Virus record (IMG/VR): IMGVR_UViG_3300021433_000003
Coordinates: 1 to 64,000 of that record
Strand: one strand, 5' to 3'
From: a virus
Length of the DNA stretch: 64,000 nt
The notes beneath the pieces were generated by a model. That model did not search any database and was not told where the DNA came from. It was given only the letters and a program-made list of their open reading frames with translations. Positions within the stretch are counted from its first letter, which is position 1. Each line of letters begins with the position of its first letter. This document shows, piece after piece, positions 1 through 64,000 of the stretch. The translations under genes were made by a program, and so were the position numbers.

Positions 1-1
1 T

Positions 2-817
2 CGGGGTGGTGGGTTTCAGGCGAGTAAGACCGTCCAGGTTTTAGATAAAGACGGGGCCGTGGTTCGCACTTTTCTTGCCCGCGAGCGTAAGGACTCTCCG
101 GGGTGGGTTGTTTCTCAGTCTGGCGAGCCCGTCAAATTGGAAGAGGGGCAACAAATCAGGGAAGTCTCGCCGGGGGCTGCGGGGGCCGGCGGACGTGCCG
201 GTCAGCAGGTTGTCCGACAGGAGATCGGGGCGCGAGAGGTCCAGTCGGACCTGGAAAACGCCGTAAACTTGCCGGTTGGGACAACGACCGGGATGCTTGG
301 GTCGGTTGTCCCCGGCACTAGCATGCCTGAAGCGCTCAAGGGCGATTTGGCGCGACAGTTAACCAGCAACGAGGCGGCGCTGATGCAGGCGAGTATGGCC
401 GGGGTATCGCGCGAGCTTTCGATCTTGATGTCTCCGGTTTACGGAGGGCATTGGGCGGCGACAGCGATGGACCCGCTCATTCCGCAAGAGGGTAACTCGA
501 TAGGTGTCTCGCTGTTCAAATTGGCCCGCATTCGACAGAGCGCCGATAATGCTCTTGAGGCGCTATCGCATTCTAATTTGGTGTCGAACGACGAGAAGGA
601 ATACGCCAAGACTATGCGTAAGTCATTGTCTAACGCAATTTTTTGGACCCCGGCGCAAGCGTTGTCATTTACCATGCGAGGCAAGCCCAGCGAGAGTTTT
701 GCCGATTTTGTAAAGAGTCACGGAATTTCGGATCAAGGGCATCCCGATCAGATCCAGAACGGATGGCGATACACATGGAAGGGCGGCAAATATGAGCCTG
801 TCGCCCCATCGCAGTAA
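2..817 (+). CDS. Partial virion protein, 3' part only
   Basis: The reading frame is open to the left window edge, so this is the C-terminal part of a longer gene; the GTG at 59 is just an internal valine codon. About 270 residues are visible. They contain a polar stretch, then a helical region (around codons 120-200) with alternating charged and hydrophobic residues, and a C-terminal GWRYTWKGGKYEPV-like end. I do not recognise a family. It overlaps the next gene by a TAATG junction, which suggests translational coupling. By position, downstream of the Gly/Ala-rich virion genes at the right window edge if the genome is circular, it is probably an internal virion or DNA-ejection protein. That role is inference. 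Confidence 0.7.
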   Translation, partial: RGGGFQASKTVQVLDKDGAVVRTFLARERKDSPGWVVSQSGEPVKLEEGQQIREVSPGAAGAGGRAGQQVVRQEIGAREVQSDLENAVNLPVGTTTGMLGSVVPGTSMPEALKGDLARQLTSNEAALMQASMAGVSRELSILMSPVYGGHWAATAMDPLIPQEGNSIGVSLFKLARIRQSADNALEALSHSNLVSNDEKEYAKTMRKSLSNAIFWTPAQALSFTMRGKPSESFADFVKSHGISDQGHPDQIQNGWRYTWKGGKYEPVAPSQ

Positions 818-2619
818 TGGCCGATCCGCCACCGTTCGACCCCAGCAAGCCCTCACAGGCCGTTACGGGGAATGCGCCGGCTTTTGATCCGGCTAAGCCG
901 ACGCTAGCTGCTGGATCGGGTGAGCCGCGGGAAGGGGAGACCTCAGCGGGCGGTCTCGCGGCCTCGTTCACCCGGGGTCTAGCCCCGATCGCGGCGGGCG
1001 CGGGTATAGGGGCCGCTGCGGGCTCGGTTATCCCTGGGATCGGGACGGCCGTAGGGGCGGGCGCGGGCGCGGGCGCGGCCGGCCTGACTGAGCTTGCGAC
1101 GGCGGTCTACAAGCCTCTCGCGCGGCACATGGGTTGGCCCGATGCAGCGTCTCCGCAGGAGATGACCGATAAGGTGCTGGACGCTTTCGGAATGAAGCGC
1201 CCGAGTACGACGCCGGAGCGCATGGCGGAGACGGCGGGCGGCACTCTGCCGTTCGGTCTCACCGCCGGGGGGTTGGGCGATGCAATCGCCAGCAACAGCG
1301 CGGGGAAGGTCGACAGCTTCATCAAGTCGGCCTACCAGCGAGCGATCAAGCCGACCGTTGAAAGGGCAGGGACGGCCCCAGAGTTGGCTAAATACAATCA
1401 ACAGGCTAGATCTGCGATTGATTCCATCGTCGCCAACAAGCCGGCGCTGCGGTTCGTCGGGGAAGAGGGCGAGACCGCGGGCAAGTTGCCGAAGACGATC
1501 GAGCAATTCGGCGATGCGATCGATCAGACCAAGCAGTCGATATTCGAGAAATACGATGCGATGGCCCGGGCGGCGGGGCAGGCCGGGGCCAGAGTCGATC
1601 TTCATCCTGCGGCCAGCGAATTGCAGAAAATCGCCGCTGATCCGGTCGTGCGCGATCTTCATCCCGAGTTGGCAAAGTACGCCGAGGACCAAGCTGGCCG
1701 CTTGGCCGTCAGGGGCTCGTATTCGACCGTGGATGCGCAAAGGGCAATTCAGAATCTCAACCAGTCTCTCAAGGCATTCTACAAAAGCCCGACCTATGAA
1801 ACGGCGGGCCGTGCCGGGGTTGATGCGATGGTCGCGAACCAGTTTCGGTCTGGCCTGGACAAAGCGATCGAAGGCGCAACCGGGCCAGGATATCAGGCTC
1901 TGAAGAATGAGTACGGCTCCCTCAAGGCGATCGAGAAAGACGTAATCCATCGGGCTGTATTCGAGGGGCGGAAGAACCTCGGAGGCGGCTTGATGGGGAA
2001 TATCGGCGATCTTGTCTCTGCCGACGAAGTGATCCGTGGCGTGCTGACGCTGAACCCCGCCGCCGTGGCGCGCGGTGCCGCGCTCAAGGGATTTACGGCC
2101 TTTGTGAAGCGTATGCGCGACCCGAATCGGGCAATTGAGAAGATATTCGATGCGGCCGAGAAGCAAACGACAGCCCGTGAAGCGGCTCGCGCCGGGCTGC
2201 CAACGCACTCGGCGACGCCCCCATTGGCCTTGCCGGCTCCCGAGGTCGCCGGCCCCGGAGCGCCTTGGGTACAGGCAGGGGACAGCTTGATGCCGAGCGG
2301 CCCCAATTTCAGGATGAGGCAACCATCGCCGAGCGGGCTTGCCGATCATCCTGCAGAGGTTCAGCGGGCGATCAAGACCCTCGAGCGCTATTCAGCCAAA
2401 GCTCAGCCAAAGGCGCTCCCTGCGCCTCCGGCAAGACCTCTCCTGCCGCGCCCCGGAACAATTTATGGGCCGCAGCGTGCTCCGATCAGTACCGGGACGG
2501 GGTACATCCCTGGCAGCGCACCCGGCTTCACAACGCCAAATCCAGCTCTTTCCGACGCTGATGCCGTTCGGCGCATCCTTTCCGACACGAACCCGTTCGG
2601 CGCTGGGCCGGGATTTTAG
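817..2619 (+). CDS. Putative internal virion / DNA-ejection protein, 600 aa
   Basis: It starts at the ATG that shares its A with the stop codon of the previous gene. The N-terminus carries two short repeats of the form FDPSKP and FDPAKP. A glycine/alanine-rich hydrophobic stretch follows (about residues 55-95, GAGIGAAAGSVIPGIGTAVG), typical of phage ejection proteins that insert into membranes. Then come long amphipathic helices (about 170-440) and a proline-rich tail. No enzymatic motif is visible. Similar compositions occur in internal core or pilot proteins of podoviruses, but I could not assign a named family. The gene is followed by an AGGAGGT ribosome-binding site that overlaps its stop codon. 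Confidence 0.6.
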   Translation: MADPPPFDPSKPSQAVTGNAPAFDPAKPTLAAGSGEPREGETSAGGLAASFTRGLAPIAAGAGIGAAAGSVIPGIGTAVGAGAGAGAAGLTELATAVYKPLARHMGWPDAASPQEMTDKVLDAFGMKRPSTTPERMAETAGGTLPFGLTAGGLGDAIASNSAGKVDSFIKSAYQRAIKPTVERAGTAPELAKYNQQARSAIDSIVANKPALRFVGEEGETAGKLPKTIEQFGDAIDQTKQSIFEKYDAMARAAGQAGARVDLHPAASELQKIAADPVVRDLHPELAKYAEDQAGRLAVRGSYSTVDAQRAIQNLNQSLKAFYKSPTYETAGRAGVDAMVANQFRSGLDKAIEGATGPGYQALKNEYGSLKAIEKDVIHRAVFEGRKNLGGGLMGNIGDLVSADEVIRGVLTLNPAAVARGAALKGFTAFVKRMRDPNRAIEKIFDAAEKQTTAREAARAGLPTHSATPPLALPAPEVAGPGAPWVQAGDSLMPSGPNFRMRQPSPSGLADHPAEVQRAIKTLERYSAKAQPKALPAPPARPLLPRPGTIYGPQRAPISTGTGYIPGSAPGFTTPNPALSDADAVRRILSDTNPFGAGPGF

Positions 2620-2632
2620 GAGGTCAGTCGCA

Positions 2633-2893
2633 ATGAAGAGCGGCAAGGTGATCGAACTTGTCCCGCCTGCCGGCGAGTCGGACCAAAAAGGTTCGTTGAT
2701 GCGTAAACTTGACCGTCTCGCTGAGCAAATCGCCGATGACCTAATCGGCGGGTGTGATGTTGCCGACCGCATCGCTGGCCTGAAGGCGCTGACGGCCTTT
2801 TGGCAAAGCCGAAACGGCAAGGGGCCGGCAACCCCGCCGGAGAACGCATTCGACCGCTATCGAAAGGCTCAGGGCAATGCCGAGGAAGACTAG
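2633..2893 (+). CDS. Small hypothetical protein, 86 aa
   Basis: The start is the ATG at 2633, placed 8 bases after a strong AGGAGGT ribosome-binding site at 2618-2624. Longer in-frame starts would lie inside the previous gene. The protein is mostly helical and charged, with an LRRLAEQI-like helix (MRKLDRLAEQIADDL) followed by LKALTAFW and a polar tail rich in proline and acidic residues. No family recognised. It overlaps the next gene by 17 bases, and lies within a series of small genes between the internal virion proteins and the adhesin array. Confidence 0.65.
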   Translation: MKSGKVIELVPPAGESDQKGSLMRKLDRLAEQIADDLIGGCDVADRIAGLKALTAFWQSRNGKGPATPPENAFDRYRKAQGNAEED

Positions 2894-3464
2894 GTTGGCT
2901 CTCGTCGGCGAGCGCCCGGCCACGCCAGACCCCGATGCTATGGCAGAGGCGTCCTACGCCTTGGATGTCGCCGAGCGTGAAGCGCATCCGCTGGCGGCTC
3001 CCGACGACATAGTGGCGGCCTTGCGGGCGCAGTTAAGAGAAACCGCGACCATCGCCAGTACCGCGATCGATGACGCCAATGCGGCGCGGGCGCGGGAGGC
3101 CGAGGCGGTAGCCAGCATCGATCAGATTCGTACCTCGGCCCGCGCCGCCGCCGCCGCCAAGGACGCCGAAGCCGACAAAGTGCGGGCAGAGGCGGCGGCG
3201 GCTATCGCTGCGGCGCAGCATCGCGAGCGCTCGGCGGCGGCGAGCGCGGTTGCCGCCGGGATCGCGCGACAGGTTTCACTCGGGCTCGCCCATACATTCG
3301 CCTTCCTGGCAGACCGCGCGCCGGTGTTGCTGACCCTGATCGGGGCTTTCGTGCTGGCCCGCGCGATGCTCCCGCGACCCGATGCCTATCAGCTCGCCGA
3401 ACTGGCGATCTACGGCGGTGTCGCGGTCTTGCCTGCGGTCTGGCTCAGCTTGAGGAGGGGATGA
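2877..3464 (+). CDS. Coiled-coil membrane protein, 195 aa
   Basis: Residues 35-120 are very rich in Ala, Glu, Arg and Asp with heptad character and are predicted to form a long coiled coil. A hydrophobic segment follows at about 148-165 (LLTLIGAFVLARAML) and a second at about 178-192 (GGVAVLPAVWLSL), leaving a short basic C-terminus (LRRG). The arrangement is a cytoplasmic or periplasmic coil anchored by two C-terminal membrane helices. This could be a virion membrane-interaction protein or a lysis accessory. No family was recognised. It overlaps both neighbours, which is typical of this tightly packed operon. Confidence 0.65.
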   Translation: MPRKTRLALVGERPATPDPDAMAEASYALDVAEREAHPLAAPDDIVAALRAQLRETATIASTAIDDANAARAREAEAVASIDQIRTSARAAAAAKDAEADKVRAEAAAAIAAAQHRERSAAASAVAAGIARQVSLGLAHTFAFLADRAPVLLTLIGAFVLARAMLPRPDAYQLAELAIYGGVAVLPAVWLSLRRG

Positions 3465-3604
3465 TGCAGAAAGACACATCGGGGACCCTGTGGTCGAGCG
3501 CCGGAGACGCGACAGTCAATTTGGCGACGCAGATCGGCAAGAGGGTCGTCGATAAGCGCCCCCCAAGCGAGAAGCCGGTGCCGTCCGGGCGAGGCGCGCA
3601 ATGA
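3461..3604 (+). CDS. Small hypothetical protein, 47 aa
   Basis: This short frame starts at ATG ATG (3461), overlaps the preceding stop by 4 bases, and lies 4 bases after a GAGGAGGGG ribosome-binding site. It ends in an ATGA junction with the next gene, so it fills the gap between two confident genes with perfect spacing. The product is polar and basic at the C-terminus (KRVVDKRPPSEKP) and starts MMQKDTSGTLWSSAGD. No function recognised. Confidence 0.55.
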   Translation: MMQKDTSGTLWSSAGDATVNLATQIGKRVVDKRPPSEKPVPSGRGAQ

Positions 3605-3786
3605 AATCCAAGCCACGCACCAAGGCCGGGAAGCAGTCGAAGATGCATGCGGTCATGCACGAGTACAAAACCGGAGCCCTCAAATCCAGTTCCGGCTCCC
3701 CCGTAAAGAGCCGGTCGCAAGCTATCGCTATCGGCATGTCCGAAAGCGGGCAAGGCCGAAAGACCAAAGCAAGGAGAAAATCATGA
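3601..3786 (+). CDS. DUF6496-like small basic protein, 61 aa
   Basis: The sequence has the pattern of the DUF6496 family: VMHEYKTGALKSSSGSPVKS, followed by SRSQAIAIGMSE, flanked by Lys/Arg-rich ends. This family is short, basic and common in phages and alphaproteobacteria; its function is unknown to me. The strong positive charge would fit nucleic-acid binding, which is inference. The gene starts with ATG overlapping the previous stop and ends just before the first of the secreted proteins, with which it overlaps by 4 bases. Confidence 0.7.
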   Translation: MKSKPRTKAGKQSKMHAVMHEYKTGALKSSSGSPVKSRSQAIAIGMSESGQGRKTKARRKS

Positions 3787-4166
3787 TTGCCCGTAAGTTC
3801 CTCCTGGCGGCGGCCTTGGCGCTGATGCCGGGATTGGCGTTGGCGCAGGCGGCATACTGCCCCGATTATTCCCAGCACGCGACCACGCATCCAGCTGCCG
3901 AGACGGCCTACACCCTGTCTCCGAACGATCAATGCAAACTGCTGGTGTTTCAAAACACCGGCGCCGAGACCGTGACCCTGCCGGTGCCAAACGCCCTCTT
4001 CCCGATGGGATGGACCGTCCATGTGTTCGCGGCGGCAGCGGGCACCGTGACCCTCACGGCGGCGACCGGCACCACGATCAACGGCGGGGCCACTTTGGCG
4101 GACACCACCGGCATCGGAACAGACCTTTATGTGGCGCGTGGCAACGCATGGTGGGGCAAGCCGTGA
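3783..4166 (+). CDS. Secreted phage protein with Sec signal peptide, 127 aa
   Basis: A clear Sec signal peptide opens the protein: positive n-region (MIARKF), hydrophobic core (LLAAALALMPGLA), and an ALAQ cleavage site near residue 21. The mature part is a small beta-rich domain with YTLSPNDQCKLLVFQ and a run of Thr/Val/Gly strands (GTVTLTAATGTTINGG). This resembles small phage-associated domains built around ADACKVIVFN-type strands. It is the first of a long chain of signal-peptide genes and overlaps its successor by GTGA. Function is unknown; a virion surface or adhesin accessory role is suggested only by position. Confidence 0.65.
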   Translation: MIARKFLLAAALALMPGLALAQAAYCPDYSQHATTHPAAETAYTLSPNDQCKLLVFQNTGAETVTLPVPNALFPMGWTVHVFAAAAGTVTLTAATGTTINGGATLADTTGIGTDLYVARGNAWWGKP

Positions 4167-4531
4167 TCCGTCGCTGCGTTCTGGTTCTTGCTCTTATCCT
4201 ATTCGGGATCTCACCGGCGCGGGCGCAATTACCCACGCAACCAACCTCGCTCATCCCCCTTGGCTTCTGTCAGCTCACTCTCAGCGGGGCGACGTTGCTA
4301 ACCGCTTGCTCCGGCGGCATCCCCGACGGCGCTGTCGTCGCGATGATCACGGTCGAGACGCAGAATGTGCGCTGGCGAGATGATGGTACGGCGCCGACCT
4401 CAAGTGTCGGCATGCTGGTTTTAACAGGGACGACCTTCACCTATCAGGGGAATCTCGGACGGATCGACTTCATCCCGGCGACGGGTAGCCCGGTCCTCGA
4501 TATCTCGTTCTACAAATATCTCGTGGGCTGA
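4163..4531 (+). CDS. Secreted phage protein with Sec signal peptide, 122 aa
   Basis: I chose the GTG at 4163, which overlaps the previous stop (GTGA). An ATG at 4148 in the same frame is also possible and would only lengthen the n-region. The signal peptide is RRCVLVLALILFGISPARA followed by Q. The mature domain contains VRWRDDGTAPTSSVGM and a C-terminal VLDISFYKY, a pattern I associate with small beta-sandwich phage proteins that normally lack a signal peptide and often sit next to tail-fibre genes. The function is not established. Confidence 0.6.
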   Translation: MIRRCVLVLALILFGISPARAQLPTQPTSLIPLGFCQLTLSGATLLTACSGGIPDGAVVAMITVETQNVRWRDDGTAPTSSVGMLVLTGTTFTYQGNLGRIDFIPATGSPVLDISFYKYLVG

Positions 4532-4894
4532 ATGCGACGCCTCGCGCTCATCCTGATATTCCTCGCGAGCGCCGGGGCTGCCTTCGCGCAAAACCCCAAC
4601 GGGGTCTGCATCCAATGTCTCCCTAGGGCGCATATGCCGCTCACCGGGAACGAGCTTGTGCCTTGCGCGCAAGGGGGCGCTACCGTTGCCTGCCCGCTGG
4701 CGCGCGGCCTCTCGCCCGTACAATGCGTGCCCCCTACCGGATGCGTCAGCGGCTATGACCCGACGACGGGCCTGCCGAATTGCACGGCCTGCGGTGGTGG
4801 GGGAAGCACGCCGGGTGTGTTGCTGACCGGCGGTGATACGACAAGCTGCGTTCTCGTCGGAGGGGATACCTCTAGCTGTCTTTTGGTGAACTAA
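4532..4894 (+). CDS. Secreted protein with CIQC/QGGATV tail-type module, 120 aa
   Basis: The signal peptide is [19 protein letters not shown], with cleavage before QNPNG. The mature N-terminus reads GVCIQCLP, then [20 protein letters not shown]. The [11 protein letters not shown] pattern resembles the N-terminal module of many phage tail-fibre proteins (LTG-E-VPVVQGG), here with extra cysteines. The same module follows the signal peptide of the protein at 55868-57337. The C-terminus carries two near-identical repeats ending [16 protein letters not shown]. Probably a short tail-fibre relative. Confidence 0.6.
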
Positions 4895-4895
4895 A

Positions 4896-7805
4896 ATGAA
4901 ATTCCTACGGGCGCTGGCGTTCTTGGCTGTTTCGCTGCTCCCGTGCGCGGGGTTTGCGGGATCGAACTCCTACATCAGCCAGTTGGTGCCGGTCGGAAGC
5001 GTCCTCTCGACCGATCTATTCGCCGATTGCGCCACCGGCGGTTGCAGCTCCTCCACGCCAACCAAGTCGGCCAGCGCTTCTCAGCTTTCGACCTTTTTCA
5101 ACGCCAGTATCCCGGCCTTCACCGGAGATGTGACAACCCCTGGATCGGGCTCGTTCTTAACGTCGGTGGTCGGGTTGCAGGGGCGCCCGGTATCGGCGGC
5201 TGCTCCGGCGTCGACAAACGTTTTGGCGTGGAACGGATTGGCGTGGGCTCCCGCCGCCGCGACAGGAGGTTCGGGCACCGTCGGTAGCGGTACGCTGAAT
5301 CAGATCGCTGGCTATCCGGGAGCCGGAACGGCAGTCGCCGGGGTGACTGTCACTGGCGACTTCACGCTGCTCGGCTCGACCGGGGTCGGCACGCTCGCGA
5401 CAGTCAACGGCAATGTCGGGACTTTTGCGGCAGAGACCGTGAACGGCAAAGGACTGGTGACCGCCGCCGGGAACCTGTCGGGCGATTTGACCACGAGCGG
5501 AGCCGTCGCCACTTTTGCGACGGTCAACTCTAATGTCGGAAGCTTTACCAACGCCAACATCACGGTCAATGCCAAGGGCCTGATCACCGCGGCGTCAAAC
5601 GGCAGCGGCGGGTCGGCCGCTTTCAGCGCCTTGACCTCTAGCACAAACACGACAGCGGCGATGGTTGTCGGAACCGGAGCGTCGCTCGTTGCATCCGGCT
5701 CTGGCGCGATCATGGCGACGGAGGTTCCGGCTTCGCTGACGGGTTCGCTCTGCGCGGCGTCTGGTGTGATGACGGCCCCATCGGCGTGTCCGATCGTCCC
5801 GACCGTCATCAGCACAAGCACGGTCGCGCTGGTCGCGGCCAATGCCGGCCAGCTCGTCTTGGCGACCAACGCCTCGCCGACCACGATGACCCTGGCGCAA
5901 TCGACCGGATCGCTTGGTACGGGCTTCGGGCTCGACGCTTTCACTGAGCATCAGACTTCCACGTTGAACGTCACGACCAGCACCCTGAACGGGTTAGCAT
6001 CGATCAAGCTAGGCTCCTACCAAGATATTGCGATCGCAGCGGATAGCGCCGGCGAATATGTCGGGGCGCTGTCAGTGCCGCAACCGGCAACGCAGACGGG
6101 GACGACATTCCTGCGCGACGATATGACGTGGCAGACGCCAGCAGGCAGTGGCACCCTTAACCCGTCCGGGAGCATCACAAACGGTTCGTTTGGTATCTGG
6201 GCGTCTGGAACAACCCTCTCCGGCACGGTGGTCCCCGGCACTGGTGTTCTGACATTTCTGGCGACGCCTTCTTCGGCGAACTTAGCGGCGGCCGTAACGG
6301 GTGAGACCGGGTCTGGCGCGCTGGTTTTCGGGACGAGCCCTTCGCTGACGACTCCGACAATTGCCGGGGCGACCCTCTCCGGCACTCTAGCTGGCTCCCC
6401 GACTTTCTCTGGCGTCCCGGTCTTCAGCGGGACGCTCACAGGCACTCAGACGCAGTGCCTCGGGCTGACCAGCGGGAATGTACTGGCAGCGTCTTCGGGT
6501 GCTTGCAGTGGAGGGACGACGATCACGCTGGCCACGCCGGGCATCGGCAACACAGCATCGACCTATAACCCTGGCACCCAGACCGTTACCAATGGCAGTT
6601 CGATATTCATCCAGCCGCCCTTCTACGCGGCCCGGACTACGAGTTGCACTCTGAACTCCAATTGTGTCGCGAGCAGTACCAACGACAGCAATTATATGCT
6701 GACCGCGACTGCGGCTTCGGTGGTCTATACCGCGCCCAATCCCGGTGCTGCGGGCAGCAATTCATACAACTTTGGGTATGACGGCACACACACTTACTCG
6801 ATCACCACCGTAGGCGGGACGGCAACCTTCTACGGTGGCTGCGGCGCGGGGGCTACGACCTTCAGCGGCGTCGCCACGCCCGTCACTTTGATAACTGATG
6901 GCACCAACTGGCAATGCTTTCCGAACGGCGGCACCGGAAGCTCCGGCATCTCGGGCTTGACCACTGGCCAAATCCCGATCGCCGGCAGCTCGACTACGTT
7001 GACATCGAGTGTCGCCGCTCCGGCCGGAACCATCGTCGGGACGACCGATACCCAGACTCTGACCAACAAGACTCTAACCACGCCGACAATTAATGGCGCT
7101 GCGCTGTCGGGCACGCTAAGCGGCGCGCACACAATCTCGGGCGCGACCACACAAACCGGCACGTTCAAGTACACTCAGGCAGCGTCGGCTCCTTGCCCAT
7201 TAACAGACGCCGCGACCATCGCCGTGGCGGCCTCCTGCGGAGGCGTCCAAACAGTTACGATCACCGCGAACCGAACCCTCGGATTTCCGACGGGTCAGAT
7301 CGCGTCAACAAATCAGATTATGACTTTTGAGGTTACCCAGGATGGGACTGGCGGCCGGACCCTTGCTCTCGCGTCTGGCTATAATCCCACGACTATGGCG
7401 CTTAATCCGACTGCCGGGGCGGTGACGACTTTCTCTTGCGCAGTGGACTCGGCCTCAGCTACAGCCCAATGCGTGGGCGGCGCACCGACTGGAGCGACGG
7501 CGACTAATTGCTCTAATGGGGCCTCACCTGCCGTGTGCGTCTCGGCAAGAGCTGGAAGCGTGGCGGTGCCAACGGGTGTGAACCCTACTCTTGTCGTCAA
7601 TACGACGGCTGTGACGGCGGCGAGCGAAATTTTGCTGACGATCGACGAAAGCGCGACGATATCAGCGACGACTTGTAACACGACGCTCGCAACTCTCGTT
7701 CAGCCGGTCGTGACCGCGAGAACAGCGGCAACCAGTTTTACAATCCAGGTTCCGGCGACGCTCGCGACCAACCCGGCTTGCGTGAATTACTTAATAGTTA
7801 ACTGA
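4896..7805 (+). CDS. Large tail-fibre-like repeat protein with signal peptide, 969 aa
   Basis: It starts with a Sec signal peptide ([22 protein letters not shown]), then a module related to the previous gene ([18 protein letters not shown]). The body is built from Gly/Thr/Ser/Val-rich beta repeats typical of phage tail fibres, including [38 protein letters not shown] and [19 protein letters not shown]. No Lys-rich or globular enzymatic region and no intramolecular chaperone motif is visible. The likely role is a fibrous host-recognition or adhesin protein. The Sec signal is the odd part, since virion fibres are normally assembled in the cytoplasm. Confidence 0.75.
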
Positions 7806-7815
7806 GGGTAAGGTG

Positions 7816-8373
7816 ATGCTGAAAAGACTTCTGCTTGCCGGCGTTTTTGCGCTGATTGCTGCGCAAGGAGCACACGCTGCGGCGCGTTCGGCATGGACCG
7901 CCGGTAACGGCGTTGGGTACACATGGACTGCGGTCATGGCCTCGGGCGACATGACTTCGCTTGCCAACGGCAGCACTGTCCTTTCGAGTGCCGCCGATAT
8001 CACTAACCAAACCGCGCAAGACCAGTTCATGGATTTAGGCGGCGTATGGACGGTAGGCAGCGCCACCCCTCCTGCCGGGGCGTATATCGGCGTCTATCTG
8101 ATGCCGCTGAATAGCAACGGCACGACCTATGGAACTGGTGAAATGGCTTCTGGCGCGACGATCACCCGAGCGCCTGCGGCCGGACTCGTCTGCTCTATGC
8201 CACAAGAGACGGCGGGTGCGACCACGACTCTGGCAGGAACATGCACCGGCATTATCATTCCGCCCGGCAGTTTTCGGATCGCTGTCTTTAATAGTTCTGG
8301 TGCTGCGCTCAGCGCGACTGGCGGCAACAACACTCTGCTCTATCGCACCTACAACATCAACCTCAACAATTAG
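7816..8373 (+). CDS. Secreted protein with signal peptide, 185 aa
   Basis: The ATG at 7816 follows a GAGGGTAAGG ribosome-binding site; a GTG one codon earlier is also possible. The signal peptide is MLKRLLLAGVFALIAAQGAHA, with mature protein from AARSAWTAGNG. The rest is a beta-rich domain with LPLNSNGTTYGTGEMAS-type loops and a C-terminal LLYRTYNIN. It resembles small phage proteins found beside tail spikes, but I cannot name a family. It sits between the fibre-like gene and the LamG-like gene. Confidence 0.65.
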   Translation: MLKRLLLAGVFALIAAQGAHAAARSAWTAGNGVGYTWTAVMASGDMTSLANGSTVLSSAADITNQTAQDQFMDLGGVWTVGSATPPAGAYIGVYLMPLNSNGTTYGTGEMASGATITRAPAAGLVCSMPQETAGATTTLAGTCTGIIIPPGSFRIAVFNSSGAALSATGGNNTLLYRTYNINLNN

Positions 8374-8380
8374 TCCTCTG

Positions 8381-9349
8381 ATGGCTTTTCTTACCGGATA
8401 CGCGTCGATCTCTCGACGCGCGATGACGGGCACAATCCCGGTAGTTGCGCGTTCTCATCCATTAGCGAAAGGACTATTGGCTGCGTTTTATCCGGCCGCC
8501 TTCCCTGGCAGCACAATGACAAATTTAGCTGTTCCGGGGCTACTGGATCTAACGGTACGCCGCAACGCAAACTCATATAACGTGAACACTCCAGAGGGGC
8601 CAGGCCTTAATGGCATCTTGGGCCAGGCAAACACATCTGGGCTTCCAGCGAATTTTGTAGCTAACCCGCCAACAGGCGCGGTGTCGCTGTTCATCCGAGG
8701 AAAGTGGGGGCCTATAAATACTGGCACTGCGCCCGCCCAGATGTTTGGTTTCTATATAAATACGACGAACTTTCTTCAGCTTGCTCTACTGGCTGCTCCC
8801 GATCAACCAGCTCCGTCCGACAGTGTTATTGGTGTTGCATACCCAACTAACACCACAACCACAGCGTTGCCTGCGGGGACAACGGTGCCGGTTGTGGGAT
8901 CTATGGTTTCGGCCGGAGCGTCGTTCGTTTCAGGCGCGCTTCCTTCGCTTTATGTGAATGGTATCCAGCAGGTGCTCCAAGGGAGCCCGTCGGTAATGGT
9001 GTCTCCACTCGCGAACTGGAATGCCAATGGGCAGTTTACTCTTCAAGAGTTTCAGAGCAGTACTCGAACAGGCAGCATGGTGGCGACCGTTGCTTATGCA
9101 TGGGGCAACAGATTTTTAACGGCTGGGGAACATGCTTATCTGAATGCAAATCCTTATTCACTGCTGCGATGGCCTATTGATGTCGTTTATGACGTGCTTG
9201 AACAACCAGCCAGCACACCGCCCACTGGTACGGCGACAAGCAAGGCGATGATCCTCGCGCCGCTGACTGTCGGGCTTGGCGGCGTGGCTACGGCCGAACG
9301 CTGGCTGCGTCAGCGCAAGGACGCGATCCGACGACTTCGCGGTGAATGA
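8381..9349 (+). CDS. LamG/concanavalin-like tail protein, 322 aa
   Basis: The start ATG at 8381 follows the previous stop by 7 bases. Residues 25-60 read HPLAKGLLAAFYP, and the C-terminal part has VAYAWGNRFLTAGEHAYLNA followed by NPYSLLRWP. Together these match the beginning and end of the LamG-like (concanavalin-type) domains common in proteobacterial phage proteins, where the last strand is followed by the L-A-NPY-LF-P tail. It has no signal peptide, unlike all its neighbours, and ends in a basic helix (RWLRQRKDAIRRLRGE). Likely a carbohydrate-binding tail component. Confidence 0.7.
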   Translation: MAFLTGYASISRRAMTGTIPVVARSHPLAKGLLAAFYPAAFPGSTMTNLAVPGLLDLTVRRNANSYNVNTPEGPGLNGILGQANTSGLPANFVANPPTGAVSLFIRGKWGPINTGTAPAQMFGFYINTTNFLQLALLAAPDQPAPSDSVIGVAYPTNTTTTALPAGTTVPVVGSMVSAGASFVSGALPSLYVNGIQQVLQGSPSVMVSPLANWNANGQFTLQEFQSSTRTGSMVATVAYAWGNRFLTAGEHAYLNANPYSLLRWPIDVVYDVLEQPASTPPTGTATSKAMILAPLTVGLGGVATAERWLRQRKDAIRRLRGE

Positions 9350-11028
9350 TGCTGTGCCGATGGCTCCTAGCTGCGCTGCTGTGCCTCGCCGTCGCTCCGG
9401 CGTCGGCGTTGTTGCTGACGCGCGCGTCTGGAGGTGGATCTACATATCACGCCGCCACGATACACAATTACGTGTCATCTCTCACCAGTACCCAGATCCA
9501 CCAATTCGACATAAATGGGAACTCTATCGATGTAAGCGACGCCCGCATCTTGCAAGTCGGCACTACTGCTTATCTGTATGGCGACGCCAACGGATGCGGC
9601 CAGAGCATACAGAATAACGGGGTGTATTGCGGCGTTAACATCTACCAAGTGTGGGCAGACGCTAACGGCAATCCACAATTCCAGTTCCTCGGCCAGCCCT
9701 TCGACCCGACCGGGTCTCCGGTGGCTGCTAATTGCAGTCCGACAGCTACCTCGCCGATTGTGTTTCCGGGATGCTACAACACCGTCATATTATTCAACGC
9801 CGCGAATAATAACTATGTCATCTGGATTAATGGCGCTCAGGGCACGAACCAAAGCTATATGGTATGGACCTGTGCTAGCGTAGCCCAGATGACCAGCAAT
9901 GGCTGCGCGGCCGCAACTGCGCCAGCGCATCTCGGTCACGGCGGATCGGCGAACGCGAACGGGGATTATTCTCTGGCGATAGATGGATCAGGGAATGCGT
10001 GGATTGCCTACTCAAACAACAATAGCGGCCGGCATATCTTTGCGCAGGAGCTGAACTCGTCATTCACCGACGCGACGGGGAGCGACTTTGATACTGGTGT
10101 GACCGGCGAAGGTGTCGGGTTGTTCGTGGTTGGCAGCACATACTACATCACATACGGACCTCTTGCGGAATACTTCATCGCGGCGACCGACTACATCAGC
10201 TCGACCTCTCCGCTGTCTGCATGGTCCGGGATCACTGCACTAAACTCAAATTCTTGCTCCGGCCAAAACGGCGGGGGGACACCCACTGCCATCCCAGGAA
10301 CCCAGGTGCTATACCTGCCGGATAGATGGGCGCAAGCTCTCAGTGGCACCACACCGGGCCTCGGGAATCAGGCACTTAACAATATCTATTGGGCCGTCTT
10401 CGCATTCACCGGCAGCGCTCTCAACGCGATCACATGCGCCCCATCGAATAGCATCACGCTGCCCGCCGGCCCCGTGCCGACCCCATATTGGGCGGGGGCG
10501 CAGACAGGCTCGGAGGGTCTGTCTGGAGTAGCATATTGGGAACAAGGCTCGACCCAAAGCGCGGACCTTGGGGAAGGAGATTTGTCGCCGCCTTATCAAA
10601 GGGCTCAGAGTTTTACTGCCCCTACGAACCTATCATCAATCAATTTCGTGTTGACGACGGGCCAAGCCAACCGGCTATGCAAAGTCAACACCGGCTGCAC
10701 GGGGCCGACGGCGGGGCTCACTGCCACACTATTCGCAGTTGACGGGTCGCACCATCCCACTGGAAGCGCTCTCGCCACGCAAACGCTTGCGTCGGCCGCA
10801 TTCTCGTGGGCACCACAGCGTGTCACCTTCACGTTCAGTTCTCTGTCGCTAATAGCGGGGACTGAGTATGCGGTGGCGTTCAGCAGCCCCACAAATACGG
10901 CAGGAGGATACACATTCGCCTATAACGACACCGGCGCTTATTCGGGTGGCGTCGAAAGCTTTAGCTCGAATGGAGGCTCTACCTGGACGACCGAGGCGGG
11001 TCGGGTCATGAAGTTTTCGGTACAGTGA
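9346..11028 (+). CDS. Secreted GH43_24-like beta-propeller protein, 560 aa
   Basis: Signal peptide MMLCRWLLAALLCLAVAPASA is followed by LLLTRASGGG. Residues ~45-390 follow the blade pattern of GH43 subfamily 24 (exo-beta-1,3-galactanases). First blade: IDVSDARILQVGTTAYLYGD. Second: YNTVILFNAANNNYVIWING. Third: GDYSLAIDGSGNAWIAYSNN. Fourth: EGVGLFVVGSTYYITYG. A later PGTQVLYLPDRWA matches the family's FM-DRW strand. The Asp/Glu in these strands could be catalytic but I cannot confirm all of them. Residues 410-560 form a beta-sandwich (a FTAPTNLSSINFVL-type domain). A glycan-cleaving tail or secreted enzyme is likely; family assignment is by eye. Confidence 0.65.
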   Translation: MMLCRWLLAALLCLAVAPASALLLTRASGGGSTYHAATIHNYVSSLTSTQIHQFDINGNSIDVSDARILQVGTTAYLYGDANGCGQSIQNNGVYCGVNIYQVWADANGNPQFQFLGQPFDPTGSPVAANCSPTATSPIVFPGCYNTVILFNAANNNYVIWINGAQGTNQSYMVWTCASVAQMTSNGCAAATAPAHLGHGGSANANGDYSLAIDGSGNAWIAYSNNNSGRHIFAQELNSSFTDATGSDFDTGVTGEGVGLFVVGSTYYITYGPLAEYFIAATDYISSTSPLSAWSGITALNSNSCSGQNGGGTPTAIPGTQVLYLPDRWAQALSGTTPGLGNQALNNIYWAVFAFTGSALNAITCAPSNSITLPAGPVPTPYWAGAQTGSEGLSGVAYWEQGSTQSADLGEGDLSPPYQRAQSFTAPTNLSSINFVLTTGQANRLCKVNTGCTGPTAGLTATLFAVDGSHHPTGSALATQTLASAAFSWAPQRVTFTFSSLSLIAGTEYAVAFSSPTNTAGGYTFAYNDTGAYSGGVESFSSNGGSTWTTEAGRVMKFSVQ

Positions 11029-11032
11029 AGTG

Positions 11033-12094
11033 ATGCGTTCCATTCTTGGGATAGGATCACTCCTTGTCGCTGTGGCGCTGTCTTTCTCTGTCGCTCCGGC
11101 GTTAGGGCTGTTACTGAAGGGCGGGGCGGCTGGATACACTGATTTTTGCTCACAGTCCTTTATCGCCGGATCATGTATCTACGCCTATGACCTGAACCAG
11201 CGTCGAGTAAGCTCGAATGCCGTGCCATTCAAACTTACTCGCATTAGTGACAGCGCGACGCTTAACGGCAGCTATATTGGAGGCACTTTCTCGGTTAATG
11301 TTAGCGCGGTAACAGCATTTTGCGTTGGGAACGGGGGCACTACGACAGCCCAAACCTATAGTACTCAGTATAATGATTGCACTTACACAACCATTTATAA
11401 TCAAACAGGAATGGGCTGCGATCTGATAGCTGGCGCGCCTTATAATCTGACCAGCGCGACGGCTCACGCGCCGCTCGTTCAGGTTCGCACGAGTGATGGA
11501 ACGCTGGCTATTATCACACCGGGGACTGGCATAGCTGGATCGCCTGCGGTCCCATATACCAGTCCGGCGGCTAAATACCTCTTCAGCAACGGCTGTACGT
11601 TGGCCGATGGTGGCGCCGCCAGAACCTTAATAGGTAGAGGAAGCAACGCCTTCTATGGAGATGTCACTCATGCCAGCGGTGAATATGGGAGAATTGAGAC
11701 CAACCCAGCGCCCGGCAACGTTCCTTCTGGCTCGGCGATGAATACCGAGTTCTTTGTAAGTGGAGGCTTTTCTGATTATGATACGGATATTGAGGGCGGC
11801 GCGTTGTGTGTTGCCGGCTCTCCATTTTCTACATCTCCGACAATAGACGTTACTGGAGTTATCACCTATAGCTCTACTGCTGGCGGCTCAAACATTTGGT
11901 ACAATAATTCACAGACGGGGCCAGCTAACTGTGCCCCATTTACTACGGTCAACACTCAGGACGGGATAGTTATTGGCTGCTCTGGTGATTATACGCTGTG
12001 TAACAACAACTATTTTAGGGGGATGGCAATACTTAACATCGATGCGTCGTTGACCGCTGGTTTGCCGTCACAAATTTACAACGCATTGCGATGA
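11033..12094 (+). CDS. Secreted GH54-like (arabinofuranosidase B fold) protein, paralogue 1
   Basis: The ATG at 11033 is preceded in frame by a GTG at 11030. Signal peptide up to about residue 25 (SFSVAPALG), then LLLKGG. The body follows the GH54 catalytic domain: CIYAYDLNQRRVSSNAVPFK, TRISDSATL, AFCVGNGG and TTIYNQTG correspond to the family's C-AAHSTTRAL, L-R-SD-TT and IIYDQSGNG stretches. By alignment with GH54, the nucleophile Glu falls at E254 (DTDIEGG) and the acid/base Asp at D319 (GCSGDYT). The Cys-Cys pair of the substrate pocket is missing. Clear tandem paralogue of the next gene. Confidence 0.65.
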   Translation: MRSILGIGSLLVAVALSFSVAPALGLLLKGGAAGYTDFCSQSFIAGSCIYAYDLNQRRVSSNAVPFKLTRISDSATLNGSYIGGTFSVNVSAVTAFCVGNGGTTTAQTYSTQYNDCTYTTIYNQTGMGCDLIAGAPYNLTSATAHAPLVQVRTSDGTLAIITPGTGIAGSPAVPYTSPAAKYLFSNGCTLADGGAARTLIGRGSNAFYGDVTHASGEYGRIETNPAPGNVPSGSAMNTEFFVSGGFSDYDTDIEGGALCVAGSPFSTSPTIDVTGVITYSSTAGGSNIWYNNSQTGPANCAPFTTVNTQDGIVIGCSGDYTLCNNNYFRGMAILNIDASLTAGLPSQIYNALR

Positions 12095-13143
12095 CCCGTA
12101 CTGTCTCTGCTCTCTTTATCGCGCTGGTTGCAGCGATTATATGTTCCGCCGTTGACCCGGCGGAGGCGTTGCTGCTGCGAGGCGGTGGTAACGGCGCGGT
12201 TGCTTATAGCGACCTCTGTTCGCAGACGAATGTACCCTGCGTTTACGCGTGGTCCGTCACGCATCGTCTTAACTCGACGAACACCGATCCGTTTCAACTT
12301 ACTCGGACGAGTGATAGCGCGGTCTTCGAGGCCAGCTATACCGGGAGTAATTTCGTCGTCAACGTGTCCGCTGCGACGACTTTCTGTCTCGCCAATGGTG
12401 GCACGACCACAACGACGGCGACTTACACTCAGTACAACGATTGTACGTTCACCGATCTCTACGATCAGAAGGGGACGTGTAATCTGCTAGCGCTTGAGAC
12501 GAACAAGCGCCCCCCTTTCAAAACATGGCTCGCTGACGGGTTCCCGGTCATCATCCAAACCACGGTCAGCAACGGTACAGTCGGCGCTACAACGGGATGG
12601 TTGACCGGGTTTGGATGCTCGGCCGTCGCAGGCGCTGCCGCGAAGAGCCTGATATTTTACACGAACAGCACTTATGGATCGCTGTGCTGTGGCCAGTTTG
12701 GTTTCGGTGAAAATGGAAGCGGTTCCAATCCGACGCGGCCGATCCCCATTGTCAGCGGATCGATGTTAGCGCAGTTCTGGTTCACTGGCAGTCCAGTCCC
12801 TGCGGGATCAACAAACTACAACTATGACGACGAGGGTGGCGGAGGAGGAGGACGAACCTTTGTGAACAGCACTCCTGTCTCGGGCGTTGGGGTCATCACC
12901 TACAGCGGCGGCACCAATCTAATAAACGATTGGTTCAACAACATCCAGGGCGACACTAATTTTACTCCTCTTCAAACGATCAACACCCAAAGCCGAGTGA
13001 ATCTTGGATGCTCCGGTGATTTGACCTCGTGCGGACCGTACTGGTTCCGCGATATGGCGGTTACTTCCAATGACGTGTCGGCTGTTGGTGGATTGCCTAC
13101 AGCGATCTACACTTACCTGACGAACTTTTATGCCAGCATTTAA
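12091..13143 (+). CDS. Secreted GH54-like (arabinofuranosidase B fold) protein, paralogue 2
   Basis: Signal peptide ends at about residue 26 (DPAEA), followed by LLLRGGGNG. The pattern is the same as in the preceding gene: CVYAWSVTHRLNSTNTDPFQ, LTRTSDSAV, TFCLANGG, TDLYDQKGTC. Here the hallmark GH54 residues all have counterparts: adjacent cysteines C199-C200 (YGSLCCGQFG), E248 (YNYDDEGG) for the nucleophile and D310 (LGCSGDLTSCG) for the acid/base. In characterised GH54 enzymes these release alpha-L-arabinofuranosyl groups. Activity is predicted, not shown. The gene overlaps its paralogue by ATGA and the next gene by 14 bases. Confidence 0.7.
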   Translation: MTRTVSALFIALVAAIICSAVDPAEALLLRGGGNGAVAYSDLCSQTNVPCVYAWSVTHRLNSTNTDPFQLTRTSDSAVFEASYTGSNFVVNVSAATTFCLANGGTTTTTATYTQYNDCTFTDLYDQKGTCNLLALETNKRPPFKTWLADGFPVIIQTTVSNGTVGATTGWLTGFGCSAVAGAAAKSLIFYTNSTYGSLCCGQFGFGENGSGSNPTRPIPIVSGSMLAQFWFTGSPVPAGSTNYNYDDEGGGGGGRTFVNSTPVSGVGVITYSGGTNLINDWFNNIQGDTNFTPLQTINTQSRVNLGCSGDLTSCGPYWFRDMAVTSNDVSAVGGLPTAIYTYLTNFYASI

Positions 13144-14866
13144 GTTCATAGCCACTATTATCTTGGCCGCTGCGCTCGCGCTGAATGCTCTGCCAGTCGC
13201 GGCGCATTTCAGACTGGCATCGCATGGCGGTCAGGGCTCTGGAGGCGGCGCAACCAACGTTATCTCGGTTCAGCTCGGGAACGAAAACCTGCCAGTGAGC
13301 GCAGCGAGCGGCCATGTCATCGGCCCGTTGACCGCCAAGGTGACGGGCGGCGGGGCTTGCGTCGGCTGCACGTTTTCTATGGTCAATTCAGGCGCGTCCT
13401 CGGATGGCAGCGTTCCTATTTCATGCAGTGCATCAAGCAACGACTTTCAGGTTATCACTTCCGGTCCAGACCCGGTTGATCTCGCGAACTTAAACGTCAT
13501 CAGTACCGCTCAAATTTATGGACAGGCTGATCCTGCCTCGCCGACTCATAGTTATATCTGTGTAAAGGCTACTCCGCCGGTCGGCGCGTCGTTTACGCAG
13601 CCGTTCTCGATCATGGTGCGGAACCCGACCTTTACCGCTTTTGGGCCGCTTTTCGTTCAGTACACGACTGGTGTCGGCGAGACGGTGCCGCTTTCGACCA
13701 CAATATGCTGGACGCATTGCGGCGGTGCTGGATCTCCACCGGCCGTGACCTACACGCTCGGGGCCGATGCGGCTTGTACTGCTTCCGGCATCTCGATCTC
13801 GGGCAGCAACCTGATTTTCAGCTCGTCGTACACCGTGCCGAACGCTGGTGCAGGCGGAGCGAATTGCCATATCACCGCGACTGCGGCTGGTGTCGGTACG
13901 GGAATGATCGGAACGTCTGGATCGTCTTTCGTCGCTGATGTCCATATCTCTCAGGGAGCTTATGTTGGGCCAGGAGATGCGACCTACCCGAACGGTGCGA
14001 CGGGCATGACTTGGCCTGTCTGGACTGGCCCCTATGCTATCAGCGCAGCTTATGCGACGGCTGGAAATCCGATTTGGCTCGTGCAGCGCGAGGGCGATGG
14101 CCAGTTCTTCACAATCAATGCGCTCACTAACGGCGACATGGATTACAATACGCTGGCGAGCGACTGTGACACGTCAATCTGTTACCTCAACCTTGCCTAC
14201 GATCAGAGCGGCAACAGTCCAGGCTGCATTGTTACCGCTCCGACAAATTGCATGCCGACCTGGGGTCAGGCAACCGGAGCGGGCATAACTACTCGGAAGC
14301 CAGTTATCTTTTTCGACGCATTTGACGGCACCCGGGTCTCGCCGACGAACAGCAACAGCACTGATCGGGGCATGTGGAACCCCACCGCGTACAATGGCAG
14401 CGGCACGACCGGGACGCTATGGATAGATGCGGAGGAAAATACTGGTGTGTTCGGCGGCCCGGTGGTTGCCCTCAATTCCTCGAATGGCGTATCCAATCCA
14501 ATCGCTCAGCTCTCGTTCACGAACGGGGGCGGCTCTAGCTGCTACGTCGGACCAGGTGCGGGCGGCGGCGGAACGATCAGCGAATCGACAGCAGCCGGCG
14601 GTGTCCTGCATAGCATGATCTGCACACTGAACGGCTCAACAACGAATGGTTCGACACTAAAGATTGACGGAACCGAGACGACAGGAACGCTTCTGAACGC
14701 AAGCCTGAAAATACCTCTCGGGTTTGGGATGACGTATGGTGGCGGGTCTGATCAGGGCTTCATCCCTGGCCCATCAGCAGTCTCATCGACAGTAGCAAGC
14801 TCGTCACAGCGGCAGGCACTGTGCCTGTTCGATCAATGGACCTATGGGATCAGCGGAACATGCTGA
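13130..14866 (+). CDS. Secreted multidomain protein with arabinofuranosidase-like segment, 578 aa
   Basis: Signal peptide MPAFKFIATIILAAALALNALPVAA, then HFRLASHGG, a tag shared with the next gene. Residues 40-290 are Thr/Ser/Gly-rich, probably two or three Ig-like beta domains with scattered cysteines. Residues 295-360 contain AISAAYATAGNPIWLVQRE and CYLNLAYDQSGN, resembling the N-terminal half of GH54/arabinofuranosidase-type domains common in phage tail proteins. The C-terminal 200 residues are a beta-sandwich (LamG-like). Catalytic residues are not identifiable, so it may be a binding protein. Likely an adhesin or glycan-binding tail-type component. Confidence 0.55.
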   Translation: MPAFKFIATIILAAALALNALPVAAHFRLASHGGQGSGGGATNVISVQLGNENLPVSAASGHVIGPLTAKVTGGGACVGCTFSMVNSGASSDGSVPISCSASSNDFQVITSGPDPVDLANLNVISTAQIYGQADPASPTHSYICVKATPPVGASFTQPFSIMVRNPTFTAFGPLFVQYTTGVGETVPLSTTICWTHCGGAGSPPAVTYTLGADAACTASGISISGSNLIFSSSYTVPNAGAGGANCHITATAAGVGTGMIGTSGSSFVADVHISQGAYVGPGDATYPNGATGMTWPVWTGPYAISAAYATAGNPIWLVQREGDGQFFTINALTNGDMDYNTLASDCDTSICYLNLAYDQSGNSPGCIVTAPTNCMPTWGQATGAGITTRKPVIFFDAFDGTRVSPTNSNSTDRGMWNPTAYNGSGTTGTLWIDAEENTGVFGGPVVALNSSNGVSNPIAQLSFTNGGGSSCYVGPGAGGGGTISESTAAGGVLHSMICTLNGSTTNGSTLKIDGTETTGTLLNASLKIPLGFGMTYGGGSDQGFIPGPSAVSSTVASSSQRQALCLFDQWTYGISGTC

Positions 14867-17800
14867 TACTGCGTCTTCTCGTCGTCATGCTGACGCTGTG
14901 CCTTCCGGCGTCGGCGCACTTCCGGCTGGGGAGCCACGGCGCGGCGTCTTCTGTGTCGTCTGGCGTGGTTTTCTCTCAGACGGTCAAGAACATCGCCAGC
15001 GCGACGACGCCGACGATCGCTGGCACGACGATGGTCGCGACGCATATCGGCACGATGTATCCGCCCGGCGCGGTCCCATCCGGTGATATCGTGGTTGCCA
15101 AGGTCGGCGGCGTTACTCTCGCGAGCGCCCAGATCGACAGCCAGCAGTGCTCGTTCTGGCCAGACGGATCGTTGAGGTTCTGCCCGTTCTCGGGCTTTGT
15201 GCCACAGATGGCGTCGGGAGCCAGTCAGCAAGTTACTTTTTCAGTTCAGGCCGGCAGCTTCCCTACATCATCCTCAGTGACTCCAGCCACGATCGCTGCT
15301 GCGAGCGACTTCAAGGTCGTGCTGAGCAACATGAACGGTTCCTATACGAAGCAGGGTCCGCAGGGACCATCAGTCTGGTACGGGGCCTATCCCGGTTTCT
15401 ATGTGTCAGGTGGCGCGATCTCTGGCGGGTATGTCAGGAACCAGCCTACGACCGCGGCGGCTCCACAAGGCTTGCTCGGCTTCAACTGCACGTCGGGTAG
15501 CGCGAATTGCATCACACCATCGAATTACCAAGCGTCTGTCAGTACGACTACATCGTCAGGTAGCGCGGTCCTGACTTTCTCCAGCCTCCCTGTCCCGCCA
15601 CAGTACATTTTCAACAACCCCCAGCAAATCACTATCATCGACGTAACGAATCCGAGCTCGATCCCGGACAACACGACGGTTTTGTCGTTTAATAGCAGCG
15701 CAAAGACGGTAACGATGTCCGCCAACGCCGCCGCGAATATTACCTCCGGCGATACTCTCGCATTTGGCTACACGATCCACGGGGGAACCAGCAACGGGGC
15801 CTTCACGGTCACCGTGAATGGCTCCAATGTCATAACCGGCGTCAATATCATCAAGGCTGGCGGTGGCTTTTCGGCGGTCGGCTCCGGGGCGATGACCGCC
15901 GACATTGATACGATCCTCAACGCCTATGGCTCGACCGATCCATCGAGTTGTGCGTCGATGCCAGGGGCAGCCGCCTTCACGGAGTCGTTTTCCGGCTCGA
16001 CGATGACGGTTTCGAGCGTGACGGGCGTGGTCTCGATCGGACAGATGGTCGATGACGGAACCAACCTTGCGATAATCACGGCTGGCAGCGGCACGACATG
16101 GACGATCCAGGGTACGTTAGCAGCGGGTCCGATATCGGCCACGTCCACCCCGGCCCTGTGCGTCTACACCTCCGGCCCGACTGTGAAGGCGTATCGAGGC
16201 ATCGGCGCATACCGCGACAACGTAAGCGGCACCAAAGATGCCTGGGAGCGGTTCCGCTTCACCATCGAGGCGTGGACCGGACCTACCGGTCTATATGCGA
16301 TCAAGCCGGTAATTACTACCGATAATTCAGTCTATAAAAACCACAATGGCTGGCCGAACGTCGTCTACGACGCCGACTTCAAGAACGGCTCGACCGAGAT
16401 CATCGGCTGTGCGCAGGGCGGCTCAAATAACAAATGGTGTGCGATCCAGCAGCAGGTCAACGGCTCGTGGGCGGCGCTCGATCCATGCGAGGCCTGCGCG
16501 ATCGGAGCAACCGGCCGGCCAGTGTGGTTGCCGACGACGACAGGAACTTACAGCACACCGAACAGCCAAGCTCTCGCGCAGGTAGTCGTCTCCCCAGCCT
16601 CAGCCGACCTCGCCTTCATCCACGCCGCGCGGGCGGCTCTGCCGCTGAATAACACAATCACGGTCAGTCCGGCCGTGCTTACGACGACGACGGGGACATT
16701 CGGCTCGCCTTATTACACGAACCTCTATGCGCCCTATGAGCATGGCGGGACCGACGCAACGACAGGATTTGGGTCGGGTGGTTCTGGGCATATTGGCCTT
16801 GGGCCAATGGGATCGCCTTGGGCATACTGGTATCAGGCAGCCGAAGGCGGTGCGAGCGACGGCGGCGTTAGCTATCTAGCAAACATGAGAGTTGCCGCCG
16901 AATCAACGGCAGGCATGATGGATGGACCGCGGTACGATGACACGGGACTGCCGTTAAATTACTTCAACTCAGGCAGCGGATATACCCCGCCAGCGGCGTT
17001 CACGGACTCCAATACCTGGGATTTCGTGATGGATCAGTACAACAAGGCAGCTAGCTATCCCAATGATTTTATGTGGCAGGGCGATGTCCCGTCTCCGACT
17101 ACCGCCCAGCCGGCCCTGGCCAATACACAGATCGAGAATAACGACGGATACGGCGACACATCGCACTGGCCTGAGTTCCAGCACGGCATTTATTTGGTCG
17201 AGGCTGAGCGGTACATCTTGGAGAATTGGATCGACGAAGCGAATGGGGTGGCGTTAGGGCCATCCAATACCGATGGAAACACGCGATCTCTGTCATTCGG
17301 CGGAACGAGATATGATGCGCAAGGGATGAGCAGCAGCATTCCGCGGCAAAACTCGTGGTGGGCAAATGTGACTGTGCCGGTGGCATATCTCGGGCCGCCG
17401 AACGAGCCCTCTATCCAATACTACAAGCACGTCGTTGCCACCAACTACGCGATGAATTACGCTTTCTACAGTTTCATAGGCACCGGCAATTTCTGGGATG
17501 CGGCGGCGGGGGCTTCGGTGTGGCCGTTCCCCAAGTATTATGACAATACCGCCAACGGCGATCAGGCGACGCCGGAGGATTACAGGACTACGGTTCCGAA
17601 CAATTCGTCAATAATTGATACATTATTCATGCAACTGTATTGGGGCATGAACACCGACGAGGCGGTGATGTTCGATAACGGCAACGACGCCAACCTCACT
17701 GGTTTTGCGCGCAATTTCCTGGACAACTACTTGGTCAAGAACCCGGCTATCAATACCTGCGCCTACAACAATGTTGCCTATGTAATCAAATGGGCAAATG

Positions 17801-18765
17801 CGACCACCCACCAGACCGCGCCTTATGTATCGCCCCAACCGGGATGGGACGCGACGACGGTCACCGGAACGCCCCAGCGTGGGAATGGCCCAATCTCCGG
17901 CGATAATACGATCCACACCGAAAATGGTTCATCGACCGTCTCGGCGTCGCTGGAAACCGCCGGCAACACCGGAGCGTGGTCATTCACGCCGACGGCGACC
18001 GCGCCGGTGTCACCCGGAGGCACTTCGATCCCGCTGTCTAGCGTCACCTCACCGCAAAGCGGGCCGATAACGACGGGATGGGTGATCAAGGATCTCGACA
18101 ATCCAACCGCCCTTACATGGCCGACCTATGTCACCGCGCCTGCCTCGGGGCTGACGATCTCGATCTCGTCTCCGGTGACCGGGCCAGGAATCTCGATCAA
18201 TGACCGCATCGTGGTGTCGGCGAGTTGGCCGTGGGTCTATCCGATCTTCTCGACAACTCGGCTGGCGTCCGGCACGCGGATGAGCATCGCCGACGTTGAT
18301 TGGCACGATCAGACGAGCCCGAGCGACTCCAGCCAAGGGCTGTCGGGATGGCCACCGTCCTCGACCCCACAGGTGACCGATGGGCAATGGCTTTGGCTTT
18401 GCATGGACGCTTCTGGCGCGGCATTTGGCCAACTGAGCACGACACAACCAACGATCTCGGGCGGTGTTTGCACCGGCGGCACAACCTACGTGACCTGGAA
18501 CATCACCGCCGATTTTGGGGTGGCGACGATAGCTAATGCGAGTTGTCCGGCGGCATCGTCCGGTGACTGGCGCAATCCTGCCGTGAACGGTGAGGAAGAG
18601 GCTGAGATGTATGCCACCGCGCAATGGCGCAAGGCGCTCAACGGCGTCCTCGGGACTAGCACCGACGCGAACACGGCAATCACCCAACTGACGCCTTATG
18701 TAACCCCGCTAAGCACGACCTACAGCGACGGGCAGGTTCAGTGGGGCGCGGACAATCATTTCTGA
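14860..18765 (+). CDS. Very large secreted, putative polysaccharide-active protein (YetA/PcRGLX-like), 1301 aa
   Basis: The ATG at 14860 gives a proper signal peptide (MLILRLLVVMLTLCLPASA) and the HFRLGSHG tag; an in-frame ATG at 14821 would spoil it. Near residue 70 are PPGAVPSGDIVV and FWPDGSLRF, a motif pair seen in YetA/PcRGLX-type (exo-rhamnogalacturonan lyase-related) proteins. The middle (about 700-900) has GDTSHWPEFQHGIYLVEAER and RQNSWWANVTVPVAY, resembling the alpha/alpha-barrel part of the same group. Beta-sandwich segments follow and the protein ends near QWGADNHF. Substrate unknown. Largest gene in the window and last in the adhesin array. Confidence 0.55.
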   Translation: MLILRLLVVMLTLCLPASAHFRLGSHGAASSVSSGVVFSQTVKNIASATTPTIAGTTMVATHIGTMYPPGAVPSGDIVVAKVGGVTLASAQIDSQQCSFWPDGSLRFCPFSGFVPQMASGASQQVTFSVQAGSFPTSSSVTPATIAAASDFKVVLSNMNGSYTKQGPQGPSVWYGAYPGFYVSGGAISGGYVRNQPTTAAAPQGLLGFNCTSGSANCITPSNYQASVSTTTSSGSAVLTFSSLPVPPQYIFNNPQQITIIDVTNPSSIPDNTTVLSFNSSAKTVTMSANAAANITSGDTLAFGYTIHGGTSNGAFTVTVNGSNVITGVNIIKAGGGFSAVGSGAMTADIDTILNAYGSTDPSSCASMPGAAAFTESFSGSTMTVSSVTGVVSIGQMVDDGTNLAIITAGSGTTWTIQGTLAAGPISATSTPALCVYTSGPTVKAYRGIGAYRDNVSGTKDAWERFRFTIEAWTGPTGLYAIKPVITTDNSVYKNHNGWPNVVYDADFKNGSTEIIGCAQGGSNNKWCAIQQQVNGSWAALDPCEACAIGATGRPVWLPTTTGTYSTPNSQALAQVVVSPASADLAFIHAARAALPLNNTITVSPAVLTTTTGTFGSPYYTNLYAPYEHGGTDATTGFGSGGSGHIGLGPMGSPWAYWYQAAEGGASDGGVSYLANMRVAAESTAGMMDGPRYDDTGLPLNYFNSGSGYTPPAAFTDSNTWDFVMDQYNKAASYPNDFMWQGDVPSPTTAQPALANTQIENNDGYGDTSHWPEFQHGIYLVEAERYILENWIDEANGVALGPSNTDGNTRSLSFGGTRYDAQGMSSSIPRQNSWWANVTVPVAYLGPPNEPSIQYYKHVVATNYAMNYAFYSFIGTGNFWDAAAGASVWPFPKYYDNTANGDQATPEDYRTTVPNNSSIIDTLFMQLYWGMNTDEAVMFDNGNDANLTGFARNFLDNYLVKNPAINTCAYNNVAYVIKWANATTHQTAPYVSPQPGWDATTVTGTPQRGNGPISGDNTIHTENGSSTVSASLETAGNTGAWSFTPTATAPVSPGGTSIPLSSVTSPQSGPITTGWVIKDLDNPTALTWPTYVTAPASGLTISISSPVTGPGISINDRIVVSASWPWVYPIFSTTRLASGTRMSIADVDWHDQTSPSDSSQGLSGWPPSSTPQVTDGQWLWLCMDASGAAFGQLSTTQPTISGGVCTGGTTYVTWNITADFGVATIANASCPAASSGDWRNPAVNGEEEAEMYATAQWRKALNGVLGTSTDANTAITQLTPYVTPLSTTYSDGQVQWGADNHF

Positions 18766-18775
18766 TGGGGCCGCG

Positions 18776-19087
18776 ATGCAGAGCTGGCTTCTAGTCCTGT
18801 TCCAGGGCATTACCGCGCTCGGCGTGCTCTACGGCATCTGGAATACGATCCTTGCCCGGCGAGAGACTGTAGCGGCGTCGCGCGAGGCTGCGGCGCATGC
18901 CCAGGCGGCGGTAACCGAAATTCAGCATGTGGCGGCCAAGGTCGAAGAGGTTCATGTTGCCACCAATTCGCTTGTTTCCAAGGCCGAGGCGGCCGCTGAT
19001 GCACGAGGTGAGCTGCGTGGTATCGAGATTGGCGAGGCGCGGGCCGCTACGGCGGCCGAAGATCAGCGCAACCCACCTCAAACATAG
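18776..19087 (+). CDS. Membrane-anchored coiled-coil protein (lysis-accessory candidate), 103 aa
   Basis: One N-terminal membrane helix (about residues 3-25, WLLVLFQGITALGVLYGIW) is followed by a long Ala/Glu-rich coiled coil and a polar tail. Topology resembles an inner-membrane spanin (i-spanin) or a small holin-associated protein. No sequence signature decides between them. It begins a run of small membrane-protein genes (18.8-20.8 kb) directly after the adhesin array, so a lysis cassette is the best inference. Confidence 0.55.
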   Translation: MQSWLLVLFQGITALGVLYGIWNTILARRETVAASREAAAHAQAAVTEIQHVAAKVEEVHVATNSLVSKAEAAADARGELRGIEIGEARAATAAEDQRNPPQT

Positions 19088-19229
19088 CCGCGATACGCGA
19101 TTTGCTGGGCTTCTGGCCTCGTGATACGGTTCCGTGCTGGAAAAAAGGACGCAGAAATGACGCTCGGTAGTGTGAAGTGGTTCACATTGAGTGAGCGTTT
19201 GCCTCCGTATCATGGAAGGCATGGTTTTC

Positions 19230-19496
19230 ATGTTCGGCACCCAAGCGCTCCTCGCCGCACACGAGCGGATGTGCATGGAAGATCGGGAGCGCACGAGGGC
19301 CATGTTTCAGGAAGTCAAGCTCAGCATCGAGGCGGTCGAGCGGCGGCAGGAAGCGGCGGCGGCCCAGCTAAGTTCGGCCCTGATCGATCTCCAGGCGTCT
19401 GTCGCGAAGATCACGATCCGGGTCGCGTGGATGCTAGGTGCAGCGACAGCCGGCGTGGTGCTGATCGAGCATTTCCATCTCCTGGCGAGACTTTGA
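19230..19496 (+). CDS. Small C-terminally anchored protein, XhlA/holin-like, 88 aa
   Basis: I chose the ATG at 19230 because GGAAGG lies 10 bases upstream; in-frame ATGs at 19212 and 19221 are alternatives. The protein has a charged amphipathic helix (about residues 10-60, RERTRAMFQEVKLSIEAVER) and one C-terminal membrane helix (WMLGAATAGVVLIEHFHLLA). That layout matches XhlA-type hemolysin/holin accessory proteins. The call is topological, not from a diagnostic motif. Confidence 0.55.
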   Translation: MFGTQALLAAHERMCMEDRERTRAMFQEVKLSIEAVERRQEAAAAQLSSALIDLQASVAKITIRVAWMLGAATAGVVLIEHFHLLARL

Positions 19497-19521
19497 CAGT
19501 CGCATGGCGGTTGTGCTAAGG
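19493..19521 (+). promoter_or_regulatory. Candidate sigma70-type promoter before 19548 gene
   Basis: TTGACA at 19493-19498 and CTAAGG at 19516-19521 are separated by 17 bases. The -35 is perfect; the -10 is weak but of a type seen in alphaproteobacterial promoters. It overlaps the end of the preceding gene. Confidence 0.35.
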
Positions 19522-19547
19522 GACGGCAGATAATCGAAGGGCGAGAT

Positions 19548-19730
19548 GTGGACCCCTACGAACTCCAGCTCCTCGTCGCTTGCGCGCGGCTGTTGGCCCA
19601 AGCCTACCCTGATACGGTAGGCTTCCATGGCGACCACGCCGCCGCCATTCGCGGGCTACACGAGGCTCTGCACTCGTTCGGGCCGCGCCCGACGTTCGCT
19701 GACCTCGAGGACGGAGTGCCGGGGCTATGA
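19548..19730 (+). CDS. Small hypothetical protein, 60 aa
   Basis: GTG start at 19548 after a GAAGGGCGAG purine-rich region. The protein is helical (MDPYELQLLVACARLLAQAY) with a short acidic tail. It overlaps the next gene by 4 bases (ATGA). No family recognised. Lies in the small membrane-protein cluster but has no membrane helix itself. Confidence 0.5.
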   Translation: MDPYELQLLVACARLLAQAYPDTVGFHGDHAAAIRGLHEALHSFGPRPTFADLEDGVPGL

Positions 19731-20134
19731 AGCGTCTCACTCAAGATCGTTTCTACGATGCCGAAGGGGTGGCGTGGAAATGGACGCGCAAAGGATGGCG
19801 GAAAGTAACCCGATCAGCCGCAAAACGGCTCGCCATCATCGCGACCATCGCTTTCTCGGCCTGCTCGCAGCTTCAGCAGTTCACCGCAACCGACGTAGCC
19901 AACGCCGGGGTCATCGCGACCAAGAGCGGTGATGCAGCCGGAGCGCAGTGCTGGGGTGCGCTGGGTGGCGCTGTGATGGCCTCTCCCGATCCAACGGGCG
20001 ATGGGCTCGCCGTGCTGGTCGAGCGATACAGGCTGGCGCAGGGCGTGGCCGCAGGGCCGTGCGCGCCGGTGATCCTGCCGATCATCTTGCAGCTTCAAAT
20101 GCTGGGGCTGCGCGTCCCGCTCGGTGGGCTATGA
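19727..20134 (+). CDS. Putative lipoprotein / spanin-like protein, 135 aa
   Basis: A basic N-terminal region of about 35 residues (RKGWRKVTRSAAKRLA) precedes a hydrophobic stretch ending IATIAFSACSQ, which looks like a signal with a lipobox-type cysteine at about residue 46. The mature part has two helical segments and a hydrophobic C-terminus (VILPIILQLQMLGLRVPL). An outer-membrane lipoprotein partner of the coiled-coil membrane protein at 18776 is possible, but the long basic extension before the signal is unusual for spanins. Overlaps the next gene by ATGA. Confidence 0.5.
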   Translation: MKRLTQDRFYDAEGVAWKWTRKGWRKVTRSAAKRLAIIATIAFSACSQLQQFTATDVANAGVIATKSGDAAGAQCWGALGGAVMASPDPTGDGLAVLVERYRLAQGVAAGPCAPVILPIILQLQMLGLRVPLGGL

Positions 20135-20322
20135 CCGAAACTCCTGACGAAGCGGTGCTGCGGAAGGCTAAGGCTGTGGCATGGGCACTCGGGATCACAG
20201 TCTACATCCGCGACGGCGGCGTCTACCAGCATGAGCCGGGGATCAAGATAGAGCCGCCGCCAGGGTCTCATCCTGAGCAGGCCGGGCGCGGGCCGATCGA
20301 CGGCAGCGCGGCTCCCGAATGA
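20131..20322 (+). CDS. Small hypothetical protein, 63 aa
   Basis: ATG at 20131 overlaps the previous stop (ATGA) and the gene ends in another ATGA. The N-terminal half looks folded (EAVLRKAKAVAWALGITVYI); the C-terminal half is Pro/Gly-rich and disordered. No function recognised. Confidence 0.5.
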   Translation: MTETPDEAVLRKAKAVAWALGITVYIRDGGVYQHEPGIKIEPPPGSHPEQAGRGPIDGSAAPE

Positions 20323-20403
20323 CGACCGCAGGCTGGATCACGCTAGGGCATCGTATTTGTGCTATGGCTGATCCTGCTTGTGCTCGGCACTGAGGAGTCC
20401 TGA
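20319..20403 (+). pseudogene. Small membrane-protein gene split by a one-base frameshift
   Basis: ATG at 20319 (overlapping the previous stop) opens MTTAGWITLG, then the frame drifts. Reading one base later from about 20352 gives IVFVLWLILLVLGTEES and a stop at 20401. Joined, this is a typical tiny phage membrane protein starting MTTAGWI and containing one helix. In the original frame the product would end after 24 residues without a helix. Either a real disruption, a sequencing/assembly indel, or a programmed shift around CTAGGGCATCG. Confidence 0.4.
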
Positions 20404-20405
20404 CC

Positions 20406-20558
20406 TTGGACCTGATCATCATCGTCATCGTGCTGCTGCTGATATTCGGCGGCGGCTTCGGATACCGCCAGTACGGATGGGGCGGCGGGATTGGCATCGG
20501 CGGAATCTTGCTGGTCGTGCTCATCATCTGGCTGCTCGTCGGACACGGGAGGCTCTGA
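20406..20558 (+). CDS. DUF3309-like small membrane protein, 50 aa
   Basis: TTG start preceded by GAGGAG at a spacing of about 9 bases. Two hydrophobic segments (LIIIVIVLLLIFGGGFGY and IGGILLVVLIIWLLVG) flank a Gly/Tyr/Trp-rich turn, RQYGWGGGIGIGG. The gross pattern resembles DUF3309 proteins of proteobacteria (two helices around W-GW-GPSGG). Stop codon overlaps the next start (TGATG). Function unknown; a holin-like role is possible from context. Confidence 0.5.
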   Translation: MDLIIIVIVLLLIFGGGFGYRQYGWGGGIGIGGILLVVLIIWLLVGHGRL

Positions 20559-20812
20559 TGGGAAATGTTCTCAAGTGGGGAACGTTGGCGTTCACGGCTG
20601 TGTCTGGCGTGCTAGGGATCTTCGCTCCAGTCTTCCCGGCCCACACGGCCGTCATGGCCGCTGGCGCAGGCGCCGCCTCCTTGGTTGCGGGCCTCTTCAT
20701 GCATCCACCTTGGGCCGAAGTGACTCCCCCGGCACCGATCGTCAATCCCGTGCCTGCTCCTGCCCCGCCGCCGACTATGCGTGTAGGGCCGACGCCGCCG
20801 CACCAGCCGTAG
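20558..20812 (+). CDS. Putative holin-like membrane protein, 84 aa
   Basis: Residues 8-25 (LAFTAVSGVLGIFAPVF) and 32-50 (AVMAAGAGAASLVAGLFM) are hydrophobic, giving a two-helix hairpin, followed by a proline-rich tail (PAPAPPPTMRVGPTPP). Size and topology fit small class II holins, but no signature motif is present. It is the last gene of the small membrane-protein cluster and would fit with the endolysin at 29336, which lies far away on the other strand. Confidence 0.5.
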   Translation: MGNVLKWGTLAFTAVSGVLGIFAPVFPAHTAVMAAGAGAASLVAGLFMHPPWAEVTPPAPIVNPVPAPAPPPTMRVGPTPPHQP

Positions 20813-20862
20813 GTAGTTTCCCCCTCTATCAACTGTCACAATCCCTGTGGTAATTAGAGGCC

Positions 20863-21495
20863 ATGGCTAAGTCTCGCTTCCCGTTTCGCCCGACGCCTCA
20901 GCCGCCCGATGTCCTGCAAATTTTACAGGACGTGAAGCAGATTCAGAATGCGCTGCAAGTGGACACGGCGGCGGGCTTGGGCCTGCTGACCGAACTCAGC
21001 CAGCAGATCGCCGACCTCAAAGCATATTTGAAGACCCGCTTCGACGCGATCGACGCGGCCGACACGCAAATCGAGGCGGATCTGAACCCGGCAATCCCGC
21101 CGGTTCCTCCTCTCGTGTATAGGAGCGCCAGCACTATGGCTATTGTTACCTCAATCAACCTGACTGCCGGCGGCGCATCCGACGGCGTTCAGTGTGTCGA
21201 TTCCTCGACCCCGCCCCAAGTTTTCCCCGGCAGCCAGATCACTTGGTCTGTGCCGATCGGCGAGGCCAACGCCTCGGATCTCGGCGTTACCCTCAATGCC
21301 GATGGCGTTACATTCAGTTTCCTGGCCCCCGCGTCGGCACCGACCGAGAGCATTACGACCTTTGGCACTTGGACAGACCCGTTAGGGGTACAGGCTCCGA
21401 TCGTAGGAGCCGCCGTCACCGTCAACATCACTGGCGTCGCGCCGCCAGAAACGTTTGTCGCGCCGATGCAGTACAGCGAGGTCAGCGGCAGCTAA
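20863..21495 (+). CDS. Hypothetical coiled-coil plus beta-domain protein, 210 aa
   Basis: ATG with TAGAGG just upstream. Residues 15-75 are helical with heptads (ILQDVKQIQNALQV, LLTELSQQIADLKAYLKTRF). Residues 90-205 are a beta-rich Ig-like domain (TSINLTAGGASDGVQCVDSS, FSFLAPASAPTESITTFG). A short helical stalk with a beta head suggests a virion decoration or accessory adhesin. It is followed by a strong terminator, closing the long + strand operon. Confidence 0.55.
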   Translation: MAKSRFPFRPTPQPPDVLQILQDVKQIQNALQVDTAAGLGLLTELSQQIADLKAYLKTRFDAIDAADTQIEADLNPAIPPVPPLVYRSASTMAIVTSINLTAGGASDGVQCVDSSTPPQVFPGSQITWSVPIGEANASDLGVTLNADGVTFSFLAPASAPTESITTFGTWTDPLGVQAPIVGAAVTVNITGVAPPETFVAPMQYSEVSGS

Positions 21496-21524
21496 CCATC
21501 CCCGTTCAGTTTCTCCCCCAAACT

Positions 21525-21553
21525 AGCGCCCCTTGCGGGCGCTTTCTTTTTCT
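21525..21553 (+). terminator. Rho-independent terminator
   Basis: Perfect 7-bp stem AGCGCCC / GGGCGCT with a 5-base loop (CTTGC), followed by TTCTTTTTCTG. It lies 30 bases after the stop of the 20863-21495 gene and marks the end of the late + strand transcription unit. Confidence 0.8.
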
Positions 21554-21577
21554 GCCATACCTCCGGACCTAGACCCC

Positions 21578-21838
21578 ATGACCGATTCGAGTAGCAGAAC
21601 AGAGACAAGCCAGCGAGCTCCCGAGGCGGATTGCGACCAGCACGCTGCGTCGCGGGAAACCGAAATTGGTTTTAGTGAGAGGTCAGATTTCGGCGCGAGT
21701 CCCTCAATGGTTGACTTCAAGAATTGTATACACTTGCGGATCGAGGGTGACATTCAAGTAAATGAGCAGATGACCCATCCCCACCCGTGTGCCTTTGTAT
21801 TTGGGAAGTTGTCCAGTTGGTTGTGGAGGCGGTGGTAG
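21578..21838 (+). CDS. Small hypothetical protein, 86 aa
   Basis: ATG at 21578, after the terminator. The product is polar (DSSSRTETSQRAPEAD) with a final hydrophobic/aromatic stretch (CAFVFGKLSSWLWRRW). Base composition here (about half GC) is lower than in the neighbouring virion genes. No family recognised; weakly supported because no good ribosome-binding site is present and it overlaps the next frame by about 50 bases. Confidence 0.35.
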   Translation: MTDSSSRTETSQRAPEADCDQHAASRETEIGFSERSDFGASPSMVDFKNCIHLRIEGDIQVNEQMTHPHPCAFVFGKLSSWLWRRW

Positions 21839-22077
21839 TGGCCCCGCTACCGAGGTGCACTCTTACCTCTTCCGTTACCAAGGAAATGATTGAGGCGGGA
21901 CGAAACGAGATTGAATCTGTGTGGTCAGAGTTTACTGGTGCCCGGGGGTTTCTTCTATGGGATGAAGTTCTTGTTTCGGTATTTCTGGCAATGAAGGAAG
22001 CTCAGAAAAACCCTCGCGTCTCAGGTCCGCTGCGATATTTTGTACCGCCGCCTCTACCGCCTCTAGACAGCGAGTGA
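21787..22077 (+). CDS. Small protein with VT-EMIEAG motif, 96 aa
   Basis: The C-terminal two-thirds reads VTKEMIEAGRNEIESVWSEF, LLWDEVLVSVFLAMKEAQK. This layout (VTxEMIEAG, then a hydrophobic helix ending in an AM-EA pair) is a small motif I associate with phage hypothetical proteins; a second copy lies at 39686-40195. The GTG at 21787 is the first possible start but a later one is likely, since the first 25 residues look non-coding. Function unknown. Confidence 0.45.
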   Translation: MCLCIWEVVQLVVEAVVVAPLPRCTLTSSVTKEMIEAGRNEIESVWSEFTGARGFLLWDEVLVSVFLAMKEAQKNPRVSGPLRYFVPPPLPPLDSE

Positions 22078-22142
22078 TCCGCGCCACAACCGGCTTGACG
22101 CTGCCGAAATCGCGGGCGTAGGCTAGCCCTCGCCAACGAAAA

Positions 22143-22169
22143 AGGCCCCGCAGCGGCAAACTGCGGAGC
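22143..22169 (+). terminator. GC-rich hairpin, possible terminator or attenuator
   Basis: GGCCCCGCAG and CTGCGGAGCC pair around a CGGCAAA loop. The tract after it (CGATTCTTTG) is only weakly T-rich. It precedes the RHH-like gene at 22208 by about 40 bases and could attenuate transcription entering the primase unit. Confidence 0.45.
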
Positions 22170-22207
22170 CCGATTCTTTGACACCGTTCCTTGCACCGGA
22201 GGAAGCG

Positions 22208-22456
22208 ATGTCGCGAACTGATATATCCAAACCATCCCCACAATTCAAGGCTGGCCGTCTCGATAAGGGCCTGCGCTCCTGTCTGCAAATAATGCTGACG
22301 GATCGCCAGCTTGAGCGGATTACAGAAGATGCCGAGGCTAGGGGGCTCACCGGGTCCGAATTTGGTCGGCGCGTTCTCTGGTCCTACGTTACGACGCACG
22401 AGCATCCGGCAGCGAAGCACCGGCGCTGGTGTGCCGAGCATCTCGCCGGCAAATGA
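22208..22456 (+). CDS. RHH-like DNA-binding protein, 82 aa
   Basis: ATG at 22208 with GGAGGA 5 bases upstream. Residues 28-62 (LTDRQLERITEDAEARG, LTGSEFGRRVLWSYV) have the strand-helix-helix pattern of ribbon-helix-helix repressors or accessory proteins. The C-terminus is short and basic (AAKHRRWCAEHLAGK). It lies directly before the primase-helicase-like gene and could regulate it or the replication block. Function is inferred from fold pattern only. Confidence 0.5.
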   Translation: MSRTDISKPSPQFKAGRLDKGLRSCLQIMLTDRQLERITEDAEARGLTGSEFGRRVLWSYVTTHEHPAAKHRRWCAEHLAGK

Positions 22457-22487
22457 GGCCGAGCCATATCGCGCGGTGCTATCGGCC

Positions 22488-23804
22488 ATGAGCGAGCAGG
22501 TCCGTCGGCCGCACCACAACCACACCGCCGAGTTGTTCGACCTAGCGGCCCTCAAACAGACCGATGCCCGCACGATAATCTCCCGCTACGTCCCGCTGAC
22601 CTATAAAACCAAGTACGCGGTCGGCCTTTGCCCGTTCCATCAGGAGAAACATCCGTCATTCGTTGTTTGGCCGATCGGGTTTAAGTGCTTCTCCTGCGGG
22701 GAAAGCGGAGATTCCATTTCATTTGTCCAGAAGATCGAGCGCATCAGCTTCGTCGATGCTTGTGTCAAGCTCGGCGTCGAGAAGCTCGACCCGGATGAGG
22801 CCGGCCGTCGCAATCACCTTGCCGCGATAAATCAACTTGCGATCGCTTGGCAAAAGCGCCGTCTCATCGACCCCATTAAGGTCGCCGATGATGACCATGA
22901 GAGACAGCTTCTCGCGGCCGAGCCAAACGAGGTCCGCTACCTTCACGCCATCCACGAGCAAAATGAGGCCCTCAACGTCCGCAGCCTCGCCAGCGGACAT
23001 CTGAAGGATCTGCCAGCCGAGCAATGGCTGGTCCCGGATGTCCTGCCGCTGGGAGCCGTCTGTTTGTTCAGCGGGGCCGAGGGCAGCGGGAAATCCTACC
23101 TGCTGCTGGACTTGATGATCGCCGCCGCGACCGGGCAGGCTTGGGTCGGGCAACAACTGGCGAATCCTGTTCGCTCATTCGCTTGGTTCTGCGAAGACCC
23201 CGAGCACACGGTGCTGTGGCGTCGGGACAAGCTGCTGTCCTCCCGCGGTCTGCGGCCCGGCGATCTTGAAAACCAGATCGACTACTCGTCGCGCTATGGC
23301 CTCGACAGTTGGCTCCTTGATTTTGATCAGCGCAATGAGCGCTGCAAACCGACCCAGCTTTGGCGCTGGCTGATCGCGCACGGCTATTTAGAAGGACGCC
23401 AGCTCGTCATCTTCGATACCCGCGACGACATGATGAACGGCGATCCATACCGGCCTCGCGTTGCGCGGGCGACAATGTTGTTTCTTACGGAGTGGGCGCG
23501 TGACAACAATGCCTGCGTGCTTTTGACAACGCATCCGCCAAAGCCGAGCGGGGGATCTAATACGCCGGCCACGCAGTACGGGGGATCGCAGCAATGGCGC
23601 GCGAAGGCCAGGACGCATCTACATCTGGAACGCCCTATGGTCTGGTCGAAGGACGAGAAGCGGATGATCCCCGAGGGGCCGAAAGGAAACCGGCTCCTGA
23701 CTGTCAGCAAGTCAAATTGGGGAAAGGACGGGACAGCGATCCCGATTCGCTGGGACTACGATCAACACTGCTTTGTTTTCGATGAATGGCGAGCGCCGCA
23801 CTGA
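22488..23804 (+). CDS. CHC2 zinc finger fused to RepA-like ATPase, replicative primase/helicase-like, 438 aa
   Basis: Start ATG at 22488; longer in-frame starts overlap the previous gene heavily. Residues 30-85 form a primase-type CHC2 zinc finger with C48-P-F-H51 and C67-F-S-C70 (FKCFSCGESGDSISFVQ). No TOPRIM domain follows. Residues 190-320 are a RecA-fold ATPase of the RepA/AAA_25 type: Walker A GAEGSGKS at 196-203, FAWFCEDPEH, and Walker B LVIFDTRDD with D310. A sensor-like LLTTHPPK follows near 355. Such proteins act at the phage replication fork or origin; template recognition by the finger plus hexameric translocation is the likely role. The missing TOPRIM is unusual. Confidence 0.75.
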   Translation: MSEQVRRPHHNHTAELFDLAALKQTDARTIISRYVPLTYKTKYAVGLCPFHQEKHPSFVVWPIGFKCFSCGESGDSISFVQKIERISFVDACVKLGVEKLDPDEAGRRNHLAAINQLAIAWQKRRLIDPIKVADDDHERQLLAAEPNEVRYLHAIHEQNEALNVRSLASGHLKDLPAEQWLVPDVLPLGAVCLFSGAEGSGKSYLLLDLMIAAATGQAWVGQQLANPVRSFAWFCEDPEHTVLWRRDKLLSSRGLRPGDLENQIDYSSRYGLDSWLLDFDQRNERCKPTQLWRWLIAHGYLEGRQLVIFDTRDDMMNGDPYRPRVARATMLFLTEWARDNNACVLLTTHPPKPSGGSNTPATQYGGSQQWRAKARTHLHLERPMVWSKDEKRMIPEGPKGNRLLTVSKSNWGKDGTAIPIRWDYDQHCFVFDEWRAPH

Positions 23805-23817
23805 TCGCGGTGGGCGG

Positions 23818-24288
23818 TCACTCGGCGGCGGCGTCCTTCTCATGGTTCGGGTCTTCGCCCTCCGGCAGCCATTTCCCTCGCCAAGTACCCAGCCACTCGT
23901 GCCGTAGGCTAGGTGTTCCGTCTTTTTTCAGCAGCCGGATAAACCGTTCGCCCATTGAGACGCCATGAGGAGTAGAGGCGAACTGCGATTCCAACGTGCG
24001 GACCTCGTACCGGCCTTTGCGCCCGGTGAGGGCGTTGAGTGATCTGCGGTCTCGTTTCCACTCGTATAGCAGGTGCGTAGGCATGTCGGCGTTCGCGAGC
24101 ACTCCCGCGGCGGACTTCGCCTCGTCTATGCCGCGCTCTGCGCTTGATACTGCCGCCGCCGCCTCGGCAAGCCTCTCCGCGAACTGCTGGCGGATCTCGG
24201 CTATATGCCTGTCCAGTTCGTCTTGGATGTCGCGATGACGATCGCGGGCAGCTTTCAGCGCGCGGTAAAGCTCCGCATTCTCAGCCAT
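23818..24288 (-). CDS. Coiled-coil hypothetical protein, 156 aa
   Basis: Last gene of the minus-strand recombination operon. Residues 1-70 are a charged coiled coil (LYRALKAARDRHRDIQDELD, FAERLAEAAAAVSSAERGID). The second half reads LNALTGRKGRYEVRTLESQF and RLRHEWLGTWRGKWLPEGED, a possibly small beta domain. No family recognised. It overlaps the preceding zinc-finger gene by 8 bases and ends 14 bases from the convergent primase-like gene, with no clear terminator in between. Confidence 0.6.
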   Translation of the reverse strand: MAENAELYRALKAARDRHRDIQDELDRHIAEIRQQFAERLAEAAAAVSSAERGIDEAKSAAGVLANADMPTHLLYEWKRDRRSLNALTGRKGRYEVRTLESQFASTPHGVSMGERFIRLLKKDGTPSLRHEWLGTWRGKWLPEGEDPNHEKDAAAE

Positions 24289-24451
24289 CTGGCAACTCCT
24301 CCTCTATTTCGCCCGCGCCACCACATGTCGGGCAGCACTTGACGGCCACTTCCGGCCAAGGACTAGATGTCGGCGGTGCAATCTCAAATTCGATAAAACC
24401 TTCCCCCTTGCATTCAGGACAGGTACGGATTCCATCCAGGATTTCATCCAT
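24281..24451 (-). CDS. Zinc-finger microprotein with two CxxCxGxG-type motifs, 56 aa
   Basis: ATG at 24451 overlaps the stop of the upstream zinc-finger gene. CPECKGEG and CPTCGGAG are DnaJ-type CxxCxGxG half-sites, enough for one zinc site, separated by about 25 residues. It ends EIEEELPDG, almost the same end (EELPD/EELSDG) as the two genes upstream. Role unknown; could be a chaperone-like or RNA/DNA-binding accessory. Confidence 0.65.
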   Translation of the reverse strand: MDEILDGIRTCPECKGEGFIEFEIAPPTSSPWPEVAVKCCPTCGGAGEIEEELPDG

Positions 24452-24623
24452 CGGACAACTCCTCCATTCCGATCGGCTCGACTGTAATCTCGCCCTCTCC
24501 GTCACAGAGCGGACAGGTATCTAGCCAAGTTTCAAACCGCCCACTTGGCGGCGATGGGCGGCGGCTTTCGTACTCAACGACCTTTTCCCCATTGCACTCA
24601 GGGCAGATGCGAATGTTACTCAT
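24444..24623 (-). CDS. Zinc-finger microprotein, paralogue, 59 aa
   Basis: ATG at 24623 overlaps the previous stop by ATGA. CPECNGEK and CPLCDGEG form the cysteine pairs; the protein ends with MEELSDG. It is evidently related to the next gene downstream (24281-24451). The pair looks like a tandem duplication of a DnaJ-type zinc-finger unit without any J domain. Confidence 0.65.
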   Translation of the reverse strand: MSNIRICPECNGEKVVEYESRRPSPPSGRFETWLDTCPLCDGEGEITVEPIGMEELSDG

Positions 24624-24799
24624 CGCCACCCGCGGTCTCGGTCAAGTTGTTCATGCTCTTCCTCGCGCTCACGTCGATCTTCGTCACGCGCCGCCCGTTC
24701 GCATTCGCGTGAGCCGCAAGTATCGCGACGATCAAAGACACGATCATCGAGCATCCCCATTTCTTTCCCGCAATTCCAACAATGTCTCATTTTAAGCAT
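24620..24799 (-). CDS. Zinc-finger microprotein with charged tail, 59 aa
   Basis: ATG at 24799 lies inside the stop region of the Sak4-like gene; an internal ATG at 24790 is possible. HCWNCGKEMG and TCGSRECERA supply four cysteines spaced C-x2-C and C-x4-C. The last 25 residues are extremely charged (ARDEDRREREEEHEQLDRDR). It is below the usual ORF length cut-off but fits the operon exactly, overlapping both neighbours. Confidence 0.6.
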   Translation of the reverse strand: MLKMRHCWNCGKEMGMLDDRVFDRRDTCGSRECERAARDEDRREREEEHEQLDRDRGWR

Positions 24800-26177
24800 C
24801 GGGCAACTCCTCCATGCGCTTGGTTCGGGCCGCAGCGAAAGCCGGGGCGAGGCGCGGGAGCGCGACGTTGTAGGCCTCGATGTGGTGGAAGTTCTCGCCG
24901 GTCAGCGCCGCCAACTCGGCACGATCACGACATTGAGTAGCTGCCCGATCGAATCGCGCGCGCCAGCCTCGATAGTCGGCTTGGCCGTTGAGACGCGGCG
25001 GTGTGATTTCACCAGTAGTAGAGTTCCCGCCCGAGCCGTCCAAAGGGCTTGCGTCCTCTGCGGCGCTGGCCGCTGGTTGCGAGGAGCCGGCTTTGGGCTC
25101 CTGCGGGCGCTCCGGGACCGGAGGCTCGCCGGCGGCCTCCGTAGCGGCCGGAATGTCTGGTGCGCCGGTTCGAATCTCTTCCCCCGAATCGTCCGAACAC
25201 ATTTGCGGCCGGTTGGCCGGTTGGCCGTCTTCGCTATGAGACGGTGGCGCACCATGTTCTGCATCCGCGCTCTCGGCGATGCTGCGGAGATTATCCATCT
25301 GATCAACCAATCGCGCTTGCGTAGCGCGACCGAGCTTGTGCCAATGCGCTTTCATCGCCTCGACGCCCTTTCCGGCCGCTTCCTCGGCCTGGCGCCGCAA
25401 GGTGAGCAGCTCCTTGTCGACGGGCTCGCCTCCGGCTACCCACTGTCTGATTAGTTCGCCCGTCTTCTCGCTGATCTGCTCGCCGTCAGGGAACGCCGCC
25501 CACAGATCCTCGGGGCATTTCTCGACGACGGGCTTGCCAAGGTCGGCGCGCGACCCGAGCGGCAGAAAAAGCTGCACGGTCGTCTCAAAGATGAAGCGCT
25601 TGTCTTGTATCGGCGTAAACCCCTCAGAAATGATATCGCCTACGCGTACACCAGCCGGTAGCGGCACGTCCTTGGACGTGTACTGCTTCATCTTCTCTTT
25701 GGCTCGGAGTCCGATCAGCAGGTGCATGTGGCTGTTGAGGAGCCGGTTCACGTACTTCTTGTGGCGCGCCTTGGGACGACTCCATTTCACCAAGCCTTCT
25801 AGCGGCTTGCCTTCCCGGTTCTCTCCAGCGTCGGCGATCTCCAGAATGCCGCCGAACCCTTCCCATTCGTGCGAACCGGAGTCCAGAACTAGGACTTCCA
25901 CTCCAGCTTTCTCTGCGTCGTCGATTGCCTCAATGTAGCGTTCTGGTGTGAACGGTGGGGTGAGCTCGCCGTAGAGATACCCGCCAGGCACGCGGGCGGC
26001 ATAGATCCGGCCACGGCCGGTTTCGGTGTCGATCATGCCGAGCTTGCCGTTTGGCCCGGCAAGTCCGCGCCCGAGCAGCAACAAACTCAGCGTCTTGCCG
26101 CAGCCCGACACCCCATAGGCCGTGACGATGATGTGCGAGCCCAGCCGAGCAGCCGGCGCGAAGGTGACGATGCTCAT
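24792..26177 (-). CDS. Sak4-like / AAA_24 RecA-fold recombination ATPase, 461 aa
   Basis: The ATG at 26177 overlaps the previous stop. Residues 15-240 are the ATPase core: Walker A GVSGCGKT at 22-29, LGMIDTETGRGRIYA, and Walker B EVLVLDSGSHEW with D99. This matches the AAA_24/Sak4 family, single-strand-annealing-associated RecA-like ATPases of phages. Residues 250-461 are a low-complexity acidic/proline-rich linker and a C-terminal helical region (YRGWRARFDRAATQCRDRAE). Coupling with the RecE-type exonuclease two genes upstream supports a recombination role. Confidence 0.75.
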   Translation of the reverse strand: MSIVTFAPAARLGSHIIVTAYGVSGCGKTLSLLLLGRGLAGPNGKLGMIDTETGRGRIYAARVPGGYLYGELTPPFTPERYIEAIDDAEKAGVEVLVLDSGSHEWEGFGGILEIADAGENREGKPLEGLVKWSRPKARHKKYVNRLLNSHMHLLIGLRAKEKMKQYTSKDVPLPAGVRVGDIISEGFTPIQDKRFIFETTVQLFLPLGSRADLGKPVVEKCPEDLWAAFPDGEQISEKTGELIRQWVAGGEPVDKELLTLRRQAEEAAGKGVEAMKAHWHKLGRATQARLVDQMDNLRSIAESADAEHGAPPSHSEDGQPANRPQMCSDDSGEEIRTGAPDIPAATEAAGEPPVPERPQEPKAGSSQPAASAAEDASPLDGSGGNSTTGEITPPRLNGQADYRGWRARFDRAATQCRDRAELAALTGENFHHIEAYNVALPRLAPAFAAARTKRMEELPDA

Positions 26178-26344
26178 GGCCGATACCAGCGGCCCGTAAG
26201 ACGCTTGGACGCTTCGTGCTTTTTCGACATAGCCCATTCGATGAGAGAATTTAATTCCTCAATCGTGGGACGATGCACTGCAAGCCATCGGTCCCATTCA
26301 GCACGCATAGAGGCTACTTGCTCCGGGGTTTTGATTTCGCTCAT
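26174..26344 (-). CDS. Small hypothetical protein, 56 aa
   Basis: ATG at 26344 overlaps the exonuclease stop by ATGA and its own stop overlaps the Sak4-like start. Helical, Trp-rich (MRAEWDRWLAVHRPTIEELN, LIEWAMSKKHEAS). No family recognised. Position between exonuclease and ATPase suggests an accessory recombination function, which is only inference. Confidence 0.6.
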   Translation of the reverse strand: MSEIKTPEQVASMRAEWDRWLAVHRPTIEELNSLIEWAMSKKHEASKRLTGRWYRP

Positions 26345-27240
26345 GGCTCCAACCACTCTGTTGATCGGGCGATCTGTTCTTTAGTCGGCCGCGTCGAGAA
26401 CTCGCCGGCTTGCTCGCGGTCCGCAAGCTGGTACTCACTCCAAGCTGGCAAGCTGAGCTTCTGCACGCCATCCCCATACGCCGGCCACTCGCCCTTCGCC
26501 ATGCACTCTCGGAACAGGCGCAGCCCGCGGCGCACGATCTGCTGGCCCCACGCCTCCGCGCGTTCATCCAACTCAAAAAGCTGGATCAGGTGCGGCGGCT
26601 TAACCTCGATGACGACGAAGATATAGCGCGGGCCACGTCCGAGCCCAGACCATCCCGGACGAGCTCCAGGAATGGCCATCGCCGCTTCCTTGTACCAGAC
26701 GACGCGGCTCGCCCATCCTTCATTCCAAGCTTTGCGGGCGATGGCCTGCGGATTGCATGTCGTCGTCGTCTTGAGGTCAACGATCAGCCCGCGCTCCCGG
26801 ATCAGATAATCGGGCCTTGCCTTGCACGGCACTCCGTCCCAATCCCACGTCAGCGACACCTCAGCCTCGCCGCCGGTGAAATAGCTGCCGGCGCGCTCGA
26901 AAATTGCCTCGGCTATTTTGACGATGACCGGCTTTTCCTTGTCGAGGATGGGCACCTTGCCGGCCTCATAGGCTCCGTCGCGGAGCTCCTGCGCTGCCTT
27001 GGTCTTGTAATCCGGGTGATGCACCTCGACGACGCGAGCATCGTATTGCTCAGGCTCAAGCACGGCCAGATGCGCAGCCGAGCCCACATCGAACACATTG
27101 GCATGCTTAGGAACTAAATTCGGGTTCCACGGGCTTTCTTGCCAGAATCGCCAAGCGCAGTCATTTGCCAGCGTCTCGACGCCCGACGCAGACAGTGCCT
27201 TGATGCTGTGGTAAAACTGCATGCTTTTTTGGGCACTCAT
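26341..27240 (-). CDS. RecE-type PDDEXK exonuclease, 299 aa
   Basis: ATG at 27240 overlaps the upstream stop. The N-terminal FYHSIKALSASGVETLAND and FDVGSAAHLAVLEPEQYD are typical of the RecE C-terminal/DUF3799 exonuclease group. Nuclease residues are visible: the Glu of GEAEVSL (~127), the Asp of ARPDYL (144) and VDLKTT (D155, K157). These enzymes degrade one strand from double-stranded ends to give 3' tails used by an annealing or strand-exchange partner, here probably the Sak4-like ATPase. Confidence 0.8.
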   Translation of the reverse strand: MSAQKSMQFYHSIKALSASGVETLANDCAWRFWQESPWNPNLVPKHANVFDVGSAAHLAVLEPEQYDARVVEVHHPDYKTKAAQELRDGAYEAGKVPILDKEKPVIVKIAEAIFERAGSYFTGGEAEVSLTWDWDGVPCKARPDYLIRERGLIVDLKTTTTCNPQAIARKAWNEGWASRVVWYKEAAMAIPGARPGWSGLGRGPRYIFVVIEVKPPHLIQLFELDERAEAWGQQIVRRGLRLFRECMAKGEWPAYGDGVQKLSLPAWSEYQLADREQAGEFSTRPTKEQIARSTEWLEP

Positions 27241-27404
27241 GGCTTTAAGGCTTCCTCCAACGCATTGGTGGCCTGCTCCATTGCGGCTGAGCGCCATCCC
27301 TCTCCCCGCGGTCCCTCATCCCAGAAATCGGCGTGATCCATTACGAATTGGAGCGCCCAACGCGGCACGGTTACATCCTCTTCCCCAGCTCCTATCGTGC
27401 TCAC
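27237..27404 (-). CDS. Small hypothetical protein, 55 aa
   Basis: GTG at 27404 overlaps the upstream stop (GTGA) and the stop overlaps the exonuclease start. Contains VPRWALQFVMDHADFWDEG and a helix EQATNALEEALKP. It occupies exactly the space between two confident genes. No function recognised. Confidence 0.55.
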   Translation of the reverse strand: MSTIGAGEEDVTVPRWALQFVMDHADFWDEGPRGEGWRSAAMEQATNALEEALKP

Positions 27405-27490
27405 AGCGCCAGCATCCCTCCGACGAACATCCCCGCCGCGAGCGCGATGCAGCAGGCCAGGAACCAGTTCACGAGTGTGTCAGCACGCAT
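27401..27490 (-). CDS. Tiny membrane protein, 29 aa
   Basis: ATG at 27490 overlaps the end of the upstream gene. The sequence is a single membrane helix (TLVNWFLACCIALAAGMFVG) with almost nothing else. Overlap on both sides supports translation. A longer version in the same frame would overlap the upstream gene completely, so I prefer the short one. Confidence 0.45.
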   Translation of the reverse strand: MRADTLVNWFLACCIALAAGMFVGGMLAL

Positions 27491-27650
27491 TCTCAGATTC
27501 CTTGTCGTCTTCGTAGTCTCCGGGGAAATGCAGCCTATCCCAAGAGCGCCGAAACTCATTGACGGCCTCGCCGAGCACGCCCGCTCCCCATCGCAGGCCG
27601 ACAGCACAATTGAAGACGGCAGCCCAGATAATGCCGCCGTCATCCACCAT
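27480..27650 (-). CDS. Small hypothetical protein, 56 aa
   Basis: ATG at 27650 overlaps the stop of the 27640 gene. Hydrophobic start (IIWAAVFNCAVGLRWGAG) then EAVNEFRRSWDRLHFP and an acidic end (DYEDDKESENAC). Chosen over another overlapping frame in the same place because start, stop and composition all fit the operon. Confidence 0.5.
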   Translation of the reverse strand: MVDDGGIIWAAVFNCAVGLRWGAGVLGEAVNEFRRSWDRLHFPGDYEDDKESENAC

Positions 27651-27900
27651 CGTTTCCCTCCAGCTCGCGGAGCTGGCGCGCGGTCGCGTCCGCGATCAGG
27701 TCTTCAAGCTGATTATGCGCGTTGATGTGCTGCATTCTGGTGGCGTTGACTTGGCCGAGAAATTTGCCAAGCGCCGTATAAAATTCGGCCTTCGCGTCTT
27801 CCACATCTAGCTCTGTGAGGGGCTTCCCGAGCGGACATCCTTCAATCTCGGCCAACTTGGCGCGAGCACTCATACTTGCCGCCTTGGCCCCCGGGTTCAT
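27640..27900 (-). CDS. Small helical protein, 86 aa, first main gene of recombination operon
   Basis: ATG at 27900 has GAGGGAG 6 bases upstream; the internal ATG at 27873 is an alternative. Helical, with EDAKAEFYTALGKFLGQVNA and HINAHNQLEDLIADATARQL. No family recognised. It is the first well-supported gene downstream of the leftward promoter at 28034-28064. Confidence 0.6.
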   Translation of the reverse strand: MNPGAKAASMSARAKLAEIEGCPLGKPLTELDVEDAKAEFYTALGKFLGQVNATRMQHINAHNQLEDLIADATARQLRELEGNDGG

Positions 27901-27903
27901 CGA

Positions 27904-28029
27904 TCACTCCCTCGGGAAAGTTGTCGGCTCGCCGCCCTCCGCAACGGGTATGACCGCCTCTCTTCCCGCGAAGGTCAGCTTGGGTTCCAGGGCCGCCGAC
28001 GAGCCCGTGAGGAGAGGGGAGAGAGGCAT
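27904..28029 (-). CDS. Possible leader ORF, 41 aa
   Basis: ATG at 28029 lies only 5 bases from the leftward -10 box, so it can be translated only if the transcript starts unusually close, or from another start. It ends with TGA 4 bases before the next ATG (TGATCGATG), inside that gene's ribosome-binding region, so translational coupling is possible. Composition is plausible (LTGSSAALEPKLTFAGRE) but no family is recognised. Confidence 0.3.
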   Translation of the reverse strand: MPLSPLLTGSSAALEPKLTFAGREAVIPVAEGGEPTTFPRE

Positions 28030-28033
28030 GCGC

Positions 28034-28064
28034 TAAATATGCCGATAGCGCCGCCGCGAGTCAA
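28034..28064 (-). promoter_or_regulatory. Leftward early promoter
   Basis: On the minus strand: TTGACT (28064-28059), a 19-base spacer, then TATTTA (28039-28034), which is inside the operator. The long spacer makes it a weaker promoter. It would transcribe the recombination operon down to 23818. Confidence 0.5.
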
Positions 28065-28075
28065 TCACAAAATCG

Positions 28076-28104
28076 TTGATTTCAGAAAATTATCGGCATA
28101 TTTA
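28076..28104 (+). promoter_or_regulatory. Rightward early promoter, probable leaderless transcript
   Basis: TTGATT (28076-28081), 17-base spacer, TATTTA (28099-28104). The ATG of the next gene is at 28112, 8 bases past the -10 box, so transcription should begin at or next to the A of that ATG. No ribosome-binding site is present, fitting leaderless translation. Confidence 0.6.
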
Positions 28105-28111
28105 GGCGCAG

Positions 28112-28354
28112 ATGAAAATCGTCGAGCAATTCGTTGCCGCTGTCGTCGCCTATAAGCGGGCGACCGGCATTTCCGACTACGAGTTCGCCAGACGAGCCGG
28201 GCTGCAAGAGAGCATGATCCGGCGCATCGATTTCGATCGCGTTTTCGAGAAGGGCCAGCCGAGCATTACGCTCCGCACGGCATTTCGGATCGAGGACGCA
28301 ATGGGAAGGTTCCCTATCACAAACGGTGCAGAAGATGGCAAGGCGACTGGTTGA
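28112..28354 (+). CDS. Cro/CI-like HTH regulator, 80 aa
   Basis: Short XRE-like helix-turn-helix protein: VVAYKRATGISDYEFARRAG as first part of the HTH, then LQESMIRRIDFD as the recognition region, and TLRTAFRIEDAMGRF as a following helix. It has only the DNA-binding domain, no C-terminal oligomerisation or protease domain, so it is closer to Cro-type regulators. It lies beside the inverted operator pair and is probably its ligand. Translation is likely leaderless. Confidence 0.65.
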   Translation: MKIVEQFVAAVVAYKRATGISDYEFARRAGLQESMIRRIDFDRVFEKGQPSITLRTAFRIEDAMGRFPITNGAEDGKATG

Positions 28355-28793
28355 CGAAGTAGGGCCGAAGCGCGGACGTGGCCGGCCCCGGAAGGATAAC
28401 GGCTCGGATACCGGCCCGGTCTCGGTCATCGAGAACGGCCGCCTCGGCGATAATGCGGCCAAGCGGCTCGCTGGCTTCGTCGAGGAAATCGAGGGCGCAG
28501 AAGAGGTCCGCCGCGATCTTTCGGAAAAGATCAAGGAAATTTACAAAGCGGCCAAGGATGCGGGCTTTGAGAACAAGATCATCCGCAAGGTGATCGCGGT
28601 GCGCCGCCGTGATGCGGACGATTTGCAGGCCGAGCAGGATATGATCGATATCTACAAACAGGCGCTGGGCATGCTTTCTGATCTTCCTCTCGGGCAGGCG
28701 GCCATTGTTCGTAACGTCCCGACGAGGGCAGCTGAAGCGCTTCGCGCGGCTTCTCAGGCTCATCTCGAAGGCGATCTGCCGCCGATCGCTTAA
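28335..28793 (+). CDS. gapR-like: AT-hook plus GapR (DUF2312) DNA-binding protein, 152 aa
   Basis: I chose the ATG at 28335; a GTG at 28326 is possible. Residues 10-21 contain KRGRGRPRKD, an AT-hook motif that normally binds the minor groove of AT-rich DNA. Residues 40-115 match the GapR/DUF2312 pattern: AAKRLAGFVEEIEGAEEVRR, IKEIYKAAKDAGFENKIIRK and IAVRRRDADDLQAEQDMID. GapR is an alphaproteobacterial nucleoid protein that binds overtwisted DNA ahead of forks and helps topoisomerases. The extra tail (QAAIVRNVPTRAAEAL) is not part of that family. Placed between the regulator and the resolvase. Confidence 0.75.
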   Translation: MARRLVDEVGPKRGRGRPRKDNGSDTGPVSVIENGRLGDNAAKRLAGFVEEIEGAEEVRRDLSEKIKEIYKAAKDAGFENKIIRKVIAVRRRDADDLQAEQDMIDIYKQALGMLSDLPLGQAAIVRNVPTRAAEALRAASQAHLEGDLPPIA

Positions 28794-28794
28794 A

Positions 28795-29379
28795 TTGCCC
28801 GGCATCCTCGCGCTCGACATAGCTACCACGACGGGTGCGGCGTTCGCGCTGCCGGGCGAGCGGCCCGTGTGGCGGCACAAACGATTCGGCAAACCGGGGG
28901 ACGATGACGGCAAAGTGGGCGTCTTGTTCCACGACTGGCTGGACGCCATCATGGGCGAGTGCGGGGGGCCGGATTGGGCCGTCTTTGAGGCGCCGTTTAT
29001 TCCGCGCGGCGCGATCTCGGTCAACAACGCCACCATCCGCCGGCTCTACGGCCTGGCCATGATCGCTCAGATGGTGGCGCACAATTGGGGGGCGAAGTGT
29101 CGCGAGGTAGACACGGCCTCGGTCGCAAAGCACTTCACCGGGCAGGCCCGGTGGGGTGGGCGGGAGGCGAAGAAAGCCGCGACCCGCCGCGTATGCGAGC
29201 GCTACGGATGGGCTCCGGTGACCGAAGATGAGGCTGATGCACTTGCCGTGCTGGTTTACGCCGAAGCGCTGATTGACCCCATAGCGGCCTCGCGGCGTGG
29301 GCCGGGACCGCTGTTTGTCAGGCCGGCATCGGCGATTAGGTTGCCCACCACGCCGCAAGATCGTCGGCAGTCCCGCTGA
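28795..29379 (+). CDS. RuvC-like Holliday-junction resolvase, 194 aa
   Basis: TTG start 1 base after the GapR stop is the simplest choice, giving LPGILALDIATTTGAAFALP. That is the first RNase-H-fold strand of RuvC-like enzymes with the catalytic Asp. The second acid is in WAVFEAPFIP, and the last in the EDEADALAVLVYAEA helix. The family resolves four-way junctions and branched replication or packaging intermediates. It overlaps the convergent endolysin gene by 44 bases. Confidence 0.75.
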   Translation: MPGILALDIATTTGAAFALPGERPVWRHKRFGKPGDDDGKVGVLFHDWLDAIMGECGGPDWAVFEAPFIPRGAISVNNATIRRLYGLAMIAQMVAHNWGAKCREVDTASVAKHFTGQARWGGREAKKAATRRVCERYGWAPVTEDEADALAVLVYAEALIDPIAASRRGPGPLFVRPASAIRLPTTPQDRRQSR

Positions 29380-29935
29380 ACTGACTTCGGTCACAGATAC
29401 CGCCGACCCCAGGGCAATCGCCGCTCGATGTGTATTGCCACAGAGTCCACATATCCCACCCATCTGGCGGGACTGGGTTAGGACCATACTCCGGCAGCCA
29501 CAGCGGACAGCGAGTCAGAACCGAATTTGGTAGACCGGCACCATCGCCGGTCGGTCCCCATCGCCCCATGTAGACAAGCGGGAGCTTCCCGGTAGCCATT
29601 TGCAGGCGGGCTACCAGCTCGGCGGCTTGCGCGATCGAGACCGTGTCCCCCATGCCATTCGCTTCGATGTCGATGGCCAACCGAGGCATAGAGCCGGCTA
29701 TACCCAAGAAATTGCCAACCTGAGCGCATGGGTCCGATGCGTCGGCGAAGTGATAGGCGCCCACTAGCAAACCAGCAGCTCGGGCGGCGGAGCTGCGCTC
29801 GATAAAGGTAAAGTCCACCCAACTCGCGCCTTGCGTCGCCTTCAAGATTACGGCGAGCACGCCGCTTGCCTCCACAGCCGCGAAGTTGACGGGCGATTGC
29901 CAATGGGAGAGGTCAAGCACCACGTCAATCATCAT
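29336..29935 (-). CDS. GH25 endolysin (muramidase), 199 aa
   Basis: The GH25 pattern is clear: VVLDLSHWQ with D8 at the start, GAYHFAD, LAIDIEANG with the D-x-E pair (D89, E91), LWLPEYG and WTLWQYTSSGDCPGVGGI with SQFSGT near the end. GH25 enzymes hydrolyse the beta-1,4 bond between MurNAc and GlcNAc. No signal peptide, so export would need a holin. It sits on the minus strand, far from the holin-like cluster at 18.8-20.8 kb. Confidence 0.85.
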   Translation of the reverse strand: MMIDVVLDLSHWQSPVNFAAVEASGVLAVILKATQGASWVDFTFIERSSAARAAGLLVGAYHFADASDPCAQVGNFLGIAGSMPRLAIDIEANGMGDTVSIAQAAELVARLQMATGKLPLVYMGRWGPTGDGAGLPNSVLTRCPLWLPEYGPNPVPPDGWDMWTLWQYTSSGDCPGVGGICDRSQFSGTADDLAAWWAT

Positions 29936-30153
29936 CCCACCCTCACGATGCGCAGCCCGTTGGGGCCGAAGTTGTATTCCTGTTGGGAAGCTTCGTCAGC
30001 GCTGGTCTGCATGAGGCACAGGCCGGTTTCCTTGGTTGCCGCTATTATCAGGCCCGGAACTTCGCCGCCGTTTACCATATCAAGGCGGATGATCTTCCAG
30101 CGCCGCCGCTCATCCTCGGAGTCGAAGGCGCTCAGCTTGAGGCGTTCGGGCAT
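29932..30153 (-). CDS. Small hypothetical protein, 73 aa
   Basis: ATG at 30153, overlapping the endolysin start at its own stop. Contains LSAFDSEDERRRWKIIRLDM and PGLIIAATKETGLCLMQTSA, then FGPNGLRIVRVG. Looks like a small beta-rich protein. No family recognised. Confidence 0.55.
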   Translation of the reverse strand: MPERLKLSAFDSEDERRRWKIIRLDMVNGGEVPGLIIAATKETGLCLMQTSADEASQQEYNFGPNGLRIVRVG

Positions 30154-30154
30154 T

Positions 30155-30352
30155 TCATTTCTGCTTCGCCACGGCCTCAACGAACGCCTTGGCGTCCGCG
30201 ATCTCTTCCTTCTTGCGGGCGATCTCGGCAAGCTCGTCCTCCATTCGCCAGTCGCTCTTCAGCCAACGATCAACGATCTTGGGACAAACGGGGTCGAGGT
30301 ACTTACCGGGTATAGTAAAACATCCATTGTCGCATACCTGCCCAACCAACAC
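30155..30352 (-). CDS. Small charged hypothetical protein, up to 65 aa
   Basis: The longest frame starts at 30352 but overlaps the preceding gene by 50 bases, so a shorter start is likely, for instance at WRMEDELAEI. The end is a charged helix (EIARKKEEIADAKAFVEAVA). Low-information protein; stop codon lies 2 bases before the next ATG. Confidence 0.4.
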   Translation of the reverse strand: MLVGQVCDNGCFTIPGKYLDPVCPKIVDRWLKSDWRMEDELAEIARKKEEIADAKAFVEAVAKQK

Positions 30353-30617
30353 CCCCTTCGCAGTACTGGTAGGCGGTCCTTAAAGTCTGTTTATCGGTCT
30401 TATCGCCGCACGGCATACCTGCGACGCAGATATTCACGGCAAGCGACGGCTGCGTCCCGACATCACCCGCAATCTCGTCTTTATGGGGAGACTTGCCGCA
30501 TTGCTCCGCAACAATCCCGGCCATGTGATCTTTAAGCCATCCGGATTTATCATAAGCAGCGGCGCTGGCGAGAAGCGCGACGACGTAGACCAGCCAGAAG
30601 TGACCGGAACCTGTCAT
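30303..30617 (-). CDS. Membrane/exported protein, 104 aa
   Basis: ATG at 30617 with AGGAGGAAG a few bases upstream. The N-terminus is a hydrophobic helix (FWLVYVVALLASAAAYD), acting as signal or anchor. The rest contains four cysteines (AEQCGKS, NICVAGMPCGDK, YQYCEGG), compatible with periplasmic disulphides. Located upstream of the endolysin, so possibly a lysis accessory, though I recognise no family. Confidence 0.55.
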   Translation of the reverse strand: MTGSGHFWLVYVVALLASAAAYDKSGWLKDHMAGIVAEQCGKSPHKDEIAGDVGTQPSLAVNICVAGMPCGDKTDKQTLRTAYQYCEGGVGWAGMRQWMFYYTR

Positions 30618-30687
30618 AATCTCAAACTTCCTCCTCTGGGGGATCCAGTTTTACGCATTTTATAGTACCTGGATATGGTGAATCGCC

Positions 30688-30978
30688 TTATAATGCGTCA
30701 ACTGCTGATGGTTGCCTACTATAAGCTGCTATTACATCATTCTCGTCGTCCGGGCGCAGATGGGACCAGATCGCTCCGGTAGACAGCGCGCCCAAGCTTA
30801 GATTATCGTTGGCGAGGCACAAGGGATAGGGGCAATCGCATGGCCGCGAGCGCAGGGAGGCAAGCTCGACGTTCCCAAGGGCAAGCCGATGACGCAGCAA
30901 GCCATCTTGAAGCGCAATTGACTCAAAGGCTTCTCCAGACCTTCCCGGGTTGCCGCAAGTGACTTTGCTGACAACCAC
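30688..30978 (-). CDS. Doubtful hypothetical protein, 96 aa
   Basis: Open frame with moderately coding-like third positions, ending HLRPDDENDVIAAYSRQPSA. It overlaps the + strand nuclease-like gene start at 30959 and no competing frame in the same stretch is open. No family recognised. May be non-coding. Confidence 0.3.
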   Translation of the reverse strand: MVVSKVTCGNPGRSGEAFESIALQDGLLRHRLALGNVELASLRSRPCDCPYPLCLANDNLSLGALSTGAIWSHLRPDDENDVIAAYSRQPSAVDAL

Positions 30979-31255
30979 CTGGGAGACGCATCTGGCTTAC
31001 CGTCCCGAGCTAGAGTCGCTAGAAGATGTAATCGTCGGGACGTTGCAGGAGCCGCATGTAGTCTGTGCGGGAACAAGCGATCCACGAAACATTGTCTTCA
31101 TTAACCAAGGAGAAAGGAGCCCAGGATCACAGTCACCGTTCGCCGTGATCGTAAATCCGGAACAAGCCCTTGTCGATTCCATGGGGTACCGACGAGATTT
31201 CCGGGACTTAACCGGGCAGTCCGTATTATGGCTACCGCCAAACGTCCGCCGTTGA
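30959..31255 (+). CDS. Barnase/EndoU/RelE-like (PBECR-type) nuclease-like protein, 98 aa
   Basis: GTG at 30959 overlaps the TGA of a 40-codon upstream frame (GTGA); a TTG at 30950 is an alternative. The pattern WETHLAYRPELESLEDVIVG, then LQEPHVVCAGTSDPRNIVFI and AVIVNPEQALVDSMGY resembles the small phage-associated nuclease group with W-HI-RHPE, E-P and a late beta-hairpin. It overlaps the next gene (DUF2283-like) by 28 bases, an arrangement seen in toxin-antitoxin pairs. Assignment by pattern; catalytic residues not verified. Confidence 0.45.
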   Translation: MTLLTTTWETHLAYRPELESLEDVIVGTLQEPHVVCAGTSDPRNIVFINQGERSPGSQSPFAVIVNPEQALVDSMGYRRDFRDLTGQSVLWLPPNVRR

Positions 31256-31512
31256 TAGCGGCATACGACCGCGGGGTCGACGTACTTCACGTCGCGCTGG
31301 GCACACCCGTTCCTGCAGAGGGAGAAGGGCGGCAGGGCGGGATAGAGCTGCGATATGCCCTTGCCGACGATCATCCATGCGGTGCGACAATTATCGGATT
31401 TAGGCGAAATGCATGGCCGATCCGCCTAGATCGTCTTTGTGGCATCATAGCGGATCACCTCCATGTTCCGAGCGAAGATGTCAAGGGCGTGATCGCGAAA
31501 GCGCTTAGTTAA
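31228..31512 (+). CDS. DUF2283-like protein (antitoxin-like), 94 aa
   Basis: IAAYDRGVDVLHVALGTPVP followed by GGIELRYALADDHPCGATII and a final helix matches the DUF2283 pattern (YD-D-LYV-LG-P, G-L--D, V-GIEI). DUF2283 proteins often accompany small DUF4258/RelE-type partners. It overlaps the nuclease-like gene at its start and the convergent minus-strand gene by 4 bases at its end. Confidence 0.55.
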   Translation: MATAKRPPLIAAYDRGVDVLHVALGTPVPAEGEGRQGGIELRYALADDHPCGATIIGFRRNAWPIRLDRLCGIIADHLHVPSEDVKGVIAKALS

Positions 31513-31856
31513 CTTATAAGTTTCCACCGCATCGCCCGCCCCCGGCCGATCTTCTCGACCTTGCCCTTGCGCTGCATATCGCCGAGCGCCAGCGAGACTC
31601 GGCGCACGAAGTCCGTCCGCGTCGGCTTATCGTTCTCAGGATCAAGCCCCTTGTCGCGCATTGCCTGAGCCGCGACCTCAAAACTGGTCACGGTGCCGCT
31701 GGACCGCATCGCGTCGAAGATGCGCTTCGTCATCTCGCCGTGCACGAAGTAAGGCGATTTCGTTGGCCGGCGATGCCGCACGGGGAGTCCCTCGATCTTG
31801 AAGTCGGGCCGGAACATCCGGAGCACGGCGTCGAGATGGACAAGCTCGGCCTGCAA
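31509..31856 (-). CDS. Hypothetical winged-helix-like protein, at least 115 aa
   Basis: The frame is open upstream of the TTG at 31856 (VPFPQAAERAEILFEIGEAE), so the N-terminus may be longer. It reads as a coiled N-terminus, LVHLDAVLRMFRPDF, then GEMTKRIFDAMRSSG, VAAQAMRDKGLDPEN and RVSLALGDMQRKGKVEKIG-RGRAMRWKLIS. The second half looks like a winged helix. I recall this layout in alphaproteobacterial hypothetical proteins, often as a small regulator. It overlaps, in another frame, the zinc-ribbon remnant upstream. Confidence 0.55.
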   Translation of the reverse strand: MQAELVHLDAVLRMFRPDFKIEGLPVRHRRPTKSPYFVHGEMTKRIFDAMRSSGTVTSFEVAAQAMRDKGLDPENDKPTRTDFVRRVSLALGDMQRKGKVEKIGRGRAMRWKLIS

Positions 31857-32167
31857 CCGGGCGATCCGCTTCTCAGCCTCGCCGATCTCAAACAGGATTT
31901 CGGCCCGCTCGGCAGCTTGCGGGAATGGAACAGGGTTCCGCTGGTCACGCTGAACTTGCTACGGCAACCCGAGCATTTCCAGCGAACCGGAGTCTCGGCA
32001 AGCGTGTAGACCTTGATCGCGCCGCAGCTCGGGCAAAACGGCGCGCCGTTGTTTGCCGCGAACCGAATAGCGACGAAGCGCGCGTGCGCGTCTTCGTCGC
32101 TCATCCGCATGATGTCACGGAGCGATAGCGTCCGCGCTGCTGGGGAAATAAGGAAGTGCTGCGACAA
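31730..32167 (-). pseudogene. ISxO2-like (IS1595 family) transposase zinc-ribbon remnant
   Basis: The first ~85 residues match the N-terminal zinc ribbon of ISxO2-type transposases: MSQHFLISPAARTLSLRDIM, RFAANNGAPFCPSCGAIKVY, RWKCSGCRSKFSVTSGTLFH and SRKLP. After that the reading frame runs over the coding strand of the downstream gene and has no transposase character, so the DDE catalytic part is absent. Either a degenerate insertion-sequence fragment or a domesticated zinc-ribbon joined to the downstream gene by a frameshift. Confidence 0.55.
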
Positions 32168-32378
32168 GGGGCCAATCCTTGCGAGGGATCGGCCTTCGCT
32201 CGCGAAGATGGAAAAGCCGGCGTCAACAGGCTATATTCCATCTGAGGATCGCGACTGCGGGGCCAATCCGTTGTTGCGGTCTTAGGAGCCGGGCGCTGCG
32301 TCAACAGTGACCCGGTTCCGCCTTAGAGAGTGCCGACCAGCGGGCCGCTCTTTCCCAACTTAGCGCGCGGGGGAGCCA

Positions 32379-32627
32379 ATGCCGGAAGAATCATCTGCCC
32401 ACAATCGCGGTGGCAGCGGGAAAGGCGGCGGAGGCGGCGAGGGTCCGCCCCGCCATCCGTTGATCGAAGGTCTATTCCAAAGCCTGCCAGACGATGGCCA
32501 GCTCTGGACGTTAGAGGAAGCCGCCGACTGGCTGCATGCGGCGGCCTATAATTTGCGATTCGCGTACAAGCTGAAGGGCAAAATCACGGTTGATATAAAA
32601 GTCGAGCAGCCAGGAGGGGGACGATGA
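32379..32627 (+). CDS. Small conserved-type hypothetical protein, 82 aa
   Basis: After a Gly/Ser-rich start (GGSGKGGGGGEGPP), residues 28-75 read HPLIEGLFQSLPDDGQLWT, EEAADWLHAAAYNLRFAYKL and GKITVDI. I recognise the pattern HP-I-GLL-TLPEPG--W, R--WL-AAA--F-LIYK as a widespread small alphaproteobacterial/phage protein of unknown function. ATG at 32379 with GGGGAG nearby. Confidence 0.6.
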   Translation: MPEESSAHNRGGSGKGGGGGEGPPRHPLIEGLFQSLPDDGQLWTLEEAADWLHAAAYNLRFAYKLKGKITVDIKVEQPGGGR

Positions 32628-32764
32628 CTAGCGCTCGTTGCCGCACAAAGAGCAAGGTTGAGCGGATCGGGCGGCCCAGGGCGCGCGACGCGGTGGAAGA
32701 TCGCAGACTAATTAGACAGAAACTCCCTGGCCGATTGAAGCTTCAAGGGGTGCATGGCGATTAA
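32624..32764 (+). CDS. Doubtful small basic protein, 46 aa
   Basis: ATG at 32624 overlaps the preceding stop (ATGA), which supports coupling. The product is very basic (CRTKSKVERIGRPRARD). It overlaps the end of the convergent gene at 32712 by 53 bases. No family recognised. Confidence 0.3.
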   Translation: MTSARCRTKSKVERIGRPRARDAVEDRRLIRQKLPGRLKLQGVHGD

Positions 32765-33176
32765 GGGTTTTCACCACAGAGCGAATAAATGCTAGGTCGT
32801 TACTGATATCTGCTATATCGTCTTCCGACAAACTCGACGATCCTAGACGACGTTGTGTAGCATCAAAGAGCTGATTCAGAACCGACCGGGCTACAGTTGC
32901 GACTTCGGGAGACAGCGCACCGGCCCCGTCATCATAGGGATCAGCCGGCCCCCGTCGTATGTCAGGATGAGCGCTTGCCCATGTGCGCCACACCAGTCGT
33001 TGATGGTCGTTGCCGAACGCATTCACGGCTTGATTGATCAGCCTTCGCGCTTTAAGCGTGAAAATCAGCATCGATGCGGGATCCGTGTAAATTTCGGCGT
33101 CACCATTGCGAAGCCCGTCAAGCTTCGCTCCCGTCGCGTTTCCCTTACGGTAGAGGCTCACGGTCGTAGCTGCCAT
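32712..33176 (-). CDS. Hypothetical protein, 154 aa
   Basis: Helical protein with FTLKARRLINQAVNAFGNDH, QRLVWRTWASAHPD, ARSVLNQLFDATQRRL and ISNDLAFIRSVVKTLNRHAP. No motif recognised. ATG at 33176 lies inside the preceding gene's last codons. Codon and base composition is a little lower in GC than the virion genes, like the other accessory genes here. Confidence 0.5.
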   Translation of the reverse strand: MAATTVSLYRKGNATGAKLDGLRNGDAEIYTDPASMLIFTLKARRLINQAVNAFGNDHQRLVWRTWASAHPDIRRGPADPYDDGAGALSPEVATVARSVLNQLFDATQRRLGSSSLSEDDIADISNDLAFIRSVVKTLNRHAPLEASIGQGVSV

Positions 33177-33391
33177 GCCGCGAACTTAACCGCCATCTCT
33201 CTCAAGAGATGTAACGGTTCCGCAAAATAGACCGCCTGCGACATTCTGTCACGCGATACCTTCGGAAGCCGGCGTCGACAAACAACCAGCGAGGACCAAG
33301 GTTCACACGCAATCCCTATGCCAAGCTGACGCCGATGACGTTGGTCCCATTTGCGCCCGAATACCGTCGATTTGGCATGTGTTATTTTCAT
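33158..33391 (-). CDS. Small hypothetical protein, 77 aa
   Basis: Starts after a GAGG box (CCGAGGATGCAGATG). Contains KSTVFGRKWDQRHRRQLGIG and VSRDRMSQAVYFAEPLHLLR. No family recognised. Overlaps the next gene by 19 bases. Confidence 0.4.
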   Translation of the reverse strand: MKITHAKSTVFGRKWDQRHRRQLGIGIACEPWSSLVVCRRRLPKVSRDRMSQAVYFAEPLHLLREMAVKFAAWQLRP

Positions 33392-33428
33392 ATCTGCATC
33401 CTCGGGGTCATAGCTGCTGTGACTGTCG

Positions 33429-33581
33429 TCATTTCTGGCTGTCCCAAATTCGCAATTTCGCCGCGAGAAATTCTGCCAGCTTGGCCGTGTCAGGATCGAC
33501 TTCTGATTTATGGGGCCATGCCCAATTGAGTAGGGAGAAGATTCCTTCTCGGAATTTAGCTATTTCAGACGTGTCGATCAT
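33429..33581 (-). CDS. Small hypothetical protein, 50 aa
   Basis: ATG at 33581. The sequence is compact and folded-looking: FREGIFSLLNWAWPHKSEVD, TAKLAEFLAAKLRIWDSQK. Below normal length cut-offs but has coding character and lies in line with the minus-strand operon. No function recognised. Confidence 0.5.
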   Translation of the reverse strand: MIDTSEIAKFREGIFSLLNWAWPHKSEVDPDTAKLAEFLAAKLRIWDSQK

Positions 33582-33656
33582 GGCGACTGTACTGGTGGAT
33601 TAGATATAGCTTTGATAGTTTCTTCCGGCCGATCAGACAGACCCATTAAATATTCA
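33582..33656. other. Short intergenic stretch
   Basis: Contains only a 22-codon minus frame (MGLSDRPEETIK...) with no support beyond position. Confidence 0.3.
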
Positions 33657-33773
33657 TTATGATGTTTCGTGGCCGGCCCTTAGGTTGCCTAGCGCCATAT
33701 AACTTAGATATGTCATCATTTCCCCTGATAAGCGCTGATGGATAAACTCTAAGTCTGTTTTGGTCAGGGTCAT
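33657..33773 (-). CDS. Small hypothetical protein, 38 aa
   Basis: ATG at 33773 overlaps the preceding stop (ATGA). Sequence TLTKTDLEFIHQRLSGEMMT then YLSYMALGNLRAGHETS; a single amphipathic helix pair. Supported mainly by overlap and composition. Confidence 0.45.
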   Translation of the reverse strand: MTLTKTDLEFIHQRLSGEMMTYLSYMALGNLRAGHETS

Positions 33774-34348
33774 GTCTGCATCCTCGGGAGGCGGATTTCC
33801 TCGATCAGCATCCCGCAGGCGCCGTCGAAGATGAAATCCGTCGGCTCGAAGGCCATGACGTAGACCTGCGCGCCGTAGCGGCCGGCGGGGCCGCGGCATA
33901 TATGCCGCCACGAGATGGTGAAGGTGATATCGTCGCCAGGTACGCCGCCGGGCATGCCCTCTGACGCCATGTTGAGTGGCGTTGTAGTGCCCGGTAAAGT
34001 TAGCCAAATCCCCATTTTGACGCACCGGGGACCGCCGAGGTGGATGTCGCAGAACAGTTGACCAGCGAGATAGGTGTCGTCGTACTGCTTGATGAAGTGC
34101 TCGCCGCGGGCGAAGGGCGAACAGATCCAGCCGTCGAAGGTCTTACACTCTGGGTACATGCCTACGGCGTAGGTAAAGTTTGGGTAGGTCGTCTTGCCGT
34201 CCTCGGGGGGCCATACCTTGCAGCCAATCGTGCCCATGCGGAAGCCGTCGAGGTCGCTGGCGATTGGTGCGGCGCGGGCGGAGGCTGCGCTGACAAGCGC
34301 GAGGCTGGCGCCGAGGCCGAAAACAGAGCGGCGAGTCGCGGGGGTCAT
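33770..34348 (-). CDS. Exported protein with Tat-type signal, 192 aa
   Basis: ATG at 34348 overlaps the previous stop. N-terminus MTPATRRSVFGLGASLALVS contains a twin-arginine motif (TRRSVFGL) and a hydrophobic core ending ASARAA, a Tat-type signal. Mature part has several cysteines (TIGCKVWPPEDG, GPRCVKMGIW, ICRGPAG) and beta-rich segments ending DGACGMLIEEIRLPRM. No family recognised. A folded, possibly cofactor-bearing exported protein is implied by the Tat signal. Unusual cargo for a phage. Confidence 0.6.
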   Translation of the reverse strand: MTPATRRSVFGLGASLALVSAASARAAPIASDLDGFRMGTIGCKVWPPEDGKTTYPNFTYAVGMYPECKTFDGWICSPFARGEHFIKQYDDTYLAGQLFCDIHLGGPRCVKMGIWLTLPGTTTPLNMASEGMPGGVPGDDITFTISWRHICRGPAGRYGAQVYVMAFEPTDFIFDGACGMLIEEIRLPRMQT

Positions 34349-34503
34349 GGCTTGGATGGGCGGCAAACGGCATAGGTAATGCCGTCCTGCGCTTCCGCCT
34401 CTCCCGCTGACTTGCATTCTGACTCGGTAGGGAACGGATACGACACGCGCTCAACGAGCGCGTGGGTATCGACGTGATAAATAAACAACATCCAAACTAG
34501 CAT
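34345..34503 (-). CDS. Small hypothetical protein, 52 aa
   Basis: MLVWMLFIYHVDTHALVERV, then SYPFPTESECKSAGEAEAQD and GITYAVCRPSKP. Hydrophobic start, two cysteines that could pair. This resembles small phage proteins with a FPTEAEC pattern. Overlaps the Tat gene by ATGA. Confidence 0.5.
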   Translation of the reverse strand: MLVWMLFIYHVDTHALVERVSYPFPTESECKSAGEAEAQDGITYAVCRPSKP

Positions 34504-34592
34504 CGTTCTCCGCTCCTCTCCGCTGGGGCGTCCAGGAAAGGGCCGCGGATGAGCCCCTTGTCGCGTGCGCACGCTATCCAGGACGTTGAGAA
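34504..34592 (-). other. Short gap in minus operon
   Basis: About 90 bases without a gene; contains the GAGGAGCGGAGAACG ribosome-binding region of the 34503 gene. Confidence 0.4.
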
Positions 34593-34835
34593 TTATTCGC
34601 GGCTCGCTTGGTTGTACTCGTCGAGCGTGAATATATCGCCGAGCCCGTCGAAGGAGTGTTTTGCCGGCATGTCGACAGGAACGCCCTCGACTCGATGCTC
34701 GCAGCCTCGGTAAACGTACCGATTGCGATGCGGCGACAGATCGTTGAGACACCAAGCCTCGACGGGTCCGCCTCCGACCGACTGCGCGATCATCTCGGAC
34801 CAGAATTTGCAGCCTGAGCACGCCGACGGTTTCAT
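34593..34835 (-). CDS. Small cysteine-cluster protein, 80 aa
   Basis: CSGCKFWSEMIAQSVGGGPV, EAWCLNDLSPHRNRYVYRGC: four cysteines with the pattern C-x2-CxFWS-MIA, GGGPVEA-CL, common in small proteobacterial and phage proteins and probably zinc-binding. The C-terminus (DIFTLDEYNQASRE) is a short helix. Function unknown. ATG at 34835 overlaps the preceding stop. Confidence 0.6.
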   Translation of the reverse strand: MKPSACSGCKFWSEMIAQSVGGGPVEAWCLNDLSPHRNRYVYRGCEHRVEGVPVDMPAKHSFDGLGDIFTLDEYNQASRE

Positions 34836-35083
34836 GCGACGCTCGCGAGCGCGCTGAACAGCACGTCGAAACCAGCATCGGTCAACGGCAGTGGGATTTT
34901 ACCGAGCGCGAAGCAAAGCATCTCGGGAACACACTTGACCGGCGCGGGATGCCGGGGATCGTAATACGTCCAGCCCATCCCTTGCACATAGCCGACAACT
35001 TGCGGGATACCTGTGTCGCTTGCGGCTCCGTTTGCCTCCAAAATCGCCTTACGAGCATCTTCGTGTATGGTTTTGAACGTCAT
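34832..35083 (-). CDS. Hypothetical protein, 83 aa, first gene of minus accessory operon
   Basis: ATG at 35083 with GAGGGAGAACGAG upstream. Sequence: TFKTIHEDARKAILEANGAA, VVGYVQGMGWTYYDPRHPAP and MLCFALGKIPLPLTDAGFDV. No family recognised. It is the promoter-proximal gene behind the good minus-strand promoter at 35126-35154. Confidence 0.55.
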   Translation of the reverse strand: MTFKTIHEDARKAILEANGAASDTGIPQVVGYVQGMGWTYYDPRHPAPVKCVPEMLCFALGKIPLPLTDAGFDVLFSALASVA

Positions 35084-35125
35084 CTCGTTCTCCCTCGCTG
35101 GGGGTTGTCTCTGCTGACAGATCGG

Positions 35126-35154
35126 AATATATGCGCGCCCGCTCATGGCGTCAA
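35126..35154 (-). promoter_or_regulatory. Minus-strand promoter of accessory operon
   Basis: TTGACG (35154-35149), 17-base spacer, TATATT (35131-35126). Good match to a sigma70-type promoter, placed about 40 bases upstream of the first gene start. Confidence 0.65.
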
Positions 35155-35168
35155 GCCTAAAAATAGGG

Positions 35169-35203
35169 TTGTGGCAGGAAAATTTGTCCTATATATCTAT
35201 AGG
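35169..35203 (+). promoter_or_regulatory. Plus-strand promoter with palindromic operator
   Basis: The palindrome CCTATA-TATC-TATAGG at 35188-35203 lies immediately before the ATG at 35205 and contains -10-like sequences (TATATC/TATCTA); TTGTGG at 35169 is a possible -35 with a short 15-base spacer. A repressor site, possibly for the RHH protein just downstream. Transcripts would have almost no leader. Confidence 0.4.
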
Positions 35204-35204
35204 C

Positions 35205-35405
35205 ATGGAAGCCAAGGAAATTCTCTGCCCCGTGTGCGGCGAATGGCACGAATGGCCCAGGTGCAAGCCGAAACTTCGGGATATTCACGTGTGGGTGAAG
35301 CCTGAGCATTATGACCAGATCTCCCGGGCGGCTGAAGCCCGGGGTCTCAGCGTGACTGCATATGTCCGTTCCGCTGCAGTACTCGCCGCAAACGCGAAAC
35401 CCTAA
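35205..35405 (+). CDS. Zinc-knuckle plus RHH-like regulator, 66 aa
   Basis: N-terminal CPVCGEWHEWPRC is a short metal-binding knuckle. The second half, DIHVWVKPEHYDQISRAAEA then RGLSVTAYVRSAAVLAANA, is a ribbon-helix-helix pattern. It sits directly behind a palindrome and has no classical ribosome-binding site. Probably an autoregulatory DNA-binding protein. Confidence 0.55.
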   Translation: MEAKEILCPVCGEWHEWPRCKPKLRDIHVWVKPEHYDQISRAAEARGLSVTAYVRSAAVLAANAKP

Positions 35406-35416
35406 AGATCCGCGAA

Positions 35417-36145
35417 ATGGCAGTCTATTTCCTTCAGGCAGACTCAGATGGACCAGTCAAGATCGGTTGGGCCGCGAATAACGTCAACGGCCGTATTAAA
35501 CAGTTTCAAACCGGGCATTTCATGGATTTGCGCCTGATCCGCGAAATTCCCGAGGCTGATCGTTTGGACGAGGCTGCCTTACATCGCTTTTTTTCCCAAG
35601 AACGTATCCGGGGAGAATGGTTTCAATATTCAGATGCGATGTTGTCCGTAACACTCGATGACGCGCGCGCTCGGCGCATGCCCAAACGGGAGCCAGAGGC
35701 TTATGAAGCCGCAATTCTTCGGGGCATGCGTTCTTTGAGGCTCGGCATGGAAAACGAGGCAATCCGCGGCGCCCGCAAAGCTGCCGGCCTAACGCAAGCC
35801 CAACTGGCCGAGCTAGTCGGCGTGGGGCAGCCCTTTGTGGCACAGATCGAAGTCGGCACACGTCCACTTCCTGCCGACATCCTAGCCCGCATGCCGTCGG
35901 CGATTCGCGATCCTCTGGTCCGCGCCAGGATTAAGGAACTGCAAAAGCTTATCACAACCGACCATCTAGGCCGCGACGAGAAGGATTTTGCGATTGAGCA
36001 CGCGGGCTATCTCGCCGATTCGGTCGAAAAGCTGCTATCAGTCGACAAGCGAATCGCCGCATTCCAATGGCTGGAACTGAATAAGCGTTTATATGAGTTC
36101 CGCAAGCGCCGCGCCAGGATCGCCGAGCTCGAGAAGCTGCTGTGA
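35417..36145 (+). CDS. GIY-YIG (T5orf172-type) domain fused to XRE HTH, 242 aa
   Basis: Residues 1-80 are a T5orf172/MUG113-type GIY-YIG domain: AVYFLQADSDGPVKIGWAAN, RIKQFQTGHFMDLRLIREIP, ALHRFFSQERIRGEWFQ. Residues 105-165 are an XRE helix-turn-helix: AIRGARKAAGLTQAQLAELV, GVGQPFVAQIEVGTRPLP. The last 70 residues form a charged coiled coil. T5orf172 domains are predicted nucleases; here the fusion suggests a sequence-directed nuclease or a regulator derived from one. Overlaps the next small gene by GTGA. Confidence 0.65.
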   Translation: MAVYFLQADSDGPVKIGWAANNVNGRIKQFQTGHFMDLRLIREIPEADRLDEAALHRFFSQERIRGEWFQYSDAMLSVTLDDARARRMPKREPEAYEAAILRGMRSLRLGMENEAIRGARKAAGLTQAQLAELVGVGQPFVAQIEVGTRPLPADILARMPSAIRDPLVRARIKELQKLITTDHLGRDEKDFAIEHAGYLADSVEKLLSVDKRIAAFQWLELNKRLYEFRKRRARIAELEKLL

Positions 36146-36267
36146 GCCGTTTCCCGCCGCCATGGCATTTCTGGAATCTGCGGTCGGGGCCAATCGGAGG
36201 CATCATTGCAGGCGCGATTGTCTCGGGCGCCGGTGCCCTTTGCTTCCTGATATGGCGATTCGGATAG
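36142..36267 (+). CDS. Tiny membrane protein, 41 aa
   Basis: GTG at 36142 overlaps the preceding stop. One membrane helix (IGGIIAGAIVSGAGALCFLI) with a short aromatic, proline-rich N-terminus. It is followed by a hairpin/terminator. No function recognised. Confidence 0.5.
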   Translation: MSRFPPPWHFWNLRSGPIGGIIAGAIVSGAGALCFLIWRFG

Positions 36268-36275
36268 CGCGGAAA

Positions 36276-36323
36276 CGCCCGGCCGGAGCCGGGCGCCAAT
36301 CCGCAGGGGAGGGTCGGATTTTG
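36276..36323 (+). terminator. Double hairpin, probable terminator
   Basis: A perfect 8-bp GC stem (CGCCCGGC-CGGA-GCCGGGCG, 36276-36295) is followed by AATCCG and CGGATT around a purine-rich loop, ending in TTTT near 36320. The second hairpin with its T tract looks like the functional terminator of the GIY-YIG unit. Confidence 0.5.
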
Positions 36324-36390
36324 CTTGACCGGCTGGGTTGCTCCGGTTAAGCGGTTGCGAGTGTATCAAGTTCGCAAGGCAACCCTCATA

Positions 36391-36651
36391 ATGGCGCACC
36401 CGCCCGCTCGTCAAGCGGTTATTTATGTTATCGGCACTGCCGATGGCGTAAAAAAGATCGGGACTACTTCTGACCTGCTGAAGCGATTAGCCGGCATTCA
36501 AACCGGAAATCCTCAGAAATTAGAGTGTCGAGCGTGCGGTAAGCCGCTACGCTGGGGGAAAAGTTATTGTTCTCAAAGGTGCTTTGGTCAAGGCCATCGC
36601 TGGAAATCCGGGAATGTTCTTGATTGGCATGACTCGGACGTGCTCACTTGA
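36391..36651 (+). CDS. Truncated GIY-YIG domain joined to zinc ribbon, 86 aa
   Basis: ATG at 36391. The first half reads AVIYVIGTADGVKKIGTTSD, LLKRLAGIQTGNPQKLEC, the opening of a T5orf172 GIY-YIG domain. It then switches into RACGKPLRWGKSYCSQRCFG, a four-cysteine zinc knuckle, where the rest of the nuclease should be. This may be a recombined or truncated nuclease kept for binding. Related in its first part to 35417-36145. Confidence 0.55.
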   Translation: MAHPPARQAVIYVIGTADGVKKIGTTSDLLKRLAGIQTGNPQKLECRACGKPLRWGKSYCSQRCFGQGHRWKSGNVLDWHDSDVLT

Positions 36652-37007
36652 TGAATTGGCACAAGATCATAGCGGCCTCGATTGCCGCAAAGCCCGACCC
36701 AGCCGGCAGTAGGGGACGCCGCTCGACCCCGCCTGGATAAGACCGATAGTCGCGACGTGCGCCCGGTAAGCCGCGCAGTTCGCGGCAGGGGCATCGACAG
36801 ACGATTCGGTGTGCGAGGTTCCGATCCTCGCCGTGGCCCCGCCCTTGGCTCGCATGCGCGCGCGTCAAATCGGGCGATGATTCCCAAAACCCCCTTGGCT
36901 CTATGAGCGACAGCGAACCCCTCGCGACCAGCGAGGCTGGCTAGCCCCTAATGGCAAGCCAACCCGAGATGATCACGATGTACCTGGCATCGAGGCCAGC
37001 GCACAGC
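36652..37007. other. Region without a confident gene
   Basis: About 350 bases. Several short overlapping frames exist on both strands (for example 36682-36906 + and 36667-36855 -) but none has a good start signal or recognisable content, and they exclude each other. A GC stem-loop and a tRNA T-arm-like hairpin occur near 36770-36840 (see rejected items). Confidence 0.4.
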
Positions 37008-37028
37008 AAAAAGGCCGCCGAAGCGGCC
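37008..37028 (-). terminator. Minus-strand rho-independent terminator
   Basis: Read on the minus strand: GGCCGC-TTCG-GCGGCC then TTTTT. A 6-bp stem with a stable UUCG tetraloop and a T tract, about 40 bases after the stop of the 37067-37540 gene. Confidence 0.85.
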
Positions 37029-37066
37029 CCGTTGCCTGAGACATACAATCGTGACCATTCGTGGCG

Positions 37067-37540
37067 TCAGGCCGCTACGCCATACGCTGACTTCAGAAAG
37101 TCCGCTACCTTGTGCGCCACCTTCTGAGCAACATAAGGAACATTGTGCCAAGCAACCGACGCGCCATCCCGTAGAACGAATACGCCTTGCCGCGAAAAGC
37201 GGACATCATACCGATGGTTGAGACGTTGAAAGTGTGCAGTCGCTAGCCAGCCGGTCAGGGCAGTTTCCGCTAACGATGGTGTTTCAAGACTGTAACCACG
37301 GGTCGGATATTCGTGCATCGTCATTTCCGTTCTCCCTTGCTGACAGGCTTGGCGGCTGCCAAACAAATAACGCCGCGCTGCCGCATCTTCGATCCTGGAA
37401 TAAGTCGCCGGATGACCGCCCTTGCTAATCACCAGCCGACCGTTTGCGCCAGTGTAGCGCTGCCGAGCCCATTCGACGATTTCAAGATAGCGGTCAATCA
37501 ACGCCGGTTTCGTGGTGGCGATGAACTGTTTGCGTGCCAT
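37067..37540 (-). CDS. Hypothetical protein, 157 aa, possible two-part gene
   Basis: ATG at 37540 follows GAGGAG. The first part (KPALIDRYLEIVEWARQRYT) and the second (ATAHFQRLNHRYDVRFSRQG, VLRDGASVAWHNVPYVAQKV) look like separate small domains. An internal ATG near 37321, preceded by GGGAGAACGGAA, could start the second part alone. No family recognised. Followed by a clean terminator. Confidence 0.5.
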   Translation of the reverse strand: MARKQFIATTKPALIDRYLEIVEWARQRYTGANGRLVISKGGHPATYSRIEDAAARRYLFGSRQACQQGRTEMTMHEYPTRGYSLETPSLAETALTGWLATAHFQRLNHRYDVRFSRQGVFVLRDGASVAWHNVPYVAQKVAHKVADFLKSAYGVAA

Positions 37541-37570
37541 ATGCGTTATCTCCTCTGCTTGACAATGCAC

Positions 37571-37599
37571 AATTTAATCAGAGGACTGACACCGCGCAA
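37571..37599 (-). promoter_or_regulatory. Minus-strand promoter of the 37540 gene
   Basis: TTGCGC (37599-37594), 17-base spacer, TAAATT (37576-37571); start codon about 30 bases downstream. Confidence 0.45.
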
Positions 37600-37650
37600 T
37601 CTCGGGCATGCCACCGGAAACTAGCCGCAGAACGCAGTAGGGAACTTGTC

Positions 37651-37670
37651 GGCACGTTCCCGAAACGTGC
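37651..37670 (-). terminator. Hairpin after the 38151 gene
   Basis: GCACGTT and AACGTGC around a 5-base loop, with no T tract. It lies about 35 bases downstream of the 37702 stop and could slow or end transcription; weak evidence. Confidence 0.3.
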
Positions 37671-37701
37671 GCGGAAACGAAGGAACCAAGCCGGAACGAA
37701 C

Positions 37702-38151
37702 CTACCGACGAAGCTTGTACGGCTGATCCGCACTCACAACCGCAGGAACATCCTTCGCCGCAAACTCGCCATCCTCCTGTATCACCAGCACTCGCGGCCG
37801 CTGGACCTTCTCAGGCCGCCGAGCGACATCCTCAGGAGGAAGCTTCGAATACACCAAATGCCGAGCCTCAAAGAAAGCTTGCAACCGAGCATCATGCTCC
37901 CGATCCACGCGTAACCGTATGATCCGCTGCTGATCGTCGAGCTGCTGAGCAATCACGCCTCTCCGCGAATACCATACCCACCATACGTTAGAGGGCATTG
38001 GGCGCTTACCGTAAACCCAATGCCTCATTTGCTCGGCGCTGATCCCGTATAGGTTCGCCGCCAGCTTTAGCCAGTTCGGGCCGTATACGCGTTGCAGCAT
38101 CAGACGGAACGCATCCACATCTGCCTGAGAATGATGCTTGCGCTTAGCCAT
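37702..38151 (-). CDS. Putative DNA-binding protein, 149 aa
   Basis: ATG at 38151 (MAKRKHHSQADVDAFRLML). Residues 20-50, YGPNWLKLAANLYGISAEQM, RHWVYGKRPMPSN, look like a helix-turn-helix of the type that tests for a plasmid or phage maintenance regulator. The rest is basic and helical (RIIRLRVDREHDARLQAFFE). The C-terminus has VPAVVSADQPYKLRR. Role as repressor is an inference. Confidence 0.5.
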   Translation of the reverse strand: MAKRKHHSQADVDAFRLMLQRVYGPNWLKLAANLYGISAEQMRHWVYGKRPMPSNVWWVWYSRRGVIAQQLDDQQRIIRLRVDREHDARLQAFFEARHLVYSKLPPEDVARRPEKVQRPRVLVIQEDGEFAAKDVPAVVSADQPYKLRR

Positions 38152-38178
38152 ACGGCTAGCCCACCAAGTCCATGGACA

Positions 38179-38208
38179 GAAATATGACGGTAAGGGCGAA
38201 AGAATCAA
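38179..38208 (-). promoter_or_regulatory. Minus-strand promoter of the 38151 gene
   Basis: TTGATT (38208-38203), 18-base spacer, TATTTC (38184-38179), about 28 bases upstream of the start codon. Confidence 0.4.
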
Positions 38209-38515
38209 AGCCTTAGCGTAGTCCGCCTCTCAGAAACCGGCGCTTAGGTAGCAACTAATAGATGAGTGCCTGATATGTTCTCATTTTCCATAATGGGCCT
38301 TATGCGACATCGTATGCCGTTGATATCATTGGGTGATGGCGGTTACGCATTAGTTGTGCCGGCGCTTGAGCGGTTGAAACACAAGATGTAGCGGGGCCAC
38401 GCCAGCCCTGCCACCCACTTTTCCTGATCGCGCTCAAGGCTCCCCGCGAACGTCAAGGGACGCGGGGCTGAGGGGATCGAGGCTACCCCAACCTTCCTGC
38501 CCCAGGAGAATTTTC
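38209..38515. other. AT-richer intergenic region between divergent genes
   Basis: About 300 bases without a convincing gene. The left part (38260-38350) is clearly more AT-rich than the surroundings. A 7-bp GC hairpin (CCCCGCG ... CGCGGGG) lies near 38444-38470. Could hold promoters or an origin-like element; nothing decisive is visible. Confidence 0.4.
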
Positions 38516-38544
38516 TTGACATGTTCCGGTGTTTGTCGGTATGC
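38516..38544 (+). promoter_or_regulatory. Promoter of accessory operon 38.5-45 kb
   Basis: TTGACA at 38516-38521, 17-base spacer, GTATGC at 38539-38544. An inverted repeat GTCGG...CCGAC (38534-38551) overlaps it. The first good ATG (38553) lies right at the expected start site, so the transcript may be leaderless. Confidence 0.4.
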
Positions 38545-38552
38545 GTCCCGAC

Positions 38553-38741
38553 ATGAGGGCACAGTCGCGGCATACTGAGGATTGGGACCGGCTGGACTTG
38601 CGGTTGCCGCCCGGGCTGACGGCGAGGTTGGATCGGTTTCGTGGTGGGTTACAGGTTCCGACGAGTCGGAGCGCGGCGTTGCGGGTATTGCTGGACCGTG
38701 CGCTGAGCGAGATTGAGGCTCTTGAGGTGGGCGATGGGTGA
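38553..38741 (+). CDS. RHH-type regulator, 62 aa
   Basis: Residues 12-55 (DRLDLRLPPGLTARLDRFRG, SRSAALRVLLDRALSEIEAL) have the strand-helix-helix pattern of ribbon-helix-helix proteins. ATG at 38553 is favoured because no start has a ribosome-binding site and this one coincides with the predicted transcript start; ATG at 38541 is possible. It heads the accessory operon and probably regulates it. Confidence 0.55.
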   Translation: MRAQSRHTEDWDRLDLRLPPGLTARLDRFRGGLQVPTSRSAALRVLLDRALSEIEALEVGDG

Positions 38742-38892
38742 GAGGGCGCAAGCGGCTAGACTTGAGGTCAGGGCTAGACTCTTGGAGTTGGCGATTTCTG
38801 TGCAGGGTGACCCGAGCGGCATTGTTGATCGCGCCCGAGAATTCGAGGCGTTCGTCTACGACGAAGAGCCGCCGGAGGCTTCCGATGCCTGA
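38734..38892 (+). CDS. Small hypothetical protein, 52 aa
   Basis: Overlaps the previous stop by 8 bases and the next start by 8. Helical: RAQAARLEVRARLLELAISV, then DRAREFEAFVYDEEPPEAS. The AREFEAFV-end pattern is typical of small phage proteins of unknown function. Confidence 0.55.
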   Translation: MGERAQAARLEVRARLLELAISVQGDPSGIVDRAREFEAFVYDEEPPEASDA

Positions 38893-39202
38893 CAGTTTCA
38901 CGTCGGTTGGGGTAGAGAGTTTGCTGCGGGCGTTGCCGGCTCTGCCGGTTGGTGGGATGCAGAATGTGACCCCCTCGACGATGCAAAGCCGTCCGCAAGC
39001 GCGTGTCACGGTTGACCGGACGGCTTTGGAGGGTGTGCCGCTGGCGATCACGCTGACGATGGATGTGGCCGAGTGGCGGGAGTATCTGGCGCATCGCAGC
39101 TATGCTGGACTGGGGCCTGGAGAGCGGATTGAGGTGATTATCCGCGACGCGCTGAAGCGGTTCGATCGTGTGTGCAATTTCGAGCATGAGGTGGAAGGAT
39201 GA
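38885..39202 (+). CDS. Hypothetical protein, 105 aa
   Basis: ATG at 38885. Contains LEGVPLAITLTMDVAEWREY, LGPGERIEVIIRDALKRFDR, compatible with a small alpha/beta domain, after a less ordered N-terminus. Ends CNFEHEVEG. Overlaps the next gene by ATGA. No family recognised. Confidence 0.5.
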   Translation: MPDSFTSVGVESLLRALPALPVGGMQNVTPSTMQSRPQARVTVDRTALEGVPLAITLTMDVAEWREYLAHRSYAGLGPGERIEVIIRDALKRFDRVCNFEHEVEG

Positions 39203-39498
39203 GGCTCCCTGGCCTGCTATTCGTTTCGGCGCTGGTTGGGTTGGCGTGGGGTACGGCTGTTGCCCAGCAGCCTCCGGCCCCTGCGCCTAACCCCGCGATG
39301 ACGAAGGCTGAGGCTGCGGTGAACGCGGCCTTTGCGCAATTCACGGCGTCGCTCAAGGCTTACGAGGACGAGCATCGGGCGGAGTTGGTTGCGGCTGAGC
39401 GGGACCGGCTGGCGGCGGAGAAGGCGCTGGCTGACGAGCGCGGAGCCGGAGGCCATGCCCATACATTCACCGTCGCCCCGGCGGGGCAGAAGCGATGA
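39199..39498 (+). CDS. Secreted small protein, 99 aa
   Basis: Signal peptide LPGLLFVSALVGLAWGTAVA, then QQPPAPAPNP. The mature part is an Ala/Glu-rich helix (AEAAVNAAFAQFTASLKAYE) and ends APAGQKR. Its tail shares exact DNA repeats with the next gene. Role unknown. Confidence 0.55.
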   Translation: MRLPGLLFVSALVGLAWGTAVAQQPPAPAPNPAMTKAEAAVNAAFAQFTASLKAYEDEHRAELVAAERDRLAAEKALADERGAGGHAHTFTVAPAGQKR

Positions 39499-39655
39499 AT
39501 ACCCTGGTTCTTGAGAGCATCCGGATGTTGCTGGTCTGCCAGCAGAGTGATCGGACGTGTGCGTTGGCCGATTTGGTGGATGAGCACATCGCGCGCATAG
39601 ATGCGGCTCTTGTCGTATGGCGGCCTCGCATCGAGGACGAGCATCGGGCGGAGTT
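39363..39655 (+). repeat. Direct repeats at two gene ends
   Basis: A 24-base sequence beginning CGAGGACGAGCATC occurs at 39363-39386 and 39632-39655 in the same frame (EDEHRAEL), and CGGGGCAGAAGCGATGA occurs at 39482-39498 and 39673-39689, ending both genes (GQKR-stop). Looks like a partial duplication of the gene end. Confidence 0.8.
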
Positions 39656-39689
39656 ATTAACTGCCTCCCCGCCGGGGCAGAAGCGATGA
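39495..39689 (+). CDS. Small hypothetical protein, 64 aa
   Basis: ATG overlaps the previous stop (ATGA). New N-terminus (VLESIRMLLVCQQSDRTCAL), but its tail, EDEHRAELLTASPPGQKR, repeats the end of the preceding protein. Possibly a mosaic of a different domain with a duplicated tail. Function unknown. Confidence 0.5.
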   Translation: MNTLVLESIRMLLVCQQSDRTCALADLVDEHIARIDAALVVWRPRIEDEHRAELLTASPPGQKR

Positions 39690-40195
39690 CTAGTGATGTG
39701 CCAAACATGCGATTGGCCGGCCAGTTGGTGGACTTGGTTTCCGGCGCCGAGGTTCCGGTGGAGGAGATCGCGGTGACGCCGGCGATGATCGAGGCTGGTC
39801 GTTTAGAATTGTGGGGGCGCGTCCATATAGCTGACCGCCTTCAAGGCCAAGCCGGCTCGGAGGAGCTTGTTGGTGCCATTTGGTCTGCGATGGAGCGCGC
39901 CCGCCGTGCGGAGCTTGTGCCCCTCTCTGTCTCAGAGCCGAGCGACCGGAGCCCGTCGGTCCAGGCTCGGGATGCCATTTCAGAATCTGTTAAACGGTTG
40001 ATCAATGCCTGTCGTAAGTGGCGCGGCGGTCTCGAAGATGACGGATGGACCGAAGCAGATATTCGAAGTATGGCGAGACCTGGGCTTCACGACATTATTC
40101 TTGCAATGGATGAGATTGACCGCCCTCCTGGCTACCGATCGGCGTCCGAGGACGAGCCGGAGCGCGCCGGTGACGCTGGAATGCGCCGTGGCTGA
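39686..40195 (+). CDS. Protein with VTPAMIEAG motif, 169 aa
   Basis: ATG overlaps the preceding stop. IAVTPAMIEAGRLELWGRVH ... LVGAIWSAMERARRAEL repeats the small motif found at 21787-22077 (VT-EMIEAG then a helix with AM). The last 70 residues (VKRLINACRKWRGGLEDDGW, RPGLHDIILAMDEIDRPPGY) form another helical part. No function known. Confidence 0.5.
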   Translation: MTSDVPNMRLAGQLVDLVSGAEVPVEEIAVTPAMIEAGRLELWGRVHIADRLQGQAGSEELVGAIWSAMERARRAELVPLSVSEPSDRSPSVQARDAISESVKRLINACRKWRGGLEDDGWTEADIRSMARPGLHDIILAMDEIDRPPGYRSASEDEPERAGDAGMRRG

Positions 40196-40427
40196 GTCCG
40201 TCCGCGCCATCGTAGATGGGCTGGAATTTTATTGCGGCCCGCGTGCGCAGTTTGTCCGATGCGATGGCTGCGGTCAGGATCTGGACCTTGAGAGACGCAC
40301 GGTTAGTCGAGCGCTACCGGGTTGGGCGGTCGATCTTGGGTGGAAAGACTGCGGCGGCAATCGTCACTTGTGCCCGGCATGTCCCGAGCCGGAGCGGAAT
40401 GCGGGGTGGAAGCCGTGCTCGAGCTGA
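40188..40427 (+). CDS. Zinc-finger-like protein, 79 aa
   Basis: GTG at 40188 (a GTG at 40170 is alternative). FVRCDGCGQDLDLERRT and NRHLCPACPEPE supply two CxxC pairs, a zinc ribbon. GWAVDLGWKDCGG between them fits the loop. Small regulators or nucleic-acid-binding proteins have this form. No closer assignment. Confidence 0.5.
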   Translation: MAESVRAIVDGLEFYCGPRAQFVRCDGCGQDLDLERRTVSRALPGWAVDLGWKDCGGNRHLCPACPEPERNAGWKPCSS

Positions 40428-40492
40428 TTATCCCGGTGCTTATAGGTCTTGGCCTGGCGATTGTGGCGCATGTGAGGGACAGTCGTGGCTGA
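40415..40492 (+). CDS. Tiny membrane peptide, 25 aa
   Basis: GTG start; ELIIPVLIGLGLAIVAHV is a single membrane helix with a charged end (RDSRG). Overlaps both neighbours, which supports it, but such short frames occur by chance. Confidence 0.35.
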   Translation: MLELIIPVLIGLGLAIVAHVRDSRG

Positions 40493-40715
40493 GCCGGCCG
40501 CGCCAAAGGTCCAGACGCTATACGGCGATTACGCCGTGGCATGGACCCTTTCTGGCATGACAATTGTGCGCGCCAGATCGGCTGCCGAAGCTCAGGGTAA
40601 ATTCGACGCGATGTCGCGGGCGAGCATGCTGAACCGCTCCAGGCCTTCATTCCAGCGGGCAGTTGTTTGCCTTGATCCAGCAGCTACCATTGGAGGCGAT
40701 GACGGCCATGGCTGA
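40485..40715 (+). CDS. Small hypothetical protein, 76 aa
   Basis: GTG start. LYGDYAVAWTLSGMTIVRAR and AEAQGKFDAMSRAS suggest a small beta-alpha protein. The C-terminus overlaps the HNH gene start, and may have been altered by its insertion. No family recognised. Confidence 0.4.
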   Translation: MAEPAAPKVQTLYGDYAVAWTLSGMTIVRARSAAEAQGKFDAMSRASMLNRSRPSFQRAVVCLDPAATIGGDDGHG

Positions 40716-41208
40716 GCATTGGTGGGTCGGCGGCCCTAAGGCGGCACCAGTAAAAAATCGCCTACTTCGGCATATCGACATAGATAATGTCGGCTGCTGG
40801 AATTGGACGGGGGCCACAAAGAACGGATATGGGTCTATAACCATCGGTTCAGCGTCAGATGGCACAAGACATTCGGAATCTACTCACCGGGCGTCGTACT
40901 TGGAATTCAAGGGCGACATCCCCGCAGGAATGTTCGTGTGTCACAAATGCGATAACAAGTTGTGCATAAACCCAGATCACCTATTCGTAGGGACGAACCG
41001 CGATAATATTGCCGATTGCATCAACAAAGGATTATTTGGAAATCACAAAGGATCTGCCAATTCACAAAGCACGCTCACTGACGATGACGTGCGGAAAATA
41101 CGGTCATCACCCCTAAGTCAGGCTGAATCACTGGCCGCATCGCTCGGCGTTACCCGTGGTCACGTTCTCAAGATTATGAAGGGCGAGAGATGGGCACACT
41201 TGTCGTAA
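40699..41208 (+). CDS. HNH homing endonuclease with C-terminal HTH, 169 aa
   Basis: HNH_3-type pattern: VGCWNWTGATKNGYGSITIG, STHRASYLEFKGDIPAGMFV, CHKCDNKLCINPDHLFVGTN with the H, CD and NPDHL signatures. The C-terminal VRKIRSSPLSQAESLAASLG, VTRGHVLKIMKGER is a helix-turn-helix used for DNA recognition. Free-standing, with flanking genes overlapping both ends. Likely a mobile selfish gene. Confidence 0.8.
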   Translation: MTAMAEHWWVGGPKAAPVKNRLLRHIDIDNVGCWNWTGATKNGYGSITIGSASDGTRHSESTHRASYLEFKGDIPAGMFVCHKCDNKLCINPDHLFVGTNRDNIADCINKGLFGNHKGSANSQSTLTDDDVRKIRSSPLSQAESLAASLGVTRGHVLKIMKGERWAHLS

Positions 41209-41579
41209 CCGATCGAGACCGCGAGATGGCCGTAGCTTGGCTTAAAGCATCTTGCACGGTGGCGTCGGCGTTGGTGATCATGGACTTGGCTAATCAATTC
41301 GCCGACGCGCGCGAGGAAGGCCGGCTCGCGGAGCGCGAGAAATGGATCGCGCTTGCGGGGCCATATTGGCGAACTGGTCGCGAAATCAGCCCCCTCGCAT
41401 TACTGGCCGCGGCTCGGCGCGAGGCGATCGAGGAATGCGCTAAGATCGCCGACGGGGGCGCGGCTCTGTTAGATGGCATTGAGATTGAGATAAAATTCGT
41501 CACACCCGAAAAGCTGGCCACCGATTTGGCCAAAGACATTGCTGACGGTATTCGGTCCCTCGGAAAGGAACCAACATGA
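41190..41579 (+). CDS. Hypothetical protein, 129 aa
   Basis: Overlaps the end of the HNH gene by 19 bases. Helical with hydrophobic start (ASALVIMDLANQFADAREEG), then RLAEREKWIALAGPYWRTGR and IEECAKIADGG. The pattern around RREAIEECAKIAD is common in small phage proteins of unknown role. Overlaps the next gene by ATGA. Confidence 0.55.
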   Translation: MGTLVVTDRDREMAVAWLKASCTVASALVIMDLANQFADAREEGRLAEREKWIALAGPYWRTGREISPLALLAAARREAIEECAKIADGGAALLDGIEIEIKFVTPEKLATDLAKDIADGIRSLGKEPT

Positions 41580-42022
41580 AGCACGCGCTCACCTCTACCG
41601 CGCTCGCCTTGGTGCTCGCGGCTTCTGGCGCGGCCCACGCCGGATGTCCCGGCAATGCCCCTCCCGGCGGGTCCGGTGTCGGCGATTGTCCTGGCTGGCG
41701 GCAGGTCGATATGTCGCCCGCTCCGTCAACGGGAGCCGGGGTCTACACGCTACGGCTCTGGGGCGATGGCAAGACTCTTCGCCCCTCGGTGGCGTTCTTC
41801 CTACCGGGGTTCGGCCCAGCTTTCTCGGAGCACTGTGATTTCGCGCCGCAGGTGGGTAGCGTCGGCTGGCCAGGCGCCGGGTCTCCTGCGATCGGCCCCG
41901 AGTTTCAGGGCGGCGGCTCGGCAGTGGTCAACGGGCAGCGTCTGGTCTATATCGACTTCAATCTTGCAGACGTAATTCCCGCTGGGACCGCTGTGTTCCT
42001 GAGCGGCCACTGCAACTTCTAG
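41576..42022 (+). CDS. Secreted small protein, 148 aa
   Basis: Signal peptide KHALTSTALALVLAASGAAHA, then cysteine-containing GCPGNAPPGGSGVGDCPGWR. Mature part is beta-rich (AGVYTLRLWGDGKTLRPSVA, VYIDFNLADVIPAGTAVFLS) and ends GHCNF. No family recognised. It precedes the PEP-CTERM gene and may share its location outside the cell. Confidence 0.6.
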   Translation: MKHALTSTALALVLAASGAAHAGCPGNAPPGGSGVGDCPGWRQVDMSPAPSTGAGVYTLRLWGDGKTLRPSVAFFLPGFGPAFSEHCDFAPQVGSVGWPGAGSPAIGPEFQGGGSAVVNGQRLVYIDFNLADVIPAGTAVFLSGHCNF

Positions 42023-42032
42023 GGGAACCGAC

Positions 42033-42680
42033 ATGCGCGAAATGATCCTGGCCGCAGGCTTTGCGGCGCTGACCATCACCTCGGCCCATGCCGACCAGAT
42101 TACTTTGGGCAACAGCCCGGTCGCCGCCTGCGACCTCGCCGGGACGGGGAGCAGTCATCCCTTGGCGATGTCGTGCGCGCCATATCACGAGTCGGCGCTG
42201 TTCCAAAGCGATGTCGGGGTCGCCTCGTTCGGCCCCGAGGCGCTGGCGACCGGGCCGGGGGCGGGCGGGGTCTTCCCGGTAATTTCTCAGACCATGCCGG
42301 GCGAGACGCTGAGCATCCTATTTGGCGATGGCGATCACATCAGCGGTACGGTCGACTGGACCAATCTCAACAACGGCTCTACCAACCCGCACATCGTCGG
42401 CGAATTCAAGTACGTCGCGACCGGCGACGCAGACTTTCTCGGGTCGTACAACACCTCGGGCCTCGCCGAACTCGACATGATTGCCGAGACGACGGCGCTG
42501 ACCCTGGAAAATTGGGACACCGATGCTGGTCTGACGTGGTCCTCGGGCGAGATCGTGGATCTGGGCGCGCCGCTGCCCGAGCCGCAAACTCTCGGCTTGC
42601 TCGCCTTCGGCTTGCTGGCGCTGTGGGGCTGGCTGAATCGCAACCGGCGCGGCAGCTCCGTCGGCCTCGGTGGCCCATGA
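42033..42680 (+). CDS. PEP-CTERM-sorted exported protein, 215 aa
   Basis: Has an N-terminal signal peptide (MREMILAAGFAALTITSAHA) and a C-terminal PEP-CTERM signal: LPEPQTLGLLAFGLLAL, a short membrane stretch, then the basic RNRR. Such signals direct processing by exosortase (EpsH-type) in extracellular-polysaccharide-producing Gram-negatives. The middle is a beta-rich extracellular domain (ISQTMPGETLSILFGDGDHI, LGSYNTSGLAELDMIAETTA), a pattern common in PEP-CTERM proteins. No exosortase is seen here, so the host would have to supply it. Rare in phages. Confidence 0.75.
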   Translation: MREMILAAGFAALTITSAHADQITLGNSPVAACDLAGTGSSHPLAMSCAPYHESALFQSDVGVASFGPEALATGPGAGGVFPVISQTMPGETLSILFGDGDHISGTVDWTNLNNGSTNPHIVGEFKYVATGDADFLGSYNTSGLAELDMIAETTALTLENWDTDAGLTWSSGEIVDLGAPLPEPQTLGLLAFGLLALWGWLNRNRRGSSVGLGGP

Positions 42681-42940
42681 CCAAGGGGGTCGACCGGGCT
42701 GAGCCGAACACCCCCCTTCTTGCTCGCCCCGTTCAGGGCATAATTGATCATGAGGCGCTTAGCCGGGAGTTCATGTGCCGCTTCCCGGTTATCCGATATA
42801 AGCTGGCTGGCCTGGATCGCTGGACGGTGGTACGGCGGGTTGATCGGGCTCTGAGTCTATTGATCATTGTGGCCTCGGCACTGCTCGGCGCGGAGGCGCT
42901 GTGCTGGCTTGGGAACGCGCTGCATCTCCCGCTGGGATGA
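42677..42940 (+). CDS. Single-pass membrane protein, 87 aa
   Basis: ATG overlaps the PEP-CTERM stop (ATGA). Residues 55-75 (ALSLLIIVASALLGAEALCW) are a membrane helix with positive charge before it (RRVDRA). The N-terminal half is polar. No family; lies between the PEP-CTERM gene and the O-antigen ligase-like gene. Confidence 0.5.
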   Translation: MTKGVDRAEPNTPLLARPVQGIIDHEALSREFMCRFPVIRYKLAGLDRWTVVRRVDRALSLLIIVASALLGAEALCWLGNALHLPLG

Positions 42941-43052
42941 TCTGGCATTCGTAGCCAAGGCGCTGGCGTTTGCTGGGGCCTCGCGACTGGCTGGGCCGTC
43001 GGCCCCCGATCATGGCGTGGATGATCGTCGATGCGACGATCACGGTTTAGGT

Positions 43053-43907
43053 TTGGGCGCGGTAGCATTCTTGGTCACGGTGGCGTGGTTCCCGGCGGGT
43101 GGTATGATAATGCCGCGTTGGTTGGTTCTGGCGGTTGGATTGCCGCTGACGGTGGTGTCTTCTTGGGCCGCCTGGCGCTGCGGTCGAGCCTGGGTATATC
43201 TGGTGGCTGGGCTGATCTACGCGGCGATGTCGATCGCATGGGCTCCCGACCGGCTTGGTGCGTTGCAGCAACTCTCTCAGATGGGGATTTTGGCGGTGGC
43301 GTTCGTGGCCGGGGCCGGCATCGTAGGGGCACGGTCGTTCGACCTCGTCATGGCCTTCTTCGCGGTTGGTTTGATGGTTTCGGCGCTGCTGTGCGTTCCG
43401 CAAGCTTTGGGCTGGTCCGGCATCCCGCAGAGTGCCCCGCCGGCAGGGCTATTCTATAACCGAGACGTGCTGGCGGAAACCGTGGCCCCCGTGCTGGTGT
43501 GGGCGATCCTTCAGCATCGGTATACGATGACGGCGGTATTGTTGATTCCGCTCCTGCTGTGCGGTTCGCGGGTCGCGTTGTTCGCCGCTGCTGTCGGGCT
43601 CCTTTACGGCTTGCCTATGCGGTGGCGCTGGCGGCTAATGGGGATGGCTGCTACCCTTGTGGCCGGCCTCGGGCTCTTGCTGTTGATGGGCCGGGAGAAA
43701 GCGGCCGATGCGCTGTTCCGCATCGTGCTGTGGGCCGATACCCTTACCGCCATCACTCCGTTTGGCCATGGCATCGGCTCGTTCGCGGCGCGCAACCCGG
43801 TGCTGGTGTATGCCCATAGCGACTCCTTGCAGGCAGCTTACGAGTTGGGCATCGGCGCGCTGCCGTTGCTGGCAATCCCGGTGCTGATCTGGCGGAGGAA
43901 GCAATGA
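43053..43907 (+). CDS. O-antigen ligase/polymerase-like (Wzy family) membrane protein, 284 aa
   Basis: Multi-pass membrane protein. Features of the Wzy_C/O-antigen ligase group: a GSRVALFAAAVGLLYGLPMR helix with the conserved GSR, the IVLWADTLTAITPFGHGIGS with FGHGIGSF, and VYAHSDSLQAAYELGIGALP where the H-N/S-D motif sits. About eight membrane segments are visible. Start uncertain: TTG 43053 gives a first helix, ATG 43104 a shorter protein, and the frame is open further upstream. It stops after VLIWRRKQ, before the usual last helix, which appears in the next gene. It would act in the inner membrane on lipid-linked glycans. Confidence 0.65.
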   Translation: MGAVAFLVTVAWFPAGGMIMPRWLVLAVGLPLTVVSSWAAWRCGRAWVYLVAGLIYAAMSIAWAPDRLGALQQLSQMGILAVAFVAGAGIVGARSFDLVMAFFAVGLMVSALLCVPQALGWSGIPQSAPPAGLFYNRDVLAETVAPVLVWAILQHRYTMTAVLLIPLLLCGSRVALFAAAVGLLYGLPMRWRWRLMGMAATLVAGLGLLLLMGREKAADALFRIVLWADTLTAITPFGHGIGSFAARNPVLVYAHSDSLQAAYELGIGALPLLAIPVLIWRRKQ

Positions 43908-44038
43908 ATGACCGGGCGGCCCGCGCCGTCTTCCTCGTGATCTGCATCGAGGCTGTGCTGTCGTTCCCGCTGCACCTGCCGGTTACGGGCATGCTGGCGG
44001 CGGTGACCGCGGGATATCTCTGTAGTAGGGTTTTATGA
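43904..44038 (+). CDS. C-terminal helix of the O-antigen ligase-like protein, separate 44-aa ORF
   Basis: ATG overlaps the preceding stop (ATGA). VFLVICIEAVLSFPLHLPVT, GMLAAVTAGYLCS resembles the final membrane segment of O-antigen ligases, where a FPLH-PVT-turn precedes the last helix. Together with the previous gene it would complete the protein. Either a natural split into two subunits, or a recent disruption. Confidence 0.55.
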   Translation: MNDRAARAVFLVICIEAVLSFPLHLPVTGMLAAVTAGYLCSRVL

Positions 44039-44289
44039 TGGATACCGAGAAGGAGAGGCCAATGAAAGTGGTGGTCCCAATCTCCCATGGGGAGATCAGT
44101 TGGGCTCCTTCGGTGGGTGATCATCCGCCATATAATTTGCTAATATCCTATCGGATAGAGTTCGAGCCAGACGGAAGCGGCTTCATCGAGATATTGGCTG
44201 AGCCGGGGGCAATCAGGACCAACAGTGACGGCTGGATGTGTCTTCGCCTTCCCGCCGAATTGTTTTCGGAAAAGATCACAGGTTCATGA
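44035..44289 (+). CDS. Small hypothetical protein, 84 aa
   Basis: ATGATGG start overlaps the previous stop. Beta-rich: MKVVVPISHGEISWAPSVGD, LLISYRIEFEPDGSGFIEIL, WMCLRLPAELFSEK. No family recognised. Lies between the Wzy-like and J-domain genes. Confidence 0.5.
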   Translation: MMDTEKERPMKVVVPISHGEISWAPSVGDHPPYNLLISYRIEFEPDGSGFIEILAEPGAIRTNSDGWMCLRLPAELFSEKITGS

Positions 44290-44912
44290 CCTTGTATGAC
44301 GAACTTGGTGTTGCGCCGTCCGCCACCGCCGCAGAGATCGGCCGAGCCTATCGCCGGCGGGCGAAGAAGGCGCATCCCGATCATGGTGGTGACCGCGCCG
44401 AGTTCGAGCGGCTGGCGCACGCCAAAGCGGTGCTGGCCGACCCCGACCGCCGCCGCCGCTACGACGAAACCGGAGATGAGGGCGCGGCGAACGCCGACAG
44501 GGAATTGGCGGCAGTGCTCGACATACTGGCTCGAGCGCTCGATGCCGCGATCCAGGCGGCGATGCAAGACCTGTCGCGGGTGAATGTACTGGCCCTGGCA
44601 CGACTGGACATCGCCAAACAGCGTGGCGCACTTGATGCCAAGTGCGGGCAGATCCGGGTAATCGTCGAGAAATACGAAGCCGTGGCCGCGCGTTTCAGGG
44701 CACCGAAGGGCAAGCCCGACCGCGTCGGCGCCATCATGCGCGCCCGGCTATCTGACGCCCGCCGGCAACTGGCGGCGATCGAAGGCCAGGCGGCGACGCT
44801 GGACAAGGCTGCCGCGATGTTGGAGGGGTATGAGTACCGTACCGACGCCCCTTTGGGGCCGCAGGGGTTTGCGCCGCTCGGATTGCAGACCTGGAATTTG
44901 GGCTTGCGCTGA
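44286..44912 (+). CDS. J-domain protein with C-terminal coiled coil, 208 aa
   Basis: ATG overlaps the previous stop. Residues 1-60 form a J domain: LYDELGVAPSATAAEIGRAY, the HPD motif at 30-32 (KKAHPDHGGDRAEF) and AVLADPDRRRRYDETGD. The HPD stimulates Hsp70 ATPase, so it would recruit the host DnaK. The remainder is a helical coil (IAKQRGALDAKCGQIRVIVE) and a short C-terminal tail (LGPQGFAPLGLQTWNLGLR); the DnaJ Gly/Phe and zinc domains are absent. Placed just before the terminase, suggesting a role in assembly or lysis timing by inference. Confidence 0.8.
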   Translation: MTLYDELGVAPSATAAEIGRAYRRRAKKAHPDHGGDRAEFERLAHAKAVLADPDRRRRYDETGDEGAANADRELAAVLDILARALDAAIQAAMQDLSRVNVLALARLDIAKQRGALDAKCGQIRVIVEKYEAVAARFRAPKGKPDRVGAIMRARLSDARRQLAAIEGQAATLDKAAAMLEGYEYRTDAPLGPQGFAPLGLQTWNLGLR

Positions 44913-45202
44913 TGGGCGAGATGTCCGGTCTGCTGCGGTCGATAACGGAACATGCGGGCGGTGAGGCCCCGGAATTCATGGTGGTGGGGGTGGATGATTA
45001 TTGCTCGCTGATCGAGAGCGCCGCGAGCAATCCGTGGGAATTGCGTAGGATGCTTAGGACGGCTGTGCCTGGCTGGTCGGCAAGCCGCAGAACGGCGTCC
45101 TGGAGGCATTTGAACGTGCCTCGTCGCCGCATTATCCGGCGCTTCCGCCCTAATTCGGGACCGCCGGGGTCACGAAACCGTTTCTGGACCTTTCTCCGCT
45201 AA
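44912..45202 (+). CDS. Small hypothetical protein, 96 aa
   Basis: ATG shares bases with the J-domain stop. The first half is folded-looking (APEFMVVGVDDYCSLIESAA), the second very basic (SWRHLNVPRRRIIRRFRPNS). Position directly before the large terminase suggests a small terminase subunit or DNA-binding accessory, but there is no HTH I can identify. Confidence 0.45.
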   Translation: MGEMSGLLRSITEHAGGEAPEFMVVGVDDYCSLIESAASNPWELRRMLRTAVPGWSASRRTASWRHLNVPRRRIIRRFRPNSGPPGSRNRFWTFLR

Positions 45203-47115
45203 TGTCCGCAGTAGTCCCGTCGACGACCCGGTTCCACCGCGACGCCTTCGAGGAAGCCTTCTACGACTTCCTAAAACACGTCACCATCGTCTCTAAGAAC
45301 TCGGGTCCGACTATCATCGACCCCTATCGAGCGCAGCGTTACGCGCTCGACCAGATTTTCGATGGGCTTGCCAACGGCATTCACTGGTTTGTGATCCTAA
45401 AGGCCCGGCAGCTCGGGATCACCACTCTAACCCTGTTGCTCGACCTGTTCTGGTGCGCCCTCTATCCGGGGCTGCAAGGCGCCTTAGTCACCGACAACGA
45501 CCCCAACAAGGAGAAGCTGCGGCTGTTGGTCACCGAGATCCTCGATTATCTGCCGAAATCGCATCCGCTGCCGATCCGCAAGCACAACCGCAACGGTCTG
45601 GTGTTCGAGAATGGTTCGATGATCGACTACCTTGTGGCCGGCACCCAGAAGCGCAAGGGCGCGCTGGGCCGGTCGCGAGCGCTGAACTTCATGCACTCGA
45701 CCGAGACCGCGCAATATGGCGATGTCGAGGGCTGGGAATCGCTGATGTCCTCGCTGTCGGACACCTATCCGTGGCGGCTCTACGTCGTCGAGTCTACGGC
45801 GCATGGCTATAACCTTTTTGAGAATGCGTGGCAGGATTCCATCTCCGACGACCTGACCAAGCGGGCGGTGTTTATCGGCTGGTGGCAGCATGACGAGTAC
45901 CTGATCCCAAAGGGCACGCCGCTGTTCCAGCGTTACGGCTACGACCGCCTGTCTGATGATGAGGTCGAGACCGCGAAGATCGTCAAGGAAACCTATGACT
46001 GGACGATCACCTTGGAGCAGTGGGCATGGTATCGTCACCGCAAAGACCCGCAACGCCGCGCCGATAGCGGCGAGATCGACGAGGGTAAGGGCGAGATTAT
46101 CGAGGTCGAGTTTCCGTCTTATGCCGAAGAAGCCTTCCGCATGTCGGGCTCGCCTTTTCTGCCGGGACGGACCCTTGATCAGTCGATGAAGGTGGCGCAG
46201 GAGCAACTGTTCAAGGCGTACACTTACTATTTCGGGGACAATTTCCTGGCGTTGCGGCGGCATCAGGTCGATGTGGCCAGGCTCGCCCAACTGAAGGTGT
46301 GGCAGCCGCCCCACCCCAACGGGCGCTACGTCGTCGCCGCCGATCCTGCCTATGCGTCGAGCGACACCGCCGACCGTTTCTGCCTGCAAGTCGTCCGCCT
46401 CTACGCCGACCGGCTAGTCCAAGTCGCCGAGTTCGCGGTGCGCAACATGCAGCCGTTCCAGTTTACCTGGGTTCTCGCCGACCTCTGCGGCTGGTATGGC
46501 AATTGCCGCTATATCCTGGAGATCAACGGTCCCGGCGAAGCGGTGATGACCGAGTTCCGCCACCTCAAGACCTTACTGGACACCGGCAAGCTTGTCGCGC
46601 CTCGCCAAGACGATGAGGCGGACGACCCTCAGGACGGTCGCCGCCCTCCCTCGCCGCTCGCCAATGTCAGCCAGTATCTGTTTCACAGGCCGGACGCTAT
46701 ATCAGGCTCGTGGAGCATACAATGGAAAACTACAGCGTTCAATAAGCCGGTACTTATGAACTCTATGGGCGATCACTACATGATGGGCAACCTCGTGGTG
46801 AACTCGGTTCCGGCGCTGGCCGAGATGAAAAAGCTGGTGCGCAAGGGGATGCAGATCGAGGCCGACGGCAACGCCAAGGACGATCGCGCGGTGGCGTTGG
46901 CGCTTGGGACTCGGGTGTGGATCGATTTCGAGCGGGCCGAGTTGGAGGCTTCGGGCCGGACTTTTGCCATCGAGACCGCCCGCGATGCCGAGGACGAGCA
47001 TGGCGCCGGGCCGGATTATATGACATATGTGATGCAGAACCATTTCCGCATGGCGGAGCGCCAGCGCAGGGACGATGCGCGCCGCGCTCGCCGGCAAGGA
47101 CGGTGGGCGTGGTGA
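45202..47115 (+). CDS. terL: Terminase large subunit, 637 aa
   Basis: ATPase part: Walker A-type KARQLGITT at 67-75, a Walker B-like LNFMHSTE at 161-168 and the coupling motif YVVESTAHG near 195-202. Nuclease part: VVAADPAYASSDTADRF near 375, YILEINGPGEAV near 435 and KDDRAVALALG near 565, supplying the acidic residues of an RNase-H fold. It drives DNA translocation into the prohead and cuts the concatemer. Nuclease and ATPase in one protein as usual. Length is slightly above average. It starts the late + strand block. Confidence 0.9.
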   Translation: MSAVVPSTTRFHRDAFEEAFYDFLKHVTIVSKNSGPTIIDPYRAQRYALDQIFDGLANGIHWFVILKARQLGITTLTLLLDLFWCALYPGLQGALVTDNDPNKEKLRLLVTEILDYLPKSHPLPIRKHNRNGLVFENGSMIDYLVAGTQKRKGALGRSRALNFMHSTETAQYGDVEGWESLMSSLSDTYPWRLYVVESTAHGYNLFENAWQDSISDDLTKRAVFIGWWQHDEYLIPKGTPLFQRYGYDRLSDDEVETAKIVKETYDWTITLEQWAWYRHRKDPQRRADSGEIDEGKGEIIEVEFPSYAEEAFRMSGSPFLPGRTLDQSMKVAQEQLFKAYTYYFGDNFLALRRHQVDVARLAQLKVWQPPHPNGRYVVAADPAYASSDTADRFCLQVVRLYADRLVQVAEFAVRNMQPFQFTWVLADLCGWYGNCRYILEINGPGEAVMTEFRHLKTLLDTGKLVAPRQDDEADDPQDGRRPPSPLANVSQYLFHRPDAISGSWSIQWKTTAFNKPVLMNSMGDHYMMGNLVVNSVPALAEMKKLVRKGMQIEADGNAKDDRAVALALGTRVWIDFERAELEASGRTFAIETARDAEDEHGAGPDYMTYVMQNHFRMAERQRRDDARRARRQGRWAW

Positions 47116-47116
47116 C

Positions 47117-47662
47117 GTGGCGCTAGTTTTCAGAACTTACTTATGTCCTGATTGCGACCGGCGGTTCGAGCTGTTGCAGGAGCGCGGCGACGGCCCGCCG
47201 CGCTTTTGTGTGAATTGCGGCGTCGACTTTGGTGACGAAGAGCTGGAGCCGGTTCCGGCGAAAGTCGCGATCGGCGGCTCGGCCATCGCTCGCGCGACGG
47301 ACGGAACCTACCGGGCGCTGGAGGAATCTTCTGCTGCCCGAGCCCAAGCGCTTGACGCGCCTTACCTGAAAATCACCGACATGAACGATCGCCAGCGGGA
47401 GGGCGATGTCGCGGCCAAGGTGCCGATGAATGTGGTGACCAATTTCGCGCAGGAAGCCAAGAACAATATCGGGGTCAATTACATGGGATGGGGCGGCGGC
47501 ATGGCAGGAGCGCGGGTGGCCCCGGCCATGCCGGGGCCGGCGGCCGGAGCCAGCTTTACCGGGCCGGGGCATATCGCGCTCAGCGCTATTCAGCCCAAGC
47601 ATCAGGGCGAAGTGCAGAACAACGTGGCGCACCCGATGGCGAAGCCGTATGTGAGGGGGTGA
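47117..47662 (+). CDS. Zinc-ribbon hypothetical protein, 181 aa
   Basis: GTG start at 47117, 1 base after the terminase stop. The N-terminus is a zinc ribbon (YLCPDCDRRFELLQE, RFCVNCGVDFGDEEL). Then a helical linker (KITDMNDRQREGDVAAKVPM) and a Gly/Pro-rich tail. This zinc-ribbon protein beside terminase and portal genes is a known arrangement in phages, though its function is unclear. Confidence 0.6.
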   Translation: MALVFRTYLCPDCDRRFELLQERGDGPPRFCVNCGVDFGDEELEPVPAKVAIGGSAIARATDGTYRALEESSAARAQALDAPYLKITDMNDRQREGDVAAKVPMNVVTNFAQEAKNNIGVNYMGWGGGMAGARVAPAMPGPAAGASFTGPGHIALSAIQPKHQGEVQNNVAHPMAKPYVRG

Positions 47663-47880
47663 TGAAGCGGATCTTGCAGCAATTACCCCCCGCCGCATTG
47701 CAGCAATTGGCCGCCCAAGTCGGCGGGTCCGGCGAGCCGCAATTCTGGTCGCCGAAACTGCCGGGGGTTTATTGGCCGAAGCCGCCTGCCGGTGCCACGA
47801 TCGTCCTTGAAGGTGATCCGCCGCACGCTGCCTATGTCGAGGTCAATCACGCCTTGCCGGCGCAGCCGAGGCGGCGGTGA
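47662..47880 (+). CDS. Small hypothetical protein, 72 aa
   Basis: ATG at 47662 overlaps the preceding stop (GATGA). LQQLPPAALQQLAAQVGGSG, PKLPGVYWPKPPAGATIVLE. Proline-rich. Head-module accessory of unknown function. Confidence 0.5.
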   Translation: MKRILQQLPPAALQQLAAQVGGSGEPQFWSPKLPGVYWPKPPAGATIVLEGDPPHAAYVEVNHALPAQPRRR

Positions 47881-48137
47881 TTTTCCATCCCCCCGACGCG
47901 CATGTGATTGGATTGCCGGAAGGCGATGTGGTGGCAGTCGGTGAATTGCGCGGGGTGCTTCATAAACCTCGCGCTGACGGCGTGTCGTTCACCTCCTTTG
48001 TCCGCTACGGGCTGATGGCTGCGGCCTATGTGTTTCCCGAGCGGCCGAACGATGCGGCGATCCTGCGGCTCGGCGAAATCACTAGGGACTTCGGAACCAT
48101 GGAAGCCACCGCCCGCAAGAAACTCGGCCTCGCATGA
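47877..48137 (+). CDS. Small hypothetical protein, 86 aa
   Basis: GTG start (GTGA overlap). FHPPDAHVIGLPEGDVVAVG, VSFTSFVRYGLMAAAYVFPE and AAILRLGEITRDFGTMEATA. Small folded protein just before the portal gene. No family recognised. Confidence 0.55.
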   Translation: MIFHPPDAHVIGLPEGDVVAVGELRGVLHKPRADGVSFTSFVRYGLMAAAYVFPERPNDAAILRLGEITRDFGTMEATARKKLGLA

Positions 48138-49828
48138 TCCTCCCGTCGCCCGCCAAGCTGCCGCAGTGGACCAAGGATCTGGTCGACCAGTGCCGGGTTT
48201 CGGCGTCCGCCCGCCAGGCGCTGGCCCGCACTCAGAAGATGTGGCTCTACACCGGCAACGATTCCGGCAGTCAGGCGATCTACAACAAGCTGATCGTGCA
48301 TTGCGACAAGCTTGCGTCCAACTTGTTCGCGCCGGCCGATCTGCGGCTCTTTGTCGAGTACGAAAATGATTACGGCCCCGAATGGACCAAGCGCGGCCGG
48401 GTCGCCGGCCGCTTTCTAACCCGAGAGTTTGCCCGCCGGGGCTTCGCCGACCTGTTCGGGCAGGCGGTATTCGAGTGCCTGCCGCACGGCTCATGCTTCC
48501 TGAAGCTGATCTGGGGACACGACGGCCCGGTGGGGCGTTTGGTGATGCCGTGGAACATGGGCGTCTACCGCGAGGATGTGAACGGCCTTGATCAGCAGGA
48601 GGCAATCACCGAGACCGCCTATATCACCGAGCAAGAGCTATGGCGCCGCATCTCGCACCGCTCGGACGCCAAGGAACTGTTCAAGCGCGCCCGCGGTTAT
48701 GCCCGCCGCCGCTCGGCGCTGGAGGAGGGCGACACCTACATCCATCAGGTGATCCTCGCTGGCACCGCGCCGATCATCGGGACACCCGATCAGCCAACCA
48801 CTGGCTCTGGCGGCTTCGTGCAGCTTTCCCCGGCTCCGTCCTCGGCGCTGCTGTCGCCGGACGTGGCCGCCGGCCTGATCACGATGCACGAAATCTACGT
48901 GGTCAACGACGAGACCGGCGACTACACGACGATCCAGATCGTCGACCCCGACATCATCCTGGCCCCGCGGATGATCCGCGACAATATGTTCATCCCGCAC
49001 GACCACCCCTATCAGATCGTCCAGGCAAACCCGCAAGCCGGCTACGTCTGGGGCCGCTCCGAACTCGCCGATTTGATCAAGCTGCAAAGCCTGCTGCGCG
49101 ATCGGATCGAGGATGTGAAGCGGATCATGTCGCTGCAATACGACCGCATCCGCGCCTTCGTCGGGTTCTCGGGGATGAACGACGAGCGCTATGATCAGTT
49201 GAAGAACGATGGCTGGATTGCCGAAGCCATGCCCGGCGCCAAGGTCGAAGACCTGACGCCGGAACTGCCGGCCCATGCCTTCGACGAAATCAAGGTGATT
49301 GACGGGTTTTTCGATTCGATCGCCGGTTTCGACAATGTGCTGTCGGGCAAGGGCGAGCCGGGGGTGAGGGCGGGATCGCATTTTCAGGGTCTCGTCCGTA
49401 CCGCCTCGCCGCGGTTGCGCGACCGGGCGCTGCGGGCCGAGGAGCAAGTCGCCCAATTCGCCGAGAAAATGATGTGGCTGATGGCGGCCAAGGACGCCCG
49501 CGCGCACTGGACCAACTACGAAGACCCTGAGCACAAGACCGACTTTTATCTATCGCAGCTCCCGCCGGACGCGCGCGTGCTGGTCGATTCGCATTCGTCG
49601 TCGCCGATCTATGAGCAGGATCACGCCACCACGGCGGCATTCTTGTTCAAGGCCGGGGCGATCGACGGCGAGGATCTGCTGGACCTGTTGCCGGTGCCGA
49701 ACCGCGACATGCTCAAGGAAAAGCTCCAGGCCCGCGAAGCGGCGAAACAGAAATTCCTTTCCAGCCTGCCGCCGCAAGAGCGGGTCGAGGCTATGACCGG
49801 CCGAGCGCCGGCGCATCACAGGGGGTAG
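48134..49828 (+). CDS. Portal protein, 564 aa
   Basis: Overlaps the previous gene by ATGA. Large helical protein with the size and position of a podovirus portal: terminase, small genes, then this, then scaffold and capsid. Segments such as ARTQKMWLYTGNDSGSQAIY, KLIVHCDKLASNLFAPADLR, and DIILAPRMIRDNMFIPHDHP (stem/crown region) and a long helix LRDRALRAEEQVAQFAEKMM fit portal proteins. It would form the dodecameric DNA gate at the capsid vertex. No catalytic motif expected or seen. Confidence 0.8.
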   Translation: MILPSPAKLPQWTKDLVDQCRVSASARQALARTQKMWLYTGNDSGSQAIYNKLIVHCDKLASNLFAPADLRLFVEYENDYGPEWTKRGRVAGRFLTREFARRGFADLFGQAVFECLPHGSCFLKLIWGHDGPVGRLVMPWNMGVYREDVNGLDQQEAITETAYITEQELWRRISHRSDAKELFKRARGYARRRSALEEGDTYIHQVILAGTAPIIGTPDQPTTGSGGFVQLSPAPSSALLSPDVAAGLITMHEIYVVNDETGDYTTIQIVDPDIILAPRMIRDNMFIPHDHPYQIVQANPQAGYVWGRSELADLIKLQSLLRDRIEDVKRIMSLQYDRIRAFVGFSGMNDERYDQLKNDGWIAEAMPGAKVEDLTPELPAHAFDEIKVIDGFFDSIAGFDNVLSGKGEPGVRAGSHFQGLVRTASPRLRDRALRAEEQVAQFAEKMMWLMAAKDARAHWTNYEDPEHKTDFYLSQLPPDARVLVDSHSSSPIYEQDHATTAAFLFKAGAIDGEDLLDLLPVPNRDMLKEKLQAREAAKQKFLSSLPPQERVEAMTGRAPAHHRG

Positions 49829-49832
49829 ATGG

Positions 49833-50132
49833 ATGATGGTTTCGGACCATTCCGATATATGGGGAAAACCGACCTGGGGTTGGATCTTTACGTGGCACGA
49901 CCGGCCAGGCGGAACACTAGTCGTGACTAGCAAGGGGCACGATAGCCCGGAGTCGGCATTTCAGGCCGCGTTAGAGAGCGCTCTTCGCTTCGGTTACACG
50001 CGGCCGCGCTGGTGGGAGTGGTGGCGTTGGTCCGAGCAGAATGAGTTCCGAAAGCAGCCGCCCCTAAATGTACTGCCGAGGTCAAGGGCCACTGTAATGT
50101 CAGCGGCGGCCTCGCGGCCGAGCGCCAAATGA
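49833..50132 (+). CDS. Small tryptophan-rich hypothetical protein, 99 aa
   Basis: HSDIWGKPTWGWIFTWHDRP and RPRWWEWWRWSEQNEF are strikingly Trp-rich. Small domain with a likely double-beta core, then a short polar tail. Overlaps the next gene by ATGA. No family recognised. Confidence 0.5.
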   Translation: MMVSDHSDIWGKPTWGWIFTWHDRPGGTLVVTSKGHDSPESAFQAALESALRFGYTRPRWWEWWRWSEQNEFRKQPPLNVLPRSRATVMSAAASRPSAK

Positions 50133-50578
50133 CAGTCATAGCCTACTCGGTCGAGCATGGCGAGCTAGCGGCCGACTCGGCCGTGTGGAAGTCGAACAGC
50201 CAGATCATCCACGGCTTTGTGAAGAAGATTTATCGCCTTGGCGACGGCCGGTTGTTCGCGGCCTGGGGGCGGTCCTGCGATATCGAGTATTGTGCCAAGT
50301 GGCTGGAGAGCGGTGGCCTGTCCGAAACCAAGCCGGCGGCTGTTGACAAGGATGATTTTGGCGGCCTGCTGATCGGGCCGTTGTGTGACGATGTGTTTTT
50401 GGTCGAGTACGATTTCCGGCCTTACCGCGCGCACCATGCCAGATACTATGTCGCCGGCGCGCACGGGGACTTCCTAATGGGAGCGATGCTAGCGGGGGCG
50501 ACTCCCTTCGAGGCGGTAAGGCTCGCGATCGGCTGGGGCGACAGCGCCGGTGGCGAGATCCAAGTCGAGCAGATCTAG
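50129..50578 (+). CDS. HslV/proteasome-like Ntn hydrolase, 149 aa
   Basis: After removal of Met1, Thr2 becomes the N-terminal residue (MTVIAYSVEHGELAADSAVW), as in HslV and proteasome beta subunits. The Asp of AADSAV and the Lys of VKKIYRLGDG correspond to the catalytic Asp17 and Lys33 of that family. Later AGAHGDFLMGAMLAGATPFE, AVRLAIGWGDSAGGEIQ matches the C-terminal half with its GDSAGG. Placed between portal and scaffold, where a prohead protease would sit. Confidence 0.7.
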   Translation: MTVIAYSVEHGELAADSAVWKSNSQIIHGFVKKIYRLGDGRLFAAWGRSCDIEYCAKWLESGGLSETKPAAVDKDDFGGLLIGPLCDDVFLVEYDFRPYRAHHARYYVAGAHGDFLMGAMLAGATPFEAVRLAIGWGDSAGGEIQVEQI

Positions 50579-50808
50579 CCGCGGAACTCGAATACGCCCT
50601 TGACGAAATCGTGAAGTGCCGTGCCTGTGCTGGGCGCGGCAAGGACTCGGGCGGCAGTCTGTGCGTCTACGCCGAGGTATTCGATCACCCGCCCCGCCGG
50701 GTGGCTCAGTGTCGGGTGGTAGCGCACCGACAGCACTGCCTGCTCTGGATCGTAGCCGACCTCCCATACATGCGACGAGCGTACCTTCTGCATTTCAGTC
50801 GGCATCAC
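50575..50808 (-). CDS. KTSC-domain protein, 77 aa
   Basis: SSHVWEVGYDPEQAVLSVRY, AGRVIEYLGVDAQTAARVLA, APSTGTALHDFVKGVFEFRG fits the KTSC pattern (SS-IGYD-----L-V-F---Y-Y-GV---LL-A-S-G--F-I-Y), unknown function. Minus strand; its stop overlaps the Ntn hydrolase stop. Second gene of a two-gene unit with the Xis-like gene. Confidence 0.6.
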   Translation of the reverse strand: MMPTEMQKVRSSHVWEVGYDPEQAVLSVRYHPTLSHPAGRVIEYLGVDAQTAARVLAAPSTGTALHDFVKGVFEFRG

Positions 50809-50993
50809 TCACATGCGACCCGCATCCGGTCGATCCATTCCTCGATATCCGATCGTCTGTACATGACCTTGCCGCCGAGCCGGTGAAACGAAGGCCCGTT
50901 ATAGCGCTTTCGCATCCGCCACATCTGCGCTGCCGAGACGGCGCACATCTGAGCCGCTTCCTTGGTACAGAGCCAATCGTGATCGCCGCTCAT
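50805..50993 (-). CDS. Excisionase-like HTH_17 protein, 62 aa
   Basis: ATG at 50993 (MSGDHDWLCTKEAAQMCAVS). Contains LCTKEAAQMCAVSAAQMWRM and GPSFHRLGGKVMYRRSDIEE, the HTH_17/Xis-type winged helix common in MerR-like excisionases and AlpA regulators. Minus strand. Overlaps the KTSC gene by 4 bases. No integrase is visible in the window, so the function may be regulation. Confidence 0.65.
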   Translation of the reverse strand: MSGDHDWLCTKEAAQMCAVSAAQMWRMRKRYNGPSFHRLGGKVMYRRSDIEEWIDRMRVACE

Positions 50994-51008
50994 CGCGGGC
51001 GACTGTGT

Positions 51009-51020
51009 ATCAAATTTGAT
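51009..51020. promoter_or_regulatory. Palindromic operator upstream of the Xis-like gene
   Basis: ATCAAATTTGAT is a perfect 12-bp palindrome 16 bases before the start codon. On the minus strand TTGCCA and TACACA flank it with a 17-base spacer, a possible promoter, so a dimeric protein bound here would block it. Confidence 0.45.
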
Positions 51021-51162
51021 TGTTGCTGGCAATGGCGTTCGCCGACGACGGTTGCAATCGACTGTTTAGGCTGGGGCCATGTGCTCCTCCGGCTAGGCCG
51101 GGTGGGGGGAACGAGGAACCCTCAGGCTAAATAGCCGACTGCAACCCTAGAGGAGCAAGGCG

Positions 51163-51204
51163 ATGTACGAACAGCGTCGCGGCCGGCGCGGCAAGCGCCA
51201 CTAA
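51163..51204 (+). CDS. Tiny basic peptide ORF, 13 aa
   Basis: ATG with an excellent AGAGGAGCAAGG ribosome-binding site. Encodes MYEQRRGRRGKRH. The signal is strong but the peptide very short; may be a leader that couples translation into the following gene. Confidence 0.3.
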   Translation: MYEQRRGRRGKRH

Positions 51205-51210
51205 AGACAG

Positions 51211-51633
51211 ATGCCGCCGCTCCTTCCATCAGGGCCGCAAACACCGCCGCTTCCCGTCGCGGGAGCCGGCACCTCTCCGGGTCAGCCCCCGTTCGGTTCC
51301 TCCCCGGTTACGATGCCGACCCCCAATCGCGGCGCCGAAGCGTCCGGCATGGCTCTGGTGAAGGGCGCGTATGACATGCTTGCTAAAGCCCTTCCGGGGC
51401 TTGGTTTTGGAACCAAGCCCTCGGAAGCGGTTCGCAAGGCAATGGATCTCCTCGCAAAACTGCCGGAACTCGCCAGTTCGGTCACGCCGGGCGCGCAGAA
51501 TGCCGGCATGGAACAATTCTTGATGGAGCGTCGGCAGATATCGCCGCTCCTCGCCCAACTCGCCGCCGCGCAGGGCGGAGGCGCCGGGGGCGCTCCCCCA
51601 GGCGGCGCCGCTCCGCCCGCGCCAGGAGGATGA
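51211..51633 (+). CDS. Hypothetical Pro/Gly-rich virion-cluster protein, 140 aa
   Basis: The first 40 residues and the last 25 are Pro/Gly/Ala-rich and disordered. The middle (LVKGAYDMLAKALPGLGFGT, AVRKAMDLLAKLPELASSVT, AGMEQFLMERRQISPLLAQL) is helical. Possibly a head accessory or part of the scaffold. No family recognised. Confidence 0.5.
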   Translation: MPPLLPSGPQTPPLPVAGAGTSPGQPPFGSSPVTMPTPNRGAEASGMALVKGAYDMLAKALPGLGFGTKPSEAVRKAMDLLAKLPELASSVTPGAQNAGMEQFLMERRQISPLLAQLAAAQGGGAGGAPPGGAAPPAPGG

Positions 51634-51636
51634 TGA

Positions 51637-51879
51637 ATGTCGGCATTCTGCCTCGCCGTTCACCGCAAGGGATCGATCACCTGTTTCGGCCATGAGGACA
51701 TGGCGGCGGCAGTGGCGGCGATGAAAGCGCTGCCCGACGATCCCGAAGTTATCGATGTGAAGGTTATCGATATGGCGACGGGAGAAGAGGCGAAGTCCGC
51801 GCCAGCGAAGTCCGATGCGCCGGCGGCTTCCGGCAACATGGCCGTGGGGAAGACCCCGGCTCCAGGAGATAAGTCATGA
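51637..51879 (+). CDS. Small hypothetical protein, 80 aa
   Basis: SAFCLAVHRKGSITCFGHED, MAAAVAAMKALPDDPEVIDV then an Ala/Lys-rich tail. Small alpha/beta fold. ATG at 51637; overlaps next gene by ATGA. Confidence 0.55.
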   Translation: MSAFCLAVHRKGSITCFGHEDMAAAVAAMKALPDDPEVIDVKVIDMATGEEAKSAPAKSDAPAASGNMAVGKTPAPGDKS

Positions 51880-52046
51880 GCACCGACGTATTCCATAATC
51901 CCACGAAGACGGTGCCGAAATCGGATTCGCGCATCGTCAGCCAGGATTTCGAGAAACAGGACATCGGCGCGCGCAAGTCGCACATGCCGTCGGTCTCAAA
52001 AAATGACCTGACGATTCGTCACGTCGGCGGATCGAAGGGCGCCTGA
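51876..52046 (+). CDS. Small hypothetical protein, 56 aa
   Basis: ATG overlaps the preceding stop. STDVFHNPTKTVPKSDSRIV, QDFEKQDIGARKSHMPSVSK. Polar, probably extended. Sits between two head-module genes, just before the scaffold. Confidence 0.55.
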   Translation: MSTDVFHNPTKTVPKSDSRIVSQDFEKQDIGARKSHMPSVSKNDLTIRHVGGSKGA

Positions 52047-52048
52047 TC

Positions 52049-52678
52049 ATGCCGCTGGTCGAGATCGACGACTCCGAGCTGAATCAGTTGCGCACTCTGG
52101 CGCAACGCTATCCGACCGCCGAGAATTTCCAGAAGGTCTTCGGCAAGATCCTCGAAAGCCCGGATCGGCTGGAGGCGCTGAAGCTCGTCAAAAAGCATTT
52201 CCCCGATGTGGCCCTGCCGGAAATCGACACAGCGGAGGCCGCGTCCCGGCCGCTTCTCGACAAGATCGCCGCCCTTGAAGCGCGCTACGACGAAGACCGC
52301 AAGCGCGAGCAGGAAGAGCGCGAGAAAGAGAAGCAGGAGGCTCAGGAGCGGCGCGTCAAGAACACCATTACCTCGGCGCACAAGCGGTTGCGCGAGGAAG
52401 GGTGGGACGAGGACGGCATCGCCAGGATCGAAGACCTTATGCGCGAGCGCGGCATCGGCGATTACGACGTGGCATCGGCCTATGTGCGCTCGCAGATGCC
52501 CGCCCCATCGCCGATCGCCCAATCATACGCCGGCAAGGATCTGAACTGGTTCAATCCGAGCGAGGCCGAAGTTGATCATTCGCTGTTGATGAAAGATCCG
52601 GCGAAATACAAGAGCCAGATGATCACAAAATTCGTCGCTGATAAGGCTAACGGCAACCTCCGCGAATGGGCGGCATAA
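52049..52678 (+). CDS. Scaffolding-like protein, 209 aa
   Basis: Highly charged and helical, with a central coiled coil (LDKIAALEARYDEDRKREQE, REKEKQEAQERRVKN) flanked by helices (LRTLAQRYPTAENFQKVFGK, HKRLREEGWDEDGIARIEDL) and a C-terminal part rich in aromatic residues (YAGKDLNWFNPSEAEVDHSL). Directly before the capsid gene, this is the usual place and character of a scaffold. No signature motif. Confidence 0.6.
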   Translation: MPLVEIDDSELNQLRTLAQRYPTAENFQKVFGKILESPDRLEALKLVKKHFPDVALPEIDTAEAASRPLLDKIAALEARYDEDRKREQEEREKEKQEAQERRVKNTITSAHKRLREEGWDEDGIARIEDLMRERGIGDYDVASAYVRSQMPAPSPIAQSYAGKDLNWFNPSEAEVDHSLLMKDPAKYKSQMITKFVADKANGNLREWAA

Positions 52679-52681
52679 GGG

Positions 52682-53290
52682 ATGGGCTCTCCAGCCGCCA
52701 GGATCTACACCTTCCAGTGCCGCCGCTGTGGCGGGGACTTCTTCAAGAAGGAGTCCTATTTAACTGCGTATCGGAAACAGCATCAGAGAGATCCCCTGTA
52801 TTGTTCCCGAGAATGTGCTGGGATTTCGATCCGCCTGAGTTTGCCGCCAGAATTCATTTGCGGGCATTGCGGCAAGACCGCTAGCCGTAAGCGTGTTGAC
52901 GAACGCGGGCGTTCCCGTGGGTTTCAATATAATGCGCGGTATTGCTCGAGAGCGTGCGCTGCCGACGCAAAGCGGTCTGGATATGTCACCGGCGAAGGGT
53001 ATCGGGCGTTTAAGAATGGTGGCGGCAAAAGGATTCTAGAGCATCGCCAAGTTATGGAGCAGCGTTTGGGCCGTCCCCTGCTTCGTTACGAAAATGTCCA
53101 TCACAAAGACGGCAATCGTTTGAATAACGATCCAGCGAATCTGGAACTGTGGAACACATCTCAGCCGTGTGGGCAGAGAGTAGAAGACAAGATCGAGTTC
53201 TGCCGGTCTTTATTAGCAGAATATGGGCAACTTCCAGGAATGCTAAGTATAGCCGACACGGCGCTTGGCTACCTGTCAATAGGAGGGTAG
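52682..53290 (+). CDS. HNH homing endonuclease with zinc knuckles, 202 aa
   Basis: Two or three zinc knuckles first (QCRRCGGDFFKKESYL, PLYCSRECAG, FICGHCGKTASRKRVDERGR, RYCSRACAADAKRSGY). Then the HNH nuclease: ILEHRQVMEQRLGRPLLRYE, NVHHKDGNRLNNDPANLELW with the HH-N-H residues. It starts MGSP, and its last bases contain the AGGAGG ribosome-binding site and run into the capsid gene. See findings: it appears to have invaded the 5' end of the capsid gene. Confidence 0.85.
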   Translation: MGSPAARIYTFQCRRCGGDFFKKESYLTAYRKQHQRDPLYCSRECAGISIRLSLPPEFICGHCGKTASRKRVDERGRSRGFQYNARYCSRACAADAKRSGYVTGEGYRAFKNGGGKRILEHRQVMEQRLGRPLLRYENVHHKDGNRLNNDPANLELWNTSQPCGQRVEDKIEFCRSLLAEYGQLPGMLSIADTALGYLSIGG

Positions 53291-53297
53291 TCCAATT
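53281..53297 (+). promoter_or_regulatory. Ribosome-binding site and probable AUU start of the capsid gene
   Basis: AGGAGG at 53281-53286, an 8-base spacer, then ATT at 53295-53297. The frame from ATT reads IPIPGTGVVPSSGGIFNELV without interruption. The next conventional start (GTG 53319) lies 32 bases from this site and would remove the first eight residues. Confidence 0.5.
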
Positions 53298-54323
53298 CCG
53301 ATCCCTGGAACAGGTGTAGTGCCCTCAAGCGGGGGTATATTTAACGAATTGGTTGGCCTCACACGCAGAGCGTTCGTCCCCGTTGTCGTTCGGAACATTT
53401 ACTTTGCCGCTCCGTCGCTGTTCATGCTGATGGGCTCGGCGCAGCGCTCCGCCGGCGGTCTCAACCAGATTACCATTCCGGTGCAGGGGCAGCCGATGGT
53501 GCAGGGGGCGTGGACCTCCTATGCCGGCAACTTCAACAAGCCGCAGGTGATCCCCGGCGTCCAGCCGTCTCAGTTCAACACGGCGTATTTCACCGTTCCC
53601 GTACCGCTGGTGCTGGGCGAGGCGCTGTTGCAGTCGACCGAGACGATCGTGCCGATCCTCGACGTTCGCATGAACGATGTCTACGCGACGACGGTTCAGC
53701 AGCTCGCCTCGGTGCTGTTTACGAATAATTCCAACAGTCCCTTGATGCCGTCCGGCTTTATCGAGGCGTTCGATAACGGGACCAACGTTGCGACTTACGG
53801 CGGGATCAACCGGCTACAATCCGGCAACCAGTTCTGGCAGGGCAATTATTTCGCCAGCACCACATCTGCGCCGCTGGTCAATTCGCGCGCCGCTTGGTCG
53901 TCTTATCTGATCCAGGTGACCGACCTCGCTGGCGGCGAGGCTCCTGACTACGTGATCATGTCGCCGTCGGACTACGCCACCTTGGCCGCGCAGTTCATCG
54001 GGACCGAGACGATGTTCGTCCGCCCCGGCGGGGCATACTCGATGGACACGAACGCGCGCTCCGGCTTCCCGAACCTCAACATCAACGGCGTGCCGTTCTA
54101 TCTCGATCACTGGTGCCCCAAAGGCACGGTGATCATGTCGAACAGCAAATACACCTCGATGTACATATCCGAGGATGCGAGTTTCGATTTCTCCGGCTTC
54201 TATTCGCTGATCCCGCTCGGCCAGCTCGCCCAGGTCGGCGTGATGATCCTCGGCGAGAATGTGATCACCTCTAAGCCCTCGACGGGCGCGATCTTTACCG
54301 GGCTGACCGGAGGAGCATTCTGA
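53295..54323 (+). CDS. Major capsid protein, 342 aa from AUU
   Basis: Beta-rich protein with the size and position of a HK97-type major capsid protein, following scaffold: FVPVVVRNIYFAAPSLFMLM, GSAQRSAGGLNQITIPVQGQ, YVIMSPSDYATLAAQFIGTE, MFVRPGGAYSMDTNARSGF, ASFDFSGFYSLIPLGQLAQV and GVMILGENVITSKPSTG. If GTG at 53319 is used the protein is 334 residues. Its normal start codon seems to have been taken over by the upstream HNH gene (which begins MGSP, while this frame reads GSPIPIPGTG just upstream). Overlaps the next gene by a TGATG-type junction. Confidence 0.75.
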   Translation: MPIPGTGVVPSSGGIFNELVGLTRRAFVPVVVRNIYFAAPSLFMLMGSAQRSAGGLNQITIPVQGQPMVQGAWTSYAGNFNKPQVIPGVQPSQFNTAYFTVPVPLVLGEALLQSTETIVPILDVRMNDVYATTVQQLASVLFTNNSNSPLMPSGFIEAFDNGTNVATYGGINRLQSGNQFWQGNYFASTTSAPLVNSRAAWSSYLIQVTDLAGGEAPDYVIMSPSDYATLAAQFIGTETMFVRPGGAYSMDTNARSGFPNLNINGVPFYLDHWCPKGTVIMSNSKYTSMYISEDASFDFSGFYSLIPLGQLAQVGVMILGENVITSKPSTGAIFTGLTGGAF

Positions 54324-55168
54324 TGATTGGAGGGCCGGGAATCGCGCTACCTTATCCCGCTAATCCGTATCCGGTTCCGCTGCCGCCCGGCCTGAGTTCG
54401 GCCGCTTGGTCGAACCAAGTCTATATGACGCCGGGCGAGACCTTCAATCTGCCGCCGGGCAAATGGGGCATCGTCACCCCGGCCGGCACTTACATCCAAT
54501 TCCTTGACCCGGTCTCGACCACCTGGCAGCCGCTCACCACGACGATCGCCTATCACGAGGTCGTTTCGGACGGGCAGAATTTCCGGGTCGCCAACCTTTC
54601 CGGCATTCCGCAACCGACGTTGACGATCGGCGGCACCAACACCGGCTACACGCAGGGCAATGCGAGCGTCACCGCTGGGACCGGCGGCTCGACCTGGCGG
54701 GTGCTGGTCGACGGAAAGATGGGTACTCCGGTAATCGGCACCGACAAGAACGGCGTCACCGGCGGCACCAATTGGGTTTTGCCGCCAACGGTGTGGATAC
54801 AGGCCCCGCCCGCCGGCGGCATCCAGGCAACGGCCCTGGCGACGGTCTCCGGCGGCGCGGTCAACGCGATCACCGTGCAGGCCTCCGGTGCCGGGTATGC
54901 GTCGGCGCCGGGTGTCGTGCTGATCCCGAACCCGAACGATCCGAATATCGGCACGATCACAATCCCGTCGATCACCATTCCGCTTGCAGCGGCTGCCGGT
55001 ACTATCACCGCGATGATCATGGTTCTGCCCGGCGATCATGTCGCTTCGGCGCCGACGATGACGGTGGCCGGCACCAATACGGCGGTCGCGACCGCGACCT
55101 CTACATTGGTGGCGGCTGACGGCACTTCCGCGACGGTGTGGATTCAGGCGCTCGGCGGCATCTCCTGA
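54323..55168 (+). CDS. Virion protein with GSGY-repeat segment, 281 aa
   Basis: ATG shares its A with the capsid stop. N-terminal half is a small beta domain (AAWSNQVYMTPGETFNLPPG, WGIVTPAGTYIQFLDPVSTT). Residues 165-215 contain ATVSGGAVNAITVQASGAGY, ASAPGVVLIPN, a repeat type also seen in the hub at 59458 and the adaptor-like protein at 57565. Likely capsid decoration or head-tail joining protein. Confidence 0.6.
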   Translation: MIGGPGIALPYPANPYPVPLPPGLSSAAWSNQVYMTPGETFNLPPGKWGIVTPAGTYIQFLDPVSTTWQPLTTTIAYHEVVSDGQNFRVANLSGIPQPTLTIGGTNTGYTQGNASVTAGTGGSTWRVLVDGKMGTPVIGTDKNGVTGGTNWVLPPTVWIQAPPAGGIQATALATVSGGAVNAITVQASGAGYASAPGVVLIPNPNDPNIGTITIPSITIPLAAAAGTITAMIMVLPGDHVASAPTMTVAGTNTAVATATSTLVAADGTSATVWIQALGGIS

Positions 55169-55175
55169 TGATCCG

Positions 55176-55868
55176 ATGGCGCTCACCGCGTATGAAATCG
55201 TCACGCTGAGGCTGCTGGACGATCCTACCAACGCCGTCTATTCGACGCAGGAGGTCGACACCGCGATCAACGCTGGCCGCGGTCAGATCGCCGCCGCCAC
55301 GCATTGCGTTCGATACACTGGAGCCGTCTCGACGACGGTCGGGGGCGCGGTTTATCCACTTGCCGGCCTTTCGGTCGAGACCGGGGTTCAAGGCGCCCTC
55401 ACCGCTCAGATAGGTTTTATCTCAGGCGCGCAGTTTGCGTATCGGCCTTGGGAGTGGTTCGTTGCCTATCGAACCTTGGCACACGGCGCCCCGAATATGT
55501 GGTCGATCCAAGAGCCGGGGCCGCTCGGCTCCATCTCCGTCGATCCCGTCCCGGATAACATCTATCCGCTGAGTTTCGACCTGATCGGCCGTCCGGTCAT
55601 TTTGGTCGATGACACGACGCCCGAGGCCATCCCGTATCCTTGGACCGAAGCGGTGCCGTATTTTGCGGCGTACCTGCTCTATCAGGACAAGCAGCGCACC
55701 GCCGATGCGCTCGCCCTTTTGCAGCGCTGGGGCGAGTTTATGTCGTGGGGGACGCGAGCGGTCGTCTCGACCGTGCTGCCGCTCTACTCGCCCGGCGGCG
55801 GGGCTTCGCGCGAGGCCGCATCGAAGATCGTAAATACCGGGTTCGGCCCCTCAGCCGGAGGCCGCTGA
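55176..55868 (+). CDS. Tail adaptor / tubular A-like protein, 230 aa
   Basis: N-terminal LTAYEIVTLRLLDDPTNAVY, STQEVDTAINAGRGQIAAAT is the helical start of gp11-like adaptors (L---V-LLDD-----S-D-AINAARQ-IA). The C-terminal part contains TEAVPYFAAYLLYQDKQRTA, DALALLQRWGEF, typical of the same group. It would connect portal and tail hub. A longer relative lies at 57565-58593. Confidence 0.65.
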   Translation: MALTAYEIVTLRLLDDPTNAVYSTQEVDTAINAGRGQIAAATHCVRYTGAVSTTVGGAVYPLAGLSVETGVQGALTAQIGFISGAQFAYRPWEWFVAYRTLAHGAPNMWSIQEPGPLGSISVDPVPDNIYPLSFDLIGRPVILVDDTTPEAIPYPWTEAVPYFAAYLLYQDKQRTADALALLQRWGEFMSWGTRAVVSTVLPLYSPGGGASREAASKIVNTGFGPSAGGR

Positions 55869-57337
55869 TGCGCAAATTCCTGCTGGCCTTGGTCGCCATG
55901 ATGGCGGTGGGCTTCGGCGGTGTGGCGCTGTCCCAATCCGGCATCTGCATCCAATGCTTGGCGCCGGCACTGCTGCCTCTCCTCGGCACGGAATATGTCC
56001 CGTGCTCGCAAGGCGGCGCCACGGTCAGGTGCCCGTACTTCTCCAGCGTCCTCGATATCCGAGCCTTTGGCCTGACCAGCAATCCGATCAATCTTTACAT
56101 CTCGCAGCTCGGAAATGATGGTGGGTCGCCGGGCTCCGGCACGAATTTATGCATCTACATCGCTCAGCCATGCTTGACCAAGGCGCAAGCGGTCAATTCC
56201 GCCTTTCTGTTCAACGCCGCGGGCGGGAATATCATAATTCACGCGCTGGCTGGCGGGACGAATACGTGGAATGAGAGCGTCTTTGTAAACAGCCCGTTGC
56301 TCGGAAGCGCCAACTCCTTTCCCAACCCGACCATTGCCCCGCCTGCCGTCCAAGATAGCGGGCAGTTGATCTTCGACGGCGGCGGCACCGAGAATTGGAA
56401 CGGCGGTAGCGCTGACTGCGCCACCATCGGCGTCGGCGATCACGCCACGGTGGCGATCATGAACATGGCGCTGATCAGCGGCACGGGATCGGGATGTAGC
56501 TCAACCGGCTTCGTCCAGATCGGCGGCACCCTCAACCTCTTGGCCGGCAACACCTGGGGACCGGCTACCGTTGCTATCTGGCACAACGAAAATTCCGGCT
56601 CCAATCTTGGGATTTGGGCCGATCAGAACGTCTCGGGCAACGCGACATTCCTCTCCGTCTCCGGCTCGGGGGCGTCCAGCCTGATATCCGCGGGCCATCT
56701 GAATTTTGTCGGCAACCCCACGCTCGGGACGCTGTTCTATGTCGAGGCGTCGATCACCCAGATCAATCCGGCCAACATTTTCCAGGGAACCGCCGTCGTA
56801 ACCGACGAGTATCAAGTAAAATACGGCGGCCAGCTTCTTTTCTACCTGACGCAATCACCGCAATGGCCAGGAGGGGGTGGGACTGGCTTTCTTTATAGCG
56901 GCGGGCGCATCAACAACGCCAGCGACGATAGCTATAACACGCCCTGCGTCGCCGGTAACGTGGGATGCCCCCTAACTTCTCCCTCGCCGACCGGCAACGT
57001 AACGGTTTCGGTTGTAGACGGCTCTGGTCCATATGCTGGGAAGGTTGACATTCTGGCTGGGGCAAGCGCTGCGGCGACTGGGTCATTCTATCTGAGCTTC
57101 CCGTCGATCTTGGTTAGCGACACTGGCCTGAACGGGCTCTGTAGTTTTACGCTAGCCATTGGCGGACCGTCGCCAGGGGTTTGGCCTAGCTTCAATGCCG
57201 GCTCGTTCACCGTCTATTCTTTCGTGCGTGGCGCGGACGATACAATCGGGCCGGCAAGCCACGTCGCATTTCTTTGGGCATCTCCGGTGGTCTTGCCGGC
57301 CGGAGACTACCTAGTTAAGTACAATTGTAACAATTAG
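55868..57337 (+). CDS. Secreted tail-type protein with CIQC/QGGATV module, 489 aa
   Basis: ATG at 55868 overlaps the preceding stop; it opens with a signal peptide (MRKFLLALVAMMAVGFGGVA) and GICIQCLAPALLPLLGTEYV, PCSQGGATVRCP. The same module follows the signal peptide at 4532. The remainder is a beta-rich, repeat-like sequence (HVTVSGNATFLSVSGSG-type strands), probably a right-handed beta helix (pectate-lyase-like) with a C-terminal beta-sandwich. Likely an adhesin or tailspike; no catalytic residues identified. Confidence 0.6.
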   Translation: MRKFLLALVAMMAVGFGGVALSQSGICIQCLAPALLPLLGTEYVPCSQGGATVRCPYFSSVLDIRAFGLTSNPINLYISQLGNDGGSPGSGTNLCIYIAQPCLTKAQAVNSAFLFNAAGGNIIIHALAGGTNTWNESVFVNSPLLGSANSFPNPTIAPPAVQDSGQLIFDGGGTENWNGGSADCATIGVGDHATVAIMNMALISGTGSGCSSTGFVQIGGTLNLLAGNTWGPATVAIWHNENSGSNLGIWADQNVSGNATFLSVSGSGASSLISAGHLNFVGNPTLGTLFYVEASITQINPANIFQGTAVVTDEYQVKYGGQLLFYLTQSPQWPGGGGTGFLYSGGRINNASDDSYNTPCVAGNVGCPLTSPSPTGNVTVSVVDGSGPYAGKVDILAGASAAATGSFYLSFPSILVSDTGLNGLCSFTLAIGGPSPGVWPSFNAGSFTVYSFVRGADDTIGPASHVAFLWASPVVLPAGDYLVKYNCNN

Positions 57338-57344
57338 GGTAGTT

Positions 57345-57563
57345 ATGCGCCTTATCTTAGCCACGTTAATTTGTATTGTTCTTGCTACTAGGGCCTTTGC
57401 CTCTGACCCCTGCATGGGGATGAAGGTGGTCGAGGGCAGCTACGCTAAGCGTGCGGCCAATCCCGCCGACCCGCGCCGAATGGAGTTTGGCGCGAAGCAG
57501 GCGGACATGCACGACAAGCGCATGGCCTGCGAGGCCGCCGCCGCCAAAGCCCCACACCACTGA
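57345..57563 (+). CDS. Small exported protein, 72 aa
   Basis: Signal peptide MRLILATLICIVLATRAFA, cleavage before SDPC. Mature part is short (CMGMKVVEGSYAKRAANPAD) and rich in Ala/Lys, with cysteines at both ends. It may be a small periplasmic or virion-bound peptide. No family recognised. Confidence 0.5.
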   Translation: MRLILATLICIVLATRAFASDPCMGMKVVEGSYAKRAANPADPRRMEFGAKQADMHDKRMACEAAAAKAPHH

Positions 57564-57564
57564 C

Positions 57565-58593
57565 ATGCTGAACTTCTATCGACAACAGGTGCAGCGACTG
57601 ATCGGCGATCCGAAGCAGGAGCGTTTCAACCTCTTCGATCTTGATGTCTATATCAACCTCGCCCGCCAGCAAGTCGCGGCCGAGGGCGAGTGTATCCGCT
57701 TTCTGACGCCGATTTCGTCAGGCGTCTCCGCGGTGGTGCCGGCCGATCAGATTTTGATCGACAACGTAACCGGGAAGCCGATCACCGACATTTACGGAGA
57801 CCCGATCATTGCGACGCAATCGGTCGTCGGCTCGGGTTACACCGACTTTCCCTCCGCGTTGTTCACTCTACCCGATCTTCCTGGCCGCCGCCCGACCGTC
57901 GAGACCGTGCTGACCAATCAGCAGGTGACCGGCTACACCGTCATCGATCCAGGCGAGGGCTATATGTTCCCGCCGCAGATCACCATCGAGCAGTTGAGTT
58001 TTGGCGCCAGCGGATCGGGCGCGCAGGGTCGCGCGATACTCGAATACACATCTCAGGTCGTGGAGAACCAAGAGAAGATCAACTTCATCGATATCCCGAT
58101 CCAGACATTGTTGCCAGGAGCGGCGGCTATCCTTTCGGTGCGGTCGATCGCGGTCATCTGGAGCAATGTGCGATATGTGGGGAATTACCTGTCGTTCTCG
58201 AAATTCCAGGCTCTCGTGCGATCGTACACAAACGGAAACTTTCTCTACACACCGTTTTGGTGGTCGCAATTCGGCCAGGGTGCCGCAGGCTCGGTCTATA
58301 TGTATCCAAACCCGGACCAGACTTATCCGGTGGAACTCGATTGCCTGTGCCTGCCGCTGGACCTTGCGACCGACACCGACATCGAGTTGATCCCCGCGCC
58401 GTGGACGGCCGCCGTTCCGTTCTATGCGGCGTTCCTCGCAATGATGTCGATGGCCGACCCGGCGGTGCTCAACCTTGCCGCGACCTACTACAACGAGCGC
58501 ACCGGCGGTCTGTATTCCAATATGATGCGCCGAGCCCGCGCTTATTCGATGCCATCCAAGGTAAGCTCGTGGTATGGCAGATCGCTCAACTGA
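57565..58593 (+). CDS. Tail adaptor-like protein with inserted domain, 342 aa
   Basis: LNFYRQQVQRLIGDPKQERF, NLFDLDVYINLARQQVAAEG parallels the start of the protein at 55176, and the C-terminal TAAVPFYAAFLAMMSMADPA, VLNLAATYYNERTGGLYSNM parallels its end. Between them an inserted region (VSAVVPADQILIDNVTGKPI ... YTVIDPGEGYMFPPQITIE) has GSGY-repeat character. Likely second adaptor or tail tube-like component that joins the hub. Confidence 0.65.
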   Translation: MLNFYRQQVQRLIGDPKQERFNLFDLDVYINLARQQVAAEGECIRFLTPISSGVSAVVPADQILIDNVTGKPITDIYGDPIIATQSVVGSGYTDFPSALFTLPDLPGRRPTVETVLTNQQVTGYTVIDPGEGYMFPPQITIEQLSFGASGSGAQGRAILEYTSQVVENQEKINFIDIPIQTLLPGAAAILSVRSIAVIWSNVRYVGNYLSFSKFQALVRSYTNGNFLYTPFWWSQFGQGAAGSVYMYPNPDQTYPVELDCLCLPLDLATDTDIELIPAPWTAAVPFYAAFLAMMSMADPAVLNLAATYYNERTGGLYSNMMRRARAYSMPSKVSSWYGRSLN

Positions 58594-58900
58594 GCCCCAG
58601 CGCGATCCTGATGGCGTTTGCGAACTCCGTCGGCGTGGCGTCGTGGAAGGCCGCCATCATCGCGTCGGTCGGGTATTGAAGCACGCCGATGGCGAGTGCC
58701 GCCATGTCAAGCATGGCATCCCGGTAAAGCCCCTGATCCCAATGCGTGCCGGTCGGCGAGGCCGGTTGCATCGCCTGCGCGGCGAGCACCACGACGGGCG
58801 GCGGCTTCGGCTTTGGCGGCCCGCCGCGAACGGCGATGATGACCCCGGTGTCGGGGTTGATGTAGGTTCCGGGGTGCAGGGTCTCGGGCTGCTGGGACAT
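58586..58900 (-). CDS. Small hypothetical protein, 104 aa
   Basis: MSQQPETLHPGTYINPDTGV, AVRGGPPKPKPPPVVVLAAQ, GVLQYPTDAMMAAFHDATPT, IRIALGLS. A proline-rich linker separates two short regions. Minus strand, stop overlapping the adaptor-like gene. No family recognised. Confidence 0.5.
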   Translation of the reverse strand: MSQQPETLHPGTYINPDTGVIIAVRGGPPKPKPPPVVVLAAQAMQPASPTGTHWDQGLYRDAMLDMAALAIGVLQYPTDAMMAAFHDATPTEFANAIRIALGLS

Positions 58901-58903
58901 CGC

Positions 58904-59359
58904 TCACTCCTTCAGAGCTGCGGCGCTCATCTCTCGCCACACATCCGCGGCAACCCGCTCGGCACTTTCGGGATGTTCGCCTTTCGGGTCTGGATGAGAG
59001 TCTGCGTAGTCCGACAAAAATTCCCAAATTCGGTTACGAGCCGCCGCGCGCATCGCCTCGGTTGGCTCCCGGATTGCATAGAGGACGGCAAATGCTCTTG
59101 GAATATGCCATTCCCAAAGAGGTTTGCTTTCGGGTTTTTCTCCGGGTTGCGTTATCACCAGTTCTTGAGCGTAGCAATCTGGATCGTCTTCCATGCAGAT
59201 CGCACGAGCAATACGCCTAGCCAGTTCTGGATATTTAGGCGGCCCATCTTTGTGGGCGCCCCATTCAGAAAGTGGGGCTTTCTGGCCGCACGAGCAAATA
59301 AACGAACTATCGCCGTCTGGCGGAATTTTGCTCCATCCGATAATGTCGTGGCTATCCAT
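58904..59359 (-). CDS. Hypothetical protein with zinc pair, 151 aa
   Basis: SSFICSCGQKAPLSEWG has a C-x-C pair, followed by RIARAICMEDDPDCYAQELV, LWEWHIPRAFAVLYAIREPT and DPKGEHPESAERVAADVW. Helical, cysteine-containing. ATG at 59359 with GAGGAGGG upstream. First gene of the minus pair behind a good promoter. Function unknown. Confidence 0.55.
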   Translation of the reverse strand: MDSHDIIGWSKIPPDGDSSFICSCGQKAPLSEWGAHKDGPPKYPELARRIARAICMEDDPDCYAQELVITQPGEKPESKPLWEWHIPRAFAVLYAIREPTEAMRAAARNRIWEFLSDYADSHPDPKGEHPESAERVAADVWREMSAAALKE

Positions 59360-59426
59360 CTCGCCCTCCTCTGGGGCTGGTGGTTAGGGTCGCGGCGAGG
59401 CGTATCCTCGCCTCCCGCGCCCGCCC

Positions 59427-59456
59427 ACTATGAATGCGCCGCGCTCGCCGTGTCAA
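59427..59456 (-). promoter_or_regulatory. Minus-strand promoter of the 59359 gene
   Basis: TTGACA (59456-59451), 18-base spacer, CATAGT (59432-59427). The -35 is perfect. It lies at the very start of the convergent tail hub gene, so the two strands overlap here. Confidence 0.6.
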
Positions 59457-59457
59457 C

Positions 59458-61683
59458 GTGAGCGAGCGCGGCGGTCTTCCGGCCTCGCCGTCGCCGGTTC
59501 CCGGCCTGCCGACCAATATCAGTCCGCACCAGCTCTCGCGGTTTACCACACTCAACACCCAGGTCGGCCGCGCCTCGATCGCTGACGAAGAGATGGCGTG
59601 GTGCGATAATCTGGTCCCTATCGGCGATAATTTCCTGCGGTGCCTACCCGATCTCGGGCCGTCTATCTACAATGCCGGGGCACTCGGGCGTCGCATCGTC
59701 GAGTTCGACTTCTTCACCACGCCATCGAACAGCTACGCGATCCTGTTCCTGGATGACGGGAGCGCCGTCGCGGTCGATGTCGTGAGCAGCGCCGTAACGG
59801 CGGTAGCGCCGCCCGGTACATTTCAACCGGAAGCGTTCCAGGTGGCGCTCTGTCAGGCGGGCCTGGCCGGCGAGAACGTGCTGCTGATCGTCACCACGTC
59901 GGATTCCGGCAACGGCTATTTCATCTGGGACGGAACCAATCTGTTCCAGGCAGGCACTTTGAGCCCGGTCGCGGTAATCGACGACCCCGGTTCCGGCTAC
60001 ACCTCCAATCCCTCGGTAGCGGTCATCTTCGGCGGCACCGGCAGCGGTGGTGCGGCGGTCGCGACAGAGCAATTCGGGTTGGTTGACCAGGTCAATGTCA
60101 CCGCTCCGGGATCGGGCTATTCGCTCGGTGATCAAGCGGCGATGATCTTCTCCGGCGGTGGTCGCGGTACGACCGCCTACGGGACCGCAATCGTCACCGA
60201 CAACGTGCTGACCAGCATCACCGTGATCTCCGGCGGTTCGGGATTTACCAGCATTCCCCTGCTGACGATTACTCCGGTATCGGGCGGATCGGGTGCGGTC
60301 GCGGTCGTGACCTCGCTCAGCGGCGGGGTGATCACCGGCGTCCAGGTTCTCTCCGGGGGCTCCGGCTACACCGGCGGCGTCACCATCGCGACTTCTGGCG
60401 GCGGTGGCGGCAGCGCGGTGTTCGCGGGGGTCATCGAGAGCGGGGTGATTACCGGCGTCACCATGATCAACGGCGGTTCCGATTACACCTCGACGCCGAC
60501 GGTAAATTACTTGGCCTCGACCGGATCTGGGGCCGGCGGCCGAGTGGTTTTTCAGAACGCCCAAGTGATCGGTGTCGTCTTCGATTATCCGAGCCAGGGC
60601 GGTTTTGGCTATCCGCATTCGCCGGCCCCGGTCGTCCAGTTTGTCGGCGGGGGTGGGCCGGCCGCGGGCCACATCGAGATGATGCCTTTCGGGGTCCAGG
60701 GAACCGACATCGAGACCTATGTCGGACGGGTATGGATCGCCGACGGGAACCGGATTCTGTTCACCGCGCCGACCTCTCTGGTGGAATTTGGGATCAACGG
60801 CGGCGGGGCGTTCCAATCGACCGACTCATTTCTGCGGAACTCCTATGTTCATCTGCGCCAATCGAACGGGTTCCTTTATCTGATCGGCGATTCGTCGGTC
60901 AATTATATCAGCGGGGTCACAACCTCCGGCACGCCGTCAATCACGACGTTTTCGAACCTCAACATCGACCCGCAAATCGGCGCCCGCTGGCATGATTCGG
61001 TAACAACCTATAGCCGGTCGATCGCCTTCGTGAACGCCAAGGGCGTCTATGTGATTACCGGCGGCGCGGTCCAGAAGGCGTCGCCCCAGCTCGACGGCAT
61101 TTTCAACACGGCCCCGCTTGTCGGGTTCAACCAAGTGTCGTCGGCGGTCGCGCAAATCTTCTCCGTTGACACCTTGTGCGTGCTTTACCCGATCGTTGAT
61201 CCGTTTGAAGGGTTGCGCACCGGGTTCCTGTTGTGGAACGGCAAGCGCTGGTGGACCGGGAGCCAATCGGCAAATATCTTCCTGATCAACTCCCTGGAGG
61301 TCAACTCGACCTTGACCGCCTACGGCACGGACGGAGCCAATTTTTATCCTCTGTTCCAGGCGCCATCGGTGGACCTGACGAAGCGCCTGCAATCGAAGCT
61401 ATGGATTCAGCCCGGCATCGAAATACAGAAGCAGGCTTGGGCCATTCAAGCGCTGTTTGAGTGCTACTCGAATACGACCCTGACCTGGACGATCGACAGC
61501 GAGAGTGGATCGGTAGCGGTCACACAGGGCGCTTTTACCGGGGCGAGCGGCATTGCTTGGGGGCGGTCAAGCGCAAGCGCTCCGTCCGGCCAGGCGATGG
61601 GCTTCACGATGACCTCCAACTCGGCGGACTTTGCGCTGATTACGGCGCTTTTGATGCTGCGCGATTTGTCGTTGAGGGTTTGA
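59458..61683 (+). CDS. Tail hub / gp12-like protein with GSGY-repeat insert, 741 aa
   Basis: GTG at 59458 is preferred; an ATG at 59434 lies over the minus-strand promoter. N-terminal region (FTTLNTQVGRASIADEEMAW, CDNLVPIGDNFLRCLPDLGP) and C-terminal region (LNIDPQIGARWHDSVTTYSR, SFLLWNGKRWWTGSQSANIF-like strands) match large podovirus tail hub proteins of the T7 gp12 type. Residues 170-370 are an insert of GSGYTS-P, G-VITGV-V-GGSGYT repeats (about 45 residues each). Likely the nozzle/hub below the adaptors. Confidence 0.65.
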   Translation: MSERGGLPASPSPVPGLPTNISPHQLSRFTTLNTQVGRASIADEEMAWCDNLVPIGDNFLRCLPDLGPSIYNAGALGRRIVEFDFFTTPSNSYAILFLDDGSAVAVDVVSSAVTAVAPPGTFQPEAFQVALCQAGLAGENVLLIVTTSDSGNGYFIWDGTNLFQAGTLSPVAVIDDPGSGYTSNPSVAVIFGGTGSGGAAVATEQFGLVDQVNVTAPGSGYSLGDQAAMIFSGGGRGTTAYGTAIVTDNVLTSITVISGGSGFTSIPLLTITPVSGGSGAVAVVTSLSGGVITGVQVLSGGSGYTGGVTIATSGGGGGSAVFAGVIESGVITGVTMINGGSDYTSTPTVNYLASTGSGAGGRVVFQNAQVIGVVFDYPSQGGFGYPHSPAPVVQFVGGGGPAAGHIEMMPFGVQGTDIETYVGRVWIADGNRILFTAPTSLVEFGINGGGAFQSTDSFLRNSYVHLRQSNGFLYLIGDSSVNYISGVTTSGTPSITTFSNLNIDPQIGARWHDSVTTYSRSIAFVNAKGVYVITGGAVQKASPQLDGIFNTAPLVGFNQVSSAVAQIFSVDTLCVLYPIVDPFEGLRTGFLLWNGKRWWTGSQSANIFLINSLEVNSTLTAYGTDGANFYPLFQAPSVDLTKRLQSKLWIQPGIEIQKQAWAIQALFECYSNTTLTWTIDSESGSVAVTQGAFTGASGIAWGRSSASAPSGQAMGFTMTSNSADFALITALLMLRDLSLRV

Positions 61684-62018
61684 TGAGCCTAGCTACCCTC
61701 TTCTCGGTTCCGGCGACGCCTGGCGACATATCGGCGTTCGCGCTGGCGAATGCCGCCGACCACATTGATACTTCCGCCTCGATCCTCGCTAAGTTCAACA
61801 TTCAGGTGAGCCAATACGTCTTCGATCCGCTGCCGACCGAGGATGTTACCGGGTGGCTTTTGAACCATCAGGCTTCACACAACCAGATCAACGGCATTCT
61901 CGGGGTCGGCGGCAATGACTTGAGCGTTCTGGACTTTCAGAAGCCGGATGAGGTAGCGTCGTGGATCTTTTTGCACGCGGACGAACACCGCAAGTGGCAG
62001 ATCGCGTTGACGGGGTAA
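61683..62018 (+). CDS. Small virion-cluster protein, 111 aa
   Basis: ATG overlaps the preceding stop (TGATG). FSVPATPGDISAFALANAAD, ASILAKFNIQVSQYVFDPLP, GWLLNHQASHNQINGILGVG, VASWIFLHADEHRKWQIAL. Helical, with a conserved-looking NHQASHNQI and HADEHRKW. Looks like a small virion or internal protein; no family assigned. Confidence 0.6.
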   Translation: MSLATLFSVPATPGDISAFALANAADHIDTSASILAKFNIQVSQYVFDPLPTEDVTGWLLNHQASHNQINGILGVGGNDLSVLDFQKPDEVASWIFLHADEHRKWQIALTG

Positions 62019-62022
62019 AACA

Positions 62023-62652
62023 ATGGTTCAGCATCATGCGAGGATGATCAGAAATCTGGCTCCGCTGCCGCCGATCGATCCAATAATCACGGCGCAGAAG
62101 GTTGAGGCGACATTGCCCAACCCGACGCTAGATCGGATGACTGCGGAACCGCCGCCGCTTTACACGCTCAAACAGGCAGAAGGGGAGTTCGCGCTGTCTG
62201 GCGGCGTCAAGCAGAACACCGTCCGCCCGGTCATGGAAAGCGAGATTGAGGAACTTGTGCCGTGGGGGCTCGACCGGATCAAGAAACGCTATCCCCGCGC
62301 TACACCCGAGGGTTTGGTCCCGTTCCTTCGGCTCGCGGTGCGCGGCGGCCGGTATCGCTATCTGCGTACCGACAACGCGCAGGGCATATTTGTTTGTGAC
62401 GTATTACCCTGGGAGCCGCGCGGTATCGTCTGGGATCTCGTGGTAATCGGTAAGCGCGACCGCGACCTCGATCCGCGCAAGGTGCAGCTGGAGGTCATCG
62501 GCATCTACGTGGCGGGCGAGGCATGGGCGCGGTCTATCAACGCCGCGCAATTCAAGTTTGAGTTGTGCGACCAGGTCAACGCCGAGATGGTCGCCAAGCG
62601 CATCGGCTACGATGCGGCTGCTGGCGCTTATGAGAAGTCGCTGCTGAAATGA
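62023..62652 (+). CDS. Hypothetical virion-cluster protein, GNAT-like possibility, 209 aa
   Basis: After a disordered start, LVPWGLDRIKKRYPRATPEG, FLRLAVRGGRYRYLRTDNAQ, GIVWDLVVIGKR and INAAQFKFELCDQVNAEMVA, KRIGYD suggest an alpha/beta domain resembling acetyltransferase-like proteins that occur beside phage tail genes. I see no clear acetyl-CoA-binding motif, so this is only a possibility. Confidence 0.5.
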   Translation: MVQHHARMIRNLAPLPPIDPIITAQKVEATLPNPTLDRMTAEPPPLYTLKQAEGEFALSGGVKQNTVRPVMESEIEELVPWGLDRIKKRYPRATPEGLVPFLRLAVRGGRYRYLRTDNAQGIFVCDVLPWEPRGIVWDLVVIGKRDRDLDPRKVQLEVIGIYVAGEAWARSINAAQFKFELCDQVNAEMVAKRIGYDAAAGAYEKSLLK

Positions 62653-64000
62653 GCGGCAAGGGGCTGATCGGCGATCTCCTCGGCGCGGGCGGCGGGCTGC
62701 TTGGCAGCCTTATCGCGCCGGAGATCGGTATCCCGGCCTTCCTGGGTGCCGGACTCGGCGGCGGATTGGGTGGCTTCGGCGGCGGCCTTATCTCGGGAGA
62801 GAAACCAGGCCAGGCGGCACTGCAAGGGCTGGAATCGGGCGCGCTGTCGGGGGCAACGGCCGCGATCGCTCCGTCTCTGTTCAGTGGTGGGGCGAGCGCT
62901 GGGACCGATACGGCTGGGCTCCCGGCGGTTGGCGGTGTCGGTGGCGCCCCCGGCACGACGCTGGTCAATACGCCGACTGATTTCGCGGGCGGAGTTACTT
63001 CGGTCGGCGGTTTGCCCGCAGCCGCGGGCGCTGGCGGAGCTGTGGCGGGTGGTGGTGGGGCTCCGGCGGCGCCCGGTGGGACAGCCGACTTTTCTGGGCT
63101 GGCGGCGGGAACCGGCGGCGGGTCCGCGCCAAATCTGACCGCCTCGCTCGGCGGGACTTCGATCCCATCGACCGGGACGCTGGCCGGAGTGTCCGGGCCA
63201 GGCTCGGCGAATGTCTCTGCGGGGGATTTGGGCAACATTACCGGGGCATCGTCAGCGTTGCCGATTGGCCAGCTCGGGCCGGCTACGGTCTCCGGCGCAT
63301 CCGGCGCCCCGAATTTCTTTGGAGCGCTTACCGACACTTCCGCTGCCACGCTACCGACTTCGACGGTGAGCGGGCTGCCGGATGTCTCGACCGGGCTCGG
63401 AACGCCGAGCGCGGACGCCTTACTGAGCGCGCCGCCGAGCATCGGGGGTACGGCGACGAATGCCGCCACGCCGGGTGTCGGGACAGGGATGACGACGACG
63501 CCGGATTGGCTCTCGAATGCGGCCTCATTCGTCAAGGGCAACCCTGGCTTGCTGCTGGGCGGGGGCGTCCTCGGGGCAGAGGCGCTGATGGGAAACAAGC
63601 CTCTGCCGCAACAGGGAAACCTGACGGCAGCGGCGGGAAATCTGGCGAATACGGCGGGCGGGCTGACGGCGCAGGCGAACCAGAATCTCAACGCCGTCAA
63701 CACGGGAGCGCTGCCGGCAGGGGCCGAATCGGCGATTGATCAGGCCGCGGCATCGGCCAAGGCGGCAACCCTTTCCAAGTTCGCTTCGCTGGGCCTTGGC
63801 AACTCGACGATGGCGGCGGAGGCGGTCGGGAATATCGACCAGCAAACTGCGGCGCAGAAATTCGATATCGCCAACCAACTGGTCAATACTGGAGTCAGTG
63901 AAGCGGGCCTCGCGACCAGCGCCACCGGCCTTGAAAGCAATATCTATACGAATCTGATGAACTCGCAGATTCAGCAGGATCAGAATTTGCAGCGGGCCTT
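62649..64000 (+). CDS. Partial Ala/Gly-rich internal virion protein
   Basis: ATG overlaps the previous stop (ATGA) and the frame is still open at the right edge, giving about 450 visible residues. The start (LIGDLLGAGGGLLGSLIAPE, FLGAGLGGGLGGFGGG) is a glycine-rich hydrophobic stretch, typical of ejection proteins. The middle (residues 60-270) is Ala/Gly/Thr-rich repeats of low complexity, and the visible end is helical (LAATAGNLANTAGGL-type, then NIDQQTAAQKFDIANQLVNT). It very probably continues into the block now at the left edge. Confidence 0.65.
   Translation, partial: MSGKGLIGDLLGAGGGLLGSLIAPEIGIPAFLGAGLGGGLGGFGGGLISGEKPGQAALQGLESGALSGATAAIAPSLFSGGASAGTDTAGLPAVGGVGGAPGTTLVNTPTDFAGGVTSVGGLPAAAGAGGAVAGGGGAPAAPGGTADFSGLAAGTGGGSAPNLTASLGGTSIPSTGTLAGVSGPGSANVSAGDLGNITGASSALPIGQLGPATVSGASGAPNFFGALTDTSAATLPTSTVSGLPDVSTGLGTPSADALLSAPPSIGGTATNAATPGVGTGMTTTPDWLSNAASFVKGNPGLLLGGGVLGAEALMGNKPLPQQGNLTAAAGNLANTAGGLTAQANQNLNAVNTGALPAGAESAIDQAAASAKAATLSKFASLGLGNSTMAAEAVGNIDQQTAAQKFDIANQLVNTGVSEAGLATSATGLESNIYTNLMNSQIQQDQNLQRA

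Follow-up and report, generated by a model that had tools for sequence, protein, structure and literature searches.

It is generally assumed that the fibers of tailed phages fold and assemble in the host cytoplasm, a reducing environment. The usual tailspike build couples a conserved N terminus, through which docking occurs, to a variable C terminus, and multi-depolymerase phages carry several spikes per virion, which are understood as cytoplasm assembled and free of signal peptides. The phage lineage described here resembles multi-depolymerase phages in encoding many different, apparently glycan-directed receptor-binding proteins per phage but differs in that these proteins begin with signal peptides. 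They resemble the fibers and tailspikes of podophages (T7 gp17, P22 gp9 type, and S74 fibers) in their T7-like gene slot, in their conserved N termini and variable C termini, and in the S74 and tail PHROGs matches of relatives. Unlike those proteins, they have predicted cleavable Sec signal peptides and even, paired cysteines, whereas ordinary homologues of one of their domains have no signal peptide.

Phage proteins that carry Sec signals and act in the envelope have been described, such as Lom and the fOg44 endolysin Lys44 (PMC12309495; PMC6116005). These two proteins, SAR endolysins, and spanins share with our set a phage origin, a Sec signal, and a presumed activity in the envelope, but they are lysis or membrane proteins, and none lies in the fiber slot, has fiber domains, or occurs in up to 12 genes per phage. 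Exported bacterial proteins favor even numbers of cysteines, owing to disulfides, and the DsbA-dependent periplasmic proteins of Gram-negative bacteria combine a signal peptide with an even mature cysteine count, as our proteins do (PMC7678975); here, however, such proteins are encoded in the late module of a tailed phage. An earlier report of Sec-exported tail fibers was not found in the open-access literature.

Genome and lineage

The window, by which we mean the whole stretch of DNA that was analyzed (64,000 nucleotides), belongs to a virus record 65,422 bases (65.4 kb) in length. It derives from an uncultured, podovirus-like phage, with terminase, portal, and capsid genes present, and includes a run of eleven genes at positions 3783 to 18765. 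Its landmarks outside the run are as follows.

817..2619, + strand: putative internal/ejection virion protein, directly 5' of the run; weak tape-measure match (phrog_167, 7.6e-5)
18776..19087, + strand: small membrane protein, 3' neighbor of the run, assigned from sequence and T7 order; weak match to a family of unknown function
45202..47115, + strand: large terminase, by tblastn to annotated terminases
48134..49828, + strand: portal, by tblastn to an annotated portal
53319..54323, + strand: major capsid protein; identity is 30-33% with the Manatee phage capsid proteins and 52-66% with their counterparts in relatives
59434..61683, + strand: nozzle-like structural protein, matching virion structural PHROGs (3.9e-19)

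The lineage was defined by the portal. Searches of public phage records with the portal recovered two relatives and no more, each of them distant and of Manatee Spring origin, and tblastn also obtained terminase matches in such records. IMG/VR contains at least 586 portal relatives of this phage; no IMG/VR relatives were found for TerL alone, for genes g8 and g9, or for the CIQC N terminus (see below). A portal profile matched only MAG contigs among GTDB genomes (Acetobacteraceae, Verrucomicrobia, Balneolaceae, and Alphaproteobacteria). Our lineage comparison comprises 19 genomes, namely, the window and 18 larger relatives, the latter read in stretches.

Between the scaffold-like and capsid genes of the window lies what appears by eye to be a free-standing, CxxC-rich HNH-type endonuclease gene (52682-53290, +). 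Glycosyltransferase-like and NAD-epimerase-like genes, also recognized by eye, adjoin the packaging genes of two relatives (G001, 17.8-24.5 kb, and G003, 18-24 kb, in portal-forward orientation), where they possibly modify the host surface.

Signal peptides in the gene run

Signal peptides were called with a rule of our own, not with SignalP. A passing N terminus has a basic n-region; an h-region that lacks charge, spans 8 or more residues, and averages a hydropathy of at least 2; and an AxA-type site. Open reading frames were reread with all possible starts, and we picked the best starts for the gene set, which is listed below (a slash marks the predicted cleavage site).

g1, 3783..4166, +: signal peptide (MIARKFLLAAALALMPGLALA/Q) and about 105 aa; 2 mature Cys; weak matches to PHROGs without assigned function, the best being phrog_21978 (6e-6)
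g2, 4163..4531, +: signal peptide (..VLVLALILFGISPARA/Q); GTG start; 2 mature Cys; homologue in G006/L172
g3, 4532..4894, +: signal peptide and short Cys-rich protein; 10 mature Cys
g4, 4896..7805, +: signal peptide and 946-aa repetitive fiber-like protein; 18 mature Cys; small repeat match to the Manatee Spring phages
g5, 7816..8373, +: signal peptide and 164 aa; 2 mature Cys; homologue in L159
g6, 8381..9349, +: the only run gene without a signal peptide; zero Cys
g7, 9346..11028, +: signal peptide and about 539 aa; mature start LLLTRASGGG; 10 Cys
g8, 11033..12094, +: signal peptide; mature start LLLKGGA; 10 Cys; paralogue of g9
g9, 12091..13143, +: signal peptide; mature start LLLRGGG; 10 Cys; 43% identity to g8
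g10, 13130..14866, +: signal peptide; mature start HFRLASHGG; 16 Cys
g11, 14860..18765, +: signal peptide; mature start HFRLGSHGA; 1282 aa; 14 Cys; best Pfam match PcRGLX (rhamnogalacturonan-lyase-like), subthreshold (E 0.022)
g12, 55868..57337, +: signal peptide, CIQC..VPC N terminus, and C-terminal part of about 400 aa; 12 Cys; between two structural genes
g13, 57345..57563, +: signal peptide and 53-aa protein; 2 mature Cys

The starts of two run genes were corrected: the open reading frame at 14821 most likely begins at 14860, and the second gene begins at 4163 (GTG) or 4148. The mature N termini of g3 and g12 have in common the motif CIQCLxxxxxPLxGxExVPCxQGGATVxCP. The structural genes flanking g12 and g13 (55176-55868 and 57451-58593, both +) appear by eye to encode paralogous adaptors. 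Structure predictions for g9 (pLDDT 27, from a 2-row alignment) and mature g12 (pLDDT 35, from a single sequence) were too poor for fold comparison.

A preliminary description of this DNA had assigned Sec signal peptides with AxA-type sites to ten of the eleven run genes and to the genes at 55868 and 57345, and our rule returns exactly this set (scores, 39.9 to 50.3), the sole exception in the run being 8381-9349. In a six-frame control using the longest starts, 16 of 246 open reading frames passed, 9 of which belong to the run, and most of the others scored lower. The pass rate was 10/11 inside the run versus 2/59 elsewhere in the genome (P ~2e-9, Fisher exact test), and when residues 2-40 of each protein were shuffled, the call survived in 0.2-3.8% of shuffles. 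T7 and both Manatee Spring phages contain no passing gene of at least 100 aa; in Roseophage SIO1 a single short gene passed, and it lies outside the tail genes. The signal peptides of the 12 window proteins are real, far beyond chance.

Of the 19 genomes, counting the window, 15 have signal peptide genes of at least 100 aa in their late half, and in G001 a single run contains seven of them. The capsid tree places such genes on its deepest branch (the window) and throughout its crown. They are absent from the pair G011/G017, from some fragments, and from the two outgroup phages; several of these fragments may simply fail to reach the tail genes.

Cysteine parity

The mature cysteine count is even in 12 of 12 signal peptide proteins of the window. 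The idea of parity arose post hoc, from a first tally in which signal peptide proteins were richer in cysteine than other proteins (P = 7e-7) and 49 of 54 had even counts (P = 2e-10). Parity was then repeated in fresh loci, where 13 of 14 signal peptide proteins were even (12 of 13 without L165, a duplicate of G018), and on smaller contigs, where all 4 were. The cleaned total for the lineage is 67 of 71, compared to ~51% of those lineage proteins that lack signal peptides and contain at least two cysteines; with one protein per sequence cluster, at least 35 of 38 are even (worst P, 3e-8).

Two other sources of parity were rejected. Shared ancestry does not account for counts that span 2 to 32, nor for parity that persists with one protein per cluster, and metal-binding CxxC pairs are discounted by the lack of parity bias in proteins without signal peptides.

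Within the lineage, one domain, QSGxVTPGHxxxWxTxGV, is found both in proteins that carry a signal peptide and in proteins that lack one. Among QSG proteins of at least 200 aa, all 20 with a signal peptide have even counts (4-32 Cys; median, 1.72% Cys), as opposed to 1 of 6 without (median, 0.24%), and the short forms without signal peptides mostly have zero cysteines. In the xW...G..DxG repeats of QSG proteins, both cysteines are present in 10 instances with no true single, since two repeats counted as single were overlapping reads of the same pairs; by the repeat pattern, no paired-Cys repeat occurs in proteins called as lacking a signal peptide. An exception to this division is a QSG protein of G011 (35940, portal-forward orientation), which has 18 cysteines and no signal peptide. 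The aligned N termini consist of a divergent hydrophobic stretch, an A/Q-type junction, and then a conserved motif, and identity within the class is 55% at the mature N terminus versus 28% at the C terminus.

Of 21 long, predicted exported QSG proteins, 8 have directly upstream the gene for a short, cysteine-poor QSG protein without a signal peptide, which may be a cytoplasmic docking partner or part of the docking site. These short upstream proteins, those at L119:9027-9512 and L092:11060-11530 together with six similar ones, join the QSG domain to an FNxTNDQPI...TNASxSLTTAAGGFY domain; the first two had no PHROGs match.

Because of their signal peptides, their even and pairwise-covarying mature cysteines, and their conserved AxA/Q sites, the signal peptide proteins are, judging from sequence, very probably exported, cleaved, and disulfide bonded in the periplasm. 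The preliminary description had proposed either that such proteins are exported and delivered to the cell surface or that they are virion proteins retaining an N-terminal hydrophobic anchor. The export half of the first proposal is strongly supported by the even, pairwise-covarying cysteines; delivery to the cell surface is not, with no outer-membrane anchor or further secretion signal seen on the fiber-slot proteins. The second proposal would have virion proteins assembled in the cytoplasm keep uncleaved N-terminal segments that anchor them or that insert into the membrane when DNA is ejected. The N termini are indeed hydrophobic, and the fiber slot suggests virion proteins, but the conserved AxA/Q sites and the even, pairwise-gained cysteines imply that the body of the protein folds in an oxidizing compartment, which makes retention of an uncleaved anchor the least probable of the readings considered, and a very improbable one.

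Gene position and domain content

The same description had read tail-fiber, LamG-like, and glycan-enzyme domains into the mature parts of the window's proteins, but these parts yield no confident Pfam or PHROGs function. Searches for LamG (PF13385) and S74 in the window's own genome were negative, and neither Pfam nor PHROGs gave a confident known tail-fiber homologue for any of the 12 signal peptide proteins. Domains of the tail-fiber and glycan-enzyme types were found only in the signal peptide proteins of relatives. At L007:16093-17805, a signal peptide is fused to a fiber (phrog_8443, tail fiber, 1.5e-7) ending in Peptidase_S74 (PF13884, 6.8e-9), a chaperone of trimeric fibers. The protein at L092:7623-8957 joins a signal peptide to a phrog_5939 tail-protein domain (1.7e-33), homologues of which in other phages are annotated as tail fiber or tail protein and have no signal peptide. 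A GDSL/lipase domain follows the signal peptide at L007:14521-16086, and there is a beta-helix match among the relatives' signal peptide proteins. The Pfam and PHROGs matches of the window's and relatives' proteins included neither an outer-membrane barrel family, as in Lom-like proteins, nor a peptidoglycan hydrolase domain, as in Sec and SAR endolysins.

The order of putative ejection proteins, run, and small membrane protein matches that of T7 genes 13-16, 17, and 17.5 (holin). A second N-terminal class, marked by a C...PC pair, joins g3 (4532) and g12 (55868) to at least eight relatives, and the relatives that were tabulated per gene have few other long fiber candidates. Because of the T7-like gene position, the conserved N and variable C termini, and the S74 and tail-protein domains of relatives, we infer that the signal peptide proteins are receptor-binding proteins.

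Docking on the virion has one main rival, which sequence alone does not separate from it: the proteins would be adhesins and glycan enzymes, exported and carrying disulfides, that stay off the virion and do their work in the periplasm or, once the cell has lysed, outside it. Their possible roles would include degradation of capsule or exopolysaccharide, release of progeny, and blocking of receptors, whether those of debris or those of the infected cell. The export and cysteine evidence fits such soluble proteins equally well, the window's proteins are many and varied, relatives contribute an esterase/lipase domain and the beta-helix match, and phages export other proteins by Sec, e.g., Lom and the Lys44 endolysin (PMC12309495; PMC6116005). 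These genes nevertheless occupy the fiber slot, one with an S74 fiber chaperone and one with a tail-protein domain, the tabulated relatives offer few other candidates for a long fiber, and a conserved N terminus with a variable C terminus is the build of a docked spike. We regard soluble action, in any of these roles, as a substantial possibility but lean against it.

A model of periplasmic maturation

The reading that we now favor is a third one, absent from the preliminary description, in which receptor-binding proteins of the virion complete their maturation in the periplasm and are added to the particle when the cell lyses. Fiber or spike proteins and glycan-interacting proteins would be translated with a cleavable Sec signal peptide, cross the inner membrane, be cut by signal peptidase I, and fold with disulfide bonds in the host periplasm. 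Mature fibers would pile up there while heads and tails are built in the cytoplasm, and lysis would mix the two. The fibers would then dock on virion tails through the conserved N terminus that signal peptidase exposed, for which candidate docking motifs are LLLRGGG, HFRLGSHG, and CIQC...VPC in the window and QSGxVTPGH and C...PC in relatives. Other phages make late docking plausible, since their finished particles can take up spikes and fibers in vitro.

The steps of this model differ in standing: the signal peptides, their distribution in the lineage, and the cysteine pairs are plain in the sequences, and periplasmic oxidative folding is well supported, whereas virion attachment, docking at lysis, and the docking motif are steps that we infer. 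Several points weigh against periplasmic maturation followed by docking. Twelve different fibers would be many for one short tail, their docking would need to succeed in a lysate that has been diluted, and G011 and G017 have no such signal peptides, the G011 QSG protein carrying its 18 cysteines without one. For the model as a whole, with receptor-binding or glycan-interacting proteins passing through Sec, folding in the periplasm, and docking at lysis, the balance seems to us even. That an entire tailed-phage lineage builds its receptor-binding proteins outside the cytoplasm, completing the virion only at lysis, is a proposition on which we stand slightly below that point.

If true, the model would violate the rule of wholly cytoplasmic assembly for tailed-phage particles. 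With 1 to 12 exported fibers per genome, it would entail disulfide-stabilized fibers, would add a new step to assembly, and would make the phage directly dependent on the Sec and Dsb systems of the host. Annotation would be misled, as a signal peptide is easily taken to mean a nonvirion protein, and cysteine parity offers a cheap test for other phage genomes.

Signal peptide genes outside the run

A remaining explanation is that the genes are captured host secreted proteins, or morons, unrelated to the tail and adjoining the tail genes by chance. Some such genes probably do occur elsewhere, at 39199-39498, 41576-42022, and 42033-42680 of the window and as porin-like genes in G001, G006, and G012. 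The place of the fiber-slot genes in the late module is conserved, however, their N-terminal domains are common to phage proteins without signal peptides, and there are the S74 and tail PHROGs matches in relatives, so that a moron origin for the run strikes us as improbable.

The genes in G001, G006, and G012 encode small signal peptide proteins downstream of the fiber run (L007:3478-4293, -; L096:6174-6944; L103:14992-15669). By eye, these look like alphaproteobacterial outer-membrane proteins, with an ADLPxKAPP start, and may represent a Lom-like gene; the two outer-membrane-like proteins of this group that were tested had no Pfam match. In the window, the gene at 41576-42022 encodes a signal peptide and 4 cysteines and is the 5' neighbor of 42033-42680 (+). 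The product of the latter begins with a signal-like segment and has at its C terminus a PEP-CTERM sorting motif (PF07589, 20.1 bits; cutoff, 20.7), which suggests exosortase-dependent display in the host.

Follow-up and report, generated by a model that had tools for sequence, protein, structure and literature searches.

A PEP-CTERM sorting signal on a phage protein

Can a phage use the exosortase of its host to place one of its own proteins on the cell surface or in the EPS? The question is raised by a gene within a window of 64,000 bases, which covers positions 1-64000 of a virus record 65,422 bases long and for which an initial annotation had proposed such a route. The gene lies on the + strand at 42033..42680 and encodes P0001, a PEP-CTERM protein of 215 aa by ORF call and HMM matches. 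An AGGGGA stretch is found upstream of its ATG, and its ORF overlaps the next one by ATGA.

The N-terminus of P0001 resembles a Sec signal peptide (MREMILAAGFAALTITSAHA; 42033..42092, + strand), as judged by reading of the sequence and by a crude rule, and to this degree the signal peptide of the initial annotation is upheld. The rule is passed from Met42042; the start at Met42033 puts one acidic residue in the n-region. The cleavage site is inferred to lie after AHA, between MREMILAAGFAALTITSAHA and DQ. The same crude rule is passed by 17 of the 55 called window ORFs of at least 80 aa, and the signal peptide by itself is not distinctive for P0001 in the window.

At the other end, the tail reads LPEP-QTLGLLAFGLLALWGWLN-RNRR-GSSVGLGGP, the C-terminus in full being LPEPQTLGLLAFGLLALWGWLNRNRRGSSVGLGGP. 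The PEP motif occupies residues 182-184 (42576..42584, + strand; PF07589 match at 42576-42641) and is followed by the hydrophobic segment of the sorting signal (42585..42638, + strand), which is recognised in the sequence and in a modelled helix of residues 184-209, and then by the basic cluster RNRR at residues 203-206, read from the sequence (42639..42650, + strand). PEP, hydrophobic helix and basic cluster thus follow one another in residues 182-206 of 215. Atypical features are LPEP in place of VPEP and the nine residues past the basic cluster. The structure model of P0001 is poor overall (pLDDT 41), its best part being the helix 184-209 with a block pLDDT of up to 92.

A search with PEP-CTERM HMMs, which the initial annotation had named as a check, gave 16.3 bits with TIGR02595, just over the cut-off of 16, and 20.1 bits with PF07589 in a scan of the whole protein, 0.6 under the cut-off of 20.7. 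When the complete virus record was searched in six frames, PF07589 scored 24.1 bits (E 4.4e-6), over the same cut-off, and the P0001 locus was its sole match in the 65-kb record. An HMM trained on 50 distinct PEP-CTERM tails from other phage proteins gave P0001 20.0 bits; shuffling the last 45 residues 20,000 times never produced such a score (best 9.3), and the runner-up among the 905 window ORFs had 4.2 bits. With PF07589, no match was obtained at E <= 0.01 in 14 named control genomes, nor in any of 48 records with a relative of the window terminase that were put through the same six-frame search. Among nine PEP-CTERM proteins scanned with NCBIfam P0001 is the weakest, and the model of the THxN-family PEP-CTERM proteins (NF038125) gives it 16.4 bits over residues 123-198, far under the 85-bit cut-off. 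When P0001 is compared by hhalign with the profile of F1, a phage PEP-CTERM family described below, the tail alone aligns, at 41% identity (E 1.7e-6, calculated for this one comparison), with no homology to the F1 ectodomain beyond it. TIGR02595, PF07589 and the phage-tail HMM with its shuffles agree in confirming the C-terminal signal of LPEP, helix and RNRR that had been proposed, and on the strength of these profile scores the PEP-CTERM tag of P0001 is taken as real, though among the weaker bearers.

The ectodomain is an orphan among the sequence sets searched (viral_contigs, genome_contigs, INPHARED and plasmids). P0001 has no relatives in viral_contigs, genome_contigs or plasmids; against INPHARED phages it finds two matches only, both at E 6, and among solved structures it has no relative, the single match being at E 0.85. 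Tblastn against phages with the bare P0001 tail or a consensus tail gave no match, short queries of this kind being a weak test.

Gene neighbourhood

The P0001 gene apparently belongs to a phage operon and precedes the terminase by 2.5 kb, and with portal and major capsid protein (MCP) genes following beyond TerL the initial view that the protein belongs to a phage is borne out. The gene run on the + strand consists of a 148-aa secreted protein, P0001, an 87-aa protein, a split Wzy_C-like gene, an 84-aa protein, a DnaJ-domain protein and TerL, and several of its genes overlap by ATGA. Upstream of P0001, the small 148-aa protein (41576..42022, + strand) has a signal peptide, no family was found for it and it has no relative in viral_contigs. 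The 87-aa protein (42677..42940, + strand) has one membrane segment and is ATGA-coupled to the P0001 gene, the 84-aa protein (44035..44289, + strand) is ATGA-coupled on both sides, and the DnaJ-domain protein of 208 aa (44286..44912, + strand; PF00226, 57 bits) comes from the gene immediately ahead of the terminase in this run. The terminase large subunit (45202..47115, + strand; phrog_2, E 1e-11) anchors the locus in a phage. It is about 40% identical to the annotated TerL of MW202753 and MW202825, and terminase and capsid of the window show 31-40% identity to those of annotated Manatee Spring phages. TerL has relatives in at least 555 viral stretches, and in those of their loci that were compared with the window, relatives exist only for the window genes from the terminase onwards, which are mostly structural. 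No match to a tyrosine integrase or resolvase and no tRNA gene were found in the window record.

The main part of the Wzy_C (O-antigen ligase-like) protein lies at 43104..43907 (+ strand) with an uncertain start, the frame being open from 42867, and matches PF04932 at E 7e-5 and 23.1 bits, below the cut-off of 31.7. A 44-aa ORF in another frame (43904..44038, + strand) corresponds to the C-terminal end of Wzy_C relatives and would reflect a split gene or a frameshift. The protein has 11 relatives in viral contigs (L084-L094), and by reading there are genes bearing signal peptides near these. A Wzy_C gene together with exported proteins looks like a recurrent phage glycan-ligase module (window 42867-44038; L084-L094). 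The pairing of Wzy_C with PEP-CTERM is seen only in the window record, since PF07589 has a match in 0 of 11 Wzy_C-carrying records and no F1 locus has a Wzy_C gene.

Elsewhere in the window, about ten putative virion or fibre-like proteins of up to 969 aa have Sec-type starts (3783-14866 and 55868-57337), among them large ORFs, fibre-like by reading, at 4896, 9346 and 13130; exported structural-type proteins are odd in a tailed phage. Where two large genes adjoin, a 27-base unit occurs in two imperfect copies (14859-14912), the sole tandem repeat found in the window.

PEP-CTERM proteins in other viral contigs

Other viral contigs encode proteins with the same kind of tag. A degenerate DNA pattern for [VL]PEP[STA]TLxL in GC-rich codons was run on viral_contigs and returned 11 stretches, 9 of which are C-terminal PEP-CTERM proteins by reading; PF07589 is over its cut-off in 9 of the 11. 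A second DNA-pattern scan gave 21 stretches, of which 12 are genuine by reading and 9 of these had already been found in the first scan. Not counted, with the motif internal or no helix after it, were L095 and L103 from the first scan and L117, L118, L119, L122-L125, L127 and L128 from the second. Eight of the PEP-CTERM phage proteins were compared with PHROGs, and none fell into a family there.

An alignment of three proteins from the second scan served as seed for F1 (L129-L207, L126), a previously unnamed phage PEP-CTERM family encoded in 84 viral contigs. Among the 80 loci kept (59 distinct sequences), 67 have PEP, 10 another xEP and 3, identical to each other, lack the tag, so that (x)EP, helix and basic tail are kept in 77 of 80. 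As one of the two F1 search patterns itself contains PEP, the fair figure is that of the 57 loci carrying the ectodomain pattern alone, 54 of which are tagged (44 PEP, 10 xEP, 3 none). The three untagged loci (L184, L185 and L199) share one sequence, which stops with VPGR at the very position where VPEP is expected; to judge from the sequence, the tag may have been lost naturally or a frameshift may be present. At E <= 0.01 PF07589 matches 46 of 50 distinct F1 members, these 50 having been selected by their xEP tail, and any other Pfam family matches at most 2 of them; the invariance of EP in the alignment of the 50 is by construction, as the sequences were filtered for that tail. F1 members keep the tag at 37-93% identity to the first member. 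Mean pairwise identity is 0.57 in the tail and 0.49 in the ectodomain and median dN/dS 0.40 and 0.59, respectively, values that are rough since saturated pairs were dropped. One F1 member had no relative among sequenced phages and plasmids. The F1 model (L129 8001-8648, mcc0497581902) has a confident all-beta fold (pLDDT 86.6) with no Foldseek match in PDB or BFVD at E <= 0.001; VIA-align gave Z scores of up to 9.2 to barrel cyclases, close to what models lacking a match commonly give, and these scores are not used to assign a function.

Phage genes accompany the tagged proteins in many of the carrier records. PHROGs recognised a major head protein in the L099 record, terminase and portal in G068, tape measure and terminase in G067, a DNA polymerase in G064, a primase in G059 and, weakly, a terminase in G060 (E 0.0005), while G061 and G065, in which no phage gene was recognised, were left out as phage examples. 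BLAST with proteins of the carrier records found a match in the flank of 37 of the 80 F1 loci. For 32 of the other 43 (11 were left out as near duplicates by reading), terminase, portal, helicase and tail-fibre ranked among the families most often matched in a scan of 93 genes. Of 45 records searched, 4 have a tyrosine integrase match and none a resolvase. With many records being fragments, the gene presences reported for them are lower limits.

PF07589 matches at E <= 0.01 in 41 of the 45 records, the window's included, and is over cut-off in 39. Two matches occur in 8 of the 45, the second of them below cut-off in G089 and G093. A reading by script of the loci found PEP-CTERM genes in tandem, similar in signal peptide and tail and different in ectodomain (L126, L133, L153, L158, L163, L172, L183, L187, L190 and L196). 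Most of these loci have two such genes, L172 and L196 three; the second tandem hits of L137 and L138 are spurious. At least two further ectodomain families are present in the tandem loci, with 'TYTLEAQATADPLTEQF' and 'FCGPLAEGGCGDG'.

Exosortase and host

No match to an exosortase was obtained with TIGR02602 or PF09721 in the window virus record, and none was found in 49 PEP-CTERM carrier records, an absence that is not absolute as the records may be fragments. With a real tag and no exosortase detected in the phage record, any use of the tag would require an enzyme supplied by the host or another source. The initial proposal that the phage uses the host exosortase gains from a tag taken as real, a gene beside the terminase, a record in which no exosortase was detected and an arrangement that recurs in viral contigs; the part that concerns actual use of the enzyme is retained as a prediction. 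Likewise, surface or EPS placement of P0001 is inferred by analogy from the PEP-CTERM literature. Searches of genome_contigs with P0001 and with the terminase gave no relatives.

Discussion

Bacterial PEP-CTERM proteins (TIGR02595 / PF07589; EpsH, TIGR02602 / PF09721) share with P0001 the signal peptide, PEP, helix and basic cluster, and have no common ectodomain. P0001 differs in being phage-encoded with no exosortase found there, in its LPEP and nine-residue extension, and in its position beside a terminase and a Wzy_C-like gene. F1 resembles P0001 in signal peptide, short ectodomain (beta-rich according to the F1 model), PEP-CTERM, phage context and the lack of a detected exosortase, whereas the two ectodomains are unrelated by profile comparison. 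That PEP-CTERM is rarely discussed in phages, as the initial annotation had remarked, agrees with a literature search that gave one relevant statement, on TIGR03118 proteins with a C-terminal exosortase interaction domain, of which 13 HGT-derived cases are reported in Yellowstone virus contigs (PMC11003980). These proteins and P0001 are both of PEP-CTERM type in viral sequence, and the passage on TIGR03118 draws no functional inference (PMC11003980); P0001 is of another family and has no TIGR03118 match. Passages in two further papers deal with cellular PEP-CTERM genes (PMC12642866; PMC4886054). The tag is thus of a known kind, and no description of what would be a recurrent, tandem phage cargo for a host exosortase was found in the open-access papers searched.

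We consider it probable that P0001 is phage cargo for the PEP-CTERM/exosortase route, with the enzyme supplied by the host, and one case of a recurrent strategy that retains the tag with varying ectodomains. According to this model, the predicted signal peptide would lead to export of P0001 by Sec, and the LPEP-helix-RNRR tail, a signal read from the sequence, would retain it in the inner membrane. The host exosortase would then cut at PEP and free the ectodomain to the cell surface or EPS. The authors of the PEP-CTERM route from which the model is taken call C-terminal cleavage still to be investigated. In the last and weakest step, the ectodomain on display would alter the infected cell's surface or matrix, the likeliest purposes being to reduce adsorption by further phage or to modify aggregation. 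These two purposes are placed first on account of a likeness to phage surface lipoproteins with another anchor. Llp of T5 and Cor are phage surface lipoproteins for superinfection exclusion, and proteins of this type carry a lipobox anchor, not PEP-CTERM. The same role is described for the surface lipoprotein Ltp of TP-J34 (PMC3952083). P0001 would also be a phage-encoded surface protein, with exclusion reported for the lipoproteins and proposed here.

A broader version, in which phages of exosortase-bearing bacteria would carry exchangeable PEP-CTERM cassettes of one to three genes, similar in signal peptide and tag and varied in ectodomain, and would use the host exosortase during infection to coat the infected cell or its EPS, excluding rivals or altering release, and in which the window cassette would be joined to a Wzy_C-type ligase modifying the displayed protein or the EPS, is possible but distinctly tentative. 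We regard it as quite unlikely that P0001 belongs to an exported phage set as substrate or partner of a phage periplasmic glycan ligase (Wzy_C) that modifies surface proteins or EPS. The Wzy_C-like gene less than 0.5 kb downstream in the same run, the signal-peptide genes near its 11 viral relatives and the share of window ORFs that pass the crude signal-peptide rule would fit such a set, but PF04932 stays under its cut-off, the gene is split in the window, and the pairing with PEP-CTERM was seen once, being absent from the Wzy_C records and from the F1 loci alike.

PEP-CTERM proteins are mostly cellular. P0001 may be a passenger, a host gene acquired by chance pick-up or as a lysogeny moron, whose product is sorted normally and serves the host (in biofilm or floc) or nothing. 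Its orphan status among the phages searched and the four integrase-bearing records agree with such an origin; against it, 41 of the 45 records, the window's included, have no tyrosine integrase match and none has a resolvase, both counts being limited by fragments, and the spread of F1 across many viral contigs at 37-93% identity with the tag kept would speak for long residence in phages, so that we hold this origin to be unlikely. It is highly improbable that P0001 is an ordinary phage protein anchored in the membrane, with a C-terminal helix that came to lie between PEP and RNRR by accident. Its whole-protein scores at the cut-offs and the untypical LPEP and nine-residue extension leave some room for this, but signal peptide, motif, helix and basic cluster stand in the correct place and order, no shuffle attained the score of the real tail, the next best window ORF was far below it at 4.2 bits and no control genome matched at E <= 0.01.

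If phages carry the tag without the enzyme, as our preferred reading of P0001 as cargo for a host exosortase would have it, they would rely on a host sorting system that, in the papers found, is otherwise discussed almost only for cells. A PEP-CTERM gene may also aid host prediction, since its phage should infect an exosortase-positive host, and the F1 phages offer many natural variants of tag and ectodomain as a handle on function. If true, this would be a new phage route to change the host surface, and exosortase might then count among the host factors for infection.

Follow-up and report, generated by a model that had tools for sequence, protein, structure and literature searches.

The locus at 43053-44038 raises the question of whether a phage gene resembling an O-antigen ligase, divided near its 3' end into two reading frames, encodes an enzyme made as two chains or the remains of one made as a single chain, and what such an enzyme would do for the phage. 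The window analysed here, a stretch of 64,000 nucleotides, covers almost the whole of a 65,422-base virus record, which is linear and may be incomplete. The initial annotation described two overlapping open reading frames joined by an ATGA, and both are present at the positions it gave. The first, ORF1 (43053..43907, + strand), comprises 284 codons from a TTG at 43053 to a stop codon at 43905-43907 and is predicted to form ten or so membrane helices and a periplasmic catalytic loop. Its start is uncertain: the open frame reaches back to 42867, the TTG has no clear ribosome site, and the alternative start codons ATG 43104 and 43110 would truncate the first helix. The second, ORF2 (43904..44038, + strand, frame -1 relative to ORF1), comprises 44 codons and begins in the ATGA at 43904..43907, where its start overlaps the ORF1 stop. 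The FPLHLPVT turn previously noticed in ORF2 is there, but the single last helix attributed to it is replaced by the last two predicted membrane helices of the protein.

The GSR and GHGIGSF signatures named in the initial annotation were both found in ORF1, as GSR (R173) and FGHGIGSF (residues 237-244). Searched alone, ORF1 matched Wzy_C (PF04932) with an E-value of 6.1e-5 and 23.3 bits, below the Pfam cut-off of 31.7, and neither ORF had a match in PHROGs or NCBIfam. Scans of viral contigs yielded 11 records, then the distant L023, and then L044 and L045, giving 14 virus records; identical proteins in two pairs (L002/L003 and L008/L012) reduced these to 12 distinct relative proteins. Wzy_C was matched over the cut-off in eight of ten relative virus records, and at E ≤ 0.01 by eight of the nine members of an alignment that included ORF1 of the window. 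These matches remove the doubt left by the sub-cut-off score of ORF1 and uphold its assignment to the O-antigen ligase type.

When the profile of this alignment was searched against the PDB, the sole sequence reached at E ≤ 10 was WaaL of Cupriavidus metallidurans (7TPG/7TPJ; E 1.2e-4). The structural model of ORF1 alone was poor (pLDDT 65, pTM 0.62) and returned no WaaL match (0 hits at E ≤ 0.001). The model of an intact relative, L007 (pLDDT 71, pTM 0.72), had WaaL as its top match (Z 16.5, rmsd 4.3, 291 residues), followed by FtsW (9.6) and RodA (9.4), and Foldseek alone also placed WaaL first (E 3.1e-4). The RodA/FtsW glycan polymerases belong to the same broad class of folds, at Z 8 to 9.6, with a match far weaker than that to WaaL. 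WaaL itself differs in its low identity (∼13%) and in being a single chain, whereas the ligase of the window phage would have two. At the level of sequence, ORF1 and ORF2 together are confirmed as a real, divergent, phage-borne membrane glycan ligase of the WaaL/Wzy_C type, with predicted activity.

In window numbering, R173, R223, H255, E264 and the FGHGIGSF block do not vary among the nine aligned sequences, and R173, R223 and H255 align to R191 (in a weak stretch) and to the catalytic-loop residues R265 and H313 of the 7TPG chain, which we take to be key residues of WaaL. All three of these aligned positions lie on ORF1, leaving none to ORF2. Passages of PMC12800693 describe, for WaaL and PglS, arginines believed to act on the lipid diphosphate as well as a proposed catalytic histidine.

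The view that the two ORFs are one split gene was borne out by the relatives. ORF2 was connected to them by blastp. Against a profile of nine viral relatives (L002 and L004-L011, with the window left out), ORF1 scored 167.5 bits and ended at profile position 292, ORF2 scored 34.8 bits over positions 294-333, and the joined product scored 205.1 bits. This contiguity, from 292 to 294, indicates a single protein divided between the two ORFs with no part missing, and confirms by homology that they are pieces of one ligase. The initial annotation had also suggested checking the split in related phages. Homology there is indeed to one gene, and no further case of the split turned up: the ligase is a single uninterrupted ORF in all 14 viral records, making the split private to the window phage. 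In the L007 model, the equivalent loop (residues 279-283) lies after the catalytic loop, between helices 266-278 and 284-297. Positive charges flank the split (WRRKQ and NDRAAR), from which the interrupted loop, short and positively charged, is probably cytoplasmic.

Several features of the junction support real translation of ORF2, short of proof of function. A Shine-Dalgarno match, GGAGGA (43894..43899, + strand), ends 4 nt before the ORF2 ATG. How rarely such an arrangement occurs by chance was computed from mechanically called ORFs, each 200 aa or longer, drawn from the window and nine loci; some of these ORFs are certainly not genes. Among 1,615 out-of-frame stops of the same phase, 199 formed an ATGA with an in-frame ATG, and seven of these also had a Shine-Dalgarno match of at least five bases. 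ATGA coupling recurs in the same gene block, at 41576 and 42677. The codon-position GC content of ORF2 (0.64/0.45/0.80) is close to that of ORF1 (0.64/0.50/0.77) and of the large terminase gene, TerL (0.62/0.41/0.79). A -1 frameshift fusing ORF1 to ORF2 was considered and rejected: by eye, no classical slippery heptamer was seen near 43890-43907, and coupled reinitiation is therefore preferred.

The explanation that we favour, with confidence evenly balanced, is that the locus encodes one GT-C-type WaaL/Wzy_C glycan ligase made as two translationally coupled chains, with an activity predicted from its sequence. Ribosomes finishing ORF1 at the ATGA would restart immediately, aided by GGAGGA, to make ORF2. 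ORF1 would supply the catalytic loop and the remaining helices, and ORF2 the final two. As the break falls in a short, probably cytoplasmic loop, the chains could insert separately and pack like their single-chain relatives. The assembled enzyme would transfer a host-made glycan from undecaprenyl diphosphate to an acceptor facing the periplasm. We weighed against this two-chain form the want of a second example in the 14 viral records, the poor model of ORF1 alone, its Wzy_C score below the Pfam cut-off, the missing start signal of ORF1 and the want of close kin of the phage, in which selection on ORF2 might show. Nature has here set up a trial of whether two separate chains can make a working GT-C ligase.

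The initial annotation left it undecided whether the split is natural or a recent inactivation. Contiguous homology, the Shine-Dalgarno match, the ATGA and codon bias make a translated two-chain gene the probable answer, and we favour it over recent inactivation, its main rival, which is possible but the less probable of the two. On that account, a single-chain ligase was interrupted in the loop by a small indel or by misassembly, the ATGA and the Shine-Dalgarno match are coincidental, and the copy is dead or dying. The single ORF in each of the 14 other viral records fits such an event, as does a short AATGAATGA direct repeat at the junction, where slippage may have occurred; also missing from the window are the polar C-terminal tail and the TPR-like companion gene of the relatives. 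However, essentially no residues are missing or garbled at the junction, the codon bias of ORF2 is preserved, such a start would arise by chance at just seven in 1,615 comparable stops, and the homopolymers at the junction are never longer than 2.

The companion gene was seen in all 11 of the relative loci examined (L002, L004, L005, L006, L007, L009/L029, L010/L028, L011, L012, L044 and L045) as a +1-offset frame that continues across the stop codon of the ligase, its product having a hydrophobic stretch and then a TPR-like segment. The segment surrounds an FPLDxR-like motif, by which the frames were partly picked. Examples lie at 6953-7240 in L005, 6944-7138 in L007, 6830-7270 in L011, 8989-9291 in L044 and 8962-9369 in L045. 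A profile of seven companions recovered those of L044 (E 3.1e-17) and L045 (E 4.7e-17), both from outside the profile, with L002 at just 0.13, and found nothing in L023 or in the window stretch 42001-48000. Pfam TPR was matched by four of five companions tested, below the cut-off only. In the window, ORF2 ends about where the companion overlap would start. In cellular proteins, Wzy_C can precede TPR within one chain, so the phage ligase and its companion may be such a Wzy_C-TPR protein broken into two overlapping genes. The companion is a candidate partner subunit of the ligase, and a frameshift is one possible route to its translation in the relatives.

The gene block around the ligase is on the + strand throughout. 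It begins with an HNH endonuclease gene (40663-41208) and a gene without assigned function (41190-41579), to which a gene for an exported protein with a signal peptide (41576..42022) is coupled by an ATGA. The next gene (42033..42680) encodes an exported protein with a signal peptide and a C-terminal PEP-CTERM signal (PF07589), which scored just under the cut-off in one search (E 6.8e-4) and above it in a second search (24.1 bits against 20.7), where the window's was the one record of 11 virus records to match. Exosortase (PF09721) had no match at E ≤ 1 in the same number of virus records, so that a host enzyme would be needed for this protein. It had no match in the phage collection, and nor did the exported neighbours of the relatives at L006 5273-5950 and L029 7246-7668. 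An 87-codon ORF with one predicted helix (42677..42940), read from the sequence and ATGA-coupled to the PEP-CTERM gene, is next upstream of the ligase. ORF2 is followed by a 75-codon ORF (44062..44289) without assigned function or any Pfam, PHROG or NCBIfam match; it has an AAGGAG-like site at ATG 44062, and the open frame extends back to ATG 44035, in an ATGA overlap with the ORF2 stop. A DnaJ-domain gene (within 44238-44912, by Pfam) lies directly upstream of TerL (45202-47115), and the ligase gene precedes TerL by 1.2 kb in the same orientation, beside the exported-protein genes. The head genes come after TerL, with the major head protein at 53319. An HslV-family peptidase match near them (50129-50578) is perhaps a prohead protease. 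A glycosyl hydrolase family 25 lysozyme gene lies far from the ligase on the - strand (29336-29935).

In the relatives, the ligase gene has terminase, head, endolysin and exported-protein genes around it. A family of small exported proteins adjoins the ligase in five loci (L004 1581-2234, L005 5120-5950, L006 5273-5950, L011 7203-7889 and L029 4807-5430).

The role that we consider most likely, and hold weakly, is that the predicted ligase changes the host surface glycan during infection and so blocks the binding of phages of the same type. We rank this above glycosylation of exported phage proteins. The superinfection exclusion and serotype change suggested in the initial annotation are candidate roles. 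No D3-like partner was recognised among the ten ORFs tested and no recombinase in the record, and the gene is placed by the terminase and exported-protein genes, so that acceptors other than the host surface are possible.

We consider it improbable that the ligase is instead a protein O-glycosyltransferase, placing host lipid-linked glycan on exported phage proteins and not on lipopolysaccharide. The signal-peptide genes upstream in the window (41576-42022 and 42033-42680) are in keeping with this, as is the membrane-anchored TPR-like partner overlapping the ligase in the 11 relative loci. Each of nine relative loci also has at least two signal-peptide-like ORFs by an uncalibrated rule, not all of them adjacent to the ligase. 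However, such ORFs are common elsewhere in these genomes (the window has 16 among its 85 greedy ORFs by the same kind of simple, uncalibrated rule), and proximity may mean little. PglL carries PglL_A and Wzy_C_2 domains, neither of which was found in any of the nine aligned members, where Wzy_C was the only domain found. The O-linking oligosaccharyltransferases PglL and PglS do share the Wzy_C family and its active-site plan, as passages of PMC12800693 describe, and transferases such as PglS thereby give protein glycosylation a precedent within the family.

That the gene belongs to a D3-type cassette for serotype conversion, acting in lysogens, is likewise unlikely. Its precedents are other phage-borne Wzy_C membrane proteins, namely Wzy-beta of phage D3 (an O-antigen polymerase/ligase), which acts in serotype conversion, and VG_p25 of the Variovorax phage VarioGold, which is proposed to be active in lysogeny (both in passages of PMC9658991). 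Against it, the 65,422-base record, linear and possibly incomplete, holds no tyrosine or serine recombinase, and integrase matches were found in two of eight relative records, one over the cut-off. The ligase also reads in the same direction as TerL, a short way upstream of it, whereas the VarioGold gene is opposite its late genes. The ten ORFs tested (40663-47115) contained no O-acetylase family match and no other D3 seroconversion partner such as a polymerase inhibitor, for which the profiles could miss a small Iap. The window gene differs further from those of D3 and VarioGold in being split, in the overlapping TPR-like gene of its relatives and in its isolation: the window and L007 proteins had no tblastn match at E ≤ 0.01 in 50,697 phage records.

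Most speculative, and very unlikely, is a phage-borne machine for periplasmic glycan transfer, with a ligase natively in two chains here, a membrane-anchored TPR-like subunit overprinted out of frame in the relatives and phage exported proteins as acceptors, which if true would amount to a viral system for glycosylating proteins beyond the cytoplasm.

No relative of the ligase was found in 72,556 plasmid records, and the four loci found in cellular genomes gave matches too weak and partial (27-51% over short stretches) for a cellular donor to be named. A TerL search in viral contigs returned no close kin of the phage, and its TerL matches in phages were all below 60% identity (17 of 17 records). 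The published literature on phage glycan ligases and exported proteins, covered mostly at the level of listings, yielded no split phage ligase, overlapping TPR gene or phage PEP-CTERM protein. Genes with which phages alter surface glycans have been described in temperate phages infecting a few bacteria; here a divergent viral branch of the WaaL family stands beside exported-protein genes and, in the relatives, an overlapping TPR-like gene.

Signal-peptide-like starts were also observed in the structural-gene half of the window (3932-4894, 9346-18765 and 55640-57337), on several ORFs of which some are very large (up to 1,314 aa). None of four searched against PHROGs (9346, 13130, 14821 and 55640) had a match, and none of seven matched Pfam over the cut-off. 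Such starts are unusual for virion proteins, which are made in the cytoplasm.
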